Below are positions 1-64,000 of a stretch of DNA of 64,000 bases, in pieces. The notes beneath the pieces are model-generated. The model searched no databases. It was not told the DNA's origin and saw only the letters and a list, made by a program, of their open reading frames with translations. The stretch is from Aquirhabdus parva (GTDB taxonomy: Bacteria; Pseudomonadota; Gammaproteobacteria; Pseudomonadales; Moraxellaceae), in NCBI RefSeq assembly GCF_003351745.1, contig NZ_CP031222.1, positions 3,702,207 through 3,766,206 of the forward strand. The letters run 5' to 3'. Within the stretch, counting starts at the first letter, position 1. Each line of letters opens with the position of its first letter. A program made the position numbers and the translations under genes.

Positions 1-2733
1 CGTTTAATCACCGTGACTGATGCATTAGGCAATGTCACGACCTATAGCAACTTTACCCTCTTAGGTCCAGCTGCAACGATCACCTATCCAAATGGTAATA
101 AAGTTGATTATGTTTTTGATGAGGCTGCACGAGTTAAACAATCCAGCGAAACAGTCTATAGCGCGCCTTATCAAGCTACGGATTCCACCACATCGACGCA
201 TTGGCCCCAGTGGATCATTGATCTGATTAATGCCTTATGTCAGTTGATTGGATCAGCTTCGCCGTTTGATGCCTCAGGCTCGACTACTGCATCCGTCGTT
301 CAACCTTTGACAGCCACGGCATCCCGTGTAGACGTCACGAAGTATTATTACGACCCAATTGGACAATTAACCTCGGTCGTCATGCCGAGTGGTGAAACGC
401 TCACCTATAGTTATGATGATGCTCATCGTCTCGTGGGTGCAACCGATAGTTTAGGCAATAGCATTACCTATACCTTGAATGGCGCAGGCGATATCACCAA
501 TACCTCCATACAAGACCCTACAGGCAATATCAAAGTCAAAACTCAGCAAATCTTTGATACCTTGGGCCGTGTACAACAGGACGTGGGCAATAATGGGCAA
601 AACACGACTTATGGTTATGACAATTTAGATAATCTCACCAGCACGACGGATGCTTTAAACCGAAGTACAAGCAGTACGTATGATGCTTTAAACCGAAAAG
701 TGACGGATGTCGATGCTTTAGGACAAACCGTTAAATATGGCTATAACGCCTTGGATCAACTCCTTACCATCACGGATGCACGTAATAACACGACCACCTA
801 TACTCCCAATGCTTTTGGCGAAATCACCAAGGAAGTAAGCCCAGACACAGGTACGACTACACGTAGTTATACCAATGGACGTCTGATGTCGGCGGTGGAT
901 AGCAATAGCATGACGCACGCCTATGGCTACGATGATATTGGGCGTGTAACGACACGGACTGATTCGGGTGCCTCTACAAGTACACTCACAACTCAGTACG
1001 GCTATGACCAAGGCACTTATGGCAAAGGTTACCTAACCAGTGTCGGGAATGCGTCCAGCACCCTGCGCTATAGTCGTGATAGTGCGGGTAATGTTATAGA
1101 GAAAGTGATGGCGGTGGGAACTAGCCCGTTCCGCGTCCAATACAAGTATCTGGCTGGCAATAAAATTAGCGATATTGTCATGCCCAGCGGACGTCATATT
1201 TCTTATGCCTATACCAATGGCAAAATAACCAGTGTCAGCATTTTGGGTTTAGCAACGCTATTGAACAATGTGAAGTACGGCCCAACGGGGATCGTAGGCT
1301 GGACATGGATTACCTCTGGTTCAGGTGCAACAGATACCAATACCTTCAGCTATGACTTAGATGGTCGCATGACCAATGTGACATCAACAGGTGTATTAGG
1401 TCGGGGTTACACCTATGACGCAGGTAATCGTATCCTGACGATTTCTGACATCTTGGCAGGGATTGGCACACAGTCCTACACCCATGACAAGCTTGATCGT
1501 TTAACGCTACAGACGCTTGCAAACCAAACACTGGGTTATAGCTACGATGCCAATAGCAATCGTACCTCTAAGACCCTGACTCCAAATGGCGGCAGTGCAA
1601 TCAGCAGTACCTATAGCATTCAAGATTCAACCAATCGAATCAATACCATCACCGCAAATAGCACGACGAATACCATGACGTATTTGCCGACAGGGCAATT
1701 GGTTAATGATGGCGTACATCAGTTTAGCTATGACGCGGCAGGACGTTCCATCACCATTCAAAATAGTGCCACGGGCGCCACGATCTATAATAGCTACAAT
1801 GGACTTGGAGAACGTGTCAGCAAGAAAGCGGGTCTGAACCAAATCTATTTTGTCTACGATGAAAATGGTCATCTGCTTGGTGAGTACGATCAGAATCGCG
1901 CCATGATTCGCGAATACTTCTGGCTTGGTGATCGTATCGTCGGAATGATGAGTAAAGATCGTCCGGGTGTACTTCTACGTGTCCATACCGATCATTTAGG
2001 TACTGTTCGTGCAGTTAGTCAAGGTGATGGTACGAATACACGGACTGTACTTTGGCGCTTTGAAGGCGATGCATTTGGGGATACGCTGCCGAATGAAGAT
2101 GTGGATGGCAACGGTATTAAATTTACCATGCCGATTCGTATGCCGGGTCAGTACTATGATGCTGAAGTAGGTACGAGCTATAACTACTTTAGGGATTATG
2201 ATGCCAGTACTGGGAGGTATGTGGAGAGTGATCCGATTGGGCTCAGTGGAGGAAACAACACATACGGGTATGTGGGTGGAAATCCAAACAGTAAAATTGA
2301 TCCTGATGGGCAGTTTGCTTTCCTGATTCCTTTCCTACCCGAAATTGGGGCAGCTATATGTGAAGGGGGTGGATGTGCTGCCGCAGCTTCTGCGATTGCT
2401 AATGCAGTTGGTGCTATAGGACTTGGGGCTGTACTATCTAACCCTCACAATGTCAATGACTATAATGACAACAATATTGAAAAGATTTCTAATAAAAGAG
2501 AATATGAAAGGAATTGTGATGACAATGACCCTCCATTAGCTGATCCATGTGAGGAGGCTAAACGGAAGCTAAAAAGGGCTGAGTTGTGTCTAAGCTCAAG
2601 AAAGGCTTTCACTAATAAATGGTACAATGGTGTCGATGACCGACATAGTCCACAGCTCTATGTTGATCTTGAAAATAGAATTAAAGCTGCTGAAAGGGAG
2701 GTTGCCCGTAAATGCGCATGCTCCAAAAAATGA
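1..2733 (+). CDS. RHS-repeat polymorphic toxin, 5' end outside the window
   Basis: The frame is open from base 1, so the gene continues upstream. About 740 visible residues are tandem YD/RHS repeats (motifs such as YDALNR, YGYDNLDNLT, YDAAGR). These repeats form the shell that encloses a C-terminal toxin. The shell ends at the family's closing motif DPIGLSGGNNTYGYVGGNP near bases 2230-2290. After it comes a tip of about 140 residues starting with a hydrophobic Ala/Gly stretch and ending in a charged, Cys-containing segment (CEEAKRKLKRAELC ... EVARKCACSKK). I do not recognise the toxin activity. The tip is visibly richer in A+T than the core, as expected for an exchangeable toxin cassette. The protein is probably delivered by a type VI secretion system or exported; the export region is not visible. 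The following gene overlaps the stop codon and is the likely immunity partner. Confidence 0.9.
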   Translation, partial: RLITVTDALGNVTTYSNFTLLGPAATITYPNGNKVDYVFDEAARVKQSSETVYSAPYQATDSTTSTHWPQWIIDLINALCQLIGSASPFDASGSTTASVVQPLTATASRVDVTKYYYDPIGQLTSVVMPSGETLTYSYDDAHRLVGATDSLGNSITYTLNGAGDITNTSIQDPTGNIKVKTQQIFDTLGRVQQDVGNNGQNTTYGYDNLDNLTSTTDALNRSTSSTYDALNRKVTDVDALGQTVKYGYNALDQLLTITDARNNTTTYTPNAFGEITKEVSPDTGTTTRSYTNGRLMSAVDSNSMTHAYGYDDIGRVTTRTDSGASTSTLTTQYGYDQGTYGKGYLTSVGNASSTLRYSRDSAGNVIEKVMAVGTSPFRVQYKYLAGNKISDIVMPSGRHISYAYTNGKITSVSILGLATLLNNVKYGPTGIVGWTWITSGSGATDTNTFSYDLDGRMTNVTSTGVLGRGYTYDAGNRILTISDILAGIGTQSYTHDKLDRLTLQTLANQTLGYSYDANSNRTSKTLTPNGGSAISSTYSIQDSTNRINTITANSTTNTMTYLPTGQLVNDGVHQFSYDAAGRSITIQNSATGATIYNSYNGLGERVSKKAGLNQIYFVYDENGHLLGEYDQNRAMIREYFWLGDRIVGMMSKDRPGVLLRVHTDHLGTVRAVSQGDGTNTRTVLWRFEGDAFGDTLPNEDVDGNGIKFTMPIRMPGQYYDAEVGTSYNYFRDYDASTGRYVESDPIGLSGGNNTYGYVGGNPNSKIDPDGQFAFLIPFLPEIGAAICEGGGCAAAASAIANAVGAIGLGAVLSNPHNVNDYNDNNIEKISNKREYERNCDDNDPPLADPCEEAKRKLKRAELCLSSRKAFTNKWYNGVDDRHSPQLYVDLENRIKAAEREVARKCACSKK

Positions 2734-3224
2734 TGAATACAGACTTACTCTTAAAGGAAATAAATGATGTATTTCCTGATAGTCCAATGCCTGACACATC
2801 AGAGTTAACTGTACATCAGAAGGATTGTGAACTATGCGATGATGTTCGTCGATACTTGAATGTCTATCGACATTTAAGCGTTGATAATAAACTAATTAGA
2901 TTCTTGCATCAGAATCTATATGAACTTTCACCCTTAGCCTTTCGTTGGGTACTGCCTCATTATCTTAAATATTGTTTGACGGAAGATTGGGCGTATGCGC
3001 AAGAAGAAACATACTTTTTGGTTTTTAATCTTGGGCCGGCCCCTCAGCTTGAGAATGATACACTCATACGATTTGCAGCTTTGAACGATAAACAGATTAA
3101 TTGCTTAATCGATTTTTTAAGTTGGTGCACTGGAGTTGAGGACTGTATCGACATTGAAGATGATATTAATAGAGCTTTTGCGTTTTTAAAGAAGCTTCTT
3201 AACCAAGCAAGATTAAAAATGTAG
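2712..3224 (+). CDS. Probable immunity protein to the RHS toxin (DUF6714-like)
   Basis: The 170-residue acidic, probably cytoplasmic protein overlaps the RHS stop by 22 nt. A GGGAGG element about 10 nt upstream favours the ATG at 2712; ATGs at 2718, 2730 and 2733 are alternatives. Immediate linkage to an RHS C-terminus is the usual immunity-gene position. The pattern H-x3-C-x2-C near residues 35-41 followed by a segment LSPLAFRWVLPHYL resembles, from memory, the DUF6714 family found beside polymorphic toxins. That family match is moderate; the immunity role is inferred from position. Base composition is A+T-rich, like the toxin tip, so the pair was probably acquired together. Confidence 0.7.
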   Translation: MRMLQKMMNTDLLLKEINDVFPDSPMPDTSELTVHQKDCELCDDVRRYLNVYRHLSVDNKLIRFLHQNLYELSPLAFRWVLPHYLKYCLTEDWAYAQEETYFLVFNLGPAPQLENDTLIRFAALNDKQINCLIDFLSWCTGVEDCIDIEDDINRAFAFLKKLLNQARLKM

Positions 3225-3258
3225 AAATCGTAGATACCGTCTTCAACGTCAAGTTTTA

Positions 3259-3500
3259 TCAAGCTAATCTTACGTCATAATTAGCTTGATAAGGCATCTG
3301 ATGCTTCACATAGCACAAATACACAAGCTTAGGCATCGTTGCACCCCAACCATTTTCGATCTGCCGTTTGATAAAAGCCGCTCATACATCACTTTGATGT
3401 GAGGGTTATGTTTGATCGCAACTACTGCCGACATATACAAATCCGCACTTTTCTTGGCCGAGCCTGCTTTCGAAAGGGAGCTTCTCCCGTTAATAGAGTT
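3259..3500 (-). pseudogene. IS110-family transposase remnant (C-terminal fragment, frameshifted)
   Basis: Reading the minus strand from about 3500, one frame gives a segment with SLSKAGSAKKSADLYMSAVV, IKHNPHIKVMYERLL and SKMVGV. After a frameshift near 3335 the adjacent frame gives MPKLVYLCYVKHQMPYQANY and a stop at 3259-3261. This is the order of conserved blocks at the end of IS110/IS1111-type DEDD transposases. Only about 80 codons remain, with no N-terminal catalytic part, so the gene is dead. A 13-bp direct repeat (AGAAATCGTAGAT) lies on either side, at 3223-3235 and 3504-3516. Confidence 0.7.
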
Positions 3501-3552
3501 ATCAGAAATCGTAGATGGGTAGAGGCATGAAACCCATCTTTACACATATCAA

Positions 3553-3853
3553 TCATGAACGATATATGATTAAAAATGTGTCTGCATCTCTACAGCGGTT
3601 CTGATCTCTTGTCCCGTTCCTCCCGATACTTCTGCTTATGGAAATTGACGGTTCTTTCAATCTCATCCAGATCATTGACCAGTTGCAAAGCCAGACGCTG
3701 CTGCGCCAGTGTGCTGTGTTCTTGCCGTGCCATTGGATTATCTGGGGGTTGATACGCTGCCCAATCAAGTATTCGGCAATCCGGCTTCTCACATACAAAT
3801 AAGCAATGCTGTCCTGATTCATGGATTACTCCTGTAGAACGTCTGTTAAACAT
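3553..3853 (-). pseudogene. Small frameshifted gene remnant, unknown function
   Basis: An ATG at 3822 (minus strand) follows a good AGGAG ribosome site. Its frame begins MNQDSIAYLYVRSRIAEYL and soon becomes low-complexity and unlikely. The overlapping frame to 3590 contains a convincing helical segment (LAQQRLALQLVNDLDEIERT, then VNFHKQKYREERDKR). The simplest reading is one small gene broken by a frameshift near 3730. It could instead be one intact 87-residue ORF ending at 3590 that starts upstream. I do not recognise the family. Confidence 0.3.
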
Positions 3854-3854
3854 G

Positions 3855-3949
3855 AGGCTGAAGAAGTTGGCGAGTTCATTTCAAGTTCAGAATTTAGGGT
3901 TTATTTTTGTCCTTTCTGCGGAGAAAAACTTGATAGCAATGTCGATTAG
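3855..3949 (+). pseudogene. Orphan 3' fragment of a zinc-ribbon-type protein
   Basis: A headless reading frame (EAEEVGEFISSSEFRV) continues after a one-base shift as YFCPFCGEKLDSNVD and stop. The ending C-P-F-C-G-E-K-L is typical of small zinc-ribbon proteins often found as orphan immunity modules behind RHS genes. No start codon or N-terminus is present. Confidence is limited by the short length. Confidence 0.3.
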
Positions 3950-3991
3950 AAGTTTGTCAATTTAGCTTCTCTACCCATTTCCATCCCATGT

Positions 3992-4016
3992 AAAAACCTC
4001 CCGTCCGCGGGAGTTC
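3992..4016 (-). terminator. Rho-independent terminator, minus strand
   Basis: The stem CTCCCG / CGGGAG around a TCCG-type loop is followed on the minus strand by GGTTTTTA. Nothing intact is expressed leftward just upstream of it, so it may be left over from a lost gene. Confidence 0.5.
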
Positions 4017-4082
4017 CTCACCCAAAAAATATCACACACCACTGCTGCAAAGCCTGAAAGCCTTGCTGGTCAAGGCTTATAA

Positions 4083-4232
4083 TGTGTAACACGGATAGAA
4101 TTAGAAGATGATGAGGATTGTGGATGTCATAAAATCTTAGAAAAACGAAAACGACCACCTTATGATTGGTGTCAAGGTGATATTATTTATTTCGAATACA
4201 TTGATTGTCTGAAGAAGTGTAAAGAGAAATAG
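4083..4232 (+). pseudogene. Orphan C-terminal tip fragment, toxin-like
   Basis: The frame is open from a stop at 4080 to TAG at 4230-4232 and encodes about 49 residues with a Cys-rich polar pattern (DEDCGCHK ... WCQGDIIYFEYIDCLKKCKEK). No start codon with a ribosome site is visible. Position downstream of an RHS locus and the Cys/Lys-rich ending suggest a displaced RHS toxin tip. This is an inference; it may be meaningless open frame. Confidence 0.25.
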
Positions 4233-4267
4233 AATGCTTTTTCCCTTAATGACTTACTGAGTTCCAA

Positions 4268-4298
4268 TAAAAAACCGCGCTAAAGGCGGTTTTTTTAA
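4268..4298. terminator. Bidirectional terminator after rbfA
   Basis: The hairpin AAACCGC / GCGGTTT is flanked by A- and T-runs on both sides, so it can stop transcription from rbfA (leftward) and from the RHS side (rightward). Confidence 0.75.
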
Positions 4299-4309
4299 AT
4301 CACTTTCAA

Positions 4310-4729
4310 TCACTTCTGCTCAGTTACATTCTCATCAATCCCATAACTATCTTCCGCTGGAAGATCTTTTACGGCTTTAGAAATCAGATCCGCCATGTAG
4401 TTACCATGCGCGGTTGATTTGTCATAATGAAAACGCAAACGCGGTGTGAAACGGGTCTTGATACGACGACCCAGTTCCTGACGCAGGAATCCTGCGGCAC
4501 CGTTCAACAGATCTAGGGTTTCTTGATGCGCTTGTTCAGTCAGGTCGTCATTTAATTCACGACCCATGACCGTCACATACACATCGCCATAACCCAGATC
4601 TGAGCTGATTTTCACGCCAGAGATGGTGACCATGCCACCACCCAGACGTGGGTCTTTGAGTTCCATGCGAATGAGGTCAGACAACTCGCGTTGTACCTGA
4701 TCACCCATACGCTGTAGACGCTGACTCAT
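4310..4729 (-). CDS. rbfA: 30S ribosome-binding factor RbfA
   Basis: A small KH-fold protein (139 residues, normal family length about 130) that binds the 30S subunit and helps mature the 5' end of 16S rRNA, important in the cold. The N-terminus RLQRMGDQVQRELSDLIR and the internal LKDPRLG motif are characteristic. Its start codon overlaps the infB stop by one base (TAATG arrangement), showing translational coupling in the rimP-nusA-infB-rbfA operon. A hairpin terminator follows. Confidence 0.97.
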   Translation of the reverse strand: MSQRLQRMGDQVQRELSDLIRMELKDPRLGGGMVTISGVKISSDLGYGDVYVTVMGRELNDDLTEQAHQETLDLLNGAAGFLRQELGRRIKTRFTPRLRFHYDKSTAHGNYMADLISKAVKDLPAEDSYGIDENVTEQK

Positions 4730-7461
4730 TATAGACTCCGTTTAATCTCATGGACTTCAAAGACTTCGATCTGATCGAGTTCTTGAATGTCCTTGTAGCC
4801 TTTAACACCCAGACCACATTCCATACCTGCACGAACTTCATTGACGTCATCTTTATAACGACGCAATGATTCGAGTTCGCCTTGGAAGACCACCACGCCA
4901 TCACGCAGCACGCGGATTGGGCGGTTACGATGGATGACACCCTCAAGCACCATACAACCCGCAGCAGCACCAAACTTACTTGAACGGAACACTTCGCGGA
5001 CTTGGGCAATACCCAAGATGTTTTCACGATGTTCTGGCGCCAACTTACCGCTCATGGCTGCTTTTACGTCATCAATCATTTCATAGATGATGCTGTAGTA
5101 GCGCAGATCGATGCCATCTTCCTGACTCTTTAGACGTGCGGCATTGTCTGCACGAACGTTAAAGCCAAGCATTGCCGCACCAGTTGATTCAGCCAGTGTG
5201 ATGTCTGATTCGGTAATCGCACCAACACCTGAACCGACGATCTGTACACGCACATCATCAATCGACAAGTCGTTTAATGCATGAGTAAGTGCTTCAAGTG
5301 AACCACGTACATCGGCTTTGAGGACGATATTGACGGTAGGTACGTCTTTCTTGCCCATACCCGCCATGATGTTTTCAAGGCGCATGGCAGATTGACGATC
5401 GATTTTGTTTTGACGTTCGCGGTCAGCACGGAATTCAGCCACTTCACGGGCTTTCTTCTCATCAGAAACCACAAGGATTTCATCACCGGCATTCGGCGCA
5501 TCGGGTAAACCGAGGATTTCAACTGGAATTGAAGGACCCGCAGATTTAACCTGCTTGCCGTTTTCATCGGTCATCGCACGGACGCGCCCGTAGAAAGAAC
5601 CTGCAAGGAGCAAGTCGCCGACTTTAAGCGTGCCTTTTTGAACCAGAACGCTAGCAACCGCGCCGCGACCTTTGTCGATACGGGCTTCGATCACGATCCC
5701 TTGTGCCGCGCCTTCTTCAGAAGCAGTGAGCTCCATCAGTTCAGCTTGGATTGAGATCAGATCAAGTAGCTCATCAATACCCGCACCGGTTTTTGCAGAA
5801 ACACGCGCGATAGGCACATCCCCACCCCATGCTTCTGTGGTGACGCCTTTGACAGACAGTTCGTTCAGAACGCGATCTGGATCAGCGCTTTCTTTGTCGA
5901 TTTTATTCAACGCAACGATGATTGGTGTACCTGCCGCTTTGGCATGTTCAATCGCTTCAGCGGTTTGTGGCATTACGCCGTCGTCCGCTGCAACCACCAG
6001 AATCACGATGTCGGTGGCTTTCGCACCACGTGCGCGCATTTGGGTAAATGCTGCGTGACCCGGGGTATCGAGGAAGGTGATGACACCACGATCAGTTTCT
6101 ACATGGTAGGCACCGATATGCTGAGTAATCCCGCCTGCTTCGCCTGACGCCACTTTGGTACGGCGGATATAGTCGAGCAGTGAGGTCTTACCATGGTCAA
6201 CGTGACCCATGATGGTGACGACCGGAGGTCGCAGTTTCACGTTACCGCGATCAGCAACCGAAGCCATCAGTTTGTCTTCAACGGCGGTATCACTGACCAA
6301 TACAGGGTTGTGACCGAGTTCTTCAACCACCAAAGATGCTGTAGATTGATCAATCGTTTGATCTTGAGTAACGATTTCGCCCATTTTCATCAAGGTCTTG
6401 ATGACTTCACGAACTTTAACCGCCATTTTTTGCGCCAGATCGGCAACGACGATATTTTCAGTGATTTGAACATCATAAACTTGTTTTTCAACAGGCTTTT
6501 CAAAACCGTGTTTGTTCGATTGGCTGGTTTTCAGACCACGTGGGGTTTGGCGGAAAGATTGCTCTTCCTGACGACCTGAACGATTACGTCCTTTACCCTT
6601 GCCCGCACCCGCGCCTGCCGCTGTCGCTGCACCACGTTTGATATCACGATTTTCTTTATCAAAAGATTCTTCGTATGCACGACCAACGAGACCCGCAGCC
6701 AGTGGTGCGGTGTCATCGATCTTACGATCTGGAGCTGCGCCATCGGCATATTTGCTGGCCATTTGGCGCATTTGTTCAAGCGTACGTTGTTGTGCTGCTT
6801 CAGCTGCTGCACGGCGTGCCGCTTCTTCAGCTGCTTTTAGGCGAGCAGCTTCTGCTTCACGCTCTTTCTTCTGTTCTGGTGTTTCATCGATTTTAGCTGC
6901 GCGTTTTTTAACGACAACTTCTTTCTTCTCTACATTTTTCTTGTCGCTTTGCAGACGCATTGCATCAAGCGTTGCTTGATGTTTAGCATCGGCTTCTGCA
7001 CGTGCTTTTTCTGCCGCTACCGCCGCTGCTTCTTCAGCTGCTTTCACATCCGCAGGCTTTGCGTCTTGCGCTTTTTCTTGGGCACTGGCTTGAATGCTGG
7101 CTTGAATACGCGCTTTTGCTTCTAATTCAAGTTTGGCGCGTTCCGCTGCTTGGGCCGCAAGATCAGGCTTAACAAAAGTATGCTTTTTGCGCACTTCAAC
7201 ATTAATGGTTTTGGCTTTACCGCTTGAGCTTGCCACTTTGGCCGTGCCGAGCGTTTTACGCTTTAATGTGATTTGAGTGGTATCAGGCGCAGATTGACCA
7301 TGGCTCTGTCTTAAGTGAGCAACCAGTTTTTCTTGTTCATTTTCAGTGACGAGCGCAGTTGCAGCACGCGCGGGTAAGCCTGCCTCAACCAATTGGGATA
7401 ATAATTTTTCGACTGGACGGCCGACTTGTTGTGCTAATTCGTTTACGGATTTATCCGCCAT
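4729..7461 (-). CDS. infB: Translation initiation factor IF-2
   Basis: GTPase that places initiator tRNA on the 30S subunit and promotes 50S joining. The 910-residue length is usual for gammaproteobacteria. An N-terminal IF2_N helix bundle (about 1-55) is followed by a long Ala/Glu/Lys/Arg-rich linker (about 110-240), a second N-domain, then the G domain with [14 protein letters not shown] near residue 417, DTPGH and NKID. Domains II, III and the fMet-tRNA-binding C-terminal domain follow. The rightward initiator tRNA gene in the same cluster delivers its ligand. The 218-bp gap to nusA contains a 10-bp perfect hairpin. Confidence 0.98.
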
Positions 7462-7599
7462 GTGGTGCTACCTACCTATATACTCAAAACATCATTCAAA
7501 ATCATTCGTGTTAAATCATGGGGGTCATCCTTAAAGATAACCTGCGCTGGGCGCTCATATTAAAAAAACCATGCCAGTACAACTCCAAGTTGTGTAGTG

Positions 7600-7629
7600 G
7601 CGTGTAACGAAGAACAACCCGTTACACGC
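7600..7629. repeat. Perfect hairpin between nusA and infB
   Basis: GCGTGTAACG and its exact reverse complement are separated by 10 bases. No T-run follows directly on the minus strand, so it is unlikely to be a simple terminator; RNA processing or mRNA stabilisation is possible. Confidence 0.4.
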
Positions 7630-7679
7630 GATGATGCTTATTCAGCGAGAGCGTAGAGCTGGGAACGAAGACTTGCGCC

Positions 7680-9155
7680 TTAGTTAAACCAAGACTCACG
7701 CGCTTTCATAATCAATTTACCTGCGGTCGCAGTATCGACGCCAAGATCTTCAAGATCGCCAACAGCTTGGTCTGCAAGGTCGTCAACGGTAACAATGCCG
7801 TGTGCTGCCAAGTTAAATGCAAGATCACGATCCAGGCCTTCGAGCGCCAGCAATTCTTCGCTAGGGTCTTGGATGCTTTCTTGTTGTAACAATTCATCAG
7901 CAAGTGCCGCATCTTTGGCGCGAGCTTGTAGTGCCGCGATCGTCTCGTCATCCAAACCTTCAATTTCATGGAAGGTTTCAGCAGGCACAAACGCCACTTC
8001 TTCGAGTGAAGTAAAGCCAAGCTCAACCAGCGCAGTTGCCAAATCTTCTTCGATTTCCAAGCGCTGGATGAATAAGTCAACATACTGTTGTGATTCAGAT
8101 TGTTGGCGAGCGCGGTATTCGTCTTCGAGCATCATGTCGAGGCGATAACCTGTTAATTCAGATGCCAAACGCACGTTTTGACCCTGGGTACCGATGGCAC
8201 GTGCCAATTGGTCACTGGCCGCAAAAATGATATCCGCACTGTGTGCATCTTCATCCAATACGATACCTGATACGTCAGCAGGTTCAAGGGCGCTGGCGAT
8301 ATATTGTGCAGGATCATCAGACCAGATAACCACGTCAATGCGCTCGCCTTCCAGTTCTTGCTGAACCGCTTGGATACGTGTACCACGCATCCCGATACAT
8401 GCACCAACCGCATCAATACGATGATCGTTGGTTTTGACTGCAATCTTGGCACGTACACCGGGTTGACGCGCAGCGCCTTTGATTTCAATGATTTCTTCAC
8501 TGATTTCAGGTACTTCTTTGCGCATCAAGGCAATCAGCATTTCTGGGCGTGAACGAGACAACAACAGCTGTGCACCGCGACCATCACGATTGACGCTAAA
8601 CAAAATCGCAGTAACGCGTTGTTTGGCACGCAATACTTCACGTGGAATCATTTCTTCACGCGCCAAATAGCCTTCAGCGTTATTGCCTAAATCGATGATG
8701 AAGCCGTCTTTGGTTTGCTTTTTTACTTCGCCATAGATGAGCTCACCAACACGTTCTGCATATTCATCAGCAACCATCGCACGCTCAGCTTCGCGAATTT
8801 TTTGCACGATAACTTGTTTCGCAATCTGGGCAGCAATACGACCGAATTCAATCGATGGGATTTGCTCTTCGCGCACATCACCGATTTTCCATTTCGTTGG
8901 ATCAAGATCACTGATCGCATCTTGTAGGCCAGGCATTTCATGATCTTCATCGGCAACAACAGTCCATACGCGGAAAGTGTCGTATTCACCGGTTTTACGA
9001 TCAATCGATACACGCAGATCTACTTCGTCGTGTTCGTAGAATTTTTTCTTGGTTGCTGCAACCAGCGCCTGTTCCATCGCTTCGAAAATTGCCTCACGGC
9101 TCACGCCTTTTTCGTTGCTGACGACTTCCACGACGGTCAGAATTTCACGACTCAT
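7680..9155 (-). CDS. nusA: Transcription termination/antitermination factor NusA
   Basis: Binds RNA polymerase and modulates pausing, Rho-independent termination and antitermination. The 491-residue protein shows the NusA N-terminal domain, an S1 domain (about 135-200, motif GYLAREEMIPRE), two KH domains (ARQPGVRAKIAVKT and GVRGTRIQ-type GMRGTRIQAV; then GTQGQNVRLASELTGY), and two acidic C-terminal repeats (about 360-491) typical of gammaproteobacteria. It lies between rimP and infB, the conserved order. Phage antiterminators commonly act through NusA, which is relevant to the Q-like gene of the prophage. Confidence 0.98.
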   Translation of the reverse strand: MSREILTVVEVVSNEKGVSREAIFEAMEQALVAATKKKFYEHDEVDLRVSIDRKTGEYDTFRVWTVVADEDHEMPGLQDAISDLDPTKWKIGDVREEQIPSIEFGRIAAQIAKQVIVQKIREAERAMVADEYAERVGELIYGEVKKQTKDGFIIDLGNNAEGYLAREEMIPREVLRAKQRVTAILFSVNRDGRGAQLLLSRSRPEMLIALMRKEVPEISEEIIEIKGAARQPGVRAKIAVKTNDHRIDAVGACIGMRGTRIQAVQQELEGERIDVVIWSDDPAQYIASALEPADVSGIVLDEDAHSADIIFAASDQLARAIGTQGQNVRLASELTGYRLDMMLEDEYRARQQSESQQYVDLFIQRLEIEEDLATALVELGFTSLEEVAFVPAETFHEIEGLDDETIAALQARAKDAALADELLQQESIQDPSEELLALEGLDRDLAFNLAAHGIVTVDDLADQAVGDLEDLGVDTATAGKLIMKARESWFN

Positions 9156-9300
9156 AGGTCACCTTATGATCTTAAAAAAGCAGTTAGAAAACTATTTGAA
9201 AACAAATATTAAGTAAAATTTATAACATCAAAAACTGTAAAACATTCACGAAGCAACAGCATACATCCATGTTCGCAATCAATTTTTTGCAAAACGCGAA

Positions 9301-9897
9301 TTAAACAGGTGCAAACACCAAATTAGCTTTATCAATATTATCCGCATCAACTGTGACAGTCACACCGTCAAACTCGACCGTGAGCACCTCATTTTCTAGC
9401 GCTTTGAGTAAACCGGTCAGTTTACGGCGATTAGCAACCGGTGCTATTAGTCTTAAGTGCACGGTTTGACCGACATAAGGTTGCATTTGCGCAAGCGTAA
9501 AGAACGGACGATCCCAACCTGGTGAGGAAACTTCAAGAATATATTCACCTGAGATTGGATCATGCACATCCAAGACACCATTCACTTGATGAGTCACATT
9601 GACGCAATCTTGGACACCAATGCCGCGGCCTGTCTCTGGCGCATCTTCATCTAGTTCTTCGTCCGGTGCATTGTTATCGACGACATCATCAGCAATATCT
9701 TGGTCTGGATTCAATGCGGGTACGGAGAAACCGGTGGGCAATGCTGGGATTTCTGTATCTGGACGATCAATATAGATACGTAATAGTGAGCGTTTGCCCT
9801 GAGGTAAGAACTCTAGACCCCATAGTTCGACACCACACACCGCAACGGCGGGTTGGATAAGATCAAATAAGGCTTGAGTTTTTTGGGATAATTTCAT
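9301..9897 (-). CDS. rimP: Ribosome maturation factor RimP
   Basis: Needed for 30S assembly. I start at the ATG at 9897 ([10 protein letters not shown]) because this matches the family N-terminus; an in-frame ATG at 9933 would add an unlike 12 residues. The 198-residue product contains [15 protein letters not shown], the [16 protein letters not shown] block and the conserved [12 protein letters not shown]. Between the first two blocks is an acidic insertion of roughly 40 residues (about 45-85), which makes the protein longer than the usual 150-175. Confidence 0.96.
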
Positions 9898-9999
9898 GGT
9901 TTGTCTAAACTTTTTGTTAAGTACGGTCGTCAAATATGTTCAATCACGCCGTTCGTTTGAAAGAAGCATAAAGACATAAATCACGAACGACAAAAACAA

Positions 10000-10025
10000 A
10001 AAATGGGCATGAAGCCCATTTTTAA
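10000..10025. terminator. Hairpin with A/T flanks between rimP and the initiator tRNA
   Basis: AAAATGGGC, a five-base loop, then GCCCATTTTT. The symmetric A- and T-runs allow termination on either strand. On the minus strand it follows the tRNA and precedes rimP. Confidence 0.6.
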
Positions 10026-10174
10026 CAGTTCATTCAATACCATCTATTATAAAGGATCACTGCCACAATGAAAGCAATCGATAATAGCTGATTTGAATGC
10101 TACTGCACGAAACTGTAAGAAAAATCACATCAATGTAAGCAGTGCTGTCCATTCAATGTGTCTTTCAAAATAAG

Positions 10175-10251
<77 letters not shown>

Positions 10252-10388
10252 TCAACTGGACGGCATAGTATGCCTATCCTTACCTTCTGTCAACGTTTAA
10301 TTTGCTGACGCCCGATATTTATATTTCATTGATTATAAAAGGTTAATTAACAACCAACTAACCTTTTTACTTTGAAACCTAAATATCA

Positions 10389-10473
10389 TGGTGCGGAAGG
10401 GGGGACTTGAACCCCCACGCCGTTAAGCACTACCACCTCAAGGTAGCGTGTCTACCAATTCCACCACCCCCGC
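10389..10473 (-). tRNA. tRNA-Leu (GAG)
   Basis: Class II tRNA of 85 nt with a long variable arm, anticodon loop CTTGAGG (anticodon GAG) and encoded CCA. The acceptor stem has two G-U pairs. It sits directly downstream of secG, the position of leuU in enterobacteria. Confidence 0.93.
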
Positions 10474-10502
10474 AAGAAGGACGACAAGTCTACTGGATTC
10501 AA

Positions 10503-10841
10503 TTAAGAATTGGAAGGGGTCTTTGTCGAAATAGTTGTAGGAGTTGGTGTACTTACTGGCGCAGGTGCCGAGTTAGTTGCTGGTGTTGGCAGGCTAAATA
10601 GCGATTCAGCATGACGCTTGGCAAAAATTGCCAGTGACAGACTGGTGATAAAGAAGATGGTGGTCAGAACCGCAGTTGACTTGGTCAGGAAGTTTGCTGA
10701 ACCTGATGCTCCGAATACGGTATTTGATGCGCCTGCACCAAAAGATGCACCAGCTTCTGCGCCTTTGCCTTGTTGCAGCAGGATCAAACCGATCATGCCC
10801 AATGCCACTAAAATATGTAATATCAGTACCAGCGTTTCCAC
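10503..10841 (-). CDS. secG: Preprotein translocase subunit SecG
   Basis: Inner-membrane partner of SecYE. I start at the GTG at 10841 (protein begins with residues [14 protein letters not shown] after the initiator), which has GGAG eight bases upstream; the longer frame adds an unrelated leader. The 112-residue product has two membrane segments (about 1-22 and 50-72) around the conserved loop [18 protein letters not shown], then a Pro/Thr/Ser-rich tail. It lies 16 bp after tpiA, probably in one transcript with the downstream tRNAs. Confidence 0.95.
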
Positions 10842-10857
10842 GTTTACATCTCCACGC

Positions 10858-11664
10858 TTAAGCGATATCAAACGCTTTGGCGATTTGCAAAAAAGAATCA
10901 GCATCAAGTGCTGCACCACCAACCAATGCCCCGTCGATATCCGGGCACTGGGCAAGTAATCCTGCATTATCCGACTTTACGCTGCCGCCGTAAAGTAGGC
11001 TCGTCTCATTTAACGCAGGACGGATGTGACTGAGGACTTGACGAATCGTGGCATGCATCTGCTGTGCATCTTCTGGACTTGCTGTACGACCGGTCCCAAT
11101 TGCCCAAACGGGCTCATAAGCCAAGATAAATTTTTGTGGGTCAATGATGCTTAAAAGTTGAGTATGTGCAGTCACTTGCGCAGTGACTATAGCAGTCGCC
11201 TGCCCAGATTCTCGCTCACTGAGGGTTTCGCCTACACACCAAATGACCCCTAAACCGGCATCTAGTGCAGCGCGAAGTTTTAATTCGATCAGTGCTTCGT
11301 CTTCATGGTGTAATGTTCTGCGTTCTGAATGACCGACAATCACCCACTCCGTACCTGCATCTATCAGCAAATCTGCAGAAATGTCGCCAGTAAATGCACC
11401 TGTATGACGTTGGGTCGCAACGTCTTGAGCAACCAGTTGAATCTTTGAAGGGATATTGGCGTGCTGAATGAGGCTGCTAATTGTGATTAAATGTAAATGC
11501 GTCGGTGCAATGGCCAGTTGACATTGTTGGATAGGCGTAGTGCTTAGTTCTGTGATCAGTGCCTGGGTCAGGTTTTTAGCCGCAGCAAGATTGGGGTTCA
11601 TTTTCCAATTGCCGATAACCCAGCGTTTACGGGTTGTGAAAGAGGGTGACGCGCTTGTAGGCAT
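10858..11664 (-). CDS. tpiA: Triosephosphate isomerase
   Basis: Interconverts glyceraldehyde-3-phosphate and dihydroxyacetone phosphate in glycolysis/gluconeogenesis. GNWKMN (catalytic Lys), VGHSERR (catalytic His) and [10 protein letters not shown] (catalytic Glu) are all present, followed by the phosphate-binding LYGGSVK and GALVGGAAL. Length 268 is slightly above the usual 250 because of an N-terminal leader; the first ATG is kept. It heads the leftward cluster with secG. Confidence 0.97.
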
Positions 11665-11775
11665 AATTTATTCGTATGTCAGTGCAAAATTGCGTTAATT
11701 CTAGCGCAAATCGATGATGAATAAATATGGATCGTTATTTTTGGTTCTTTAAGATCATCACTTCGGAGTAAAAAT

Positions 11776-12084
11776 ATGCAGCATGGATTGGAAAATACTG
11801 ATTCAACGATTGAACCGCTCAAGAACGGTCGCTATCGCCATTATAAAGGACAGTTTTATCAGGTCTTAGGCACAGCGAGACATTCTGAAACGCGCGAGTG
11901 GCTTGTGGTCTACCGCTGTTTATATGATGACTATAGTCTTTGGGTGAGACCTCTTGAGATGTTTATTGAGTCGATTGTTTTAGAAAACGGTGTGCAAGTC
12001 CCACGGTTTAGTTTCGTTGATCAAGATGTTGATGATTTTGTAAACAGTAGTGATGGTGAACCAGTGGGCAATTTAGGCAAATAA
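11776..12084 (+). CDS. DUF1653 domain protein
   Basis: Small (102 residues) protein with the DUF1653 signature GRYRHYKGQFYQVLGTARHS ... VVYRCLYDDYSLWVRPLEMF. The family is widespread, compact and without a settled function. It is divergently transcribed from tpiA with about 110 bp between, which probably holds both promoters. Confidence 0.9.
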   Translation: MQHGLENTDSTIEPLKNGRYRHYKGQFYQVLGTARHSETREWLVVYRCLYDDYSLWVRPLEMFIESIVLENGVQVPRFSFVDQDVDDFVNSSDGEPVGNLGK

Positions 12085-12131
12085 TAGAATCCTGACCGAT
12101 ACTTAAATGCATATTTAGATATGTTATCCGA

Positions 12132-12160
12132 TTGTACAGTCTTGCGGAGTGGGTTATAGT
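12132..12160 (+). promoter_or_regulatory. Candidate promoter for the pil genes
   Basis: TTGTAC and TATAGT are separated by exactly 17 bp, about 50 bp upstream of pilB. The -35 match is weak (3 of 6), the -10 match good (5 of 6). Confidence 0.4.
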
Positions 12161-12209
12161 CGGGAAGCTCACGGAGGTGAGGTCTTTGATAACGAATGGA
12201 TGAAGGTGT

Positions 12210-13919
12210 ATGTCTGGACAAGCGGTATCCTTCGGTGGTTTAGCGCGTCAGATTGTGAATGAAGGTATCGTCACAGCTGAAATTATGCAGCGCGCAGCCA
12301 GCGATGCTCAAACCGAAAAAATCACATTAATCTCGCATTTAGTCTCCAAAAAATTGGCCAAAGCCGATCAGATTGCTTGGTTGGTTGCGCGCGATTTTGG
12401 TGATTCCTTATTTGATCTTGATGCGATAGATCAGAGCCTCATCCCGAAAGATCTTGTAGACGAGAAGATTGTTCGTCAGTTTTCTGTTGTGCCTATTTTT
12501 AAGCGCGGTTCCCGAATATTTGTCGCGATGAGCGATCCGACACGGGTGGATGCGTTGGAAGCCATCCGTTTTGCCAGCCGCTTAGCGGTTGAGGCGGTTG
12601 TGGTCGAAGAGGACAAGCTGGCGCGACTGATAGAAAAGCTTTATGAAAACATGACCACCGCTGATTTTAGCGGCTTTGGTGGTGATGTTGAGCTGGATGT
12701 CGAAACCGAAAACAACGACGATAAAAATGCAAACGATGCAGCAGGAGCGGAAGAAGCTCCTGTTGTAAAGTTCATTAATAAAATGCTGATTGATGCGATT
12801 CGTATGGGGGCTTCAGACTTACATTTTGAGCCCTATGAGAAAAGCTATCGGATTCGCTATCGTGTTGATGGTGTGATGCGCGAAATTGCCCGTCCGCCTA
12901 TTCAATTGGCGCCTAAATTGGCAGCGCGTTTGAAAGTCATGTCGCAAATGGACATTTCTGAAAAGCGTATGCCACAAGACGGTCGAATTAAGCTCAAAGT
13001 TTCTAAAACCAAAGCAATTGACTTTCGTGTGAACTCTCTGCCAACTCTGTATGGCGAAAAAATTGTTCTGCGTATTTTGGATGCGTCGAGTGCGATGCTG
13101 GGTATTGATGCGCTCGGTTATGAGCCTGAACAAAAAGCATTGTTTATGGCTGCTCTTGAGCGCCCACAGGGAATGTTGTTGATCACAGGTCCAACTGGTT
13201 CAGGGAAAACGGTTTCGCTCTATACGGGTCTGAATATCTTGAATACAGTTGATACGAATATTTCAACAGCAGAAGACCCTGTTGAAATTAACTTAGAAGG
13301 GATTAATCAGGTTAATGTCAACTTAAAAACAGGCTTAACCTTTGCGGTCGCGCTCCGTGCATTCTTACGCCAAGATCCTGATATTGTGATGGTGGGTGAA
13401 ATCCGTGACCTTGAAACAGCCGAAATAGCTGTAAAAGCTGCACAAACAGGGCATATGGTGATGTCAACATTGCATACCAACAGTGCTCCGGAGACGTTAA
13501 CGCGTCTGCGTAACATGGGTGTGCCTTCATTTAATATTGCAACTTCAGTGAATCTGGTGATTGCGCAGCGCTTAGCACGCAGATTGTGCCCAGCGTGCAA
13601 GAGCCCTGTTGATGTACCGGCGCAAAGTTTAAAAGAAATGGGCTTTACCGATGAGGATTTGGCAACAGGATTTAAAGTTTATCAGCCCGTTGGCTGCTCT
13701 GAATGTCGTGATGGCTATAAAGGCCGTATTGGAATTTACGAGGTAATGAAAGTCACGTCTGAGATTTCACGGATTATTATGGAAGAAGGCAATGCGATCG
13801 ATATTGCCGATGCATCGCGTCGATCGGGCTTCAATGATTTACGCCGTTCAGGACTGATCAAAGTTATGCAAGGTATGACCAGTCTGCAAGAGGTAAACCG
13901 AGTCACAGGTGGCGAGTAA
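12210..13919 (+). CDS. pilB: Type IV pilus assembly ATPase PilB
   Basis: Cytoplasmic hexameric ATPase that powers pilus extension (569 residues, normal). An N-terminal MshEN-type domain precedes the GspE-type ATPase core with Walker A GPTGSGKTVSLYT (about residue 330), the Asp box, Walker B PDIVMVGEIRDLETAEIA and a His box GHMVMSTLHTN. A Cys4 zinc motif (CPACK ... CSEC) follows near residues 465-505. First gene of pilB-pilC-pilD, the conserved competence/twitching order. Confidence 0.97.
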   Translation: MSGQAVSFGGLARQIVNEGIVTAEIMQRAASDAQTEKITLISHLVSKKLAKADQIAWLVARDFGDSLFDLDAIDQSLIPKDLVDEKIVRQFSVVPIFKRGSRIFVAMSDPTRVDALEAIRFASRLAVEAVVVEEDKLARLIEKLYENMTTADFSGFGGDVELDVETENNDDKNANDAAGAEEAPVVKFINKMLIDAIRMGASDLHFEPYEKSYRIRYRVDGVMREIARPPIQLAPKLAARLKVMSQMDISEKRMPQDGRIKLKVSKTKAIDFRVNSLPTLYGEKIVLRILDASSAMLGIDALGYEPEQKALFMAALERPQGMLLITGPTGSGKTVSLYTGLNILNTVDTNISTAEDPVEINLEGINQVNVNLKTGLTFAVALRAFLRQDPDIVMVGEIRDLETAEIAVKAAQTGHMVMSTLHTNSAPETLTRLRNMGVPSFNIATSVNLVIAQRLARRLCPACKSPVDVPAQSLKEMGFTDEDLATGFKVYQPVGCSECRDGYKGRIGIYEVMKVTSEISRIIMEEGNAIDIADASRRSGFNDLRRSGLIKVMQGMTSLQEVNRVTGGE

Positions 13920-14083
13920 ATCGATCATAAAACTGCGCAGGCGCTGTTTTGTGATTAATAAAATGAGTTCAAAACGTTGATGAAGACAGAGCGATTGCAT
14001 GCGGATGCTGCAATTTAGAGATGAAGGACGATGTGTCGTATTGGTATTTAATTTCAATAGGACACGCTAAAAAGAGAGCGAAC

Positions 14084-15310
14084 ATGGCCGTCAATAAAGC
14101 ACAGGATATTCCGAATTTTCTCTACGAGGGAACCAATCGGCGGGGTCAAAAAATCAAGGGGGAAATCCCTAGTAAGAATATGGCTCTGGCGAAAGCAGTC
14201 TTGCGTAAGCAAGGGATCAATGTCACCAGCATCCGCAAGAAACAAAAGAATTTGCTTGAGTTCATTTCCAAGAAAAAAGTCTCGGCAATGGATATCGCGA
14301 TTTTTACGCGTCAATTGGCGACGATGATGAAAGCTGGGGTACCCTTAGTTCAATCTTTTGAGATTGTAGCCGAAGGATTAGATAATCCATCAATGCGTGA
14401 AGTTGTTTTGGGCATTAAAGGTGAAGTGGAGGGAGGGAATACCTTTGCAGGTGCCTTACATAAGTATCCCCAGTATTTTGATGAGCTCTTTTGTTCACTG
14501 GTTGCTTCAGGCGAGCAATCTGGTGCATTAGAAACAATGCTAGATCGTGTAGCAATCTATAAAGAAAAGAGTGAGTTGCTAAAGCAAAAGATCAAGAAAG
14601 CAATGAAATATCCTATCGCGGTTATTATCGTTGCATTAGTTGTGACGATTATTCTGATGGTAAAGGTTGTGCCTGTGTTTCAAGATCTGTTTGCGTCTTT
14701 TGGTGCGGATTTGCCCGCATTTACGCAAATGGTAGTTAACATGTCCAAGTGGATGCAGGATTACTGGTGGGCATTGATAGGTATTATTGCGCTTGCCGTT
14801 GGAGGATTTACAGAGTCGTTTAAGCGTAGCGAAAAATTCCGTGATTTTTTGGATAAGCTGGTACTGAGATTACCTATTTTTGGTGATTTGGTTTACAAGG
14901 CGATTATTGCGCGCTTTAGTCGGACATTAGCCACAACTTTTGCGGCTGGGGTACCATTAATTGATGCATTAGAGTCAACTGCTGGTGCAACCAATAATGT
15001 TTTGTACCGCAAAGCAACCATGCAAATTCGTGAAGATGTTTCGACAGGGCAGCAACTGCAATTTGCAATGCGTTCGACGGATCGTTTTCCATCAATGGCC
15101 ATACAAATGGTTGCGATTGGTGAGGAGTCTGGTGCTTTGGATGCGATGCTTGATAAAGTAGCGACTCACTTTGAAAATGAAGTGGATAACGCAGTTGATG
15201 GTTTAACATCGTTGATGGAACCTTTGATTATGGCCGTTTTGGGTGTGCTTGTTGGGGGGCTGGTGATCGCAATGTATCTGCCCATCTTCCAAATGGGCTC
15301 GGTGATGTAA
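14084..15310 (+). CDS. pilC: Type IV pilus inner-membrane platform protein PilC
   Basis: Two GspF domains with polytopic membrane segments (IAVIIVALVVTIILMVKVVP and a C-terminal hydrophobic segment). I start at the ATG at 14084 (MAVNKAQDIPNFLYEG), which matches family N-termini and has an AGAGAG site; an upstream in-frame ATG at 14021 adds 21 unlike residues. Signature blocks include FTRQLATMMKAGVPLVQSFE and FPSMAIQMVAIGEESGALD. Its stop overlaps the pilD start by one base, indicating coupling. Confidence 0.96.
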   Translation: MAVNKAQDIPNFLYEGTNRRGQKIKGEIPSKNMALAKAVLRKQGINVTSIRKKQKNLLEFISKKKVSAMDIAIFTRQLATMMKAGVPLVQSFEIVAEGLDNPSMREVVLGIKGEVEGGNTFAGALHKYPQYFDELFCSLVASGEQSGALETMLDRVAIYKEKSELLKQKIKKAMKYPIAVIIVALVVTIILMVKVVPVFQDLFASFGADLPAFTQMVVNMSKWMQDYWWALIGIIALAVGGFTESFKRSEKFRDFLDKLVLRLPIFGDLVYKAIIARFSRTLATTFAAGVPLIDALESTAGATNNVLYRKATMQIREDVSTGQQLQFAMRSTDRFPSMAIQMVAIGEESGALDAMLDKVATHFENEVDNAVDGLTSLMEPLIMAVLGVLVGGLVIAMYLPIFQMGSVM

Positions 15311-16206
15311 TGCAGAATTTGCACGATGCTTTGGATGTGATTATTGCTTTACCTTGGCTCAGTACATTGCTGATCGCATTACTGGGGCTGTGCGTCGGTA
15401 GTTTTTTGAATGTCGTGATTTACCGACTGCCGCGAATTATGGAAAGTGAGTGGCATCAAGATTGCTCCGTGCTCCTGCATGACGAGTTGCAAGAACAACA
15501 TCGCTTGGATGAGTCTAAACCCCCAGCAAAAATGACACTGAGTCAACCTGCTTCCACGTGTCCATCCTGCGGTCATAAAATCCGTTGGTATGAAAATATT
15601 CCGCTGCTGAGTTGGCTAGTACTCCGTGGTAAATGCAGCGCATGTAAGACTTCTATTGGGATTCGCTACCCTTTGGTTGAACTATTAACCATGTTGGCGT
15701 CACTCGCTGTATTTTTAGTCTTTGGTCCAACGTTACAAATGCTTTGTGCTTTAGGGCTTACTTGGGCATTGATTGCTTTGACAGGTATCGATTTTGATAC
15801 CCAATATTTACCCGATCGCATTACTTTACCGCTTGCTGCTGCAGGATTATTGGTCAATGCACAAAGTCTTTTTGTATCGCCGAGTCAGGCGATTTGGGGC
15901 TATGTCATTGGTTTTTTGGTACTGTGGATTGTCTATATTCTATTTAAAGTGATCACAGGTAAAGAAGGCATGGGCTACGGGGACTTTAAGTTACTGGCCG
16001 CGCTCGGTGCTTGGTTGGGTCCCATGCAATTGCCGTTGATTATCCTATTATCGTCCTTTGTGGGTGCCATCATTGGTATTATTTTACTTAAAGTACGTAA
16101 AGAGAATCAGCCATTTGCATTTGGACCCTATATTGCAATTGCTGGATGGATATCGCTACTGTGGGGCAATCAGTTGGTTACTGGATATTTAGGCATGTAC
16201 CATTAG
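15310..16206 (+). CDS. pilD: Prepilin peptidase / N-methyltransferase PilD
   Basis: Integral membrane aspartyl protease that cleaves and N-methylates type IV prepilins. Shows the N-terminal GSFLNVVIYRLP, a tetracysteine metal site (CPSCGHKI ... GKCSACK) and two catalytic Asp motifs (FDTQYLPD and GYGDFKLLA). Length 298 is near the family's 285-290. Several transmembrane segments fill the C-terminal half. Confidence 0.97.
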   Translation: MQNLHDALDVIIALPWLSTLLIALLGLCVGSFLNVVIYRLPRIMESEWHQDCSVLLHDELQEQHRLDESKPPAKMTLSQPASTCPSCGHKIRWYENIPLLSWLVLRGKCSACKTSIGIRYPLVELLTMLASLAVFLVFGPTLQMLCALGLTWALIALTGIDFDTQYLPDRITLPLAAAGLLVNAQSLFVSPSQAIWGYVIGFLVLWIVYILFKVITGKEGMGYGDFKLLAALGAWLGPMQLPLIILLSSFVGAIIGIILLKVRKENQPFAFGPYIAIAGWISLLWGNQLVTGYLGMYH

Positions 16207-16252
16207 ATTTAGAACGCGGTGTCAGCAGACATCGTGCACTGCTTAAAAGACA

Positions 16253-16294
16253 AAATCCCTAAACCTTGGTCAAAGAGAGGTTTGGGGATTTTTG
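16253..16294 (+). terminator. Rho-independent terminator after pilD
   Basis: A 13-bp stem (AATCCCTAAACCT with AGGTTTGGGGATT, one G-U pair) is followed by TTTTTG. Confidence 0.9.
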
Positions 16295-16355
16295 TTTGTG
16301 GTATTTAATGCTTCAATAGCGTATTCATCGCATCTCTCATCAATAGGTCCGAGCT

Positions 16356-16964
16356 ATGTTCATTGTGGGTTTAACGGGTGGTATAGGCAGTGGTAAAACA
16401 GCAGCAAGTGATTGGTTTGCAGCTCAAGGGATTACGGTGGTCGATGCCGATGTCGTCGCGCGCGAAGTGGTGATGGTAGGTCAGCCAGCACTATTAGAAA
16501 TTGCAGAAACGTTTGGTCATTGGGTACTCCAACCCGACGGCACTTTGGATCGGGCTGCGTTACGTCAACATGTATTCTTACATCCTCAGGATCGTCAGAA
16601 ATTAGAAAAGATCACCCATGCACGTATTCATGTGGCGATGGCACAGCAGTTGCAAGCGGCAACATCGCCTTATGTCATTTTGGTATCTCCTCTTTTGCTT
16701 GAATCTGGGAAGGCAGGGCTTTCCAGTTTATGTCAACGTATTTTAGTGGTTGATGTACCAGAAGAAGTGCAGCGTATCCGTGCCGGCGCTCGTGATGGAC
16801 AAACACTAGAGTCGATTGATCGAATCATGGCTGTGCAGATTGCCCGAACAGATCGCTTGGCCCAAGCTGATGATGTGGCCGTGAATGATGGGGAGCTAAC
16901 GCATTTGTATCAGCAGTTACGCGTCTTGCATGCGCAATATCTAGAGATGAGCCGAGATCATTGA
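16356..16964 (+). CDS. coaE: Dephospho-CoA kinase
   Basis: Last step of coenzyme A synthesis: ATP-dependent 3'-phosphorylation of dephospho-CoA. P-loop GGIGSGKT near residue 9, DADVVAREVV, the LVSPLLLESG block and a lid-type RxxxR region are visible. Length 202 is normal. It follows the pil terminator, so it probably has its own promoter, although the pilD-coaE neighbourhood is conserved in gammaproteobacteria. Confidence 0.96.
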   Translation: MFIVGLTGGIGSGKTAASDWFAAQGITVVDADVVAREVVMVGQPALLEIAETFGHWVLQPDGTLDRAALRQHVFLHPQDRQKLEKITHARIHVAMAQQLQAATSPYVILVSPLLLESGKAGLSSLCQRILVVDVPEEVQRIRAGARDGQTLESIDRIMAVQIARTDRLAQADDVAVNDGELTHLYQQLRVLHAQYLEMSRDH

Positions 16965-17003
16965 TTTTTTATCAGATAATTATTTAGCAATGAGCGTTTA
17001 GAC

Positions 17004-17879
17004 ATGGCAAATGTGCAGATTTCTTTTACATTGATGGATGTTTTTGCACATCAACCTTTATCAGGGAATGGGCTTAGTATCTTCAGTCTTGTAGAGGATC
17101 TCTCTGATGACTTGATGTTGTCGATTACACAAGAGATGCGTCAATTTGAAAGTATTTTTATCAAAAAGATTGATCACTCACCATCGTTCGCTGTGCGCAT
17201 CTTTACCATGGAAGAAGAGCTCCCATTTGCAGGGCATCCATTGATTGGTGCGGCGGCGTATCTTCATCACAAGAGTTATCCGAAGCAAGATGAAGTGGCG
17301 CTGAGTTTGATCACAGAATCTGGAGAAGTTTCAGTCTGTAGTCACCATATAGCGGGTGAATATTGGGCCGAAATGGATCAAGGCGTTGCCAAAGTATCGT
17401 CCCCTATTTCTGAGGAATATTTTGAAGAGATATTAGCCGCCTTAAATTTGACCCAAGCTGATCTCATCCCGAATTTACCTTTACAGGTGATTTCGACGGG
17501 TCTGCCTTATTTAATCGTGCCGCTACGTCAAAACCTACAACATGCTGGGATCGTTATTAAACACTTCGAAGCGCTATTGACCAAAGTTGGAGCAAAATTC
17601 GTGTATGTTTTGGATGTGCACCGGCGCGAAGGACGAACATGGGATAATGATGGACGGGTTGAAGATATTGCGACGGGGAGTGCAGCGGGACCTGCAGCGG
17701 TCTACTTGACCCTACATGGACATGCTAAGGTCAATGAAACGATCCAATTCAAACAAGGGCAATATGTGGGAAGACCCAGTGAGATTTTCGCGACGGTCAG
17801 TGCTGAGTTGCCGTGGTCGGTTAAAGTACGTGGGCAGGTTTGCTTTGTGGGCGAGGGTACTTTGACGTTACCTCGCTAG
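17004..17879 (+). CDS. PhzF-family isomerase/epimerase-like protein
   Basis: The 291-residue protein has the PhzF fold signatures: MDVFAHQPLSGNGLSIF at the N-terminus, the acid residue in QFESIF (about Glu49), PFAGHPLIGAA, and GSAAGPAAVYL in the second half. PhzF relatives isomerise small metabolites; outside phenazine clusters the substrate is unknown. There are no phenazine genes here. It lies 39 bp after coaE on the same strand. Confidence 0.88.
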   Translation: MANVQISFTLMDVFAHQPLSGNGLSIFSLVEDLSDDLMLSITQEMRQFESIFIKKIDHSPSFAVRIFTMEEELPFAGHPLIGAAAYLHHKSYPKQDEVALSLITESGEVSVCSHHIAGEYWAEMDQGVAKVSSPISEEYFEEILAALNLTQADLIPNLPLQVISTGLPYLIVPLRQNLQHAGIVIKHFEALLTKVGAKFVYVLDVHRREGRTWDNDGRVEDIATGSAAGPAAVYLTLHGHAKVNETIQFKQGQYVGRPSEIFATVSAELPWSVKVRGQVCFVGEGTLTLPR

Positions 17880-17921
17880 ATGTTTCTAGCGTCTGATTTA
17901 AGTGTTTTTGAGTACTCAATA

Positions 17922-18056
17922 ATGTCTAATACCAATCAAGAAAAGGGTTTAAAGGTGCGCACCGAAGTCATGGGTGAAGCTTTTGTTCAGCGTGCAATTG
18001 AAAACACGACACCGCTGACAGAGCCCATGCAGGCTCGGCGCAATAAAAAAATATAA
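17922..18056 (+). pseudogene. Carboxymuconolactone decarboxylase-family gene, 5' part, disrupted by the prophage
   Basis: An ATG at 17922 opens MSNTNQEKGLKVRTEVMGEA and continues through FVQRAIENTTPLTEPMQ. This is the N-terminal pattern of PcaC/AhpD-type carboxymuconolactone decarboxylases. The next expected block (Trp-Gly-rich core) is absent: after residue 35-37 the sequence becomes prophage attachment DNA and the frame ends after 44 codons. The rest should lie beyond the far prophage end, outside this window. The 44-residue stub lacks the active core and is presumably inactive. Confidence 0.75.
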
Positions 18057-18060
18057 TTGT
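18027..18060. other. Left attachment site (attL) of prophage copy 1
   Basis: From base 18027 onward the sequence matches that at 54710 onward; the base before differs (C versus G) as do all bases further left. The shared part begins ATGCAGGCTCGGCG. This fixes the left edge of the core. The right edge cannot be set without the far chromosomal junction. Confidence 0.8.
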
Positions 18061-18124
18061 TATAAATAAGACATTTATTGAGTTTTAAAAAAATCATGTA
18101 GCAAAGGTGTAGTAACACACTGGC

Positions 18125-18379
18125 TTAATTGTTCATGTTAAGCCAGTCTGATTTTGCCTTTTCCGCAGCGGCATCCATTGCTAAGCCTAGATCGACAATA
18201 GAAACCATATGTTCGGCTTTGTGGCCTTGTTTAATGGCCGGGTAGGGTAAGCCCTGCTTGTTTGCCAAGCGTTTAGCCTGCGTCTCATCCATGCCTAAAT
18301 CCCATGTATCAAGCGCTTGACGTAGCGTAATCATAGGCGACTTAAATTTAAGTGCAAGTAAAAAATAACTATCGGACAT
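18125..18379 (-). CDS. PrtN-like DNA-binding protein; candidate excisionase
   Basis: 84 residues beginning with the FLLALKFKSPMITLRQAL pattern of the pyocin-activator PrtN family, then a segment like LANKQGLPYPAIKQGHKA and an ending about VDLGLAMD. The family comprises small winged-helix-like DNA binders. Here it is the last gene of the leftward early operon and lies about 100 bp from the attachment site, where lambdoid excisionases sit. Excisionase is therefore an inference from position; transcriptional activation is the alternative. Overlaps the upstream gene by one base. Confidence 0.65.
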   Translation of the reverse strand: MSDSYFLLALKFKSPMITLRQALDTWDLGMDETQAKRLANKQGLPYPAIKQGHKAEHMVSIVDLGLAMDAAAEKAKSDWLNMNN

Positions 18380-18627
18380 TATTCATTCTCCTCGCGTTTA
18401 TCTGCTTTCAATTTCAGTTCCGCTTTGGCTTTCTCAAGCCGCTTTAATTCATATTCCAACCGCTCGGCATACCAGAACATAGGATATGTCGTGTAGCCGC
18501 CTCGGTAGGTTCCCCGTTCTAGCCAAACAAAACAGGGGTATTCTTTAGGGTCTTTGCCAGTTGGGAACATCTCAAGATGACTGTTTTTAAACCGACTCCA
18601 ACCCCTCTTAGTTTTAAGTAGGTGCAT
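18379..18627 (-). CDS. Hypothetical early phage protein
   Basis: 82 residues, basic N-terminus with aromatic residues (YPCFVWLERGTYRGGYTTYP) and a long charged C-terminal helix rich in Lys and Glu. No family recognised. Its start overlaps the end of the upstream gene by 14 bases and its stop touches the PrtN-like gene, so it belongs to the same leftward transcript. Confidence 0.7.
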   Translation of the reverse strand: MHLLKTKRGWSRFKNSHLEMFPTGKDPKEYPCFVWLERGTYRGGYTTYPMFWYAERLEYELKRLEKAKAELKLKADKREENE

Positions 18628-18856
18628 GGGGCTTATCCTTAATGAGTGCGAATAGCTCAGTTAGTGCATTATTAATATCAGTCAAAAACGCAATATTAAT
18701 GTCAGTTAAACTTGCATCCATTACTTTATGAATCGCCCCCTCAAGCTCTGCTATGCGCTCATCTTGAAGTATTAAAATTTCTAATGTCTCTGGTTTTGTG
18801 ATCCCAGCATCCATCCACTTTATTTTCAGTTCACGCAATCTGATTGAGTTACTCAT
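18614..18856 (-). CDS. Hypothetical early phage protein, helical
   Basis: I choose the ATG at 18856 (MSNSIRLRELKIKW) because it forms an ATGA overlap with the upstream stop; a longer frame starts three codons earlier. The 80-residue protein is predicted mostly helical with a repeated SLTDINIAF / FLTDINNAL motif. Function unknown. Confidence 0.7.
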   Translation of the reverse strand: MSNSIRLRELKIKWMDAGITKPETLEILILQDERIAELEGAIHKVMDASLTDINIAFLTDINNALTELFALIKDKPHAPT

Positions 18857-19236
18857 GATTCGCACCCGACAGGCGGCTTAGGCGGAAAACACTTTGGTTT
18901 TGGATGCCATAGACCTTTTTCATATTGGACATTTAGGTACCAAATAGCTGTATTTGGATAGTTCTCGGTGATAGCCCACAAGTAGCCGCATTCATCTGTA
19001 TCTGCTTCTGTCGGCAACCGATCAGCTATATTCACCCATTCACTTTCAACAATAATTGAATCCAGTTTGGCCGCTTGCCATGCCTCAAATGCTAGTTTTG
19101 TCTCATGGGCAATGTAGACGGCACCAATGTTTTTAGCTTTCTTAAATACATTGCTGTAAAAAGTGGCTAATTTTTCATAAGCGGTAGTGGTCTTAAACCA
19201 AGCTTCAAACCGTTGTTGTTCTAATGGGTTGCTCAT
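18853..19236 (-). CDS. DUF551-like early phage protein
   Basis: 127 residues. The segment SEWVNIADRLPTEADTDECG followed by LWAI matches the DUF551 pattern (W-x-x-x-x-D-R-L-P ... ) seen in many phage early proteins. The N-terminal half (FEAWFKTT ... AFEAWQAAK) resembles another phage repeat found in such proteins. ATGA overlap with its neighbour. Function unknown. Confidence 0.65.
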   Translation of the reverse strand: MSNPLEQQRFEAWFKTTTAYEKLATFYSNVFKKAKNIGAVYIAHETKLAFEAWQAAKLDSIIVESEWVNIADRLPTEADTDECGYLWAITENYPNTAIWYLNVQYEKGLWHPKPKCFPPKPPVGCES

Positions 19237-19868
19237 GATTGCACCTCGTTAGGACGGCCTTTGAGTGGTTGCCAATGAGAGACGGTACCCATAACAGCCA
19301 TGTTCATTTCTGGGCCGTCCTCATAGCTGTACCAGTCTGCAGGCCAATAAAGCATGTCTGAGTCATCGTCGTATACTGCTTCGCCTTCATATGGCCGTTC
19401 AGAGCTACAAACTACGCTCTTTTCAGAGACCCAAAAAGCAACACGTTGTCTGAAACCATCCCAGATCAAAACATCATCCTCATTGTCCGGGTATCGGTCC
19501 TTAGTGCTGATCCAAGAATCAGACTCAAAATCAATCCACTCAATGCCTAGAATGTCTTTGATGCTTTCGAGCGCTTGGCCTGCAGACGTGTCTTTGCATT
19601 TGTTGCTTCTTATGTTCTGCAAGTGGCGCAAGAGAACAGTTTGAATTTTTGCTAGATCAGTTTCATCCGATGCAGGCGCAGCAGCTTCAACACCTTTTAT
19701 TGCCCAATTGGCCGGGCAATTGGTACATGATCGAAAATCATTGCCTTTGTGTGTGCAGCTTAAAGACAGTGTTTGGCTTGTTTTTCCGCACCTGTCTAAG
19801 CACTGCGCGTTATGCTCAGTGATTAGGGATGTGAGGCGTATTACTTCGGCTTTATGATTGATACTCAC
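19233..19868 (-). CDS. DUF551-domain early phage protein
   Basis: 211 residues. The C-terminal half has SWISTKDRYPDNEDDVLIWD and ends with VSHWQPLKGRP, the opening and closing blocks of DUF551. The N-terminal half has Cys pairs (C-x3-C near 19-23; C-x-n-C-x2-C near 34-46) that could bind metal. Overlaps the next gene by four bases. Two DUF551-type genes in a row suggest an old duplication. Confidence 0.72.
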   Translation of the reverse strand: MSINHKAEVIRLTSLITEHNAQCLDRCGKTSQTLSLSCTHKGNDFRSCTNCPANWAIKGVEAAAPASDETDLAKIQTVLLRHLQNIRSNKCKDTSAGQALESIKDILGIEWIDFESDSWISTKDRYPDNEDDVLIWDGFRQRVAFWVSEKSVVCSSERPYEGEAVYDDDSDMLYWPADWYSYEDGPEMNMAVMGTVSHWQPLKGRPNEVQS

Positions 19869-20413
19869 AATTGCACCTCCACTGCTGGCGATGCGCCCTC
19901 CTGGTACTCATACACCACTTCCCAAGTCGGGTGACACCAGTGAACCTTACGAATAGGATCATCATCAAAGACAATCCCAACATAGGCGGCGCGGGTTTTG
20001 GTTACGCGGCCTTTGCGACCCTTAAAATGCGCCACTGTATCTTTTTGGATTTTTAGGCCGTAGGTCTGATTGATATAATCAAACATAGGGTCATGATGAC
20101 GTTGTACCCAAGTGCAGTAAGGCCCATCTTCGGTATCAAAAATGCACAAAATAAACCATCCTTCACCCGCAGGCTTTGATGGTTGCCATTCGGTAAAACC
20201 ATCTAAATCGCCTTCCATATAGCGATTAAATAACTCTTCCGCGTCGCCTTCGAGGAAAATGGTTTGTTCACCAGTTAATTGCTGGTCTTTAAGCCACGCC
20301 TTCCAAAGTTGCGACGGTACAACTTCGCCACCGTCAAATTCAGGGAAGTCCGGGTGGTACCAAAAGCCGCCCTCACCGCGCACGACTGGCGCGGGTTGTA
20401 TTAAGTGAGTCAT
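19865..20413 (-). CDS. Hypothetical early phage protein
   Basis: 182 acidic, Trp/Tyr-rich residues with a tail VHWCHPTWEVVYEYQ. No family recognised. Starts three bases after the upstream gene and overlaps the downstream one by four bases. Confidence 0.68.
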   Translation of the reverse strand: MTHLIQPAPVVRGEGGFWYHPDFPEFDGGEVVPSQLWKAWLKDQQLTGEQTIFLEGDAEELFNRYMEGDLDGFTEWQPSKPAGEGWFILCIFDTEDGPYCTWVQRHHDPMFDYINQTYGLKIQKDTVAHFKGRKGRVTKTRAAYVGIVFDDDPIRKVHWCHPTWEVVYEYQEGASPAVEVQL

Positions 20414-20415
20414 GA

Positions 20416-20820
20416 TTAGCCCCGCGCCGTAGGCAAAATTTGCAGCAGCGTGTCGATAATTTCTCGAAGTGCTGGAAATTCCGGCTGGTTTGCTTCATCA
20501 AATACGGCTTCGGCTCTTTGATTGCCATACTCAACTATTTTCTTAACAATTGAATCAATATCAAAGGACGGTTCAATATCCAAAGATTCGATGCGATCCT
20601 CAAGTAACACAAGAGCGTCGTGTTCTGCATCTTCTTCGATACTGAATTTTTTAGCCCGGCAATCGTCATAGTTTGAGTCATCTTCCTCTTCATCATATTC
20701 CGCGCTCTCTAAAGAGGCTTGGACATCTTGAAGTGCCGCAAATGCTGGATGACTTGGCGTAACGTGGAGGCGTGCATAGGTCAAGCGTTCAACAGCATCA
20801 TTAAAATGTGCATTCATCAT
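20416..20820 (-). CDS. Hypothetical acidic early phage protein
   Basis: 134 residues, strongly acidic in the middle (EYDEEEDDSNYDD). Start overlaps the beta-clamp stop by one base, so it is translationally coupled to the clamp. Function unknown; the coupling makes a clamp- or replication-related role possible. Confidence 0.68.
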   Translation of the reverse strand: MMNAHFNDAVERLTYARLHVTPSHPAFAALQDVQASLESAEYDEEEDDSNYDDCRAKKFSIEEDAEHDALVLLEDRIESLDIEPSFDIDSIVKKIVEYGNQRAEAVFDEANQPEFPALREIIDTLLQILPTARG

Positions 20821-21950
20821 TAAGCCCTCATGGGTGATAAAGTTATTTGACAGTCCGCACCGTCAACAGGTTCAAAACGTAGTGCTGCGTGTGAATCTGC
20901 AGGCATGAAGATTTTCACGTCCTCGCTATCAATGAATTTCATGGCATCGAGCACGTAATCACGATCAATACAGATCGTGTGATCTAGGTTTTCGGTAAGA
21001 GTAGCTATGCACTCTTCGTTACCGCTTCCGCTTCCGTGTCTCTCGGTGTAATTAACAAGTAGGCGATCTTTGCAAGGGGTAATGGCGATGGCGCAGAAAC
21101 TCTTGCTTGAGTCGGCTATGTAGCCCGCAGTGGCAATTTCAACCGCTTGAGTGAGCTCATGGCGGTTTAGGACCGTATTAAAATCCCCTCTTGGAACAAT
21201 GCGCTTCCAATCAGGGTATTTACCGTCAATTAGCTTGGTTGTGAGTTTTACGCGGTCTACGGTGAAACTGGCTGTACTGCGCTGTAATTGCAGGCAGCAA
21301 GCTTTTTCTTTTGCATTTGAGATTAACTGCACAATAGTCTTAACAGTCGGTGCAGGGATGATTAGAGAGGCAGCAACACCCGTTGTAATGGGTAGGCTAA
21401 AGCTGGCGAGGCGATGACCATTAGATGCAATTAACGTAATTGAATCTTTATCCATTTGAAGGGCTACCCCGGTGAGGTAGTACCGGACATCGTTATGAGC
21501 GACAAAAGGCAGAACGGCTTTTAAGGCAGACGTAAAGTCTTTTGGGTCCTCAAGATCAAGTTGCGCGACCTGTTTAACATCACGATCAATCGACGGTAAA
21601 TCCTCAACTAAGGCCGTCTGCAGCGTTAAAGCCGCTTTGCCGCATTCAATGTGTAGCGTGCGGTTTTCATCTAAGAAAATATTGATCGGCTTAGAGCGAG
21701 TAGACAGGCGCTTAATGATGTTGGTGAAGGCGTAGTTATTGACAGCACATGAGCCCTCTTTAAACTCACCATCAAGCGTCCGGGATGTCTCTATCTCAAT
21801 TTCTGTATTGGTGCCCCGCATAGTTAAAACGCCATGACTCACAGTCAAAGCAACATTGCTTAGGATCGGCATAGTTGATTTTGTGTGAATGGCCGGTGAT
21901 AACGCGGCAAGGTCAGAGGCAATCTGTGTGCCTAAGATTGTGATATTCAT
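20820..21950 (-). CDS. Phage-encoded DNA polymerase III beta subunit (sliding clamp)
   Basis: 376 residues, close to the 366-380 of bacterial DnaN. Recognisable blocks: PILSNVALTVSHGVLTMRGT at the N-terminus, the middle-domain block DVRYYLTGVALQMD ... ASNGHRLA, LIDGKYPDWKRIVPR, and a C-terminus LSPMRA in place of the usual PMRL. The three clamp domains are therefore all present. It may replace or compete with the host clamp for phage replication, or be a decoy for clamp-binding proteins. It lies in the leftward early operon, away from the O-like gene. Divergence from host DnaN cannot be measured here because the host gene is not in the window. Confidence 0.9.
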   Translation of the reverse strand: MNITILGTQIASDLAALSPAIHTKSTMPILSNVALTVSHGVLTMRGTNTEIEIETSRTLDGEFKEGSCAVNNYAFTNIIKRLSTRSKPINIFLDENRTLHIECGKAALTLQTALVEDLPSIDRDVKQVAQLDLEDPKDFTSALKAVLPFVAHNDVRYYLTGVALQMDKDSITLIASNGHRLASFSLPITTGVAASLIIPAPTVKTIVQLISNAKEKACCLQLQRSTASFTVDRVKLTTKLIDGKYPDWKRIVPRGDFNTVLNRHELTQAVEIATAGYIADSSKSFCAIAITPCKDRLLVNYTERHGSGSGNEECIATLTENLDHTICIDRDYVLDAMKFIDSEDVKIFMPADSHAALRFEPVDGADCQITLSPMRA

Positions 21951-22279
21951 TAAGCTGCGACCCCTTCAGTTTTATGAAACTTTGCCTTAGTGATGATTTT
22001 TTTTGCATGATCCAAAGCAAAACAGCCATAAATGCCGCGAGGCTCAAAAACTGAAACCAAAGCTTCCAGCGCTTCAAGAAGTTCCGGCGCTGTAGCAATA
22101 AGCTGCGCATTGCTTGCTTGCACACCGTCAGGATGTTCGCAACCGTAAATCGTTGAAATGCGCGTACCTAAATAGCGTTCGCTATTACTGACAGGGCGAA
22201 TTTCTGCAATTGAATTTGTGCATTGTTCGTGGGGATGGTCAAAGCAGGCCACCCAAGGTCCGGGGGTATGCTTATTCAT
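21950..22279 (-). CDS. HTPGPW-type small phage protein
   Basis: 109 residues starting MNKHTPGPWVACFD and containing NAQLIATAPELLEALEALV. These two blocks define a common early phage protein group of unknown function. One-base overlap with the clamp start; four-base overlap with the upstream gene. Confidence 0.7.
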   Translation of the reverse strand: MNKHTPGPWVACFDHPHEQCTNSIAEIRPVSNSERYLGTRISTIYGCEHPDGVQASNAQLIATAPELLEALEALVSVFEPRGIYGCFALDHAKKIITKAKFHKTEGVAA

Positions 22280-22560
22280 AGATGTACCCCAACAGCACAG
22301 GCCCCGATGTAGAGGCCAAGGAAAACAAGAAAAACACCGATAATCACCAAACCGTTACCGCCTGACTCTGGATCAATTTGAGGCTGTGCAAAGTCGGGGG
22401 CTTGTAAGCGCTGTGTGCAAATCTGATCGATACGCTCAAAATCGATATCTTTGATCGGGTTTGGTTGATTGGTAATGGAAATATCTTTTACCGGGTTTGG
22501 TGTGGCTATGAGATCGATTCCCTCAAGAAATTCTTGTAAATCGCTTTCAAACTTATCCAT
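22276..22560 (-). CDS. Small membrane protein, first gene of the leftward operon
   Basis: 94 residues, N-terminal cytoplasmic-type region with two near-repeats (NPVKDI and NPIKDI), then one C-terminal transmembrane segment (LVIIGVFLVFLGLYIGACAV). The first position after pL would give strong expression early in infection. Function unknown; host take-over or superinfection control are possibilities. Confidence 0.68.
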   Translation of the reverse strand: MDKFESDLQEFLEGIDLIATPNPVKDISITNQPNPIKDIDFERIDQICTQRLQAPDFAQPQIDPESGGNGLVIIGVFLVFLGLYIGACAVGVHL

Positions 22561-22585
22561 AATATTTTTACTCCAACACTATTTG

Positions 22586-22625
22586 GGGTCATGCCCTTGG
22601 TTGCTAGAACAACGTAAGGGCTTTT
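22586..22625 (+). terminator. Rightward-facing terminator between the left operon and its operator
   Basis: Nested stem GCCCTT / AAGGGC with an inner GTTG / CAAC, followed on the plus strand by TTTTTAT. No rightward gene lies before it. On the minus strand no T-run follows, so the left operon is not stopped here. Confidence 0.55.
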
Positions 22626-22657
22626 TATGGGTCGCTGTATGCGTCCTAATGCAACAA

Positions 22658-22713
22658 ATTAAACCATCGGTTTAATATTAAATCAACGGTTAAATTAAAC
22701 CGTTGGTTTAACT
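22658..22713. promoter_or_regulatory. Left operator with three repressor sites and pL
   Basis: Three near-palindromes of type TTAAACC-N3-GGTTTAA are centred at 22667, 22687 and 22704. A minus-strand promoter fits inside: TTGATT at 22687-22682 and TTTAAT at 22663-22658 with 18 bp between, so the first site fills the spacer and the second covers the -35. The same palindrome occurs three times on the other side of the repressor gene. Confidence 0.75.
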
Positions 22714-22751
22714 GGTTACAAAATGATCAATAGATAAGCGATGGACAAAGA

Positions 22752-22782
22752 AAAGCCCACTGTAGAAAGTGGGCTATGTGTT
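22752..22782 (-). terminator. Terminator of the repressor gene
   Basis: On the minus strand AGCCCACT ... AGTGGGCT forms a stem followed by TTTTCTTT, about 60 bp after the repressor stop. Confidence 0.7.
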
Positions 22783-22843
22783 GAATGTAATTTAAGATTT
22801 TTTGCTTAAAATATCATCGATCTTAGGGTAAGTCGGGTAAAGA

Positions 22844-23575
22844 TTATTTTTTGCGGGGGAGTGGGTTTTGTACATCGAAGGCATAACCAAGCACGATAAA
22901 CCGCTGTTCTTTAATTTGCTCTGCAGTAAGTCTTTCTTCCGGGTACTCTTCGGCGTTCTTGCTAACAACACGTAAGCCGCCAAGCGGTAGATTATATAAA
23001 TACTTAAATTTAAAAGCCCCGTCATGCTCAATCGCATAAACGCAACCATCTACAATCTTTGTGTCGCTTAAGTCTACATATACCGTCGCTTTATCCTTAA
23101 TTTCTGGATAATTTGAATTGCCTACCGCAGTCATTGCCGCCGCGCTTGCAGGGTCTACTCCATAACTCTTTAATGTTGAACGACTTAACCAAAGTCGTCG
23201 TGTTTCATTTTTCAAAGCCTCTCCTGTTGCGCCTGATCCACAAGCTAATAAAAAATCCTTATAAAATGGAATGGCTATGTCGTCGTCGTCCATTTCCGTA
23301 TCGTTATCCCATGCGAGGACCGGGGTCACGATGTTTTCTTCTATTGGTATGCCGTCGGGAAGCATTGGCCCTTGACCATCTAGTAACCATCCAGAATTTA
23401 CACCCGTCAACTTGGCAAGTTCGGAAAGTGTGTCGTTTGAAATCTTCCCCTTTTTCCAATTCGTAGCGGCTTGCGCAGAAAAGCCAAGCAGGATTGCAGC
23501 CCGCGACCAAGAGAGCCCTTTGTGATCAAGGGCTAGTTTAATTCTGTCCTGTAGCAGGGCTGGTGTAGATGTCAT
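22844..23575 (-). CDS. CI-like prophage repressor (HTH plus S24 peptidase)
   Basis: 243 residues. A helix-turn-helix (about 8-62; ILLGFSAQAATNWKKGK) is followed by a LexA/S24-type domain. The presumed autocleavage bond is Cys112-Gly113 in LLACGSGATG, a Cys-Gly pair as in UmuD instead of the usual Ala-Gly. The catalytic Ser is probably Ser154 in AVGNSNYPEIKDKATVYVD, a variant of GDSMEP, and the Lys is Lys189 or Lys191 in GAFKFKYL. It is predicted to keep the lytic promoters off and to be cleaved after RecA activation. Flanked on both sides by identical-type operators. Confidence 0.9.
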   Translation of the reverse strand: MTSTPALLQDRIKLALDHKGLSWSRAAILLGFSAQAATNWKKGKISNDTLSELAKLTGVNSGWLLDGQGPMLPDGIPIEENIVTPVLAWDNDTEMDDDDIAIPFYKDFLLACGSGATGEALKNETRRLWLSRSTLKSYGVDPASAAAMTAVGNSNYPEIKDKATVYVDLSDTKIVDGCVYAIEHDGAFKFKYLYNLPLGGLRVVSKNAEEYPEERLTAEQIKEQRFIVLGYAFDVQNPLPRKK

Positions 23576-23589
23576 GTTAACTCCAATGC

Positions 23590-23676
23590 GTTAAACCGCA
23601 GGTTTATATTCTGAGTATTTATAAAACGAAAAGGAATAAACCGCTAGTTGCATTTTTATTAAACCAATGGTTTAAT
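23590..23676. promoter_or_regulatory. Right operator with three repressor sites and pR
   Basis: Palindromes of the TTAAACC-N3-GGTTTAA type are centred at 23599, 23644 (weaker right arm) and 23667. The rightward promoter reads TTGCAT (23648-23653), 17 bp, TTTAAT (23671-23676), with the third site in its spacer, mirroring pL. The first site lies just upstream of the repressor start and could govern pRM. Confidence 0.75.
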
Positions 23677-23708
23677 AATTTGCGGATTAATTAAATTGGA
23701 AATTTAAC

Positions 23709-23990
23709 ATGTCATCACAAAAACAAGTTTCAGCCCTTGAAAAAGCTATTGCTGCGGTAGGTGGTCAAGCAAACGCGGCGGCAATTTGTAATATCAGTGT
23801 TGCGGCCATTGGCCGTTGGGTTAAGCGAGGGCATTTACCACGGACGGAGTACACAGGCGAAACGAACTATGCAGAATTGCTTGCTCAAAGCGTTACAGCC
23901 CAACAGGATTCTTTCACCTCTGAATGGCTATTAGAGCACGCAAACCCTAGCAAGGTTTATAAACCCCAAAGCCTCGCGCTTGTTGGTTAA
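23709..23990 (+). CDS. Cro/YdaS-like DNA-binding protein
   Basis: 93 residues. The segment LEKAIAAVGGQANAAAICN followed by ISVAAIGRWVKRGHLPRTEY is a YdaS/Cro-type helix-turn-helix. First gene from pR and divergent from the repressor, so it is the likely Cro equivalent that favours lytic growth by binding the same operators. Confidence 0.8.
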   Translation: MSSQKQVSALEKAIAAVGGQANAAAICNISVAAIGRWVKRGHLPRTEYTGETNYAELLAQSVTAQQDSFTSEWLLEHANPSKVYKPQSLALVG

Positions 23991-24003
23991 GGCGGTGCAG
24001 ATC

Positions 24004-24237
24004 ATGAGCACTTCTGGACAAGCCGCCGCAATTTTGCAGGCCCTTAAAAATGGCGAATCAATAACGCAAGCTGAGGCTATCCCCCGGTTTAGTTGCTATC
24101 GGCTGGCCGCGCGTATCAATGAACTACGTGCAGCAGGGCATAAGATCGTAACGCAGCATGAGCGCATTAACGGCGGTTCGTTTGGTCGTTATGTATTGGC
24201 CGATGATTCTGTTAAGGCTGGTGCAACCAATGAATAG
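24004..24237 (+). CDS. Helix-turn-helix domain protein
   Basis: I use the ATG at 24004 (MSTSGQAAAILQAL) preceded by AAGGCGG; an in-frame ATG at 23980 overlaps the previous gene. The 77-residue protein holds a winged-HTH-like block (ILQALKNGESITQAEAIPRF ... LAARINELRAAGHKIVTQ). Such proteins are common in Moraxellaceae phages. It may be a CII-like or accessory regulator. Confidence 0.7.
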   Translation: MSTSGQAAAILQALKNGESITQAEAIPRFSCYRLAARINELRAAGHKIVTQHERINGGSFGRYVLADDSVKAGATNE

Positions 24238-25846
24238 CCACATATCAGTAAGTCAAACTACTATTGATTATCTACGTCAGTATTGTGCTTTTGGGGAACC
24301 TGATTTTTATGGGCTATTTCCGCATGAACTTATTGTCGATAATTTTGCAGGCGGTGGCGGGGTAGCAGAGGGCCTTGAAGAGGCGTTTAAGCGTCCGGTT
24401 GATATCGCAATCAATCACGACCCTAAAGCCTTGGCAATGCACCGTATAAACCACCCAATGACGAAGCATTATTGTGAGTCTGTATGGGATGTGGACCCCT
24501 GCGAAATTACCAAAAATCAGCCTGTCGGCTTGGTGTGGCTATCACCAGACTGTAAGCATTTCAGCAAAGCCAAGGGCGGTACACCCGTTGATAAAAAGAT
24601 TCGTGGTTTGGCATGGGTTGCGCTTCGCTGGGCTGCAAAGGTGCGTCCGCGTGTAATCATGCTTGAGAATGTCGAAGAGTTCAAAACCTGGGGGGATGTT
24701 GGCAAAGATGGCAGGCCATGCCCTAAGAGCAAAGGTCGGACCTTCAATTCTTTTGTTAATGCTCTGCGTCGTCAAGGGTATGACGTTGAGTATCGGGTAT
24801 TGCGTGCGCATGACTTCGGAATGCCTACACTGCGTAAGCGTTTCTTTTTGGTAGCCCGTAAGGATGGATTGCCGATTAAGTGGCCTAAACCTACTCATGG
24901 CGATCCAGCAAGTGATGCAGTCAAAAAAGGCAAATTATTGCCTTGGGATATTGTGGCAGATTGTATTGACTGGTCCATTCCATGCCCTTCAATATTTGAA
25001 CGTACAAAGCCGCTGGCCGATGCGACATGCAAGCGAATTGCAACAGGTTTAATGCGTTATGTCGTGAATGCTGATAAGCCGTTTATTGTTAAGTGTAATC
25101 ATACTTCGCCTCAATATTCCGCATTCCGTGGTCAGAGCATTTTTGAACCACTACAAACCATTTCTTCTAAAAATGGCTATGGGATTGTTGCGCCTGTCTT
25201 AACAGAGTGTGCTAACGCTTCATCACCGCGCTGCATGCCTGCTAACGAGCCAATACGCACCATATGCGCTCAAACTAAAGGCGGTCATCATGCCTTGGTT
25301 GCTGCATTTCTAACAAAAAACTATACAGGTGTTGTTGGTTGCCCGGTCACTGGCCCAGCGCACACGATCACCGCAAAAGATCATCATTCTTTGGTGACTT
25401 CCCATCTTGTAAAACTTAGAAATAACAATGTTGGTCAGTCTGTAGAAACCCCGTTACATACCATCACGGCTGGCGGTGGTCATTTTGCCGAAGTGCGGGC
25501 TTTTTTGACAACTTTCTACGGTAACGATAAAGACGGCCAATCACTTGATAAGCCAATTCGCACAATCCCCACACATGACCGTTTCGGGCTAGTCATGGTC
25601 GATGGTATGCCATATCAAATTGATGATATCGGCTTTCGCATGTTGCAACCGCGTGAGCTATTCACCGCGCAAGGGTTTAGGCGTTCTTACATCATTGACC
25701 GCGGTATTGATGAGCATGGCAAGGTTATACGCCTCACCAAAACAGAACAAACTCGGATGTGCGGCAATTCGGTACCGCCGGGTTTACCTAAGGCGCTAGT
25801 TTTGGCGAACTTTGGGCATGAGATTGCATGGAGGGAGTCGGCATGA
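24230..25846 (+). CDS. C5 DNA (cytosine) methyltransferase, phage type
   Basis: Start at the ATG at 24230, which overlaps the previous stop; an upstream ATG adds 24 residues from another gene's coding region. The 538-residue product has motif I FAGGGGVAEGLEEAF, motif IV as SPDCKHFSK (about residue 107; usual PCQ replaced by DCK but catalytic Cys kept), motif VI ENVEEF, motif VIII LRKRFFLVAR and motif X CGNSVPPGLP. Between VIII and X lie about 250 residues made of roughly five divergent repeats of the form P-x-x-TI-x-x-x-x-H-x-LV. It probably protects phage DNA from host restriction. ATGA overlap with the next gene. Confidence 0.9.
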   Translation: MNSHISVSQTTIDYLRQYCAFGEPDFYGLFPHELIVDNFAGGGGVAEGLEEAFKRPVDIAINHDPKALAMHRINHPMTKHYCESVWDVDPCEITKNQPVGLVWLSPDCKHFSKAKGGTPVDKKIRGLAWVALRWAAKVRPRVIMLENVEEFKTWGDVGKDGRPCPKSKGRTFNSFVNALRRQGYDVEYRVLRAHDFGMPTLRKRFFLVARKDGLPIKWPKPTHGDPASDAVKKGKLLPWDIVADCIDWSIPCPSIFERTKPLADATCKRIATGLMRYVVNADKPFIVKCNHTSPQYSAFRGQSIFEPLQTISSKNGYGIVAPVLTECANASSPRCMPANEPIRTICAQTKGGHHALVAAFLTKNYTGVVGCPVTGPAHTITAKDHHSLVTSHLVKLRNNNVGQSVETPLHTITAGGGHFAEVRAFLTTFYGNDKDGQSLDKPIRTIPTHDRFGLVMVDGMPYQIDDIGFRMLQPRELFTAQGFRRSYIIDRGIDEHGKVIRLTKTEQTRMCGNSVPPGLPKALVLANFGHEIAWRESA

Positions 25847-26583
25847 CACGTATTGTTTGCAATTTCTCAGCCGGTGCGGCCAGTGCCGTCGCCACAAAAT
25901 TAGCCCTGCAACAATATCCTGATGCTTTGATCGTTTGTGTGTGGATCAAGGAAGAGCATCCAGACAATGCACGTTTCAGAGCAGATTGTGAAAAATGGTT
26001 TGGCCGTGATGTCACCATCATCAAAGATGAAAAGTACGGCAGTTCTGTGCGTGAAGTATGGCGTAGAGAACGGTTTATGAAGTCGCGCCATGGTGCGCCA
26101 TGTACTCGCATTATAAAGCGTGCCCCTCTTGATAAGTTCGCAATGCCCGGTGACATACAGGTTATTGGTTATACGGCTGATGAGCCATGGAGGCGAGATG
26201 ATTGGTTAGAGCGTCACCCAGATATGCCAATACTTACCCCTTTAATTGATGCTGGCCTAACTAAATCTGATTGTTTAGCAATGGTTGAGCGAGCAGGCAT
26301 AAATCTGCCTGAAATGTATCAACTTGGCTTTAACAATAATAATTGCATCGGTTGCGTAAAAGGTGGGATGGGATATTGGAATAGGGTGCGGACCCATTTC
26401 CCTGATGATTTTGCAGAAATAGCAGCTATACAGGCCGCAATTGGCCCAAGTGCTAATCTTTGGGTGCATGGTGGTAAACGTATAAGCCTGCTTGAATTGC
26501 CTGTCGATGCGGGTCGCCATGATGAGCCTTTGCCTGACTGCAGCATGTTATGCGAACTCGCAGAGCGGGGTTATACAGCATGA
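25843..26583 (+). CDS. PP-loop ATPase, PAPS-reductase-like
   Basis: Start at ATG 25843 with GGAGGGAG upstream and a four-base overlap with the methyltransferase. 246 residues. The N-terminal NFSAGAASAVATKLAL is a degenerate PP-loop (SGGxDS type) and CIGCVKGGMGYW resembles the Cys-pair region of phage PAPS-reductase-family proteins. The family includes sulfate-activation enzymes and the DNA phosphorothioation enzyme DndC. Linkage to a DNA methyltransferase makes a nucleic-acid modification role attractive, but this is inference. Confidence 0.75.
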   Translation: MTRIVCNFSAGAASAVATKLALQQYPDALIVCVWIKEEHPDNARFRADCEKWFGRDVTIIKDEKYGSSVREVWRRERFMKSRHGAPCTRIIKRAPLDKFAMPGDIQVIGYTADEPWRRDDWLERHPDMPILTPLIDAGLTKSDCLAMVERAGINLPEMYQLGFNNNNCIGCVKGGMGYWNRVRTHFPDDFAEIAAIQAAIGPSANLWVHGGKRISLLELPVDAGRHDEPLPDCSMLCELAERGYTA

Positions 26584-27350
26584 GCGTAGATGCCACCGTC
26601 TGGGCTTGGAATGTGCCCGTATTCAGCAGTAGCGAGCGCCTTGTTTTGCTGGCCCTTGCGGATCGTGCTGGTGAGGAAAATACGTGCTGGCCGTCCGCTG
26701 AACGCCTTGAAAAAGATACCCATCTTGATATCAAAACCGTCAAAAAGGTGATCACCGATCTAATCAACCGGGGCCTCATTGCCGACACTGGCAAGCGTAA
26801 GGGGTCAACTGGCCGTGTCCGGGTCCTTGAATTGGTCGGCGTAAAGAACCGTGAAAACTACCGTAATGAACCCAAAAGCGGGTCTGTTGAATCGACCCAA
26901 AAACGGAATGATTCCAAAAACGGAATGATTCCAAATTTGGATTTTAATGAACCCAAATTTGGGTCGTTGAATGAACCCAAAAACGGGTCGTTGAATGAAC
27001 CCAAATTTGGGTCGCAGAACCTAACAGGGAACCTCCCACAGAACCTTCCAAGAACCTCAACTTTTTCGCAAGCGAAAAATCTTCGGTTCTTGGAAGGTTC
27101 TGTGGGAGGTAAGGCAGAAGCCCAACACCACCCACCACCCATATTTTTGACCGCTGGCAATAAGTACACGCTAAAAGAGATGAGAGAGAAGGTATCAATT
27201 GATATTGATGAATATTTTATCAATGATAACTTGCTGAAAAATAAAGACTTTACTGAAACTTTGGCAGAGCTTCACCTTTTAGCAATTAAAGACCCGCAGC
27301 ATTTTAGAAATATTTATAGATTGAATCCACCAGAAGGAATGACAACATGA
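26580..27350 (+). CDS. O-like replication initiator with internal iterons and hairpin
   Basis: Start at ATG 26580 (MSVDATVWAWNVPVFSSSER), overlapping the previous stop. 256 residues. The N-terminal winged HTH (RLVLLALADRAGEENTCWPS ... KTVKKVITDLINRGLI) is typical of phage O/replication proteins. The middle (about 95-145) is NEPKFGSLNEPKNGSLNEPK, encoded by tandem DNA repeats. A further segment is encoded by an 80-nt hairpin. The C-terminal part has no helicase motifs, so it probably loads the host helicase. No separate P-type loader or helicase gene was found. Confidence 0.82.
   Translation: MSVDATVWAWNVPVFSSSERLVLLALADRAGEENTCWPSAERLEKDTHLDIKTVKKVITDLINRGLIADTGKRKGSTGRVRVLELVGVKNRENYRNEPKSGSVESTQKRNDSKNGMIPNLDFNEPKFGSLNEPKNGSLNEPKFGSQNLTGNLPQNLPRTSTFSQAKNLRFLEGSVGGKAEAQHHPPPIFLTAGNKYTLKEMREKVSIDIDEYFINDNLLKNKDFTETLAELHLLAIKDPQHFRNIYRLNPPEGMTT
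26865..27017. repeat. Iterons, candidate replication origin
   Basis: Three tandem 24-bp units (26946-26969, 26970-26993, 26994-27017) of form AATGAACCCAAATTTGGGTC plus four bases, with a degenerate unit at 26865 and partial units between. The core CCCAAATTTGGG is a perfect palindrome. Iterons inside an O-like gene are how lambda-type origins are built. Confidence 0.65.
27031..27110. repeat. Perfect 26-bp inverted repeat forming an 80-nt hairpin
   Basis: The arms 27031-27056 and 27085-27110 are exact reverse complements (beginning ACCTCCCACAGAACCTTCC). Inside is a second hairpin TTTTTCGC / GCGAAAAA at 27062-27079. It sits directly after the iterons, within coding sequence and in frame. Confidence 0.9.
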
Positions 27351-27790
27351 TAGAAAAAAGCATGGTTGAAACAGTAGGGCATTATCTTGTTGGCATTGAT
27401 CCCGGTGTAAAGACAGGGTTTGCAACCAAGAAAAAAGGCAGCAAACAGTTAATCAGGGTGAAAACTACAACCATCATTCAGGCGATTGAATGGATCAAAG
27501 AACTCTTGCTCAATGGCTGTACCGTTGATTTACATATTGAGGATGCCAGAAAAAGAACATGGTTCACAGGTGGACGGGAGAAGGCCCAAGGTGCGGGCAG
27601 TATCAAGCGTGATTGCCAAATCTGGGAAGAATGGGCCAAAACCCAACCGGGTGTAACACTTCACCTCATTGCACCTAAAAACAGCATGACCAAGGTCAAA
27701 GACGGGATTTTTAAAAAGATCACTGGTCATGAAGGCCGCACCAGTGAGCACGCCCGGGATGCTGCAATGTTGATCTTTGGGCGGCCTTAA
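27347..27790 (+). CDS. RuvC-like Holliday-junction resolvase
   Basis: 147 residues with the RNase-H-fold acidic residues of RuvC-type resolvases: GIDPGVKTGFA near residue 17, HIEDARKRTW in the middle and SEHARDAAMLIFG at the end. Would resolve branched phage DNA before packaging. ATGA overlap with the O-like gene. Confidence 0.82.
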   Translation: MIEKSMVETVGHYLVGIDPGVKTGFATKKKGSKQLIRVKTTTIIQAIEWIKELLLNGCTVDLHIEDARKRTWFTGGREKAQGAGSIKRDCQIWEEWAKTQPGVTLHLIAPKNSMTKVKDGIFKKITGHEGRTSEHARDAAMLIFGRP

Positions 27791-27792
27791 TT

Positions 27793-28323
27793 ATGAGAGT
27801 AAATTTACATGAAGCGAATGCTTGTGATATTGCAAATTTGAGGGGGTATGGCCCCCGCCAAATTGAAAGTATTCAATATGTGCAAGGTACAGCATTATTT
27901 CTGGTCATGGTGACTGGTAGTGATGAAATGATATATACCTCAGATGGAAAATGCGTTGATAATAAATTGTTTAGTGATGAATCTTGCGACATCCTGAGCG
28001 TTAATAAACGCGTAATTATCAACGCTTGCCCTTTTTGCGGTGGCCCGCCTGTTGTTTTGGTGGAGTTAGATAAAAGCATGATGGCCGTTCGTATTGAGTC
28101 GGACTCGGCTTGGACAACTGAATGTTTTTTAGGGCATGTTTGGTGCCATGAGTGCGGCTCTAAAGGTTCGGAAACTGAGCACGATTTTGGTGATATTTTT
28201 GATTCAGAGGATAGAGAGGCAGTTGCTAGGGAAGCGGTTAGATTGTGGAATAGACGTGAAAATATTTTTGGTGGCGATCATTCCCGGTTGTTTGATGTGA
28301 ACAAAGATACACAAGGGAGATAA
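27793..28323 (+). CDS. Lar-like restriction-alleviation family protein
   Basis: 176 residues. The C-terminal two thirds show the Lar pattern: ACPFCGGPPVVL, then WCHECGSKG and EAVRLWNRR. Proteins of this family include Rac-prophage Lar, which reduces type I restriction; many relatives are uncharacterised. The N-terminal 65 residues are unlike Lar. Stop overlaps the next start by one base. Confidence 0.72.
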   Translation: MRVNLHEANACDIANLRGYGPRQIESIQYVQGTALFLVMVTGSDEMIYTSDGKCVDNKLFSDESCDILSVNKRVIINACPFCGGPPVVLVELDKSMMAVRIESDSAWTTECFLGHVWCHECGSKGSETEHDFGDIFDSEDREAVAREAVRLWNRRENIFGGDHSRLFDVNKDTQGR

Positions 28324-28952
28324 TGAGTATGAGCATTTTAACATTACCTAAAAAGGATAAGTTTGAGCTGATTGATTTAGCACAGAAACTTATGGACGGG
28401 TTTAAAGATGGTCAGTCAAGCACTAAGAAAACCACGGGCGGCAATCGTGTTGCTGAAATGATGGGCGGCTTGCCTGATGATCAATGCGCCTTGCTCTGGG
28501 CTCTAATCCGATCAACCAGAAACAATGACCGATATTTTGGTTTAGTGCAGTTATGCCTAACTAATGCTATCCGTCAACTCTTTGTTGAAAAACAAGTTAA
28601 GTTTGCGAAGCTGAATGCAAAGGATGTTGCAAAAGGAATTGCCCGCTCTGTCTTGACTCAGTATCTTTTCAATAAGGGAATGTGCCGCATATGCTGCGGC
28701 GATGGCAAGCATACAACACCGCATTTTCCATATTTTAGAGACTGTCATTTTTGTGCGGGTACGGGTACGGCAAACTATACCGGAGTAGAACGCCATAGAC
28801 TCACGGGCTTAGATATCGCAAGACAAGTCTATCTGCGAACCTACGGTGAGTTTGAGCAGGCAGCATTCGATATTTTGCACGCTTGGCGGCTTGGATTAGA
28901 TATTCATTTGCGCGGTTATTTTTACCATGCAGCAATAGAATATGATTTATAG
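28323..28952 (+). CDS. Q-like late antiterminator
   Basis: 209 residues with a DnaJ-like Cys cluster CRICCGDG ... CHFCAGTG (about residues 120-143), as in zinc-binding antitermination proteins of lambdoid phages. Last gene of the rightward early operon, directly followed by a promoter-terminator pair and the late genes. Function is inferred from these two observations. Confidence 0.7.
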   Translation: MSMSILTLPKKDKFELIDLAQKLMDGFKDGQSSTKKTTGGNRVAEMMGGLPDDQCALLWALIRSTRNNDRYFGLVQLCLTNAIRQLFVEKQVKFAKLNAKDVAKGIARSVLTQYLFNKGMCRICCGDGKHTTPHFPYFRDCHFCAGTGTANYTGVERHRLTGLDIARQVYLRTYGEFEQAAFDILHAWRLGLDIHLRGYFYHAAIEYDL

Positions 28953-28956
28953 GGGG

Positions 28957-28985
28957 TTGCTTCGGGTGCAGATTTGGGGTATGTT
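28957..28985 (+). promoter_or_regulatory. Candidate late promoter (pR'-like)
   Basis: TTGCTT, 17 bp, TATGTT, starting four bases after the Q-like stop and about 30 bp before a terminator. Confidence 0.5.
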
Positions 28986-29010
28986 TTCGCCATAGTGGAA
29001 AAATACGCAA

Positions 29011-29045
29011 AAAGCTCAGGTCTTAATTGATTCTGGGCTTTTTTA
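29011..29045 (+). terminator. Candidate tR'-like terminator
   Basis: AAGCTCAGG ... CTGGGCTT stem (imperfect, with G-U pairs) followed by TTTTTTATT. It would block the late operon until a Q-modified polymerase reads through. Confidence 0.6.
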
Positions 29046-29070
29046 TTGCCTGTTATTTTTGGAGAACATC

Positions 29071-29424
29071 GTGGAAAATCAACACCGTAAAATCAAAGGC
29101 TACCGCGATTTAAGTCAAGAAGAAATTGACCTGATGAATCGTATCAAGGCTAAGGGTTCAGAGCTCTTGGAGTTGCAGGCAGAGTTGATGTGCCGCCTAA
29201 ATACTGACCTAAGTATTAAAAATGGTCAGATTGGTACATATGAGTCTTATTACAATTTAGCGCCCAATGATGCAACGGCTTATAAGGTATTCAACGAAGC
29301 TAAAGACGAACTAGCTCGTTTTAAAGCCGCTGAGCCTCAACGCTGGGCCGCAATCGGCAAGACTGACATTGAGACGGGCATTATGGCCCTTGTTCGTTCA
29401 ATCGCTCAGCCTGCGCCTTTCTAA
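29071..29424 (+). CDS. Acb2/Tad1-like cyclic-nucleotide sponge (anti-CBASS)
   Basis: The GTG at 29071 (protein MENQHRKIKGYRDLSQEE) with GGAG six bases upstream fits the family N-terminus better than the TTG at 29059. The 117-residue protein has the blocks I recall for phage Acb2 proteins: GYRDLSQEEIDLMNRIKAKG near the start and RWAAIGKTDIETGIMALVRS at the end. These flank a helical hairpin, here extended by a central insertion of about 35 residues. Acb2 binds cyclic di- and trinucleotides and thereby blocks CBASS (and in some cases Thoeris). First gene of the late operon. The match is from memory; a profile search should settle it. Confidence 0.75.
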   Translation: MENQHRKIKGYRDLSQEEIDLMNRIKAKGSELLELQAELMCRLNTDLSIKNGQIGTYESYYNLAPNDATAYKVFNEAKDELARFKAAEPQRWAAIGKTDIETGIMALVRSIAQPAPF

Positions 29425-29434
29425 GAATAAAGCC

Positions 29435-29571
29435 AAGGGGTGCGGTGTGGTGAGTGCCTCCCCCGACATAAATTAACTCACCACTAATTCGAGACAAAGC
29501 CCCCGAAGGGAATGGTTCGCCGGTTGCCATTCCAAAATCAGTCAACCCGGCACTAATTTGTTGTACCCCTT
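29435..29571 (+). ncRNA. Candidate structured RNA with a closing helix and H-type pseudoknot
   Basis: No gene fits 29425-29618 on the plus strand. Four helices can be drawn by eye. P1 closes the domain: 29435-29445 with 29561-29571 (AAGGGGTGCGG / TTGTACCCCTT, with G-U pairs). P2 is a perfect 8-bp hairpin, 29448-29455 with 29476-29483 (TGGTGAGT / ACTCACCA). P3 is a perfect 7-bp hairpin, 29509-29515 with 29527-29533. The P3 loop (29519-29526, GCCGGTTG) pairs with 29543-29551 (CAACCCGGC, one bulged C), giving a compact H-type pseudoknot with a 3-nt first loop and an A-rich last loop. A terminator follows at once. The fold is my own and not computed. Confidence 0.5.
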
Positions 29572-29602
29572 CCCCCTTGTTGCTTGCAGCAGGGGATTTT
29601 TT
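29572..29602 (+). terminator. Rho-independent terminator after the structured RNA
   Basis: CCCC-T-TGTTGC pairs with GCAGCAGGGG and is followed by ATTTTTTATTT. It would give the upstream RNA a defined 3' end and lies just before the next gene's ribosome site. Confidence 0.75.
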
Positions 29603-29618
29603 ATTTGTGGAGTTCGAT

Positions 29619-29909
29619 ATGTCAGCCAAAGAACTAAGAGAGCGTCTTATTTTAGGTGTTCTTGCATATCGCCCTGATATGAATATAGAACAGGTTCTTT
29701 TAGTAGCAAAAGACCTTGAGTCTTGGGTCAATGGTGATGACAACTTTAGCCCAGATAGTGAAACAAAACCGCAGAAAGGCGTGTCTGTAATGCCTGCAGT
29801 GACCAGTATAACTAAGGGTTGTCCAAATAAAGGCAAGGCATGTTTTTGTACTGGTGCATGTATGGGTAATGGTACGGATTCAAATTTTATAAAAGGTTTT
29901 ATTACTTAA
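29619..29909 (+). CDS. Hypothetical late phage protein with Cys-rich tail
   Basis: ATG at 29619 with GTGGAG upstream; the frame opens earlier but within the terminator. The 96-residue protein has a helical acidic N-terminus and a Cys-containing segment GCPNKGKACFCTGACMG near the end. No family recognised. Confidence 0.6.
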   Translation: MSAKELRERLILGVLAYRPDMNIEQVLLVAKDLESWVNGDDNFSPDSETKPQKGVSVMPAVTSITKGCPNKGKACFCTGACMGNGTDSNFIKGFIT

Positions 29910-29936
29910 GAGAATCTTCTTAATAGAGGTTTTTTT

Positions 29937-30013
29937 TGCGGTGTAGTTCAGCCCGGTAGAACGTGAGAGTCATAACCTCAACGCCGCTGGTTCAAATCCA
30001 GCCGCCGCAACCA
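29937..30013 (+). tRNA. Phage-encoded tRNA with anticodon CAT (Met-type)
   Basis: Complete 77-nt cloverleaf: acceptor TGCGGTG / CGCCGCA, D arm GTTC / GAAC, anticodon CAT, T arm GCTGG / CCAGC and encoded CCA. Unlike the host initiator it has a paired 1-72 position and no GGG/CCC anticodon stem. It may read AUG (elongator) or, if its C34 is lysidinylated, AUA. Confidence 0.85.
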
Positions 30014-30035
30014 TATTTTTTAGGGCCTGTTAATC

Positions 30036-30215
30036 ATGAAGATCATCAAGGCTGGTCGTCCTGCAGATTCAAAGCCATATATCGCTGATTGCCGCGATTG
30101 TGGCGCACGCTTTGAGTTTATGAGGCATGAGGCCCAGCTTAAATATGATCGGCAGCATAGTTGCTTAGCGATCAATTGCCCTTGGTGCCATAAAGAAATT
30201 CATAAGGCGGTTTAA
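30036..30215 (+). CDS. Small zinc-ribbon-like late protein
   Basis: 59 residues starting MKIIKAGRPADSKPYIADC, with two Cys pairs CRDCGARFEF and CPWCHKEI that form a plausible four-Cys zinc site. The stop is adjacent to the next start (TAAATG). Function unknown. Confidence 0.65.
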   Translation: MKIIKAGRPADSKPYIADCRDCGARFEFMRHEAQLKYDRQHSCLAINCPWCHKEIHKAV

Positions 30216-30848
30216 ATGAGCGCCCGGCCATTCCCTCCAACACATTTAAAGCCTGATGAGGGTGTTTATGTTGAGGGGTCGCAGTTTGCGCCCGCGCCCG
30301 ATGTATGGGATTGGATACATAACAATATTATCGATCCCTCTGGATCAATCCATAACCCGGATCATGAGCATTTAATGGGTCAAACAGAGATTGCTGTGAT
30401 GTGGTCAAGTGAGCCATTCATAAAGCAGGGTCGCAGGGTATTAGGTCAATGTGAGTCTGTGGCTTTTCGTGCTGGTGGTTGGCAAAAACTAAGACAAGAA
30501 CGACAAATGCTTGATTGGTTCGGCTATGTGCCTAAATTTCTTATTACATTGGCCGCGTCATATTGCTTTGAGTGTTCGGATTCAGATTTTTGCGCCCTTG
30601 TTGAACATGAGCTTTATCACATAGCTCAAGCTGTGAACGAATTTGATATGCCGAAGTTTAACAAGCAAACCGGGCAAGCAATCCTGACCATGCGCGGCCA
30701 TGATGTTGAAGAGTTTAAAGGTGTTGTGCGTCGTTATGGCGCGAGTGAGGATGTGCAAATGCTGGTTGATGTTGCCAATAATCCACCAGAGGTATCACGG
30801 GCAGACATAGCTCACTCATGCGGTACATGCTTATTAAGGCTGGCTTAG
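30216..30848 (+). CDS. Putative phage metallopeptidase
   Basis: 210 residues with a zincin motif HELYH in LVEHELYHIAQA (about residue 130). Matches the 'putative phage metallopeptidase' group commonly found just before terminase genes in Moraxellaceae and Pseudomonas phages. Substrate unknown. Follows the zinc-ribbon gene without a gap. Confidence 0.78.
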   Translation: MSARPFPPTHLKPDEGVYVEGSQFAPAPDVWDWIHNNIIDPSGSIHNPDHEHLMGQTEIAVMWSSEPFIKQGRRVLGQCESVAFRAGGWQKLRQERQMLDWFGYVPKFLITLAASYCFECSDSDFCALVEHELYHIAQAVNEFDMPKFNKQTGQAILTMRGHDVEEFKGVVRRYGASEDVQMLVDVANNPPEVSRADIAHSCGTCLLRLA

Positions 30849-30887
30849 GAGGCTTTTTGATTGACGTAGATTGACAGGTGGGTACTT

Positions 30888-31352
30888 ATGGCAGCGCTAA
30901 CAAATGAGTTAAAACGATTTATCGTTCAATCGCTTGCGTGCTATGACACACCATCTCAAATCGTGTTAGCCGTCAAGCAAGAATTTAAAATCGATGTTAC
31001 CCGGCAGCAGTGCGAAATGTATGACCCCACAAAGCGGGCGGGTAAGAATTTGAGCAAAAAATGGGTTGATGAATTTCATGAAGCCCGGACCAAGTTCAAA
31101 GAAGATGTCAGCGACATCCCTATAGCAAACAAGTCTTTTCGTTTGCGTGCCTTGAACCGTATTGTCGATGAGGCAAAAGGTAATAGCGTATTGAAAATGC
31201 AGGCTTTGGAGCAGGCCGCAAAAGAGGTGGGCGACTCATACACGAACCGCAAAGAGATCACAGGCAAGGGCGGCGATCCTTTGTCTATGCTGGTTACACA
31301 ATTGCAAGGTTCTGCATTGCCGTTTGCGGAAACGGTTACAGATGATGATTGA
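30888..31352 (+). CDS. Terminase small subunit (DUF2280)
   Basis: 154 residues. The start ALTNELKRFIVQSLACYDTP and the HTH-like block match DUF2280 proteins, which sit upstream of large terminases and act as DNA-recognition subunits. Overlaps the next gene by about ten bases. Confidence 0.85.
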   Translation: MAALTNELKRFIVQSLACYDTPSQIVLAVKQEFKIDVTRQQCEMYDPTKRAGKNLSKKWVDEFHEARTKFKEDVSDIPIANKSFRLRALNRIVDEAKGNSVLKMQALEQAAKEVGDSYTNRKEITGKGGDPLSMLVTQLQGSALPFAETVTDDD

Positions 31353-32943
31353 TATACCGCGCCGGGCCGATGGTGGGATTGATTTTAACTTTAGGCCACA
31401 AACCCCCGAACAGATGTTTTATTGCTTGCAGGACGCAATGTGGCGGGTTTGTAGTGGTGCGCTGTATAAGATCATGATCAAGGGCGACAATGACGAAGAT
31501 GTTTTAGTTCAGGAGTTCAAGCCCAACGCCGCACAGATGCGGTTAATTAAGCGCCTTTGGTACCGAAACATCATCTTGAAGGCCCGTCAACTTGGTTTTA
31601 CCACACTAATCTGCATTTTGTGGCTGGATCATGCGTTATTCAATGCTGATACCCGTTGCGGGATCATTGCGCAGGACAAAGAGGCAGTACAAAAGATATT
31701 CCGGGATAAAGTGCAATTTGCATATGAGAAGTTGCCCGATGTGCTGAAAAACGCAATGCCTCTTGCTCGATCTAATGCGTCAGAACTTCTTTTTGGTCAC
31801 AACAATAGTTCGATCAAAGTGGCGACTTCGATGCGTTCAGGCACGATTCACCGCCTGCTTGTCTCTGAGTTCGGCAAAATATGCCATATGTTCCCTATCA
31901 AGGCCGCAGAGGTTGTTACGGGTTCATTGCCTGCGGTACCAAAGAACGGAATGGTCGTGATTGAGTCTACCGCCGAAGGGCAAGACGGGGATTTTTTTAA
32001 CATGACTCAATCGGCTAAGAAGGTTAAAGAACTAGGCCGCAAACTGGCACAAAAGGAGTATCGATTGCATTTTGCCCCTTGGTTTGATGAGCCACATTAT
32101 CGGGTGAATCCTGATGATGTCGTCATGACCGATAAAGATCACAAATATTTTGATGAGCTTGAGGCAAAGCTAAATGTTTCTCTCGATCTACAGCAGCGTG
32201 CTTGGTATGTATCAGAACGTGATGTGACGTTTAGCGGCAATCCGCAAAAGATGTGGCAGGAATACCCCTCGTTTGTTGATGAGGCTTTCCAAGTTAGCAA
32301 AGAAGGTTGCTACTACGCCGAACAAATGACGATTGTTCGTAAGCAAGGACGCATTACCACCGTCAAATATACGCAAGGCGTGCCCGTAAATACCTTCTGG
32401 GATATTGGAAGCAGTGATGGTTGTGGCATATGGCTGCATCAACGTGTCGGGCTGCAGGATCGATTTATAGGCTATGTCGAAGGCTGGGGAGAGCCTTACG
32501 CCTTCTACGTTAAAAAGCTTCAAACAACAGGCTATGTGTGGGGAAAACACTGTTTGCCACATGATGCCGGGCATGTAAGACAAGGACAGGTCGCAAACAC
32601 AAGCCCTATGAAGATGCTGCAAGATTTAGGGCTGCGCGATATTGTGATTGTTAACCGGGTTCAAGACTTGCAGCAGGGGATACAGATCACCCGTGATGTT
32701 TTGGTGGGTGATGTCTGGTTTGATGCCACGGAATGCAAAGAAGGGATTGCGCACTTAGACGGTTATACGAAGTCATGGAGCCAACACCGGGGTACATGGT
32801 CGGATGAGCCGCTTAAGAACATACATACCGAAGGCGCAGACAGTTTTAGACAGTTCCCGCAGGCAATGGCCCAAGGGCTATTGAATGTCAAAGTTATTCC
32901 AAAATCTACACAACGTGGTCGCCGTGGCGGCTGGATGAGTTAA
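31342..32943 (+). CDS. Terminase large subunit
   Basis: ATGs at 31342 and 31345 are equally possible; an upstream TTG is unlikely. About 533 residues. The adenine/Walker A region is KARQLGFTT, Walker B is LLVSEFGKI, the coupling motif is ESTAEG and the nuclease domain begins with WDIGSSDGCGIW. Motor of DNA packaging, cutting headful or at a pac site as in P22-like phages. Confidence 0.93.
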   Translation: MMIDIPRRADGGIDFNFRPQTPEQMFYCLQDAMWRVCSGALYKIMIKGDNDEDVLVQEFKPNAAQMRLIKRLWYRNIILKARQLGFTTLICILWLDHALFNADTRCGIIAQDKEAVQKIFRDKVQFAYEKLPDVLKNAMPLARSNASELLFGHNNSSIKVATSMRSGTIHRLLVSEFGKICHMFPIKAAEVVTGSLPAVPKNGMVVIESTAEGQDGDFFNMTQSAKKVKELGRKLAQKEYRLHFAPWFDEPHYRVNPDDVVMTDKDHKYFDELEAKLNVSLDLQQRAWYVSERDVTFSGNPQKMWQEYPSFVDEAFQVSKEGCYYAEQMTIVRKQGRITTVKYTQGVPVNTFWDIGSSDGCGIWLHQRVGLQDRFIGYVEGWGEPYAFYVKKLQTTGYVWGKHCLPHDAGHVRQGQVANTSPMKMLQDLGLRDIVIVNRVQDLQQGIQITRDVLVGDVWFDATECKEGIAHLDGYTKSWSQHRGTWSDEPLKNIHTEGADSFRQFPQAMAQGLLNVKVIPKSTQRGRRGGWMS

Positions 32944-32945
32944 TC

Positions 32946-35258
32946 ATGAATTTAGACGATATCGAAAAGCCTGATACTGACGTGAAAGATGCAGACCCGC
33001 AAAAGTCAGATGACAAGCGCTCAGACGATGACATCTTGTCTGAAATTCGTGGTTTTCTGACCGAAGCCCAAGACTATTGGAACCCGATTTATCAAAAGGG
33101 CCGTGAAGATAAAGAGTTTGTGACGATTGACGGCGCACAATGGGATGCGGTGGCAAAGAAAGCCAGAGAAGAGGATGGATTGCCTAGTCTAGAGATTAAT
33201 CTTGCCCGCACGTATTGCCGCCAGCAGATCAACACCCAACGCCAGAACAGGCCACAGATTCAGCCTTTACCTGTTGACTCATTTGCAGACATTGAAACAG
33301 CAAACACGATTAAAGGGTTAGTGAAAGATACGGAAAGTGTGAGTGATGCAGAGTCAGCCTATGATGCGGCGGCAGAGAATGCCGTATATGGCGGCATGGG
33401 CTTTATTCGCGTCATCACCGACTATGTGAGCGAAGATAGTTTTGACCAAGAGCCGCGTATAGTTGCCGTACATAACCCGGAATCTGTTTATATCGATCCG
33501 ATGTCAAAGGCCCTTGATGGTAGCGACAACACGCGTGCTTTAGTGAAAAGTTGGGTTGATAAAGATGAGCTGATTAAAGAGCATGGCGAAGATGCTGTAG
33601 ATGATTTTGACAGTGATTTATCAGACATGCCGTCTTGGTACAATATCAGCGATAAAAAGGTACTTGTTGCAGAATATTTCTGTATCGAATCCGATGTCAA
33701 AGAGCTGTGTTTGCTTGGTGATGGTTCGACGAAGTGGAAAGAAGAGGTAATTGCGGGTGAGCTTGTTATTAAGACACGCAAGTCTGCAAAGAAGGTGATC
33801 AACTGGTATAAGGTGACAGGCAGTAAGGTTTTAGACCGTACGGTTTTTATTGGCCGTTTTATACCTGTCATTCCTGTATATGGCGAAGTCACATTTATAG
33901 GTGAAGATCGTCATATTTTTAGTCTGGTCCACTTTGCAAAAGACCCATCACGACTTTTTAATTATTGGAAGTCTACCGAAGCTCACCAACTGTCAGAAAT
34001 GGTCGACGCGCCTTATGTTGCAGCAGTTGAACAAATTGCAGGATATGAGCATGAGTGGAAAGACCCTAAAGGATTGCGCGTTCTACATTACAACTACAAG
34101 GACGATCAAACAGGGCAACAATTACCACCGCCACAGCGCGTAGGCTTTCCCGGTTCGCCTACAGGTGTGCTCAATGCCGCTATGGGTGCACAACAGGCAA
34201 TTGTCGATGTGCTTAACATGCACGCGCCTGCTATGGGCTCTTCGCAAAATGATCAATCCGGGGTTGCTCTTGGCAAGCTGCAAAATCAGCAAGAAACATC
34301 GAACTTTCATTTTCCTGACAATCTGAATAAATCAATAGCACAGGTTGGCCGTATTCTCATCCCTCAATATCAAGCTTTTTACACCGAACAGCGTGTTAAA
34401 CGGATCATTGGAGAGGATGGCAAGCCTCAGACTATTACATTAAATGAGGCTATGAAACCCGGACAGCAGCTTAAGAAAGGTCAGACATTAAGTAAGAATG
34501 GGTGGCTTAATGATTTAACTGTTGGCCGCTATGATGTGCGCATTATGACGGGTCCAAGTTATAACACTCAGCGCCAACAAGATAGAACTGACTTTGTGCA
34601 AATGCTTCAATACATGCCAATAGTCGGACAAGCGGCACCAGATAAGATTTTACGTCTATTCGATACACCTGGTATTCAAGAGATTGCGGATCGAGTAGAA
34701 CGCGCATTGCCACCGCAATTTAAGGACCCGGACGAACAGCAACAACAATTGCCGCCAGAGGTACAACAGCACTTGCAACAATCCGATGCTACTGTGCAGC
34801 AGTTACAGCAAGAATTGCAAAAGCTTCAAGCCGAAGTACAGGACAAGCAAGCGGATCGTGACCACAAGGCGCAGCTTGCCGAAATGGATGCACAGGTCAA
34901 ACTAGCCATTGCTCGAATGAACAATGAGTCTAAAGAGAATCTAAACGAGCTCACGCAGGCCGTTAAATTGATGCTGCAACATATGCAAGTGCCTGCTAGC
35001 CTAGCTCAGCAAGTGAATCAGGGTTTTAGCGATGATAACCAACAATATGAATCGCCGCCCTCGCAATATTCAATGCAAGACATAAACCCGCTAAATGCGG
35101 GTTTTTCTTTGCCTGAGTCAAACATGGGTCAACAGCCTATGCCGCAAGAACAGCAACAAATGCAACAAAACTACGCGCCCGATACCAGCCAGATCGAGAA
35201 CAACGCGCCCCCAATGGCTGCAGTAACACAATCCGCACCTGACGGTTTTCAGGGCTAA
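32946..35258 (+). CDS. Portal protein, P22 gp1-like
   Basis: 770 residues, close to P22 portal (725). The N-terminal block DYWNPIYQKGREDKEFVTID and the clip/wing region (YGGMGFIRVITDY ... PESVYIDPMS) match the P22 portal family. The C-terminal 200 residues are Gln-rich and helical (barrel-like), followed by a flexible Gln/Pro tail. Dodecameric ring through which DNA is packed and ejected. Confidence 0.92.
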   Translation: MNLDDIEKPDTDVKDADPQKSDDKRSDDDILSEIRGFLTEAQDYWNPIYQKGREDKEFVTIDGAQWDAVAKKAREEDGLPSLEINLARTYCRQQINTQRQNRPQIQPLPVDSFADIETANTIKGLVKDTESVSDAESAYDAAAENAVYGGMGFIRVITDYVSEDSFDQEPRIVAVHNPESVYIDPMSKALDGSDNTRALVKSWVDKDELIKEHGEDAVDDFDSDLSDMPSWYNISDKKVLVAEYFCIESDVKELCLLGDGSTKWKEEVIAGELVIKTRKSAKKVINWYKVTGSKVLDRTVFIGRFIPVIPVYGEVTFIGEDRHIFSLVHFAKDPSRLFNYWKSTEAHQLSEMVDAPYVAAVEQIAGYEHEWKDPKGLRVLHYNYKDDQTGQQLPPPQRVGFPGSPTGVLNAAMGAQQAIVDVLNMHAPAMGSSQNDQSGVALGKLQNQQETSNFHFPDNLNKSIAQVGRILIPQYQAFYTEQRVKRIIGEDGKPQTITLNEAMKPGQQLKKGQTLSKNGWLNDLTVGRYDVRIMTGPSYNTQRQQDRTDFVQMLQYMPIVGQAAPDKILRLFDTPGIQEIADRVERALPPQFKDPDEQQQQLPPEVQQHLQQSDATVQQLQQELQKLQAEVQDKQADRDHKAQLAEMDAQVKLAIARMNNESKENLNELTQAVKLMLQHMQVPASLAQQVNQGFSDDNQQYESPPSQYSMQDINPLNAGFSLPESNMGQQPMPQEQQQMQQNYAPDTSQIENNAPPMAAVTQSAPDGFQG

Positions 35259-35271
35259 GAGGAAACTTGCA

Positions 35272-36114
35272 ATGGACGAACTTTCATACACCGTAGCTTC
35301 CGACGAACCAACGCCAGAAACTGCAGCAGAGGCCCCGGAAACCCAAGCGACAGCACAACCGGGTGAACCAGAAGCCGAAGTAGTAGAACTGACGGAGGAA
35401 GAGCAGGCCGAAGCCGAAAAGGAAAAACAAACCAAAGCTAAGCAGTCAGCATTTGACCGCCGCATTGGGGAAGTTACCCGACAAAAACATGATGCTGATC
35501 GTCGTGCGGCTGAGGCAGAGCGGGTTGCTAATGAGTTACGCGCACGATACGAACCGCAAAATGCTACCGCCAGCAATCAAGTGCCTACGATTGATCAATT
35601 TGAATCAATCCCTGCTTATGAGAAAGCTGTGCAGGATTACTGGCAAGAGCAAGCTAAATCGTCGGTGCAAAAAGAGTTTGAGCAGAAAAAACAAGCCCAA
35701 GATGAGGCAATTATTGGGCAGAAATTTGTCCAAGCCGAAGCAGAATACGCTAAATCTAATCCCGATTATGAGAATGTTTTAACCTCAATGGTTCCTTTTA
35801 TCGGGCCAGAAGGATTGCCAGTGCATTTAAAAGACGCAATTTTACGTGCTGATGATGCGCCGGCTATGCTTTATGAGTTGGGTAAAGATTTAGCGGGTTT
35901 TGCTGATTTTCTTGGTAAGTCGCCCACTGAGCAACTCATGGAATTGGGAGCCGTCCGCGCAAGTTTAAAAAACAACGGTGCAGCAGCGCCGCGTACACCT
36001 GCAGCAGCAAACCTACCAAAACCCATTTCAACAGTATCAGGCCGAACCACTGTTAAGACTGATCCTTACGCGATGAGCGATAAGGACTTCTTAGCGGCGA
36101 AAGGTCTGAGATAA
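35272..36114 (+). CDS. Scaffolding protein
   Basis: 280 residues, acidic Ala/Glu/Pro-rich N-terminus, long charged coiled-coil middle (about 55-150) and basic C-terminal tail. The composition and the position between portal and coat are those of P22 gp8. Called from position and composition. Confidence 0.78.
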   Translation: MDELSYTVASDEPTPETAAEAPETQATAQPGEPEAEVVELTEEEQAEAEKEKQTKAKQSAFDRRIGEVTRQKHDADRRAAEAERVANELRARYEPQNATASNQVPTIDQFESIPAYEKAVQDYWQEQAKSSVQKEFEQKKQAQDEAIIGQKFVQAEAEYAKSNPDYENVLTSMVPFIGPEGLPVHLKDAILRADDAPAMLYELGKDLAGFADFLGKSPTEQLMELGAVRASLKNNGAAAPRTPAAANLPKPISTVSGRTTVKTDPYAMSDKDFLAAKGLR

Positions 36115-36127
36115 AAGGATATAGAAA

Positions 36128-37375
36128 ATGCCAAATCCAGTCTCTAACAACACGATTATTACTCATGACATCATCGCCAAAGATGCGGCGGTGATGTTTC
36201 TTGAGGAATCAACTTTTGTTAAATCGATCAACCGTGATCGAGAGCAAGAGTTCGGAAAAGACCGAGGCGGTTATACAGCTGGTGAGTCTGTCCGTATTAA
36301 AATCCCTCCTACACCCGTTGTCACCGATGGCGACGTGTGGTCACCAACTGATGCCGCAAAAAATGCGGTTGAAGAAACCATTTTGCTGAAAGTCGATACG
36401 CCTAAACACGTAGGGCTCAAATTCGGTTCAATTGAACAGGCTTTGAAGTTTGGTGAGTACAACGCAAAAGGCGGTTTTAAAGAGCGTATCTTGAAGCCTG
36501 CTGTTAAGGCGCTTGTTTCTGTCGTTGAAGCGGACATGTTGCAACGTGCAATTATTCTCACAAATAACTTTGTGGCGAATACTGGCCCGCTGACCACGCT
36601 GTCGCCATATGACAATGCCCGAGCTGCGCTGCAACGCAATCTTTGCCCTGAGGATAACCGTCAATCCTTAATCACCAGTAATATGAACGTTGGGCTTGTT
36701 TCGGCATCACGCCAGTTATTTAATTCGCAAAAAGACCTTGCCAAGCAATATACCGAAGGCTGGATTGGTCGCTATGCTGGCTTTGATTTTCATGAGCATC
36801 AATCGCTGTATCGCTCGACCAATGGTACGCAGGTTGCGGGTGTCACCGTATCGGGTGCTTCGCAAACGGGCGGAACATTGACGATTGGCGGCGTGACCAA
36901 TGGCACGATCTTTAAGGCTGGCATGATCTTCACCATGACAGGTGTGAACATGTTGCATCCTCTGACCAAGCAAGATACTGGCAATCTCATGCAGTTTGTC
37001 GTACTTGCTGATGCGACGATGGGCGGTACTACTGGTGCGTTAACGATCTATCCTAAGATCACACCAGCAGGAACTGCGAATGCCAATGTGACGGCTTCAC
37101 CAGCAGGTGGCGCAGGTTTAACTTTCGTTGGTGCTGCAAACCAGACCATCGAGCAAGGGTTAGCCTATCAGGGCGATGCTTACGCGGCGGCTTTTGTACC
37201 TCAGAAGCTACTTGCAGGATGTGTTGGTAGCACTTTTGATGCGGGTACCTTCTCAATTCGCTGCATGACCTTTGGTGATGGTGTGAATAACTTTGAAGGT
37301 ACACGCCTTGATGTGTTGTACGGCTTTACGGGCGTTCGCAATAATTGGGCTGTGCGCACAGGCGTAGGCTTGTAA
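36128..37375 (+). CDS. Major capsid protein, P22 gp5-like
   Basis: 415 residues, near the 430 of P22 coat. The start (TIITHDIIAKDAAVMFLEES) and the block GESVRIKIPPTP are typical of the P22 coat family; a beta-rich insertion (about 235-330) corresponds to the inserted domain. Strong terminator follows. Confidence 0.93.
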   Translation: MPNPVSNNTIITHDIIAKDAAVMFLEESTFVKSINRDREQEFGKDRGGYTAGESVRIKIPPTPVVTDGDVWSPTDAAKNAVEETILLKVDTPKHVGLKFGSIEQALKFGEYNAKGGFKERILKPAVKALVSVVEADMLQRAIILTNNFVANTGPLTTLSPYDNARAALQRNLCPEDNRQSLITSNMNVGLVSASRQLFNSQKDLAKQYTEGWIGRYAGFDFHEHQSLYRSTNGTQVAGVTVSGASQTGGTLTIGGVTNGTIFKAGMIFTMTGVNMLHPLTKQDTGNLMQFVVLADATMGGTTGALTIYPKITPAGTANANVTASPAGGAGLTFVGAANQTIEQGLAYQGDAYAAAFVPQKLLAGCVGSTFDAGTFSIRCMTFGDGVNNFEGTRLDVLYGFTGVRNNWAVRTGVGL

Positions 37376-37404
37376 TAGTCATTTAACCTTAAACACAAAC
37401 CAAT

Positions 37405-37443
37405 AAACGACAAAAGCCGCCTTCGGGTGGCTTTGTCGTTTTT
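37405..37443 (+). terminator. Terminator after the coat gene
   Basis: A stem of about 15 bp with a TTCG tetraloop (AACGACAAAAGCCGCC / GGTGGCTTTGTCGTT) then TTTTT. Partial termination here would give extra coat mRNA. Confidence 0.9.
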
Positions 37444-37456
37444 GAGGATTTAAAAA

Positions 37457-37948
37457 ATGTCAGAACCTATTGAATACCCAAAGGCTCTTTATCGTGATCA
37501 TGCTGATCATGCAATCGCTAAAGACGAAGAGCATGAGGCCCGTTTACGTGAACTAGGTTACGGGGATTTTTCGGAGCTTGATCACTCAGACCATAAAACT
37601 ACTGAGTCTGAAACTAATGCCCAAACAGAGGCATCGGGTGATGTTGCTTTTCTGCAAGCGCGAGTTGAAAACCTTGAAGGGCTTTTAACACGCGCAGAAT
37701 CAGACCTAACTGCAATCGATATTCGTAACAAAGAGCTAGTCTCTGACCTAGAAAAAGCTAATGCAACTATTGCAGAGCATGTGCAAACCATTGCTGAAAT
37801 GGAAGGGCATGCAGAGAAAGGTATTGCAGAGATTGAGCGTTTAAACAACGAAGTCTCTTCTTTTCAAGTCACCGTTAATGGCTTGCAAGAGCAAATAGCA
37901 AAATCAAATGCAGATGTATCAAAAACTGATAAAAAGGATAGCAAATAA
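37457..37948 (+). CDS. Coiled-coil head-tail region protein
   Basis: 163 residues. N-terminal acidic region with many His/Asp (DHADHAIAKDEEHEARLREL), then a long heptad coiled coil from about 60 to 150. One-base overlap with the gp4-like gene. No P22 counterpart recognised. Confidence 0.7.
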   Translation: MSEPIEYPKALYRDHADHAIAKDEEHEARLRELGYGDFSELDHSDHKTTESETNAQTEASGDVAFLQARVENLEGLLTRAESDLTAIDIRNKELVSDLEKANATIAEHVQTIAEMEGHAEKGIAEIERLNNEVSSFQVTVNGLQEQIAKSNADVSKTDKKDSK

Positions 37949-38352
37949 TGAAACCTGTTCTTAGTTTGCTGCGGGAGGCCGCACGCAAAGCGAATCTAAT
38001 CGCGTCCGGTGAAAATCTCAATGCAGACCAAGAGCAGGAGTCATTAGAGGCGCTTAACACGTTATTGGACGGGTGGGCGCTCACTCTTCGCAATGGTTCT
38101 TTGCCACAGAGTGTTAAGGTGACTGATACCTTATATTTACCTGATGGTTACGCATCAGCAATCATGTATAACTTGGCGGTGCAGATCAGTGTTGATAATG
38201 AATTACAGATTGATCCCGAAGTTCAGCAAATGGCGCTTAATACCTTGTCTGCAGTGCGCCGTGATGGTACCGCGCCATTAAAATCTAAAGGTGATACCAC
38301 ACTAAGCCGTATGAGCCGCCGTCATGGTCTAGGACGAAATTTCTATGGCTAA
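37948..38352 (+). CDS. Tail accessory factor, P22 gp4-like
   Basis: 134 residues, all helical, with the family block GENLNADQEQESLEALNTLL followed by DGW. P22 gp4 is the adaptor under the portal. Position between coat and hub agrees. Overlaps the next gene by eight bases. Confidence 0.82.
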   Translation: MKPVLSLLREAARKANLIASGENLNADQEQESLEALNTLLDGWALTLRNGSLPQSVKVTDTLYLPDGYASAIMYNLAVQISVDNELQIDPEVQQMALNTLSAVRRDGTAPLKSKGDTTLSRMSRRHGLGRNFYG

Positions 38353-39970
38353 GTTACCCATAGTCGGCGCGGCTTATAAAAACCCTTCGCTGATCATTGA
38401 TTGTCAGAATACGATTAATTGGTACCCTCAAGCCATTGAGCTACCTAATGGTGCACAACGTGTATCTGCACTAATACCAACACCCGGATTAATCCGCCGA
38501 TTCACGGGTGATAGTGCGGCAGTTCGTTGTCTAAAAGTTTTGTCTACTGGTCAGCTTTTAGCGGTGATTGGGAAGAAGCTTTATCACAGCCCGGCCAATA
38601 CTTTTAATCTGACTCAAGTCACTGGCGTGATTATGGGGCTAGATATTGTCTCGATTGCTGATAATGGCACCGTGGCTATGATCGTCAACGGCAATACAAA
38701 TCAAGTCTTAGACCTGAAAACCTTGGTACTGACTACACTCACCGGCTCGAATATTCCGCGATCTTCTTTTGTGGTTTTTCTTGATGGCCGCTTTGTGATG
38801 AATAAAGAGAAGTCCGACCGCTTTGTATGGTCTGACTTGTACTCAACCAATATTGACGCACTGTCATATGCTACTGCAGAGGCAAGTCCTGACCCTATGG
38901 TTGCCTTGGTCGAGTTTCAGCGCGAACTGTGGATGTTTGGCACTCAGACCACAGAACGCTATTACTCCAACAATGACAAAGATCAACCCTTTGCACGTAT
39001 GCCCGGCGGCGTGTTTGAAATGGGGTGTTTAGCCCCTAATAGTGTATGTGCATTTGGTACAGGGATAATTTGGCTTGCTGTATCAGAATTTGGCGGCAAT
39101 CAGATTGTGATGAGTTCCGGCGGTCAGCCTGTCCGTCTCAGTAATCATGCTATTGAGGGTGAAATTGACTCTTATCCAACAAATAATGATGCGGTGGCAT
39201 TTGCCTACCAACAAGAAGGTCATTCTTTTTATGTGATTAGTTTCCCCTCTGGGAATACCACATTTGTTTTTGATATGACAACGCAGCTTTGGCACCAACG
39301 ATCATGGACCAATACACAAGGGCAACATGACCGTCACCGCGCTCATATTCACGCCTATTTCAACGGTACCCATTATGTGGGTGACTACAGTAACGGCAAG
39401 ATTTACGAATTAGACCGTGGAACCTATACCGATGATGGCAACATCATTACCCGTGAGCGCACTTGTCCTGCAACGCTTACAGACGGTCAAATGATGCGGT
39501 TTACGCGGCTTGAGATTGTTTGCGAGACGGGTGATTTAAAGAAGAGGGGGATTCCCCCCGATTTAGAAATCCATTCATACACAAGTCAGCCTTACCCTTA
39601 TATGTTTAATGATGTTTTTAAGGTTGGCGGCAGTTTAACAGGCATTTCACTTAGACCTAACTTTTACACCATCCCTGCAGAAATCTTTCGTATGGGGGCA
39701 TCTCTAACAGCAATTAACCTGCCTGTTGCAGTCACTTACGGCACGTACAACATTCCGCCTGAGGCGTTCAAGCCTTCTGCATCTATGACCGCAATAGATA
39801 TGCCTATCTTGGTGAGTTACGGAACATACAACATTCCTGCAGAAGCCTTTAAACCATCAGCATCCATGTCTGCGATATCTCTGCCGATTGTCGCTTCCTA
39901 CTTAACATATAGCATTCCTGCAGAACCTTTCAACATCGGTGCTAGTCTTACTGGAGTCACCTTAGCATGA
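38345..39970 (+). CDS. Tail hub / DNA-stabilisation protein, P22 gp10-like, with novel C-terminus
   Basis: Residues 1 to about 395 match the gp10 family (LPIVGAAYKNPSLIIDCQNT, NWYPQ, a beta-propeller-like body with RFVWSDLY and LWMFGTQTTERYY, ending in RLEIVCETGD). The usual family ending, a block of type WSDDGGxTWSN ... GEYxxRVxxRRxG, is missing here. Instead there are about 120 residues with four to five repeats of roughly 28 residues (TYNIPAEAFKPSASM type). The missing ending is present 1.5 kb downstream as a separate small gene. Confidence 0.85.
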   Translation: MAKLPIVGAAYKNPSLIIDCQNTINWYPQAIELPNGAQRVSALIPTPGLIRRFTGDSAAVRCLKVLSTGQLLAVIGKKLYHSPANTFNLTQVTGVIMGLDIVSIADNGTVAMIVNGNTNQVLDLKTLVLTTLTGSNIPRSSFVVFLDGRFVMNKEKSDRFVWSDLYSTNIDALSYATAEASPDPMVALVEFQRELWMFGTQTTERYYSNNDKDQPFARMPGGVFEMGCLAPNSVCAFGTGIIWLAVSEFGGNQIVMSSGGQPVRLSNHAIEGEIDSYPTNNDAVAFAYQQEGHSFYVISFPSGNTTFVFDMTTQLWHQRSWTNTQGQHDRHRAHIHAYFNGTHYVGDYSNGKIYELDRGTYTDDGNIITRERTCPATLTDGQMMRFTRLEIVCETGDLKKRGIPPDLEIHSYTSQPYPYMFNDVFKVGGSLTGISLRPNFYTIPAEIFRMGASLTAINLPVAVTYGTYNIPPEAFKPSASMTAIDMPILVSYGTYNIPAEAFKPSASMSAISLPIVASYLTYSIPAEPFNIGASLTGVTLA

Positions 39971-40893
39971 ACATAGAAACTAATATCCGTCTTTCGGGGC
40001 GATTCAAATTGACAGCGGTAAACGAGCATGGCGAGGAAAGATTTTTAGCGGAATTTGATAACTTAATCTTGAACCAAGGCTTAGACAAAGTAGCGGACAC
40101 TGCGCCTAGTGCCCCTGTTATTGCTTGTGTGCAAGTCGGTACGGGCAACACTGCGCCTGCGGTTACGCAAACTGCTTTAAGTGCATACTTAGTCGGCACG
40201 AGCCGCAACTTTTCCTTTAGCACAAACCCGCCGTCATCTGCACCTTGGGTCGGCACTGTTGTGTACTCTTGGCAGTTTGATCAAGGTGTTGCGGCAGGTA
40301 ATTTAAGTGAAGTAGGGGTAGGTTGGACATCATCAACAGGCAACTTGTTTTCTCGCGCGTTGATTTTAGATGGCAGTAATAACCCGACCTCAATCACTGT
40401 ACTCGCTAACGAGTTCTTGACTGTTACATACACGCTAACCGTAACACCTCCGACAGCAGATAACGTAACCGTTATTTCTGTAAATGGTGTGAATACCACA
40501 TGCACAACAAGACCTTCAGCGGTAAGCACTTATACGACTGGTCAAGGGGCATGGGGTGTCCTGTATGGAGGGTACAGCATATTTCACGACATCAGTTCTT
40601 CAAGATGTATAGTTGGTGCGGGAACGTTAGGAAATTATGATTCCATCCCATCAAGCAGTACCTTAGTGCTAAATGGTGGTTTTACGGTTGGGAGTTATAC
40701 ACCCGGTTCCTTCTCACGCTCAATCACTTGCAACGGCACACTAACAGACAATTTGCCTGGGAACGCACCTATTACTGCGGCGCTTATCAACGTGTTAGGG
40801 GGTACTTCGTGGCAGACAAGTTTTAGTCCGGGATTGCCAAAAGATAATACAAAGACATTGGCATTGACCTTAACGATTAGTTGGAGTCGCTAA
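39967..40893 (+). CDS. Hypothetical virion/tail protein, inserted module
   Basis: 308 residues, Ser/Thr/Gly-rich and probably beta-structured. The start NIRLSGRFKLTAVNEHGEER and FDNLILNQGLDK resemble minor tail proteins that begin with an L-I-L-N-Q-G-L block. ATGA overlap with the hub gene. With the next gene it lies between the two pieces of the gp10-like protein. Confidence 0.6.
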   Translation: MNIETNIRLSGRFKLTAVNEHGEERFLAEFDNLILNQGLDKVADTAPSAPVIACVQVGTGNTAPAVTQTALSAYLVGTSRNFSFSTNPPSSAPWVGTVVYSWQFDQGVAAGNLSEVGVGWTSSTGNLFSRALILDGSNNPTSITVLANEFLTVTYTLTVTPPTADNVTVISVNGVNTTCTTRPSAVSTYTTGQGAWGVLYGGYSIFHDISSSRCIVGAGTLGNYDSIPSSSTLVLNGGFTVGSYTPGSFSRSITCNGTLTDNLPGNAPITAALINVLGGTSWQTSFSPGLPKDNTKTLALTLTISWSR

Positions 40894-40894
40894 C

Positions 40895-41485
40895 ATGTTG
40901 CCAAATGGGGTGCTATCGACTACGCCTATCACGGGATCATTTATAGCACCTGATAACCAACCGTTTAGTTATACAACGGATTACGAGAAAGGCGGCATAC
41001 ACCTGCAAGACCCTTCGCAAGGTCTTGATGTTCAAGTCTGGACAGCACAGGTTAAATTAGACGGTATTTATATCAGTGCGCCCAACACCCCAGAAGTCAA
41101 AATACTTTCAGGTCTGCGATACACGGAAGTCGGTTTATCATTTGATCAGAACATGAACCCGCATATCAGTTTTGTGCAAAATGGTAATGCGGGTTTATTG
41201 TGGTATGACTCGGCAGCTCATGCGAACGCCACGATGATGATTCCTGATGCTATCAACCCTCGCACATGCTTGGATGACAAGCGTTCATTAAGTTCAAGTT
41301 CAAGCGACGTACTGCTTTTCTATCTCAAAAGTGATAACCATTTGTATTACCGTCAACAGCGTGACCGATTCGGCATTGAATATCCATTGGGTGTGGTTGA
41401 TGGCAATGTATTAAGACGTGTAGGAATGAATCAAAAATACCGTCTACAAATTGAAATTGAGAAATTATCTAAGCCCACTATTTAA
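40895..41485 (+). CDS. Hypothetical phage protein, inserted module
   Basis: 196 residues, beta-rich, with Asp/Asn-rich loops (YKxxDNHLYYRQQRDRFG type) suggestive of a sialidase-like beta-propeller blade. Its stop codon lies inside a terminator hairpin. Function unknown. Confidence 0.55.
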   Translation: MLPNGVLSTTPITGSFIAPDNQPFSYTTDYEKGGIHLQDPSQGLDVQVWTAQVKLDGIYISAPNTPEVKILSGLRYTEVGLSFDQNMNPHISFVQNGNAGLLWYDSAAHANATMMIPDAINPRTCLDDKRSLSSSSSDVLLFYLKSDNHLYYRQQRDRFGIEYPLGVVDGNVLRRVGMNQKYRLQIEIEKLSKPTI

Positions 41486-41496
41486 GTGGGTTTTTT
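41471..41496 (+). terminator. Terminator overlapping the stop of the inserted module
   Basis: AAGCCCAC, seven-base loop containing the TAA stop, GTGGG, then TTTTTT. Confidence 0.8.
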
Positions 41497-41509
41497 AATG
41501 GAGATCGAT

Positions 41510-41722
41510 ATGCTGACCGATGACGAAGCAAAATTGATGGTCACATGGTCCGATGACCACGGCAACACATGGTCAAACAATCGTTTATTGCCACTCGGTA
41601 AAGTTGGTGAATATCGCAAGCGGGTAGAGACTCGCCGCATGGGGTCGGGCCGTGATCGAGTGTACCGCGTGCGCTGTACTGATCCGGTGAATATCGTCAT
41701 TGTCGAGGCGCGTTTGTCATGA
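41510..41722 (+). CDS. Detached C-terminal segment of the gp10-like hub protein
   Basis: The ATG at 41510 has GGAG six bases upstream and is preferred over 41498. The 70-residue product (KLMVTWSDDHGNTWSNNRLL, then GEYRKRVETRRMGSGRDRVY) is the normal final segment of P22 gp10-type proteins. Because it has a ribosome site and intact frame it is probably translated as a separate piece that completes the hub. Confidence 0.72.
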   Translation: MLTDDEAKLMVTWSDDHGNTWSNNRLLPLGKVGEYRKRVETRRMGSGRDRVYRVRCTDPVNIVIVEARLS

Positions 41723-42558
41723 GTAGCGGAATCCCGGCCAATGATCCAATTTCAATGCCTAATGGATTATGTACGCGGCAATGGATTTTGTATTTAGATG
41801 GTTTATCAAATAGCTCAGCCAATGGAAGCGCGGCAGCTTTAGCAAAGGCAAATCAAGCCCTTTCTACGGCTACACAAGCCGAAAGCGCGGCAAACCAAGC
41901 CAACACAACCAACAATGCTCAGAACAGCAAAATTAGCACGCTGGAAAGCAATGTAAGTGGCTTGCAAACAGGTAAAGCTGATCAAACGGCCTTAAACAAT
42001 AGCAATAACCGCATAAATACGCTTGAGACAGCAAACGTCACAACACAATCTCAACTTACGGCACTGACAGCAAAGGTTAATGGTATCGGTGATGCTTCTA
42101 CAGACATAGCTGACATTAAAACAGAGTTATCTCAAGACACAGTTTTGATCAATCAACTACGCGTTACAGCAAATGATCATGAAGAGCGTATAGATACTTT
42201 AGAAACGCATGATGACGATCATGAATCACGCATAACTGCAATTGAAACTTTTGATACTGCAGCCGGTATGCGTCTGACTTCTTTAGAGGGGCGAAACCTT
42301 GCGCCAGTCATGAAAACCGTGGATGTCAATTTAGGGTCCACGCCTGCAAAAAACTTTACTGCATCGTTCACTGATGCGGATGTCACCACGGCATCAAAGC
42401 TGATGATGGTTGCATCAAAGCCATTCGCAACATTTGCCACTGAGACAGTAACCGCTTATGCGTCTTGTACAACAGATGGCACCGTAAACATTCATGTAAA
42501 CAGCGCGATAAACAACATATCTGGCATTTTCTCATTCACATATTTAATCAGTCCATAG
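41719..42558 (+). CDS. Putative tail needle / fibre, trimeric coiled coil
   Basis: 279 residues. A long run of heptads (about 30-190; repeated ISTLESN, INTLETA, IDTLETH, ITAIETF) is followed by a beta-rich C-terminal domain (about 195-279). The gene is in the position of the P22 needle gp26, directly after the hub. Needle is the favoured call; a side fibre is the alternative. Confidence 0.62.
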   Translation: MSSGIPANDPISMPNGLCTRQWILYLDGLSNSSANGSAAALAKANQALSTATQAESAANQANTTNNAQNSKISTLESNVSGLQTGKADQTALNNSNNRINTLETANVTTQSQLTALTAKVNGIGDASTDIADIKTELSQDTVLINQLRVTANDHEERIDTLETHDDDHESRITAIETFDTAAGMRLTSLEGRNLAPVMKTVDVNLGSTPAKNFTASFTDADVTTASKLMMVASKPFATFATETVTAYASCTTDGTVNIHVNSAINNISGIFSFTYLISP

Positions 42559-42568
42559 GGAGCACGTC

Positions 42569-43609
42569 ATGGGTGGATTTTTAGGGTCATTGACAGGCGC
42601 AAACGCAGCCAATGCAGCAGCTCAAGCGGCAAAAGCTCAAGCCGCAGCAAACCAACAGGCGGCGCAAGTTCAAGTCGATGCTTACGGCAAAGCGGCACCT
42701 TTGCAAGCCAATGCAGCCACACAAGCAGCGCAGGCGCTTCAAGATGCCTATGGTTCAGGTACAAAGTCACTTGTTGGGGGTTATAACAATGCCAATGACA
42801 CGCTAAACAGTGGTTATCAGTCTGCACTTGGGTTTTTGCAACCTTATGCCGCAGCCGGAACAACAGCAACAGGTCAACTTAACCAAGGTTTAACTGATGG
42901 CAGTCTTACTCGATCATTCGGTGCAGGCGATTTTACAGCTGATCCGGGTTATCAATTCCGCTTAGACCAAGGCATGAACGGCATTCAACAAAGTGCGGCT
43001 GCAGGCGGTGGGTTGATGTCTGGTGCGACACTAAAAGCGCTTCAAAACAACAATAGCAACCTTGCAAGCCAAGAGTACGGCAACGCATATAACCGCTATA
43101 GCAACGACCAACAAAACCGCTTTAATCGCCTGTTTGGTGTTGCACAAAGTGGTCAAGGTCTGGCGCAGAACATGGGCAATATGGCTTATCAGAACGCTAG
43201 CAATATCGCAAACAATCAGATCGGCATCGGCAATGCTCAAAATGCTGGAACTTTGGGCGCAGCTCAAGCCAATGCAAACGGAATCACCGGAGCAGCAGGG
43301 TATAACGCTCAAGGCATACTTGGTGCAGCAGGCGCACAAGCTGATGGGATATTAGGTGCAGGCAATGCCATTTCAGCGGGAACGATTGCCGGGGCTAATA
43401 ACCGCTCTCAAGCATTCGCAAATCTGGCGAATCTGGCAGGACAAGCGGCGGGGGCTTATGCGAGTGGTGGCACTTCTCTTGCCATGCCTTCGGGTGGCAA
43501 CAAAAGCTCTTTGAGTAGTTATTTCTCAAACCTTTGGGGCGGGAACAACGGACAGAATGCCGTTACACCCGGTTCGCTAAACATTGCAACGCCAAACTTA
43601 GCAACTTAA
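42569..43609 (+). CDS. DNA ejection (internal virion) protein, gp7-like
   Basis: 346 residues, Ala/Gln/Asn-rich helix at the N-terminus, then the block FTADPGYQFRLDQGMNGIQQ ... GGLMSGATLKAL ... EYGNAYNRY, common to phage internal proteins of this class, and a Gly/Ala-rich end. First of three ejection genes in P22 order. Confidence 0.78.
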   Translation: MGGFLGSLTGANAANAAAQAAKAQAAANQQAAQVQVDAYGKAAPLQANAATQAAQALQDAYGSGTKSLVGGYNNANDTLNSGYQSALGFLQPYAAAGTTATGQLNQGLTDGSLTRSFGAGDFTADPGYQFRLDQGMNGIQQSAAAGGGLMSGATLKALQNNNSNLASQEYGNAYNRYSNDQQNRFNRLFGVAQSGQGLAQNMGNMAYQNASNIANNQIGIGNAQNAGTLGAAQANANGITGAAGYNAQGILGAAGAQADGILGAGNAISAGTIAGANNRSQAFANLANLAGQAAGAYASGGTSLAMPSGGNKSSLSSYFSNLWGGNNGQNAVTPGSLNIATPNLAT

Positions 43610-43621
43610 GGACCTGATCAA

Positions 43622-45001
43622 ATGGCTACTACAAACGCAGGCATCATTTTAGGATTGCAAACGCCAAATTATGACTTTGGCAAGTCTATTGCTCAGGGCA
43701 TGGAGTTAGGAAACCAAGTCACCGCAGCAAACCAAAAGAGCGCCTTAAATATGCTAATGAGTAACCCGGCGGTCTATGACCCGACCACGGGTCGTATTGA
43801 CATGAAAGCTGCGGTACCACTTGCACAGCAAACCGGGTATGCGGGCACTCTTTTGCCTTTACTTGCTCAGAATAATGCGGCTCTTCAAAAAGGACAGTTT
43901 GAGGCACAAAAGGCGGCTGATGAGCATAATCAAAGCGTGGCTAATATCCAAAACCTAGGCTATACGGGCGAAGGCTTAAAAATTGGCAACTCAGCTAAGA
44001 AAAACGCGATTGTTACCGATGCTTTAACCGGACTAAAAGCCTACGGCGATCAAGTGACACCGGACCATGTATTAAATGCCTTAACCCCATTGTTACTCGA
44101 TAAAACCATTGATAAAGATACCTTTGATGGATATATGAATGGTGCTCTTGCTAACAAAGGCAATCTATCTGCTTATATCAATAGCCAAGGTTTGCAGGGT
44201 GCAGGGGCTAAAGAGGCGATGACTTTGACATCACCAAAAACCAATATAACAAATACTGGCGGCTCAAGTTTATTTACGGCCACAAATCCACTTACTGGAA
44301 AAACCACGGTAACAGGGCAAGTGAACAATACTCCAAGCCCGGACACGATTTTAAGCAGTGCAACCACACAGCGCGGGCAAGATATGACCGCGCAAACCGC
44401 CGCGAACTCTCTTGAGAACGCTTTAGGCAAAAGCGATCAAATTGGGTCGCCTCAGTGGGTGAAAACAGAAAATAGCCGCTTGAGTCAATTGGATAATCTA
44501 CTTAAATCCGCCGAAGATATTTTACCGAATGCTACACATAGTGGCTTTGGTCAAGGTGTTGATTATCTGGGTCGCCTTGTTGGTAAGTCTACGGATGGCG
44601 ATATTGCAACAGGTCAATTACAAACCATTGCCGGGCAAATCACCTCGATGATGCCGCGTATGCAGGGTCCACAATCCGATAAAGACGTGGCGCTATATCA
44701 ACAAATGGCCGGTGATCTTGCAAACCCTTCGCTGCCTATAGCGCGTCGCCAAGCTGCACTACAGACCATTCGTGATCTAAACAGCAAGTATGCGGATAAC
44801 AACGCAAATTTTGGGATTGTTAATCCATTCAAACCTCAGCCAACCCAAAACATGTACAACGTACAACAAACAGGTCAAGGGATGGTCATCAATGGCCGGC
44901 GATATTCTGGCGCTGAAATAGATGCTTACGCAGGTAAGCACAATATGACACGCGATCAAGCAATAGAGAAAATCAACCAGATAAGCAATGCTGTTCAATA
45001 A
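43622..45001 (+). CDS. DNA ejection protein, gp20-like position
   Basis: 459 residues, Ala/Gln-rich with helical segments and few hydrophobic stretches. Lies between the gp7-like and gp16-like genes. I recognise no motif; the call rests on gene order and composition. Confidence 0.65.
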   Translation: MATTNAGIILGLQTPNYDFGKSIAQGMELGNQVTAANQKSALNMLMSNPAVYDPTTGRIDMKAAVPLAQQTGYAGTLLPLLAQNNAALQKGQFEAQKAADEHNQSVANIQNLGYTGEGLKIGNSAKKNAIVTDALTGLKAYGDQVTPDHVLNALTPLLLDKTIDKDTFDGYMNGALANKGNLSAYINSQGLQGAGAKEAMTLTSPKTNITNTGGSSLFTATNPLTGKTTVTGQVNNTPSPDTILSSATTQRGQDMTAQTAANSLENALGKSDQIGSPQWVKTENSRLSQLDNLLKSAEDILPNATHSGFGQGVDYLGRLVGKSTDGDIATGQLQTIAGQITSMMPRMQGPQSDKDVALYQQMAGDLANPSLPIARRQAALQTIRDLNSKYADNNANFGIVNPFKPQPTQNMYNVQQTGQGMVINGRRYSGAEIDAYAGKHNMTRDQAIEKINQISNAVQ

Positions 45002-45012
45002 ATAGGTGAATC

Positions 45013-48000
45013 ATGGACATTACAAAGCTTGTAGATAATCCAAATGTTAGAAAAATGCTGGATCTTATTTCATCAACAGAGGGCACCTCTACAAATGGAT
45101 ATCTAACCGGGTTTGGCGGTAAATTATTGCCGTCTTTGGATGATCACCCCCGCACAACGACCCCGTTCACTCAAACCGACGGCACAAAAAGTGCAACCAG
45201 CGCAGCAGGACGCTATCAATTTTTGACTAGGACATGGGATGGCTTGGCAAAACAATACGGGTTTAGTGACTTTAGCCCGCGCAACCAAGATTTAGGAGCA
45301 GTTGCGCTGTTGAGCCAAGCAGGGGCTTTGCCTGATGTCTTGAACGGAAATTTTACAAGCGCGATCAACAAATCAGGGAAAATCTGGGCGAGCCTACCAA
45401 GCAGTAATTACCAACAACCTAAGAAGGGTTGGGATTCTGTCAGTAAGCAACTAGGTAGCTCATATGATCCATTAGAGGAAATTTTGTCGAGCGGTAAGCC
45501 GCAAGCAAAACCAACGAATGCAAAAGTAGGACAACCCGCGCCATCGACGAATAAATCAAATGATTATGACCCGCTTGAAGAAATATTAAGCGGCAACACA
45601 TCGTCGGTTACGCCGCCTTCTTTCAATATGAGTCGGGCCCAAATCGCTCAAAAATTAGGTTATGACATCAATGATCCGCGTGTGGATGAGATGGTTAAGG
45701 CTACGGAGTTACGGAAGCAAGGTAAGTCAACTGCAGGGGTTTTTAGCCCTCAGTCTGATATGAAAGGGAGTATAGGCGAGGGAGCGATTATTGGTGCAAC
45801 TGGCCTTGGTTCAGGAATTATTCAAAGTGCCTATAAAGTTGGCGATCTAATTGCTAAGGGTATCAATAGTGTTGCGGGAACACACTTAAAAGACAATGAA
45901 TATGATGACTTTACCAAGTCACGCCAACAGGTCATAAATGATTATGATGCGGCACGTTATCGTAACGGTCGCTCTGGTTTTGATGCGGCTAGAATGGGCG
46001 GTGAAATCGTGGGTACCGCACCCATTGCTGCACTTTCTCGCGGGTATCAAGGCGCTAGAATCATATCTCAAGCCGGTGGACGTGTTGCCGCTCAAAACGC
46101 TGCAGTTGGTGCGGCAATGGGGGGTACTCAGTTTGCAGGCAATGCAGATGAAAGGTTAAACAATACTGCAGCGGGTGCATTGGGCGGCGCATTAGGAGGT
46201 ATAGTTGCGGATAAAGTGATTGTGCCTATTGCCACAAAGTCAGCGTCATATGTTGCAAATAAGGTGCTTGGTAGCACAGACAATACAATTGCTGCAGCAA
46301 CAAACCACCTTACTAATGCTTTGGATTCTCAGGGTGTAAAACTTTCGGAACTTCCCGAAAATGTTCAAAGTGTACTTGTTAATGATACGGTTCAAGCATT
46401 AAAGAGTGGAAATGACATTATCCCGGAGGCCGCAGCAAGAAAAGCGGCTTTGCTTGAAAGCAATATTCAAGGTACCACAGGTCAAATACAGTCTACAGTA
46501 AACCCCGCCGCCTATTCCATCGAGCAGAATGCAGCTCATCAACCTGGTGGTGCCGCGCTTGCTGATAAGTTCACAAATGACTCACGGGCAATCACGGGAA
46601 ACCTTGAGAAGCTTAAAACAGATATAGGCGGCAACGCTGCAACACCATCAAGCGCAGGGGATACAGCGCAGGCCACATTAAGAAATGTCCACGAGCGCAA
46701 TTATCTGGACCCTTTGAATAACGCGCAGGCGGCAGTTGATAGCTTTGCAGCACGCGGCACGATGGGCCCTAATGATGTATCACAAACTATTGGTCAGACT
46801 TTGGATGATCATTTAGCCCAACGGCAGGCACAGATTGCACAGAGTTACAGCGAGGCACATGCTTTGCCCGGTGCAAAATATCCGATAGATTCGACTGTAC
46901 TTGTCAATAATATCAAGAGTGATTTAGGTCATACCTATAACGACCTACCATCCAAAATCAAAACCAGTATTGAAAATTACAGCAGCGGGATGAATATCGG
47001 TGATGCTAATAACCTTATAGCGCGCCTTAATGCTGAATTTTCGGACTCTGCAAACGGTAATGTGAAAAATGCGCTTGATCGAGTGCGCGGCCATGTCGAT
47101 AAAGCGATTGAAGATGCAGCGACCAAGCCAATAGGAGGCTTACAACCACGATTGCCACCACCAGAAGTTGCACAGGCAAAGTATGCGTTTGAAAGCGCCC
47201 GGGCATCCGCAAAAAAACTGTTTGATGAGTTTGATCAAATCCCGGCTTTGAAAGATATGAGCAATGGGGAGCCGGCTGATACGATTTTTGAAAAACATAT
47301 CCTTAATGGGAAAATTCCACAAATTAAGGCGACCATCAATAAACTTAATACCATTGATCCTTCATTAGTCCAGCAGATACAAGGCACTGCAATGCGCCAT
47401 ATTCAAAATTCTGCATCTAGTGCGAGTCAGCTTGAGTCAGCATTAGGCAATATCGGTGATGCACGCATGGAGGCAATATTCGGGCGTGATGGTGCAGAAC
47501 TTGCACACAAGATGCTGCAGTCAACTAAATCATGGGAGCAGTCTATTAAGGGATTGGCAACTAATGATGCAACTAAAGTTGCCATGAATGATATTGATGG
47601 TCGGGTGTTTTTTCAAAAACATATTTTGAACGGTGATCCTAAGCGCCTGATCGAGACGATCAAAACGCTTAAAGCTGAAAACCCACAAGCGTTAAACGAT
47701 GTCCGTCGTCAAGTAGTGGATTACTTTTTAGATGTCGGCACCAGTCATAACGGTGCGATAACTATCAGCAGACTTTTGAACAAGGTCGATGACATTGGAC
47801 AAGAGCGGCTAAATCTGATTTTTGAGCCTGCACAGCTTAAAGAGCTTAATAAAATCATTAAGGTCGCCAAAATATTGAAATTAGAGCCAGAGGGGGCAAC
47901 CGTGAACCGCTCTCATACGTCTAATCTCATGTCTGCACAAGTTGTAGTCGGTTCTCTCAAGGCTTTGTTATCAATGATCCCGAAAGCTGGGCCCGTATTG

Positions 48001-48225
48001 GCAAAGATTACCGAAAATGGCGCTCTTAAATATAAGAACATGCGCTTAGGTCAAAATGCCTTGAAGGGAAGTATTACAAGTGAGGTGAAGTTGGGTAGCC
48101 CTGCATATTTGCGCTTATCTGGCGCGCAAAAAGAGGCTTTACAGCGTTTTGGGGAGGTAGTCGATAAATCAGGCAACATCATACGGCTGGCTTTATCACA
48201 GGGTGCTATTGATTCTCAGCAATAA
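45013..48225 (+). CDS. DNA ejection protein, gp16-like, with N-terminal GH104-type muralytic domain
   Basis: 1070 residues. Residues 1-150 match lambda-R-type lytic transglycosylases: catalytic Glu in ISSTEGTSTNGY, LDDHPR, SAAGRYQFLTRTWDGLAKQY, DFSPRNQDLGAVALL and IWASLPSSNY. The remaining 900 residues are helical and Ala-rich with a hydrophobic region near 235-345, as expected for proteins that form the trans-envelope channel. The lysozyme domain would open peptidoglycan during injection. Confidence 0.82.
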   Translation: MDITKLVDNPNVRKMLDLISSTEGTSTNGYLTGFGGKLLPSLDDHPRTTTPFTQTDGTKSATSAAGRYQFLTRTWDGLAKQYGFSDFSPRNQDLGAVALLSQAGALPDVLNGNFTSAINKSGKIWASLPSSNYQQPKKGWDSVSKQLGSSYDPLEEILSSGKPQAKPTNAKVGQPAPSTNKSNDYDPLEEILSGNTSSVTPPSFNMSRAQIAQKLGYDINDPRVDEMVKATELRKQGKSTAGVFSPQSDMKGSIGEGAIIGATGLGSGIIQSAYKVGDLIAKGINSVAGTHLKDNEYDDFTKSRQQVINDYDAARYRNGRSGFDAARMGGEIVGTAPIAALSRGYQGARIISQAGGRVAAQNAAVGAAMGGTQFAGNADERLNNTAAGALGGALGGIVADKVIVPIATKSASYVANKVLGSTDNTIAAATNHLTNALDSQGVKLSELPENVQSVLVNDTVQALKSGNDIIPEAAARKAALLESNIQGTTGQIQSTVNPAAYSIEQNAAHQPGGAALADKFTNDSRAITGNLEKLKTDIGGNAATPSSAGDTAQATLRNVHERNYLDPLNNAQAAVDSFAARGTMGPNDVSQTIGQTLDDHLAQRQAQIAQSYSEAHALPGAKYPIDSTVLVNNIKSDLGHTYNDLPSKIKTSIENYSSGMNIGDANNLIARLNAEFSDSANGNVKNALDRVRGHVDKAIEDAATKPIGGLQPRLPPPEVAQAKYAFESARASAKKLFDEFDQIPALKDMSNGEPADTIFEKHILNGKIPQIKATINKLNTIDPSLVQQIQGTAMRHIQNSASSASQLESALGNIGDARMEAIFGRDGAELAHKMLQSTKSWEQSIKGLATNDATKVAMNDIDGRVFFQKHILNGDPKRLIETIKTLKAENPQALNDVRRQVVDYFLDVGTSHNGAITISRLLNKVDDIGQERLNLIFEPAQLKELNKIIKVAKILKLEPEGATVNRSHTSNLMSAQVVVGSLKALLSMIPKAGPVLAKITENGALKYKNMRLGQNALKGSITSEVKLGSPAYLRLSGAQKEALQRFGEVVDKSGNIIRLALSQGAIDSQQ

Positions 48226-48453
48226 TCAGGATTTACGGAATATAAAATAACAGCATATGCCGATAATTGTGAGAATAGAAACTATGATTGTTTCTCGTTT
48301 TTCGGGGGATGCCTCTTTGATCCATTTAGCTATCCCGGCAATAACCAATAGCAAAATAATCCCGATCACTGTCTGTATTGGGAAGCTAAAAACAAGCAAT
48401 ACAAGTGCTGCGAGAATTGCCAAACCGAAAGCACTACTAAAGTAAGCGTTCAT
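48226..48453 (-). CDS. Small membrane protein moron; candidate superinfection exclusion factor
   Basis: On the minus strand, ATG at 48453 with AAAGGA upstream gives 75 residues with two transmembrane segments (LAILAALVLLVFSFPIQTVI and IIVSILTIIGICCYFIF) around a short charged loop; the frame extends further upstream without a ribosome site. It is the only leftward gene in the late region. In P22 the equivalent gap between ejection and tailspike genes holds leftward sieA. A minus-strand promoter TTGTTT-17-CATATT lies upstream. Confidence 0.6.
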   Translation of the reverse strand: MNAYFSSAFGLAILAALVLLVFSFPIQTVIGIILLLVIAGIAKWIKEASPEKRETIIVSILTIIGICCYFIFRKS

Positions 48454-48507
48454 TTTATATACGTCCTTTAATTTAGTGTGAATATGCCAGTAACCGCGAA
48501 ACAAAAC

Positions 48508-48536
48508 AAGGTCACTTATCGAGTGGCCTTTTTTAT
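48508..48536 (+). terminator. Terminator before the tail fibre genes
   Basis: AAGGTCACT, five-base loop, AGTGGCCTT, then TTTTATT (one G-U pair). Confidence 0.8.
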
Positions 48537-48560
48537 TGTCCAAACAAAAGGAAAACCAAA

Positions 48561-49496
48561 ATGACCACAGTAGCAGGGGCCTTGCAGCCTGTACGTTATC
48601 GCGCATTCGATAAACTTGGAAAGCCTCTTATTGGTGGACGTGTTGAAGCATACCAAGGTGGAGGCACAACCGTTACTAAAGACACCTATGCTGATCCAAT
48701 GATGATTGCCAAAAACACATGGCCGGTTGTTCTGGATGATGTGGGTTCAGCCTCAATTTATATCAGTGGTGACTATTACATTCGTGTGCTAGATGCCAAT
48801 GGTCAATTGATCGAAGAAGGCGACGGGATTGCGGATGCGCAAAGTGTAGCGGTTGCAGTTGTGGCGGCTGGAAGTGGTGGAACAAGTAATCTAGAAAGTC
48901 GTGTAAGTGATCTTGAGTCACAAGTGGATGATCTACAAACACAGTACAACTCACTGAATGACTCATTCAACAATTACAAAACGACCAATGATGCAGCCTT
49001 AGTCACTCTGAATACCAACCTTACCACAGCAATTGCTAATGCTATTAGCACACAAAACAGCGCCATGCTTGCCGCCGTGGATGCTTTGCGCGTTGATACG
49101 AATAACAAACTCGCAGGGCTACAGATCAAAGTTGGCGGCTTATATTTCACAGAAAGCAGCGCAAACCCTGCATCAGAACTTGGATATGGTACATGGAGTC
49201 GTGTGGCAGAAGGTAAAGCCGTTGTTGGTCTTTCTACAGTGCCTACTGATCCTGCATGGACTAAAACCGTTGCCGGAACATTTGGTGAGTATGACCATAC
49301 GCTAACTCTGGCAGAGATTCCAAATCATAACCATGATGTACAAGAGTATGCAGGCACAAACTCTTCCGGCATTCATATTAACTCTGGTACTGGCGGCGGC
49401 GCTTCAGGCACTAAAACAGGTTCATCGGGCAGCGGCGGTTCGCACAATAACGTTCAGCCCTCATATGTGGTCAATGTCTGGAAGCGGACAGCCTAA
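48561..49496 (+). CDS. Tail fibre protein with C-terminal receptor-binding domain
   Basis: 311 residues with AAAGGA upstream. N-terminal attachment domain (VRYRAFDKLGKPLIGGRVEA ... YYIRVLDANGQLI), a coiled coil (about 105-185) and a C-terminal domain with NHNHDV, a Gly-rich loop and the ending HNNVQPSYVVNVWKRTA, a common phage receptor-binding tip with metal-binding His residues. Likely host-recognition protein. Confidence 0.8.
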   Translation: MTTVAGALQPVRYRAFDKLGKPLIGGRVEAYQGGGTTVTKDTYADPMMIAKNTWPVVLDDVGSASIYISGDYYIRVLDANGQLIEEGDGIADAQSVAVAVVAAGSGGTSNLESRVSDLESQVDDLQTQYNSLNDSFNNYKTTNDAALVTLNTNLTTAIANAISTQNSAMLAAVDALRVDTNNKLAGLQIKVGGLYFTESSANPASELGYGTWSRVAEGKAVVGLSTVPTDPAWTKTVAGTFGEYDHTLTLAEIPNHNHDVQEYAGTNSSGIHINSGTGGGASGTKTGSSGSGGSHNNVQPSYVVNVWKRTA

Positions 49497-49508
49497 GGAG
49501 TCGAAGCA

Positions 49509-49835
49509 ATGCAACAATTACCCCCTATCTATCGTGGTGATCCATTTATCTATACTGGCACCTATAAGCCGCAGGGAATTGCGACTCAGATCACTAGTGA
49601 TGTGATTTTGAGCGCTTCGGTGTGTAGCAAGCATGGTAAAACGCCCCTTAACCTCATTATAAATCCCGATCAAGTTAACAATGTTGGTGTGTTTACGATC
49701 AGTTCAAATGATACGAAGCATTGGCATGACCAATCATTCTTGACTATAGAAATTTCTGTATTGGGCGTTGCGACCGCCCCAGCTCGCGCAGCATTTTATG
49801 TGAAGGAGGCACCATGTCACTCTCATTGCAGGTAA
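49509..49835 (+). CDS. Hypothetical tail-associated protein
   Basis: 108 residues (PPIYRGDPFIYTGTYKPQ ... ), beta-rich. Overlaps the next fibre gene by 22 bases and so is co-translated with it. No function recognised. Confidence 0.62.
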   Translation: MQQLPPIYRGDPFIYTGTYKPQGIATQITSDVILSASVCSKHGKTPLNLIINPDQVNNVGVFTISSNDTKHWHDQSFLTIEISVLGVATAPARAAFYVKEAPCHSHCR

Positions 49836-51574
49836 GCGAAACGCTGATTGAGCTCAAGACTGAATCGGGAACGGTGATCGATTTAGTTGCAGGTGGCGTG
49901 ATTGTTATTGATCCGGGTGCGATTTTTGGACCCAGCTATATAAGCACGCTATCGTCTATTAGTACCGGTTTATCCAATACAAGCATTTCTGTATCTGCAA
50001 TATCAAGCAGTTTAAGCACGACTACTTTATCCGTATCAGCTATTTCTAGCAGTTTAAGTAATGCCATAGTCTCTACCTCTGCAATATCTACAGGACTTGT
50101 TAACGCCAATTCTGCGGTATCAGCGATATCAAGCGGCTTAAATACACTTACAAGTGCAATATCAAGCGTATCTTCTGGCCTTAGTGCTGTGTCTACAGGG
50201 CTTAGTAACGCTAATAGTTCAACCTCTGCAATCTCAAGCAGTTTGAGCAGTGTAAGAGGTTCTGTTTCATCGGTATCTAGCGGCTTGAGTGTGATCACTT
50301 CTAGCGTGTCGTCTGTGTCGTCTGGCTTAAGCAGTGTTTCAACAGGTTTAAGTAATACGATTATTTCTGTATCGAGTGTATCAAGCGGCTTAAGCACTGC
50401 GCGTAGTTCGGTATCTTCTGTCTCAAGTGGCCTTAGTACGGCAATTAGTTCCATTTCGGCAGTCAGTAGCGGTTTATCTGATGTTTCATCGGGTTTGAGC
50501 AATGCGACAGCATCCGTCACAACCTCATTCAATAACACGAATAGCTCGGTATCGGCAATTTCAAGCGCACTAAGCAACACGACCAGTTCAATTTCTGCAG
50601 TATCTAGCGGACTCGGAACGATGGCTGTTCAAAATGCGAATTCCGTTGCGGTAAGTGGCGGCACTATAAACAACACATCTGTTGGGGTAACAACTGCCGC
50701 TGCAGGTAGATTTACCACACTAACCACGACAAGTGGGGGAGCGGGTGGCGTAACAATTAATGCGCCGGCATCCGTAGTAGTTTTTAAAACCGATGATGCT
50801 TCGGAAGTGAACTTTAACCTGAAAAGAATAGGTGCTGTTACTGATACAGCTAATATTCAAATTCGTCATCTAGCCACGGGCGCGTTTGATATCCGTAGTC
50901 TTAATGATGCTGGTTCTGCGGCTAATAGCGTAATAAGGGCAGAACGCGGCACAGGTATAGCGTGGAGCAACTTAACGGTTGTTCCTCAATCAGGACAAGT
51001 AACGGTCGGAACATCTACTGCAGTAAGTGCTGATAAGTTCGGAGTAAGCGGCCGTGGCTATTTCACTGGTGGTGTGACTTCGATGGTTGCCACTGAGTTG
51101 GATGGAACGGCAAACGGGGCGCTATATGTGTCCAATCAAACAACCGGACAGGCTCAGTTAACATTTATAAAAAAGGGAGCTGGTACAGACGCGAAAATGA
51201 TGGATGTTTTACTCGCACCGTCCGGCGCGTTCATCATACGTTCTACAGGGGATAATTGGTCGTCCACAGTAGAAGCCTTGCGGGTATCAAGAGGCAGCGG
51301 ATCAGCAATTGACAATATGCAACTCCTTCCGGCAGGTGGTCAGCTTCTTGTCGGCCTGACATCTTCATCCGGTACTGATAAGTTGCGTGTCAATGGAACA
51401 ACTTCACTTCTAGGACCTTTGAATTTGCCTAAATACACCTTGTCAACATTGCCTAGTGCTGCGGCAACCAATGGATATTTGATCGACGTGACCGACGCAA
51501 CAGGCGGCGCTAAAACATGTCGATCCAATGGTACAAATTGGGTAATCCTCAATACAACAACGACCGTCTCATAA
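49814..51574 (+). CDS. Ser-rich repeat tail fibre
   Basis: 586 residues. Residues about 50-270 are a run of 14-residue units of type SVSSVSSGLSTAIS, i.e. two heptads in which most polar positions are Ser or Thr. The C-terminal half is beta-rich (GRGYFTGGVTSMVATELDG ...) and ends with the fibre-type segment GYLIDVTDATGGAKTCRSNG. A long thin trimeric shaft with a distal binding domain is likely. The DNA repeats invite length variation. Confidence 0.75.
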   Translation: MSLSLQVSETLIELKTESGTVIDLVAGGVIVIDPGAIFGPSYISTLSSISTGLSNTSISVSAISSSLSTTTLSVSAISSSLSNAIVSTSAISTGLVNANSAVSAISSGLNTLTSAISSVSSGLSAVSTGLSNANSSTSAISSSLSSVRGSVSSVSSGLSVITSSVSSVSSGLSSVSTGLSNTIISVSSVSSGLSTARSSVSSVSSGLSTAISSISAVSSGLSDVSSGLSNATASVTTSFNNTNSSVSAISSALSNTTSSISAVSSGLGTMAVQNANSVAVSGGTINNTSVGVTTAAAGRFTTLTTTSGGAGGVTINAPASVVVFKTDDASEVNFNLKRIGAVTDTANIQIRHLATGAFDIRSLNDAGSAANSVIRAERGTGIAWSNLTVVPQSGQVTVGTSTAVSADKFGVSGRGYFTGGVTSMVATELDGTANGALYVSNQTTGQAQLTFIKKGAGTDAKMMDVLLAPSGAFIIRSTGDNWSSTVEALRVSRGSGSAIDNMQLLPAGGQLLVGLTSSSGTDKLRVNGTTSLLGPLNLPKYTLSTLPSAAATNGYLIDVTDATGGAKTCRSNGTNWVILNTTTTVS

Positions 51575-51584
51575 GGGGGAATCC

Positions 51585-51893
51585 ATGAGCATTACAGAAC
51601 TAACTCGGCCATATGAAACGCTAATCCGTCACCATGCAGACGGAACGGTGACCGCTCACCATCAACAGATTTACGTTTTATCAAAAGACGGCATCGTGAT
51701 TGCTGAAAATATCCTAGACCCGGTTAGCCTTTCGCAAGTTGATTTAACCAGTGCTTTAGGTGCCGCGACCACAGCGGCGTTAGGTCAAAACGCGGACCTA
51801 AAGGCGCAAATTGAGACTCTACAAACCCAAGTTGACAGTTTGTCGAATCAGAATAGGGCGCTTCAAGATGCCCTGCCAGTCGTAGAAACGTAA
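51585..51893 (+). CDS. Hypothetical small protein after the fibre (possible assembly factor)
   Basis: 102 residues. Central hydrophilic part and a C-terminal coiled coil (LKAQIETLQTQVDSLSNQNR). Position directly after the fibre suggests a fibre chaperone or tip protein. Not recognised. Confidence 0.6.
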   Translation: MSITELTRPYETLIRHHADGTVTAHHQQIYVLSKDGIVIAENILDPVSLSQVDLTSALGAATTAALGQNADLKAQIETLQTQVDSLSNQNRALQDALPVVET

Positions 51894-51908
51894 GCAATTT
51901 AAAGCAAT

Positions 51909-51936
51909 CCCCCCCCGCATTTAGCGGTTTTTTTTA
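51909..51936 (+). terminator. Terminator before the lysis genes
   Basis: CCGC, ATTTA loop, GCGG, followed by a run of eight T. Confidence 0.6.
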
Positions 51937-51959
51937 CGCCTAAATTTCAGGAGTACACC

Positions 51960-52142
51960 ATGCAAATTACCCCTCAAGAAGTCACGCACATAGCGGAAGG
52001 TATCGGTTTTACAGCCTATTGCTTTAGTCACCTTATCGCAGCAAAGGGCACGCCTAAATGGTTGCCGGGCTGGGCGGTCACAATCATCAATGTTGTAGCT
52101 ACAAACTACGGCAAATCAAAGAACGCAGACACAAAGGACTGA
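51960..52142 (+). CDS. Small hydrophobic lysis-cassette protein
   Basis: 60 residues with CAGGAG upstream. Central hydrophobic segment (YCFSHLIAAKG ... LPGWAVTIINVVATNYG), basic end. It is the first gene of the lysis module and could be a pinholin or antiholin-type protein. No family recognised. Confidence 0.58.
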   Translation: MQITPQEVTHIAEGIGFTAYCFSHLIAAKGTPKWLPGWAVTIINVVATNYGKSKNADTKD

Positions 52143-52168
52143 TGGCCGCGCCCTCTTAGGAGGTTGTC

Positions 52169-52468
52169 ATGCAAACCAAGAAGGAAAAACCCATGCAAGA
52201 TTATGAAAAAAACGGCCTGATGCTCATTGTCATAGGCGCTTTGATCGGCTTAGGCAAGGTATTAGCGAGTAATGAAGTGTTGACCCTTCGTCTATTGATT
52301 GGCCGGACTTTATTGGGTTCCGGCTCTTCTCTTGTTGCTGGTGCGATTGTTATGCAAATCCCGGATATATCACCCCTTGCCCTTGTCGGTGTTGGCAGTG
52401 CGTTAGGTATTGCAGGCGCTAGTGTGATTGAAGCATGGGTAAGGAAGAGAAGCGGGGTGGGCCAGTGA
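52169..52468 (+). CDS. Phage holin with two candidate starts
   Basis: 99 residues, three probable membrane segments (LMLIVIGALIGLGKVL, LLGSGSSLVAGAIVM, LALVGVGSALGIAGA) and a basic end. There are two in-frame ATGs, at 52169 and 52193, eight codons apart; each has its own ribosome site (AGGAGG and AAGGA). The long form adds four Lys residues. This resembles the lambda S dual start that makes holin and antiholin. Confidence 0.75.
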   Translation: MQTKKEKPMQDYEKNGLMLIVIGALIGLGKVLASNEVLTLRLLIGRTLLGSGSSLVAGAIVMQIPDISPLALVGVGSALGIAGASVIEAWVRKRSGVGQ

Positions 52469-52962
52469 ATACACCTAAACAGCCGATCATTAAGAAAAAT
52501 TGGGTTGCAGGGCTTGTATTGCTTGCAGCTTCTCTTTTGGCGACGATTAGCAGTCATGAGGGCACCCGCTACAAGCCATATTATGATTCTGTGGGGGTGT
52601 TGACAGTCTGCGAAGGTATCACGGGAAAAGGCGTTATTGCTGGCAAAGCGTACACCCGCGCAGAGTGTGATGCTTTGATTCAATCCCGTGTGTTGATTGC
52701 CGGCCAAGGCGTATTGAGTTGCGTCAATGAGCCGATTAATCAAAACGAGTATGAGGCTTATACTGATTTAGCCTATAACATTGGAACGGGCGCGTTTTGT
52801 AAAAGCAGTATTGTGACGTACTTGAACCAAGGCAATCATAAAGAGGCTTGTAATCGTATCTTGCTGTACAACAAAGCCGGAGGCAAAGTGTTGCCGGGTT
52901 TGGTGAGCAGGCGGGCCAAAGAGAACAAGCAATGCTTAACACCTGTTAAGAAGGCCGCATAG
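52465..52962 (+). CDS. SAR-type endolysin (GH24 lysozyme)
   Basis: GTG at 52465 overlaps the holin stop (GTGA); an upstream ATG at 52435 is possible. 165 residues. The N-terminal WVAGLVLLAASLLATI segment is a weakly hydrophobic signal-arrest-release anchor followed at once by the catalytic Glu in SSHEGTRYKPYYDSVGVLTV (E-8aa-D-5aa-T pattern of P22/R21 lysozymes). It would be exported by Sec and released when the membrane depolarises. Confidence 0.88.
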   Translation: MNTPKQPIIKKNWVAGLVLLAASLLATISSHEGTRYKPYYDSVGVLTVCEGITGKGVIAGKAYTRAECDALIQSRVLIAGQGVLSCVNEPINQNEYEAYTDLAYNIGTGAFCKSSIVTYLNQGNHKEACNRILLYNKAGGKVLPGLVSRRAKENKQCLTPVKKAA

Positions 52963-52987
52963 CGTATATGTGAGTCACCTTACACCG

Positions 52988-53014
52988 TGGTACCGTAATT
53001 GATTGCGGTACCAT
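52988..53014. repeat. Inverted repeat between convergent genes
   Basis: TGGTACCG and CGGTACCA are separated by about ten bases, between the rightward endolysin and leftward moron; may act as a weak bidirectional terminator. Confidence 0.45.
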
Positions 53015-53016
53015 GA

Positions 53017-53304
53017 TCAATCATGCCAATTCAAATCAAGATTAACCGGCTCTTCTTTAGGAATGCGTTTAGTTTTTCTGTCAATTTTCCGCACCAAGAA
53101 AAACCCCTGTGCATGTAGCACCGCCCAATCTAACCAAGGGTCATCCCTTGAGGCCAAGAAAACCGCGCAATGATCCTGCAAATCTTTGGTTAGAGGGTAA
53201 GCCGCTTTAAACTCATCTTCATATATCTGTATCTGCTTATTGATATGCAGTTCATCGAGTTTTTTGTTTATTACAGCTCTGGTTAAATTTATGACGGGGC
53301 GCAT
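53017..53304 (-). CDS. Hypothetical minus-strand protein next to the integrase
   Basis: 95 residues, basic and mixed alpha/beta (QGFFLVRKIDRKTKRIPKEE). Transcribed leftward with about 100 bp to the integrase end. No spanin features (no lipobox or long periplasmic helix). Could be a lysogenic-conversion gene; function unknown. Confidence 0.58.
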   Translation of the reverse strand: MRPVINLTRAVINKKLDELHINKQIQIYEDEFKAAYPLTKDLQDHCAVFLASRDDPWLDWAVLHAQGFFLVRKIDRKTKRIPKEEPVNLDLNWHD

Positions 53305-53405
53305 GGTTAAATCTCACTACAATATCGTTAGATAAATCTTACGAAATCGTAATGTCTATTTAAAGTGAATTTAAATCATGAGATTTAAAATCAGATGAGT
53401 AATGC

Positions 53406-54521
53406 TCATAATGTTTCCTCATACTCTAAAACCTTCCCTCGATGTGAAATATTCACATATCGCTCAAGACTGGACCAACTTAGATGCAATGTGACTTGCT
53501 GAATCTGCGGTATGGTCTTGCCTTGTTCTGCAAGCCTTGTCGCCCCTTCATGACGCAAATCATGAAAGCGTAAGTTCTTAATCCCTACCATTCTGCAGGC
53601 GTCACTGAAATAAGTACGAATAGCAGTATTATCTAACGGTAACATTCTATCTTCACCGGGCGCAGCGCCCATTCTTTTTCGTGTCTCTGGATCACGTAGT
53701 AAATCAATTATGCTTTTCGTGTGTTCTGCAATGAGAGCAGCTTTATTGTTGCCGTCTGATCCGTTGGGGTTTTTAAGATTGCGCACCAACCAGTGCCCTT
53801 GTTCCTCGTTATAGTCACTCAGTAGTAAATTGCATATTTCATTTTGACGACGACAAGAATAAATCGCGTACCACATGATTAAGTGCATGGGGTAGTTTGT
53901 GCGGCCGCGTTCCCATGTATCGCGGAAATGGTTTGTTAAGGTTATCAATTCTTCTGTTGTGGGCAGTCTATCTCGGTGCCTGCCCTTTCCTATGGTCCTA
54001 GACTTGCGCAGGCCCTTCATAGCGTGTTCGAGCTCGCGCACGTTGACGACTTCACCCCAGACAAGTTCAGCGTGTTCCATAACGACCTTGGTATATTGCA
54101 GGTCTTGCAGTGCCGTACTCGGCATAATCGCTTTGTACTCGGCTGTGCCTTTGCGTCTCATATTGACATGATCGGCAAAGTCGGAGCGTGTGGCCTTCGA
54201 CATTTTAAGTTTTGCAAAGGGAAATTTTGTGAGCAAAAGAATGCCGTTTCGCTTGGACCTCCCAAACCCGGTTACTTCATCAAGATACTTTTCAAACGCC
54301 TGACCCAGAGTCATGTTATTTTTAATTGCTAGATCAGGATTAAGAATAGATGGGTCGAGTTCTATCTCTGCTTCGCGCTTGGATAGCCAAGTCGTAGCAA
54401 GCGATTTTTTGGAAAACGTGCGTGATTCTGAGTAAGGCTGCAAACCTTCTCTTTTAATGCGTATCTGGGCGGTGTAACGTGTTTCACCCTTTGCATTTTT
54501 TCGGGGTATTACTGATCCCAT
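53406..54521 (-). CDS. Tyrosine-family phage integrase
   Basis: 371 residues. An N-terminal arm-binding domain (IPRKNAKGETRYTAQIRIKR) and a core-binding domain precede the catalytic domain with Arg224 (YSCRRQNEICNL), His320-x-x-Arg323 (FHDLRHEG), His346 (LHLSW) and Tyr355 (LERYVNI). Ends about 190 bp from the attachment core at 54710. It would integrate the phage into the decarboxylase-family gene. The promoter region to the core contains a perfect palindrome GTAAATAATTTAC at 54678-54690, a possible arm site. Confidence 0.93.
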   Translation of the reverse strand: MGSVIPRKNAKGETRYTAQIRIKREGLQPYSESRTFSKKSLATTWLSKREAEIELDPSILNPDLAIKNNMTLGQAFEKYLDEVTGFGRSKRNGILLLTKFPFAKLKMSKATRSDFADHVNMRRKGTAEYKAIMPSTALQDLQYTKVVMEHAELVWGEVVNVRELEHAMKGLRKSRTIGKGRHRDRLPTTEELITLTNHFRDTWERGRTNYPMHLIMWYAIYSCRRQNEICNLLLSDYNEEQGHWLVRNLKNPNGSDGNNKAALIAEHTKSIIDLLRDPETRKRMGAAPGEDRMLPLDNTAIRTYFSDACRMVGIKNLRFHDLRHEGATRLAEQGKTIPQIQQVTLHLSWSSLERYVNISHRGKVLEYEETL

Positions 54522-54677
54522 TTGCTACATACTCGGCTGAATTTTACGTTTTAGTAAATCTGTAGCAACAATGTACCATTAGGACGCAAAAACCCGCAAG
54601 ATAGCAACATGAATACGCAGTATGAAAACGAAAGGAAAAATAATAAAAAATAATGGCTTAAATTTAAATGTATGAAT

Positions 54678-54743
54678 GTAAATAATTTACTTGCGCTTTA
54701 CCCCAACCGATGCAGGCTCGGCGCAATAAAAAAATATAATTGT
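54678..54743. other. Central phage-phage attachment junction
   Basis: The right arm of copy 1 meets the left arm of copy 2 at the core starting at 54710 (ATGCAGGCTCGGCG). The adjacent left sequence is phage DNA rather than the decarboxylase gene, so this is equivalent to attP. Confidence 0.8.
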
Positions 54744-54807
54744 TATAAATAAGACATTTATTGAGTTTTAAAAAAATCATGTAGCAAAGGTGTAGTAACA
54801 CACTGGC

Positions 54808-55062
54808 TTAATTGTTCATGTTAAGCCAGTCTGATTTTGCCTTTTCCGCAGCGGCATCCATTGCTAAGCCTAGATCGACAATAGAAACCATATGTTCGGC
54901 TTTGTGGCCTTGTTTAATGGCCGGGTAGGGTAAGCCCTGCTTGTTTGCCAAGCGTTTAGCCTGCGTCTCATCCATGCCTAAATCCCATGTATCAAGCGCT
55001 TGACGTAGCGTAATCATAGGCGACTTAAATTTAAGTGCAAGTAAAAAATAACTATCGGACAT
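54808..55062 (-). CDS. PrtN-like protein, copy 2
   Basis: Same 84-residue protein as the first prophage's attachment-proximal gene. Lies about 100 bp from the phage-phage junction and so is the excisionase candidate for this copy. Confidence 0.65.
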   Translation of the reverse strand: MSDSYFLLALKFKSPMITLRQALDTWDLGMDETQAKRLANKQGLPYPAIKQGHKAEHMVSIVDLGLAMDAAAEKAKSDWLNMNN

Positions 55063-55310
55063 TATTCATTCTCCTCGCGTTTATCTGCTTTCAATTTCAG
55101 TTCCGCTTTGGCTTTCTCAAGCCGCTTTAATTCATATTCCAACCGCTCGGCATACCAGAACATAGGATATGTCGTGTAGCCGCCTCGGTAGGTTCCCCGT
55201 TCTAGCCAAACAAAACAGGGGTATTCTTTAGGGTCTTTGCCAGTTGGGAACATCTCAAGATGACTGTTTTTAAACCGACTCCAACCCCTCTTAGTTTTAA
55301 GTAGGTGCAT
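55062..55310 (-). CDS. Hypothetical early protein, copy 2
   Basis: Same 82-residue Lys/Glu-tailed protein as in copy 1. Confidence 0.68.
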   Translation of the reverse strand: MHLLKTKRGWSRFKNSHLEMFPTGKDPKEYPCFVWLERGTYRGGYTTYPMFWYAERLEYELKRLEKAKAELKLKADKREENE

Positions 55311-55539
55311 GGGGCTTATCCTTAATGAGTGCGAATAGCTCAGTTAGTGCATTATTAATATCAGTCAAAAACGCAATATTAATGTCAGTTAAACTTGCAT
55401 CCATTACTTTATGAATCGCCCCCTCAAGCTCTGCTATGCGCTCATCTTGAAGTATTAAAATTTCTAATGTCTCTGGTTTTGTGATCCCAGCATCCATCCA
55501 CTTTATTTTCAGTTCACGCAATCTGATTGAGTTACTCAT
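55297..55539 (-). CDS. Hypothetical helical early protein, copy 2
   Basis: Same 80-residue protein as in copy 1; the ATG at 55539 gives the ATGA overlap. Confidence 0.68.
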   Translation of the reverse strand: MSNSIRLRELKIKWMDAGITKPETLEILILQDERIAELEGAIHKVMDASLTDINIAFLTDINNALTELFALIKDKPHAPT

Positions 55540-55919
55540 GATTCGCACCCGACAGGCGGCTTAGGCGGAAAACACTTTGGTTTTGGATGCCATAGACCTT
55601 TTTCATATTGGACATTTAGGTACCAAATAGCTGTATTTGGATAGTTCTCGGTGATAGCCCACAAGTAGCCGCATTCATCTGTATCTGCTTCTGTCGGCAA
55701 CCGATCAGCTATATTCACCCATTCACTTTCAACAATAATTGAATCCAGTTTGGCCGCTTGCCATGCCTCAAATGCTAGTTTTGTCTCATGGGCAATGTAG
55801 ACGGCACCAATGTTTTTAGCTTTCTTAAATACATTGCTGTAAAAAGTGGCTAATTTTTCATAAGCGGTAGTGGTCTTAAACCAAGCTTCAAACCGTTGTT
55901 GTTCTAATGGGTTGCTCAT
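55536..55919 (-). CDS. DUF551-like protein, copy 2
   Basis: Same 127-residue protein as in copy 1. Confidence 0.65.
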   Translation of the reverse strand: MSNPLEQQRFEAWFKTTTAYEKLATFYSNVFKKAKNIGAVYIAHETKLAFEAWQAAKLDSIIVESEWVNIADRLPTEADTDECGYLWAITENYPNTAIWYLNVQYEKGLWHPKPKCFPPKPPVGCES

Positions 55920-56551
55920 GATTGCACCTCGTTAGGACGGCCTTTGAGTGGTTGCCAATGAGAGACGGTACCCATAACAGCCATGTTCATTTCTGGGCCG
56001 TCCTCATAGCTGTACCAGTCTGCAGGCCAATAAAGCATGTCTGAGTCATCGTCGTATACTGCTTCGCCTTCATATGGCCGTTCAGAGCTACAAACTACGC
56101 TCTTTTCAGAGACCCAAAAAGCAACACGTTGTCTGAAACCATCCCAGATCAAAACATCATCCTCATTGTCCGGGTATCGGTCCTTAGTGCTGATCCAAGA
56201 ATCAGACTCAAAATCAATCCACTCAATGCCTAGAATGTCTTTGATGCTTTCGAGCGCTTGGCCTGCAGACGTGTCTTTGCATTTGTTGCTTCTTATGTTC
56301 TGCAAGTGGCGCAAGAGAACAGTTTGAATTTTTGCTAGATCAGTTTCATCCGATGCAGGCGCAGCAGCTTCAACACCTTTTATTGCCCAATTGGCCGGGC
56401 AATTGGTACATGATCGAAAATCATTGCCTTTGTGTGTGCAGCTTAAAGACAGTGTTTGGCTTGTTTTTCCGCACCTGTCTAAGCACTGCGCGTTATGCTC
56501 AGTGATTAGGGATGTGAGGCGTATTACTTCGGCTTTATGATTGATACTCAC
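55916..56551 (-). CDS. DUF551-domain protein, copy 2
   Basis: Same 211-residue protein with Cys pairs and DUF551 half. Confidence 0.7.
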   Translation of the reverse strand: MSINHKAEVIRLTSLITEHNAQCLDRCGKTSQTLSLSCTHKGNDFRSCTNCPANWAIKGVEAAAPASDETDLAKIQTVLLRHLQNIRSNKCKDTSAGQALESIKDILGIEWIDFESDSWISTKDRYPDNEDDVLIWDGFRQRVAFWVSEKSVVCSSERPYEGEAVYDDDSDMLYWPADWYSYEDGPEMNMAVMGTVSHWQPLKGRPNEVQS

Positions 56552-57096
56552 AATTGCACCTCCACTGCTGGCGATGCGCCCTCCTGGTACTCATACACCA
56601 CTTCCCAAGTCGGGTGACACCAGTGAACCTTACGAATAGGATCATCATCAAAGACAATCCCAACATAGGCGGCGCGGGTTTTGGTTACGCGGCCTTTGCG
56701 ACCCTTAAAATGCGCCACTGTATCTTTTTGGATTTTTAGGCCGTAGGTCTGATTGATATAATCAAACATAGGGTCATGATGACGTTGTACCCAAGTGCAG
56801 TAAGGCCCATCTTCGGTATCAAAAATGCACAAAATAAACCATCCTTCACCCGCAGGCTTTGATGGTTGCCATTCGGTAAAACCATCTAAATCGCCTTCCA
56901 TATAGCGATTAAATAACTCTTCCGCGTCGCCTTCGAGGAAAATGGTTTGTTCACCAGTTAATTGCTGGTCTTTAAGCCACGCCTTCCAAAGTTGCGACGG
57001 TACAACTTCGCCACCGTCAAATTCAGGGAAGTCCGGGTGGTACCAAAAGCCGCCCTCACCGCGCACGACTGGCGCGGGTTGTATTAAGTGAGTCAT
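56548..57096 (-). CDS. Hypothetical early protein, copy 2
   Basis: Same 182-residue Trp/Tyr-rich protein as in copy 1. Confidence 0.66.
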   Translation of the reverse strand: MTHLIQPAPVVRGEGGFWYHPDFPEFDGGEVVPSQLWKAWLKDQQLTGEQTIFLEGDAEELFNRYMEGDLDGFTEWQPSKPAGEGWFILCIFDTEDGPYCTWVQRHHDPMFDYINQTYGLKIQKDTVAHFKGRKGRVTKTRAAYVGIVFDDDPIRKVHWCHPTWEVVYEYQEGASPAVEVQL

Positions 57097-57098
57097 GA

Positions 57099-57503
57099 TT
57101 AGCCCCGCGCCGTAGGCAAAATTTGCAGCAGCGTGTCGATAATTTCTCGAAGTGCTGGAAATTCCGGCTGGTTTGCTTCATCAAATACGGCTTCGGCTCT
57201 TTGATTGCCATACTCAACTATTTTCTTAACAATTGAATCAATATCAAAGGACGGTTCAATATCCAAAGATTCGATGCGATCCTCAAGTAACACAAGAGCG
57301 TCGTGTTCTGCATCTTCTTCGATACTGAATTTTTTAGCCCGGCAATCGTCATAGTTTGAGTCATCTTCCTCTTCATCATATTCCGCGCTCTCTAAAGAGG
57401 CTTGGACATCTTGAAGTGCCGCAAATGCTGGATGACTTGGCGTAACGTGGAGGCGTGCATAGGTCAAGCGTTCAACAGCATCATTAAAATGTGCATTCAT
57501 CAT
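57099..57503 (-). CDS. Hypothetical acidic protein, copy 2
   Basis: Same 134-residue acidic protein, one-base overlap with the clamp. Confidence 0.66.
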   Translation of the reverse strand: MMNAHFNDAVERLTYARLHVTPSHPAFAALQDVQASLESAEYDEEEDDSNYDDCRAKKFSIEEDAEHDALVLLEDRIESLDIEPSFDIDSIVKKIVEYGNQRAEAVFDEANQPEFPALREIIDTLLQILPTARG

Positions 57504-58633
57504 TAAGCCCTCATGGGTGATAAAGTTATTTGACAGTCCGCACCGTCAACAGGTTCAAAACGTAGTGCTGCGTGTGAATCTGCAGGCATGAAGATTTTCA
57601 CGTCCTCGCTATCAATGAATTTCATGGCATCGAGCACGTAATCACGATCAATACAGATCGTGTGATCTAGGTTTTCGGTAAGAGTAGCTATGCACTCTTC
57701 GTTACCGCTTCCGCTTCCGTGTCTCTCGGTGTAATTAACAAGTAGGCGATCTTTGCAAGGGGTAATGGCGATGGCGCAGAAACTCTTGCTTGAGTCGGCT
57801 ATGTAGCCCGCAGTGGCAATTTCAACCGCTTGAGTGAGCTCATGGCGGTTTAGGACCGTATTAAAATCCCCTCTTGGAACAATGCGCTTCCAATCAGGGT
57901 ATTTACCGTCAATTAGCTTGGTTGTGAGTTTTACGCGGTCTACGGTGAAACTGGCTGTACTGCGCTGTAATTGCAGGCAGCAAGCTTTTTCTTTTGCATT
58001 TGAGATTAACTGCACAATAGTCTTAACAGTCGGTGCAGGGATGATTAGAGAGGCAGCAACACCCGTTGTAATGGGTAGGCTAAAGCTGGCGAGGCGATGA
58101 CCATTAGATGCAATTAACGTAATTGAATCTTTATCCATTTGAAGGGCTACCCCGGTGAGGTAGTACCGGACATCGTTATGAGCGACAAAAGGCAGAACGG
58201 CTTTTAAGGCAGACGTAAAGTCTTTTGGGTCCTCAAGATCAAGTTGCGCGACCTGTTTAACATCACGATCAATCGACGGTAAATCCTCAACTAAGGCCGT
58301 CTGCAGCGTTAAAGCCGCTTTGCCGCATTCAATGTGTAGCGTGCGGTTTTCATCTAAGAAAATATTGATCGGCTTAGAGCGAGTAGACAGGCGCTTAATG
58401 ATGTTGGTGAAGGCGTAGTTATTGACAGCACATGAGCCCTCTTTAAACTCACCATCAAGCGTCCGGGATGTCTCTATCTCAATTTCTGTATTGGTGCCCC
58501 GCATAGTTAAAACGCCATGACTCACAGTCAAAGCAACATTGCTTAGGATCGGCATAGTTGATTTTGTGTGAATGGCCGGTGATAACGCGGCAAGGTCAGA
58601 GGCAATCTGTGTGCCTAAGATTGTGATATTCAT
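57503..58633 (-). CDS. Phage beta sliding clamp, copy 2
   Basis: Same 376-residue clamp as in copy 1, all three domain signatures intact. Confidence 0.9.
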   Translation of the reverse strand: MNITILGTQIASDLAALSPAIHTKSTMPILSNVALTVSHGVLTMRGTNTEIEIETSRTLDGEFKEGSCAVNNYAFTNIIKRLSTRSKPINIFLDENRTLHIECGKAALTLQTALVEDLPSIDRDVKQVAQLDLEDPKDFTSALKAVLPFVAHNDVRYYLTGVALQMDKDSITLIASNGHRLASFSLPITTGVAASLIIPAPTVKTIVQLISNAKEKACCLQLQRSTASFTVDRVKLTTKLIDGKYPDWKRIVPRGDFNTVLNRHELTQAVEIATAGYIADSSKSFCAIAITPCKDRLLVNYTERHGSGSGNEECIATLTENLDHTICIDRDYVLDAMKFIDSEDVKIFMPADSHAALRFEPVDGADCQITLSPMRA

Positions 58634-58962
58634 TAAGCTGCGACCCCTTCAGTTTTATGAAACTTTGCCTTAGTGATGATTTTTTTTGCATGATCCAAAG
58701 CAAAACAGCCATAAATGCCGCGAGGCTCAAAAACTGAAACCAAAGCTTCCAGCGCTTCAAGAAGTTCCGGCGCTGTAGCAATAAGCTGCGCATTGCTTGC
58801 TTGCACACCGTCAGGATGTTCGCAACCGTAAATCGTTGAAATGCGCGTACCTAAATAGCGTTCGCTATTACTGACAGGGCGAATTTCTGCAATTGAATTT
58901 GTGCATTGTTCGTGGGGATGGTCAAAGCAGGCCACCCAAGGTCCGGGGGTATGCTTATTCAT
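58633..58962 (-). CDS. HTPGPW-type protein, copy 2
   Basis: Same 109-residue protein as in copy 1. Confidence 0.7.
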   Translation of the reverse strand: MNKHTPGPWVACFDHPHEQCTNSIAEIRPVSNSERYLGTRISTIYGCEHPDGVQASNAQLIATAPELLEALEALVSVFEPRGIYGCFALDHAKKIITKAKFHKTEGVAA

Positions 58963-59243
58963 AGATGTACCCCAACAGCACAGGCCCCGATGTAGAGGCC
59001 AAGGAAAACAAGAAAAACACCGATAATCACCAAACCGTTACCGCCTGACTCTGGATCAATTTGAGGCTGTGCAAAGTCGGGGGCTTGTAAGCGCTGTGTG
59101 CAAATCTGATCGATACGCTCAAAATCGATATCTTTGATCGGGTTTGGTTGATTGGTAATGGAAATATCTTTTACCGGGTTTGGTGTGGCTATGAGATCGA
59201 TTCCCTCAAGAAATTCTTGTAAATCGCTTTCAAACTTATCCAT
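58959..59243 (-). CDS. Small membrane protein of the left operon, copy 2
   Basis: Same 94-residue single-span protein as in copy 1. Confidence 0.68.
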   Translation of the reverse strand: MDKFESDLQEFLEGIDLIATPNPVKDISITNQPNPIKDIDFERIDQICTQRLQAPDFAQPQIDPESGGNGLVIIGVFLVFLGLYIGACAVGVHL

Positions 59244-59340
59244 AATATTTTTACTCCAACACTATTTGGGGTCATGCCCTTGGTTGCTAGAACAACGTAA
59301 GGGCTTTTTATGGGTCGCTGTATGCGTCCTAATGCAACAA

Positions 59341-59396
59341 ATTAAACCATCGGTTTAATATTAAATCAACGGTTAAATTAAACCGTTGGTTTAACT
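59341..59396. promoter_or_regulatory. Left operator and pL, copy 2
   Basis: The three TTAAACC-N3-GGTTTAA sites recur, centred at 59350, 59370 and 59387. Confidence 0.73.
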
Positions 59397-59526
59397 GGTT
59401 ACAAAATGATCAATAGATAAGCGATGGACAAAGAAAAGCCCACTGTAGAAAGTGGGCTATGTGTTGAATGTAATTTAAGATTTTTTGCTTAAAATATCAT
59501 CGATCTTAGGGTAAGTCGGGTAAAGA

Positions 59527-60258
59527 TTATTTTTTGCGGGGGAGTGGGTTTTGTACATCGAAGGCATAACCAAGCACGATAAACCGCTGTTCTTTAATTT
59601 GCTCTGCAGTAAGTCTTTCTTCCGGGTACTCTTCGGCGTTCTTGCTAACAACACGTAAGCCGCCAAGCGGTAGATTATATAAATACTTAAATTTAAAAGC
59701 CCCGTCATGCTCAATCGCATAAACGCAACCATCTACAATCTTTGTGTCGCTTAAGTCTACATATACCGTCGCTTTATCCTTAATTTCTGGATAATTTGAA
59801 TTGCCTACCGCAGTCATTGCCGCCGCGCTTGCAGGGTCTACTCCATAACTCTTTAATGTTGAACGACTTAACCAAAGTCGTCGTGTTTCATTTTTCAAAG
59901 CCTCTCCTGTTGCGCCTGATCCACAAGCTAATAAAAAATCCTTATAAAATGGAATGGCTATGTCGTCGTCGTCCATTTCCGTATCGTTATCCCATGCGAG
60001 GACCGGGGTCACGATGTTTTCTTCTATTGGTATGCCGTCGGGAAGCATTGGCCCTTGACCATCTAGTAACCATCCAGAATTTACACCCGTCAACTTGGCA
60101 AGTTCGGAAAGTGTGTCGTTTGAAATCTTCCCCTTTTTCCAATTCGTAGCGGCTTGCGCAGAAAAGCCAAGCAGGATTGCAGCCCGCGACCAAGAGAGCC
60201 CTTTGTGATCAAGGGCTAGTTTAATTCTGTCCTGTAGCAGGGCTGGTGTAGATGTCAT
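59527..60258 (-). CDS. CI-like repressor, copy 2
   Basis: Same 243-residue HTH/S24 protein. With two identical repressor genes and 12 operator sites in the cell, repressor dose and site number both double. Confidence 0.9.
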   Translation of the reverse strand: MTSTPALLQDRIKLALDHKGLSWSRAAILLGFSAQAATNWKKGKISNDTLSELAKLTGVNSGWLLDGQGPMLPDGIPIEENIVTPVLAWDNDTEMDDDDIAIPFYKDFLLACGSGATGEALKNETRRLWLSRSTLKSYGVDPASAAAMTAVGNSNYPEIKDKATVYVDLSDTKIVDGCVYAIEHDGAFKFKYLYNLPLGGLRVVSKNAEEYPEERLTAEQIKEQRFIVLGYAFDVQNPLPRKK

Positions 60259-60272
60259 GTTAACTCCAATGC

Positions 60273-60359
60273 GTTAAACCGCAGGTTTATATTCTGAGTA
60301 TTTATAAAACGAAAAGGAATAAACCGCTAGTTGCATTTTTATTAAACCAATGGTTTAAT
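60273..60359. promoter_or_regulatory. Right operator and pR, copy 2
   Basis: Sites centred at 60282, 60327 and 60350; pR TTGCAT-17-TTTAAT is conserved. Confidence 0.73.
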
Positions 60360-60391
60360 AATTTGCGGATTAATTAAATTGGAAATTTAAC

Positions 60392-60673
60392 ATGTCATCA
60401 CAAAAACAAGTTTCAGCCCTTGAAAAAGCTATTGCTGCGGTAGGTGGTCAAGCAAACGCGGCGGCAATTTGTAATATCAGTGTTGCGGCCATTGGCCGTT
60501 GGGTTAAGCGAGGGCATTTACCACGGACGGAGTACACAGGCGAAACGAACTATGCAGAATTGCTTGCTCAAAGCGTTACAGCCCAACAGGATTCTTTCAC
60601 CTCTGAATGGCTATTAGAGCACGCAAACCCTAGCAAGGTTTATAAACCCCAAAGCCTCGCGCTTGTTGGTTAA
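60392..60673 (+). CDS. Cro/YdaS-like protein, copy 2
   Basis: Same 93-residue HTH protein as in copy 1. Confidence 0.8.
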   Translation: MSSQKQVSALEKAIAAVGGQANAAAICNISVAAIGRWVKRGHLPRTEYTGETNYAELLAQSVTAQQDSFTSEWLLEHANPSKVYKPQSLALVG

Positions 60674-60686
60674 GGCGGTGCAGATC

Positions 60687-60920
60687 ATGAGCACTTCTGG
60701 ACAAGCCGCCGCAATTTTGCAGGCCCTTAAAAATGGCGAATCAATAACGCAAGCTGAGGCTATCCCCCGGTTTAGTTGCTATCGGCTGGCCGCGCGTATC
60801 AATGAACTACGTGCAGCAGGGCATAAGATCGTAACGCAGCATGAGCGCATTAACGGCGGTTCGTTTGGTCGTTATGTATTGGCCGATGATTCTGTTAAGG
60901 CTGGTGCAACCAATGAATAG
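60687..60920 (+). CDS. HTH-domain protein, copy 2
   Basis: Same 77-residue protein as in copy 1. Confidence 0.7.
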   Translation: MSTSGQAAAILQALKNGESITQAEAIPRFSCYRLAARINELRAAGHKIVTQHERINGGSFGRYVLADDSVKAGATNE

Positions 60921-62529
60921 CCACATATCAGTAAGTCAAACTACTATTGATTATCTACGTCAGTATTGTGCTTTTGGGGAACCTGATTTTTATGGGCTAT
61001 TTCCGCATGAACTTATTGTCGATAATTTTGCAGGCGGTGGCGGGGTAGCAGAGGGCCTTGAAGAGGCGTTTAAGCGTCCGGTTGATATCGCAATCAATCA
61101 CGACCCTAAAGCCTTGGCAATGCACCGTATAAACCACCCAATGACGAAGCATTATTGTGAGTCTGTATGGGATGTGGACCCCTGCGAAATTACCAAAAAT
61201 CAGCCTGTCGGCTTGGTGTGGCTATCACCAGACTGTAAGCATTTCAGCAAAGCCAAGGGCGGTACACCCGTTGATAAAAAGATTCGTGGTTTGGCATGGG
61301 TTGCGCTTCGCTGGGCTGCAAAGGTGCGTCCGCGTGTAATCATGCTTGAGAATGTCGAAGAGTTCAAAACCTGGGGGGATGTTGGCAAAGATGGCAGGCC
61401 ATGCCCTAAGAGCAAAGGTCGGACCTTCAATTCTTTTGTTAATGCTCTGCGTCGTCAAGGGTATGACGTTGAGTATCGGGTATTGCGTGCGCATGACTTC
61501 GGAATGCCTACACTGCGTAAGCGTTTCTTTTTGGTAGCCCGTAAGGATGGATTGCCGATTAAGTGGCCTAAACCTACTCATGGCGATCCAGCAAGTGATG
61601 CAGTCAAAAAAGGCAAATTATTGCCTTGGGATATTGTGGCAGATTGTATTGACTGGTCCATTCCATGCCCTTCAATATTTGAACGTACAAAGCCGCTGGC
61701 CGATGCGACATGCAAGCGAATTGCAACAGGTTTAATGCGTTATGTCGTGAATGCTGATAAGCCGTTTATTGTTAAGTGTAATCATACTTCGCCTCAATAT
61801 TCCGCATTCCGTGGTCAGAGCATTTTTGAACCACTACAAACCATTTCTTCTAAAAATGGCTATGGGATTGTTGCGCCTGTCTTAACAGAGTGTGCTAACG
61901 CTTCATCACCGCGCTGCATGCCTGCTAACGAGCCAATACGCACCATATGCGCTCAAACTAAAGGCGGTCATCATGCCTTGGTTGCTGCATTTCTAACAAA
62001 AAACTATACAGGTGTTGTTGGTTGCCCGGTCACTGGCCCAGCGCACACGATCACCGCAAAAGATCATCATTCTTTGGTGACTTCCCATCTTGTAAAACTT
62101 AGAAATAACAATGTTGGTCAGTCTGTAGAAACCCCGTTACATACCATCACGGCTGGCGGTGGTCATTTTGCCGAAGTGCGGGCTTTTTTGACAACTTTCT
62201 ACGGTAACGATAAAGACGGCCAATCACTTGATAAGCCAATTCGCACAATCCCCACACATGACCGTTTCGGGCTAGTCATGGTCGATGGTATGCCATATCA
62301 AATTGATGATATCGGCTTTCGCATGTTGCAACCGCGTGAGCTATTCACCGCGCAAGGGTTTAGGCGTTCTTACATCATTGACCGCGGTATTGATGAGCAT
62401 GGCAAGGTTATACGCCTCACCAAAACAGAACAAACTCGGATGTGCGGCAATTCGGTACCGCCGGGTTTACCTAAGGCGCTAGTTTTGGCGAACTTTGGGC
62501 ATGAGATTGCATGGAGGGAGTCGGCATGA
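60913..62529 (+). CDS. C5 DNA methyltransferase, copy 2
   Basis: Same 538-residue enzyme as in copy 1, including the variant motif IV and the internal repeats. Confidence 0.9.
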   Translation: MNSHISVSQTTIDYLRQYCAFGEPDFYGLFPHELIVDNFAGGGGVAEGLEEAFKRPVDIAINHDPKALAMHRINHPMTKHYCESVWDVDPCEITKNQPVGLVWLSPDCKHFSKAKGGTPVDKKIRGLAWVALRWAAKVRPRVIMLENVEEFKTWGDVGKDGRPCPKSKGRTFNSFVNALRRQGYDVEYRVLRAHDFGMPTLRKRFFLVARKDGLPIKWPKPTHGDPASDAVKKGKLLPWDIVADCIDWSIPCPSIFERTKPLADATCKRIATGLMRYVVNADKPFIVKCNHTSPQYSAFRGQSIFEPLQTISSKNGYGIVAPVLTECANASSPRCMPANEPIRTICAQTKGGHHALVAAFLTKNYTGVVGCPVTGPAHTITAKDHHSLVTSHLVKLRNNNVGQSVETPLHTITAGGGHFAEVRAFLTTFYGNDKDGQSLDKPIRTIPTHDRFGLVMVDGMPYQIDDIGFRMLQPRELFTAQGFRRSYIIDRGIDEHGKVIRLTKTEQTRMCGNSVPPGLPKALVLANFGHEIAWRESA

Positions 62530-63266
62530 CACGTATTGTTTGCAATTTCTCAGCCGGTGCGGCCAGTGCCGTCGCCACAAAATTAGCCCTGCAACAATAT
62601 CCTGATGCTTTGATCGTTTGTGTGTGGATCAAGGAAGAGCATCCAGACAATGCACGTTTCAGAGCAGATTGTGAAAAATGGTTTGGCCGTGATGTCACCA
62701 TCATCAAAGATGAAAAGTACGGCAGTTCTGTGCGTGAAGTATGGCGTAGAGAACGGTTTATGAAGTCGCGCCATGGTGCGCCATGTACTCGCATTATAAA
62801 GCGTGCCCCTCTTGATAAGTTCGCAATGCCCGGTGACATACAGGTTATTGGTTATACGGCTGATGAGCCATGGAGGCGAGATGATTGGTTAGAGCGTCAC
62901 CCAGATATGCCAATACTTACCCCTTTAATTGATGCTGGCCTAACTAAATCTGATTGTTTAGCAATGGTTGAGCGAGCAGGCATAAATCTGCCTGAAATGT
63001 ATCAACTTGGCTTTAACAATAATAATTGCATCGGTTGCGTAAAAGGTGGGATGGGATATTGGAATAGGGTGCGGACCCATTTCCCTGATGATTTTGCAGA
63101 AATAGCAGCTATACAGGCCGCAATTGGCCCAAGTGCTAATCTTTGGGTGCATGGTGGTAAACGTATAAGCCTGCTTGAATTGCCTGTCGATGCGGGTCGC
63201 CATGATGAGCCTTTGCCTGACTGCAGCATGTTATGCGAACTCGCAGAGCGGGGTTATACAGCATGA
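62526..63266 (+). CDS. PP-loop ATPase, copy 2
   Basis: Same 246-residue protein as in copy 1, overlapping the methyltransferase by four bases. Confidence 0.75.
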   Translation: MTRIVCNFSAGAASAVATKLALQQYPDALIVCVWIKEEHPDNARFRADCEKWFGRDVTIIKDEKYGSSVREVWRRERFMKSRHGAPCTRIIKRAPLDKFAMPGDIQVIGYTADEPWRRDDWLERHPDMPILTPLIDAGLTKSDCLAMVERAGINLPEMYQLGFNNNNCIGCVKGGMGYWNRVRTHFPDDFAEIAAIQAAIGPSANLWVHGGKRISLLELPVDAGRHDEPLPDCSMLCELAERGYTA

Positions 63267-64000
63267 GCGTAGATGCCACCGTCTGGGCTTGGAATGTGCC
63301 CGTATTCAGCAGTAGCGAGCGCCTTGTTTTGCTGGCCCTTGCGGATCGTGCTGGTGAGGAAAATACGTGCTGGCCGTCCGCTGAACGCCTTGAAAAAGAT
63401 ACCCATCTTGATATCAAAACCGTCAAAAAGGTGATCACCGATCTAATCAACCGGGGCCTCATTGCCGACACTGGCAAGCGTAAGGGGTCAACTGGCCGTG
63501 TCCGGGTCCTTGAATTGGTCGGCGTAAAGAACCGTGAAAACTACCGTAATGAACCCAAAAGCGGGTCTGTTGAATCGACCCAAAAACGGAATGATTCCAA
63601 AAACGGAATGATTCCAAATTTGGATTTTAATGAACCCAAATTTGGGTCGTTGAATGAACCCAAAAACGGGTCGTTGAATGAACCCAAATTTGGGTCGCAG
63701 AACCTAACAGGGAACCTCCCACAGAACCTTCCAAGAACCTCAACTTTTTCGCAAGCGAAAAATCTTCGGTTCTTGGAAGGTTCTGTGGGAGGTAAGGCAG
63801 AAGCCCAACACCACCCACCACCCATATTTTTGACCGCTGGCAATAAGTACACGCTAAAAGAGATGAGAGAGAAGGTATCAATTGATATTGATGAATATTT
63901 TATCAATGATAACTTGCTGAAAAATAAAGACTTTACTGAAACTTTGGCAGAGCTTCACCTTTTAGCAATTAAAGACCCGCAGCATTTTAGAAATATTTAT
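63263..64000 (+). CDS. O-like replication protein, copy 2, cut by the window end
   Basis: First 246 of 256 codons; the frame runs to the window edge. Identical to copy 1 over this length. Confidence 0.82.
   Translation, partial: MSVDATVWAWNVPVFSSSERLVLLALADRAGEENTCWPSAERLEKDTHLDIKTVKKVITDLINRGLIADTGKRKGSTGRVRVLELVGVKNRENYRNEPKSGSVESTQKRNDSKNGMIPNLDFNEPKFGSLNEPKNGSLNEPKFGSQNLTGNLPQNLPRTSTFSQAKNLRFLEGSVGGKAEAQHHPPPIFLTAGNKYTLKEMREKVSIDIDEYFINDNLLKNKDFTETLAELHLLAIKDPQHFRNIY
63548..63700. repeat. Iterons, copy 2
   Basis: Same 24-bp units with CCCAAATTTGGG core. Confidence 0.65.
63714..63793. repeat. 80-nt hairpin with 26-bp perfect arms, copy 2
   Basis: Same inverted repeat as in copy 1; arms 63714-63739 and 63768-63793. 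Confidence 0.9.

Follow-up and report, generated by a model that had tools for sequence, protein, structure and literature searches.

Among described systems, the closest to the element reported here are the type III toxin-antitoxin loci. In these, as set out in PMC5086642, repeats, a terminator and a toxin gene stand in that order, and the repeats are H-type pseudoknots. That source gives 34-36 nt for ToxI-type repeats and describes CptI only as longer (PMC5086642). A phage-borne relative of such RNAs is the 'pseudo-ToxI' of phage TE, which is presented in PMC3475682 as an intergenic repeat RNA that suppresses ToxN. Here, we examine a putative RNA element at 29425-29602 (+) of the window, by which we mean the whole 64,000-nucleotide stretch of Aquirhabdus parva DNA analysed. 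The element lies directly 3' of the stop of a 117-aa acb2-like gene. Like the type III antitoxin RNAs (ToxI, antiQ, CptI and TenpI), it appears to hold tandem repeats, with an H-type pseudoknot predicted for each unit; its second unit combines a short first loop with an A-rich last loop, and an intrinsic terminator (29574-29602) stands between the repeats and the next gene.

The resemblance is incomplete. The units measure 66 and 70 nt, unlike the ToxI-type repeats of 34-36 nt (PMC5086642). They are two in number and only 58% alike, and no recognisable toxin of the ToxN, CptN or TenpN type lies 3' of them. The ToxN family gave no match in the organism's own genome, in a search whose control was also silent. 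Because repeat length and downstream protein both misfit, we do not file the element as a type III antitoxin. With the pseudo-ToxI of phage TE it shares the character of a phage-borne intergenic repeat RNA; that RNA, however, resembles the ToxI of its host (PMC3475682), whereas no similar host sequence was found for the element. Structured 3' UTRs offer a further comparison, since the element comes straight after a stop codon and has an intrinsic terminator at its end. It differs from such 3' UTRs in carrying a duplicated pseudoknot unit, for which a terminator has no need. In the largely open-access literature covered, we found no described RNA of such a kind beside Acb2.

Prophage setting and coding content

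The features flanking the element are as follows.

29009-29044, + strand: terminator-like hairpin and T run, 5' of acb2 (z -2.0 for the fold of 28953-29070)
29071-29424, + strand: acb2-like gene, 117 aa, GTG start, Pfam PF24729
29619-29909, + strand: orphan ORF, 96 aa, directly 3' of the terminator, with gene-like codon usage
29937-30013, + strand: phage tRNA-Met gene (CAT)

The acb2-like product matches Acb2_Tad1_hairpin (PF24729) with 64.8 bits (E 8.4e-18) against a curated Pfam cut-off of 27, and it has matches in 185 phage records. Beyond the 96-aa ORF come the tRNA-Met gene, a zinc-ribbon gene, a metallopeptidase-like gene (PhageMetallopep in Pfam, labelled 'transposase' in PHROG) and the terminase genes. 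The first-pass annotation had placed the element in a prophage next to an anti-CBASS-like gene, and both points are borne out, the element lying upstream of the terminase module. The prophage forms a tandem dimer whose unit measures 36,683 bases, and window positions 18024-27317 and 54707-64000 agree at 99.99%. The ends of the single contig lie inside the second prophage copy, and they overlap where the sequence corresponds to window 35417-38485. The element is present twice, and since its copy 36,683 bases further on is unchanged, the second prophage copy adds no comparative information.

The acb2 stop codon is 10 nt upstream of the closing helix of the element, and the 3' end of the element is the intrinsic terminator, 17 nt ahead of the 96-aa ORF. 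The acb2 cargo gene thus sits between two terminator-like hairpins. The upstream one (29009-29044), absent from the output of the terminator pattern scan, is only 27 nt from the acb2 start; with so little room acb2 can hardly own a promoter after the hairpin, and it probably relies on read-through itself. The hairpin also points to a need for read-through or antitermination in the late region. Shuffles predict 1.5 terminator-like sites for the 1.5 kb covered by the pattern scan and two were found, so this count proves nothing by itself. A scan with sigma-70-type consensus only found no + strand sigma-70-like promoter in 28800-30300. This weakens the proposal that the element is an independent small RNA, while an RNA processed from a 3' UTR is possible.

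The one long frame across the element (29381-29836, - strand) has a codon log-odds of -0.09. The scored neighbour genes lie at 0.13 to 0.30 and six further antisense frames at -0.09 to -0.30; the genes on which the score was trained included one of those scored (30216-30848). On this value a minus-strand gene across the element was rejected, and the frame has no PHROG match, in agreement with the original reading that the stretch holds no credible gene. The 96-aa ORF, whose GTGGAG and ATG come no more than 17 nt after the T run of the terminator, is an orphan: searches of viral contigs, genome contigs, phage records and 298 other genomes of the family yielded no relatives, and it has no Pfam match at E 0.1 and no PHROG match. 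Structure prediction returned a poor model of two helices with a mean pLDDT of 51.8. The tail of this ORF is cysteine-rich.

Helices, tandem units and comparison with chance

The repeat units and helices of the element, all on the + strand, are listed below.

29425-29490, + strand: repeat unit 1, direct repeat delimited by alignment, 66 nt
29491-29560, + strand: repeat unit 2, direct repeat delimited by alignment, 70 nt
29435-29445/29561-29571, + strand: closing helix, 11 pairs, 3 of them G-U
29437-29441/29456-29460, + strand: unit 1 stem S1, 5 bp
29439-29446/29456-29464, + strand: unit 1 stem S1 in the register homologous to unit 2, 6/8 pairs
29447-29455/29476-29484, + strand: unit 1 stem S2 (first hairpin), 9 bp, pair probability 0.98-1.0
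29509-29516/29526-29533, + strand: unit 2 stem S1, 7 bp (29509-29515/29527-29533) plus one U-G
29519-29526/29543-29551, + strand: unit 2 stem S2, pseudoknot partner of S1, 8 bp with a bulged C29546
29534-29542, + strand: A-rich last loop of unit 2
29574-29602, + strand: intrinsic terminator, 9-bp stem 29574-29595, then ATTTTTT

Most of these helices had been pointed out in the first-pass annotation. The closing helix, the terminator and the 7-bp hairpin are present, the last extended by one U-G. The 'perfect 8-bp hairpin' exists as a hairpin of 9 bp (unit 1 S2), and the pseudoknot helix of unit 2 is of the H-type with 8 bp, yet is not perfect on account of its bulge. The annotation missed the tandem two-unit repeat. 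A repeat search returned a 27-nt direct repeat at 29463 and 29532, and the two units can be aligned over their whole length, sharing 38 of 65 aligned bases (58%). Shuffled unit pairs were as similar in 5/5000 cases by global score and 8/5000 by local score. The score of the best self-match is reached by 3/1000 shuffles, yet 28 of the 863 windows of 148 nt in the 64 kb are as good. An H-type pseudoknot is predicted in both units with a shared layout, namely S1, the S2 5' strand abutting the S1 3' strand, the last loop, the S2 3' strand and CTAATT/TAATT. The unit 1 pseudoknot was ranked top by the pseudoknot scan before the repeat was noticed.

In an alignment made from sequence only, S1 pairs in 6/8 columns in unit 1 and 8/8 in unit 2, and five S2 core columns are paired in both. 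Four pairs have changed on both sides with pairing kept, whereas a slid partner gives 0 or 1. Under a neutral-duplicate null in which unit 2 drifts, all 13 pairs are kept in 0.3% of cases when the same columns change and in 0.003% when the columns are random; starting from unit 2, 11 or more pairs are kept in 0.5%. The S2 core alone is kept in 2-7%. A column shuffle gives a weaker result, with 37/500 for two-sided changes and 6/500 for cells paired. As the repeat, joint-energy and covariation tests were chosen after the sequence was seen and the covariation compares two sequences, the unit-to-unit covariation is only suggestive. The element appears to be better read as two diverged tandem copies of one pseudoknot fold.

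The nested minimum free energy of the element is -58.2 kcal/mol. Unit 1 S1 needs a strand that the closing helix also uses, so that the two compete, and the nested ensemble puts the closing helix over unit 1 S1, with most closing-helix pairs at a probability near 1 and unit 1 S1 at 0; the closing helix stands as the stronger fold in this ensemble. In its homologous register unit 1 S1 has two mismatches, and only the S2 core can coexist with it, because the full 9-bp S2 would leave no first loop. On crude scores, the closing helix with the unit 2 pseudoknot reaches -47.2, against a sum of about -42 for two separate pseudoknots. The closing-helix fold and the tandem-pseudoknot fold may alternate. 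Our preference for the tandem-pseudoknot model over the closing helix is a judgement, made on the repeat evidence and on the ability of unit 1 to fold first.

The first-pass annotation held that so many helices were unlikely by chance. The nested energy was equalled by 1/200 shuffles and, in a second run, by 6/400 (z about -2.4), yet a nested z as low occurs in 21/360 control windows taken from the 64 kb (178 nt long, with 25 shuffles apiece); the nested fold alone is thus weak evidence and modestly unusual. The best H-type pseudoknot score in the element, that of unit 1, is reached by 16/1000 shuffles and, with the element included, by 8 of 1436 windows (178 nt, both strands); the score of the unit 2 pseudoknot is reached by 23/1436, counted in the same way. 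With the terminator excluded, nested and pseudoknot energy taken together was matched by none of 400 shuffles (z -2.9). Folding of the minus strand stays at the level of its shuffles (z -0.6). Runs of C and G in the element permit many alternative helices. Unit 1 bases 29441-29451 and the start of the tRNA-Met gene (29937-29947) are identical at 10 of 11 positions, probably by chance.

Searches for relatives

Credible copies of the element outside the prophage were found in none of the databases and genomes searched. Rfam at gathering thresholds returned only 3 tRNAs in the whole window and no match in the element, which accords with the earlier view that it belongs to no recognised class; at E 10 nothing came near threshold, the best in the element being Ref84 with 22.5 bits vs 52. 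With blastn, phage records gave no match at E 1 (241 bases) or E 10 (178 bases), and plasmid records gave two matches only, of 23 and 25 nt. Among 58 relatives, more than 20-26 nt were matched solely in the organism's own genome. The short matches among them comprise 20-24 nt in L003, L004, L005 and L007; a 26-nt match in L002 falls within a transporter-like gene and was dismissed as chance.

Two models extended the search, R1 being a single-sequence model of the element and R2 a model of the repeat unit. Under strict filters and in overlapping genome sets, R1 recovered the own genome only from 348 family genomes and from 369 class genomes, and from 390 order genomes the own genome with two further matches, placed within genes or at a gene end; L300 (the end of a 512-aa gene plus a terminator) and L301 (inside a 374-aa gene) were rejected as chance matches. 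R1 found no credible match in the 80 of 199 acb2 viral loci kept, in the 80 of 126 metallopeptidase loci kept or in 43 further acb2 loci from genomes. With nhmmer over 296 loci, only the own copies fell below E 3. In 36 relatives and 289 family genomes R2 returned the own genome plus two weak in-gene matches (L345 and L349, set aside as chance), and in 94 acb2 loci nothing. Candidates from a gapped pattern (L342 and L343, in open frames with low scores) and those with 13.6 and 12.6 bits (L047 and L025) were likewise put down to chance. A 15-base pattern matched at least 120 stretches and led to no relative. The upstream gene at 28323-28952, searched in viral contigs, gave no lead to relatives of the element, and a TerL search found one relative, which is without the element.

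Possible roles of the element

Tentatively, and at somewhat less than an even chance, we take the element to be the 3' untranslated end of the acb2 transcript, structured and closed by an intrinsic terminator, in the prophage late region. This reading draws on the start 10 nt after the acb2 stop, the terminator at the end and the failure to find a + strand promoter, and also on the joint energy, the repeat similarity and the compensatory changes; the place of acb2 between two terminator-like hairpins was counted for it as well. The helices, the repeat, the terminator and the lack of coding signal are computed, and we infer transcription and function. One unit of about 70 nt folding as an H-type pseudoknot would have undergone tandem duplication. 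The element would be transcribed from an upstream promoter, its compact pseudoknots could protect the acb2 mRNA against 3'-to-5' degradation, and, unless an antiterminator is at work, the terminator may keep down read-through into the structural genes. A stable RNA of about 170 nt may remain. Against this stand several points: the element is no general partner of acb2, a plain terminator needs neither repeats nor pseudoknots, the promoter scan covered the sigma-70 type only, and the 27 nt after the upstream hairpin leave acb2 hardly any promoter of its own. If the element is a 3' UTR only, it would be an example of a short RNA knot duplicated with its helices kept, in which repeat-to-repeat comparison stands in, weakly, for the missing homologs.

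That the structure arose by chance in an intergenic stretch rich in C and G runs, with the terminator alone at work, is somewhat unlikely. The control windows that match the nested z (21/360) and the internal repeat (28/863), the many alternative helices open to such runs, the weak shuffle test for two-sided changes (37/500) and the failure of every search to find a homolog all fit this view, but the joint energy (0/400), the repeat similarity (5 and 8/5000) and the neutral-duplicate null (0.003 for the same changed columns, 3e-5 for random columns) speak against it, all being post hoc tests. An intercistronic leader, that is, a riboswitch or attenuator controlling the downstream ORF through the terminator, is improbable, and with it the ligand-sensing leader proposed at first. 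The GTGGAG and ATG so close behind the T run would suit a leader, as would the competition between unit 1 S1 and the closing helix for one strand. The obvious antiterminator, however, in which a 5' AAGGGG holds the 5' arm of the terminator, was the one candidate tested and was rejected, being 11 kcal/mol worse with a pair probability of 0; nor is there an Rfam match, or anything that links the orphan downstream ORF to a ligand. A DNA-level packaging element (cos or pac) with two repeats bound by terminase is very improbable. Its direct repeats would fit, as would a location some 1.3 kb ahead of the putative small terminase gene, yet metallopeptidase, zinc-ribbon and tRNA genes intervene, the pairing-preserving changes are explained by RNA, and the minus strand lacks unusual folding.

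A trans-acting, protein-binding RNA similar to a type III antitoxin would be anti-defence cargo next to Acb2 and would neutralise, or serve as a decoy for, a toxin or defence protein that binds RNA. We regard this as unlikely. Two tandem H-type pseudoknot units with an A-rich last loop, then a terminator and a gene, match the arrangement and the pseudoknot repeats that type III loci share (PMC5086642); the suppression of ToxN by a phage pseudo-ToxI is a precedent (PMC3475682), and the adjoining gene is an anti-CBASS one. Set against this are the length and divergence of the units relative to the ToxI type (PMC5086642), a downstream ORF with neither a Pfam match nor a good structural model, the absence of a ToxN family match in the own genome (with its silent control) and the failure of R2 to find a host copy to mimic outside the prophage. 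Two more specific forms, quite unlikely when taken together, are a new tandem-pseudoknot phage RNA that would disarm an RNA-binding defence protein in trans, paired as cargo with Acb2, or the antitoxin of an undescribed RNA-protein pair with the 96-aa ORF. If the RNA does act in trans, a single anti-defence locus of a phage would combine protein sponges with RNA decoys, and the neighbourhood of Acb2 would be a place to seek more by guilt by association.

On the loci of acb2 relatives, a general pairing of acb2 with such an RNA was rejected. Of 120 acb2 loci, 90 have their next ORF (45 aa or more) starting within 100 nt; the gap is longer in the other 30, some of which hold strong unrelated folds. 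On these loci the element is particular to this phage. In one viral contig a long stable hairpin lies just 3' of the acb2 relative (L026 4348-4530, z -6.4 over 180 nt), and in another an Rfam RT-15 RNA is found about 1.8 kb 3' of the acb2 relative (L039 6176-6356, 163 bits, gathering threshold 82).
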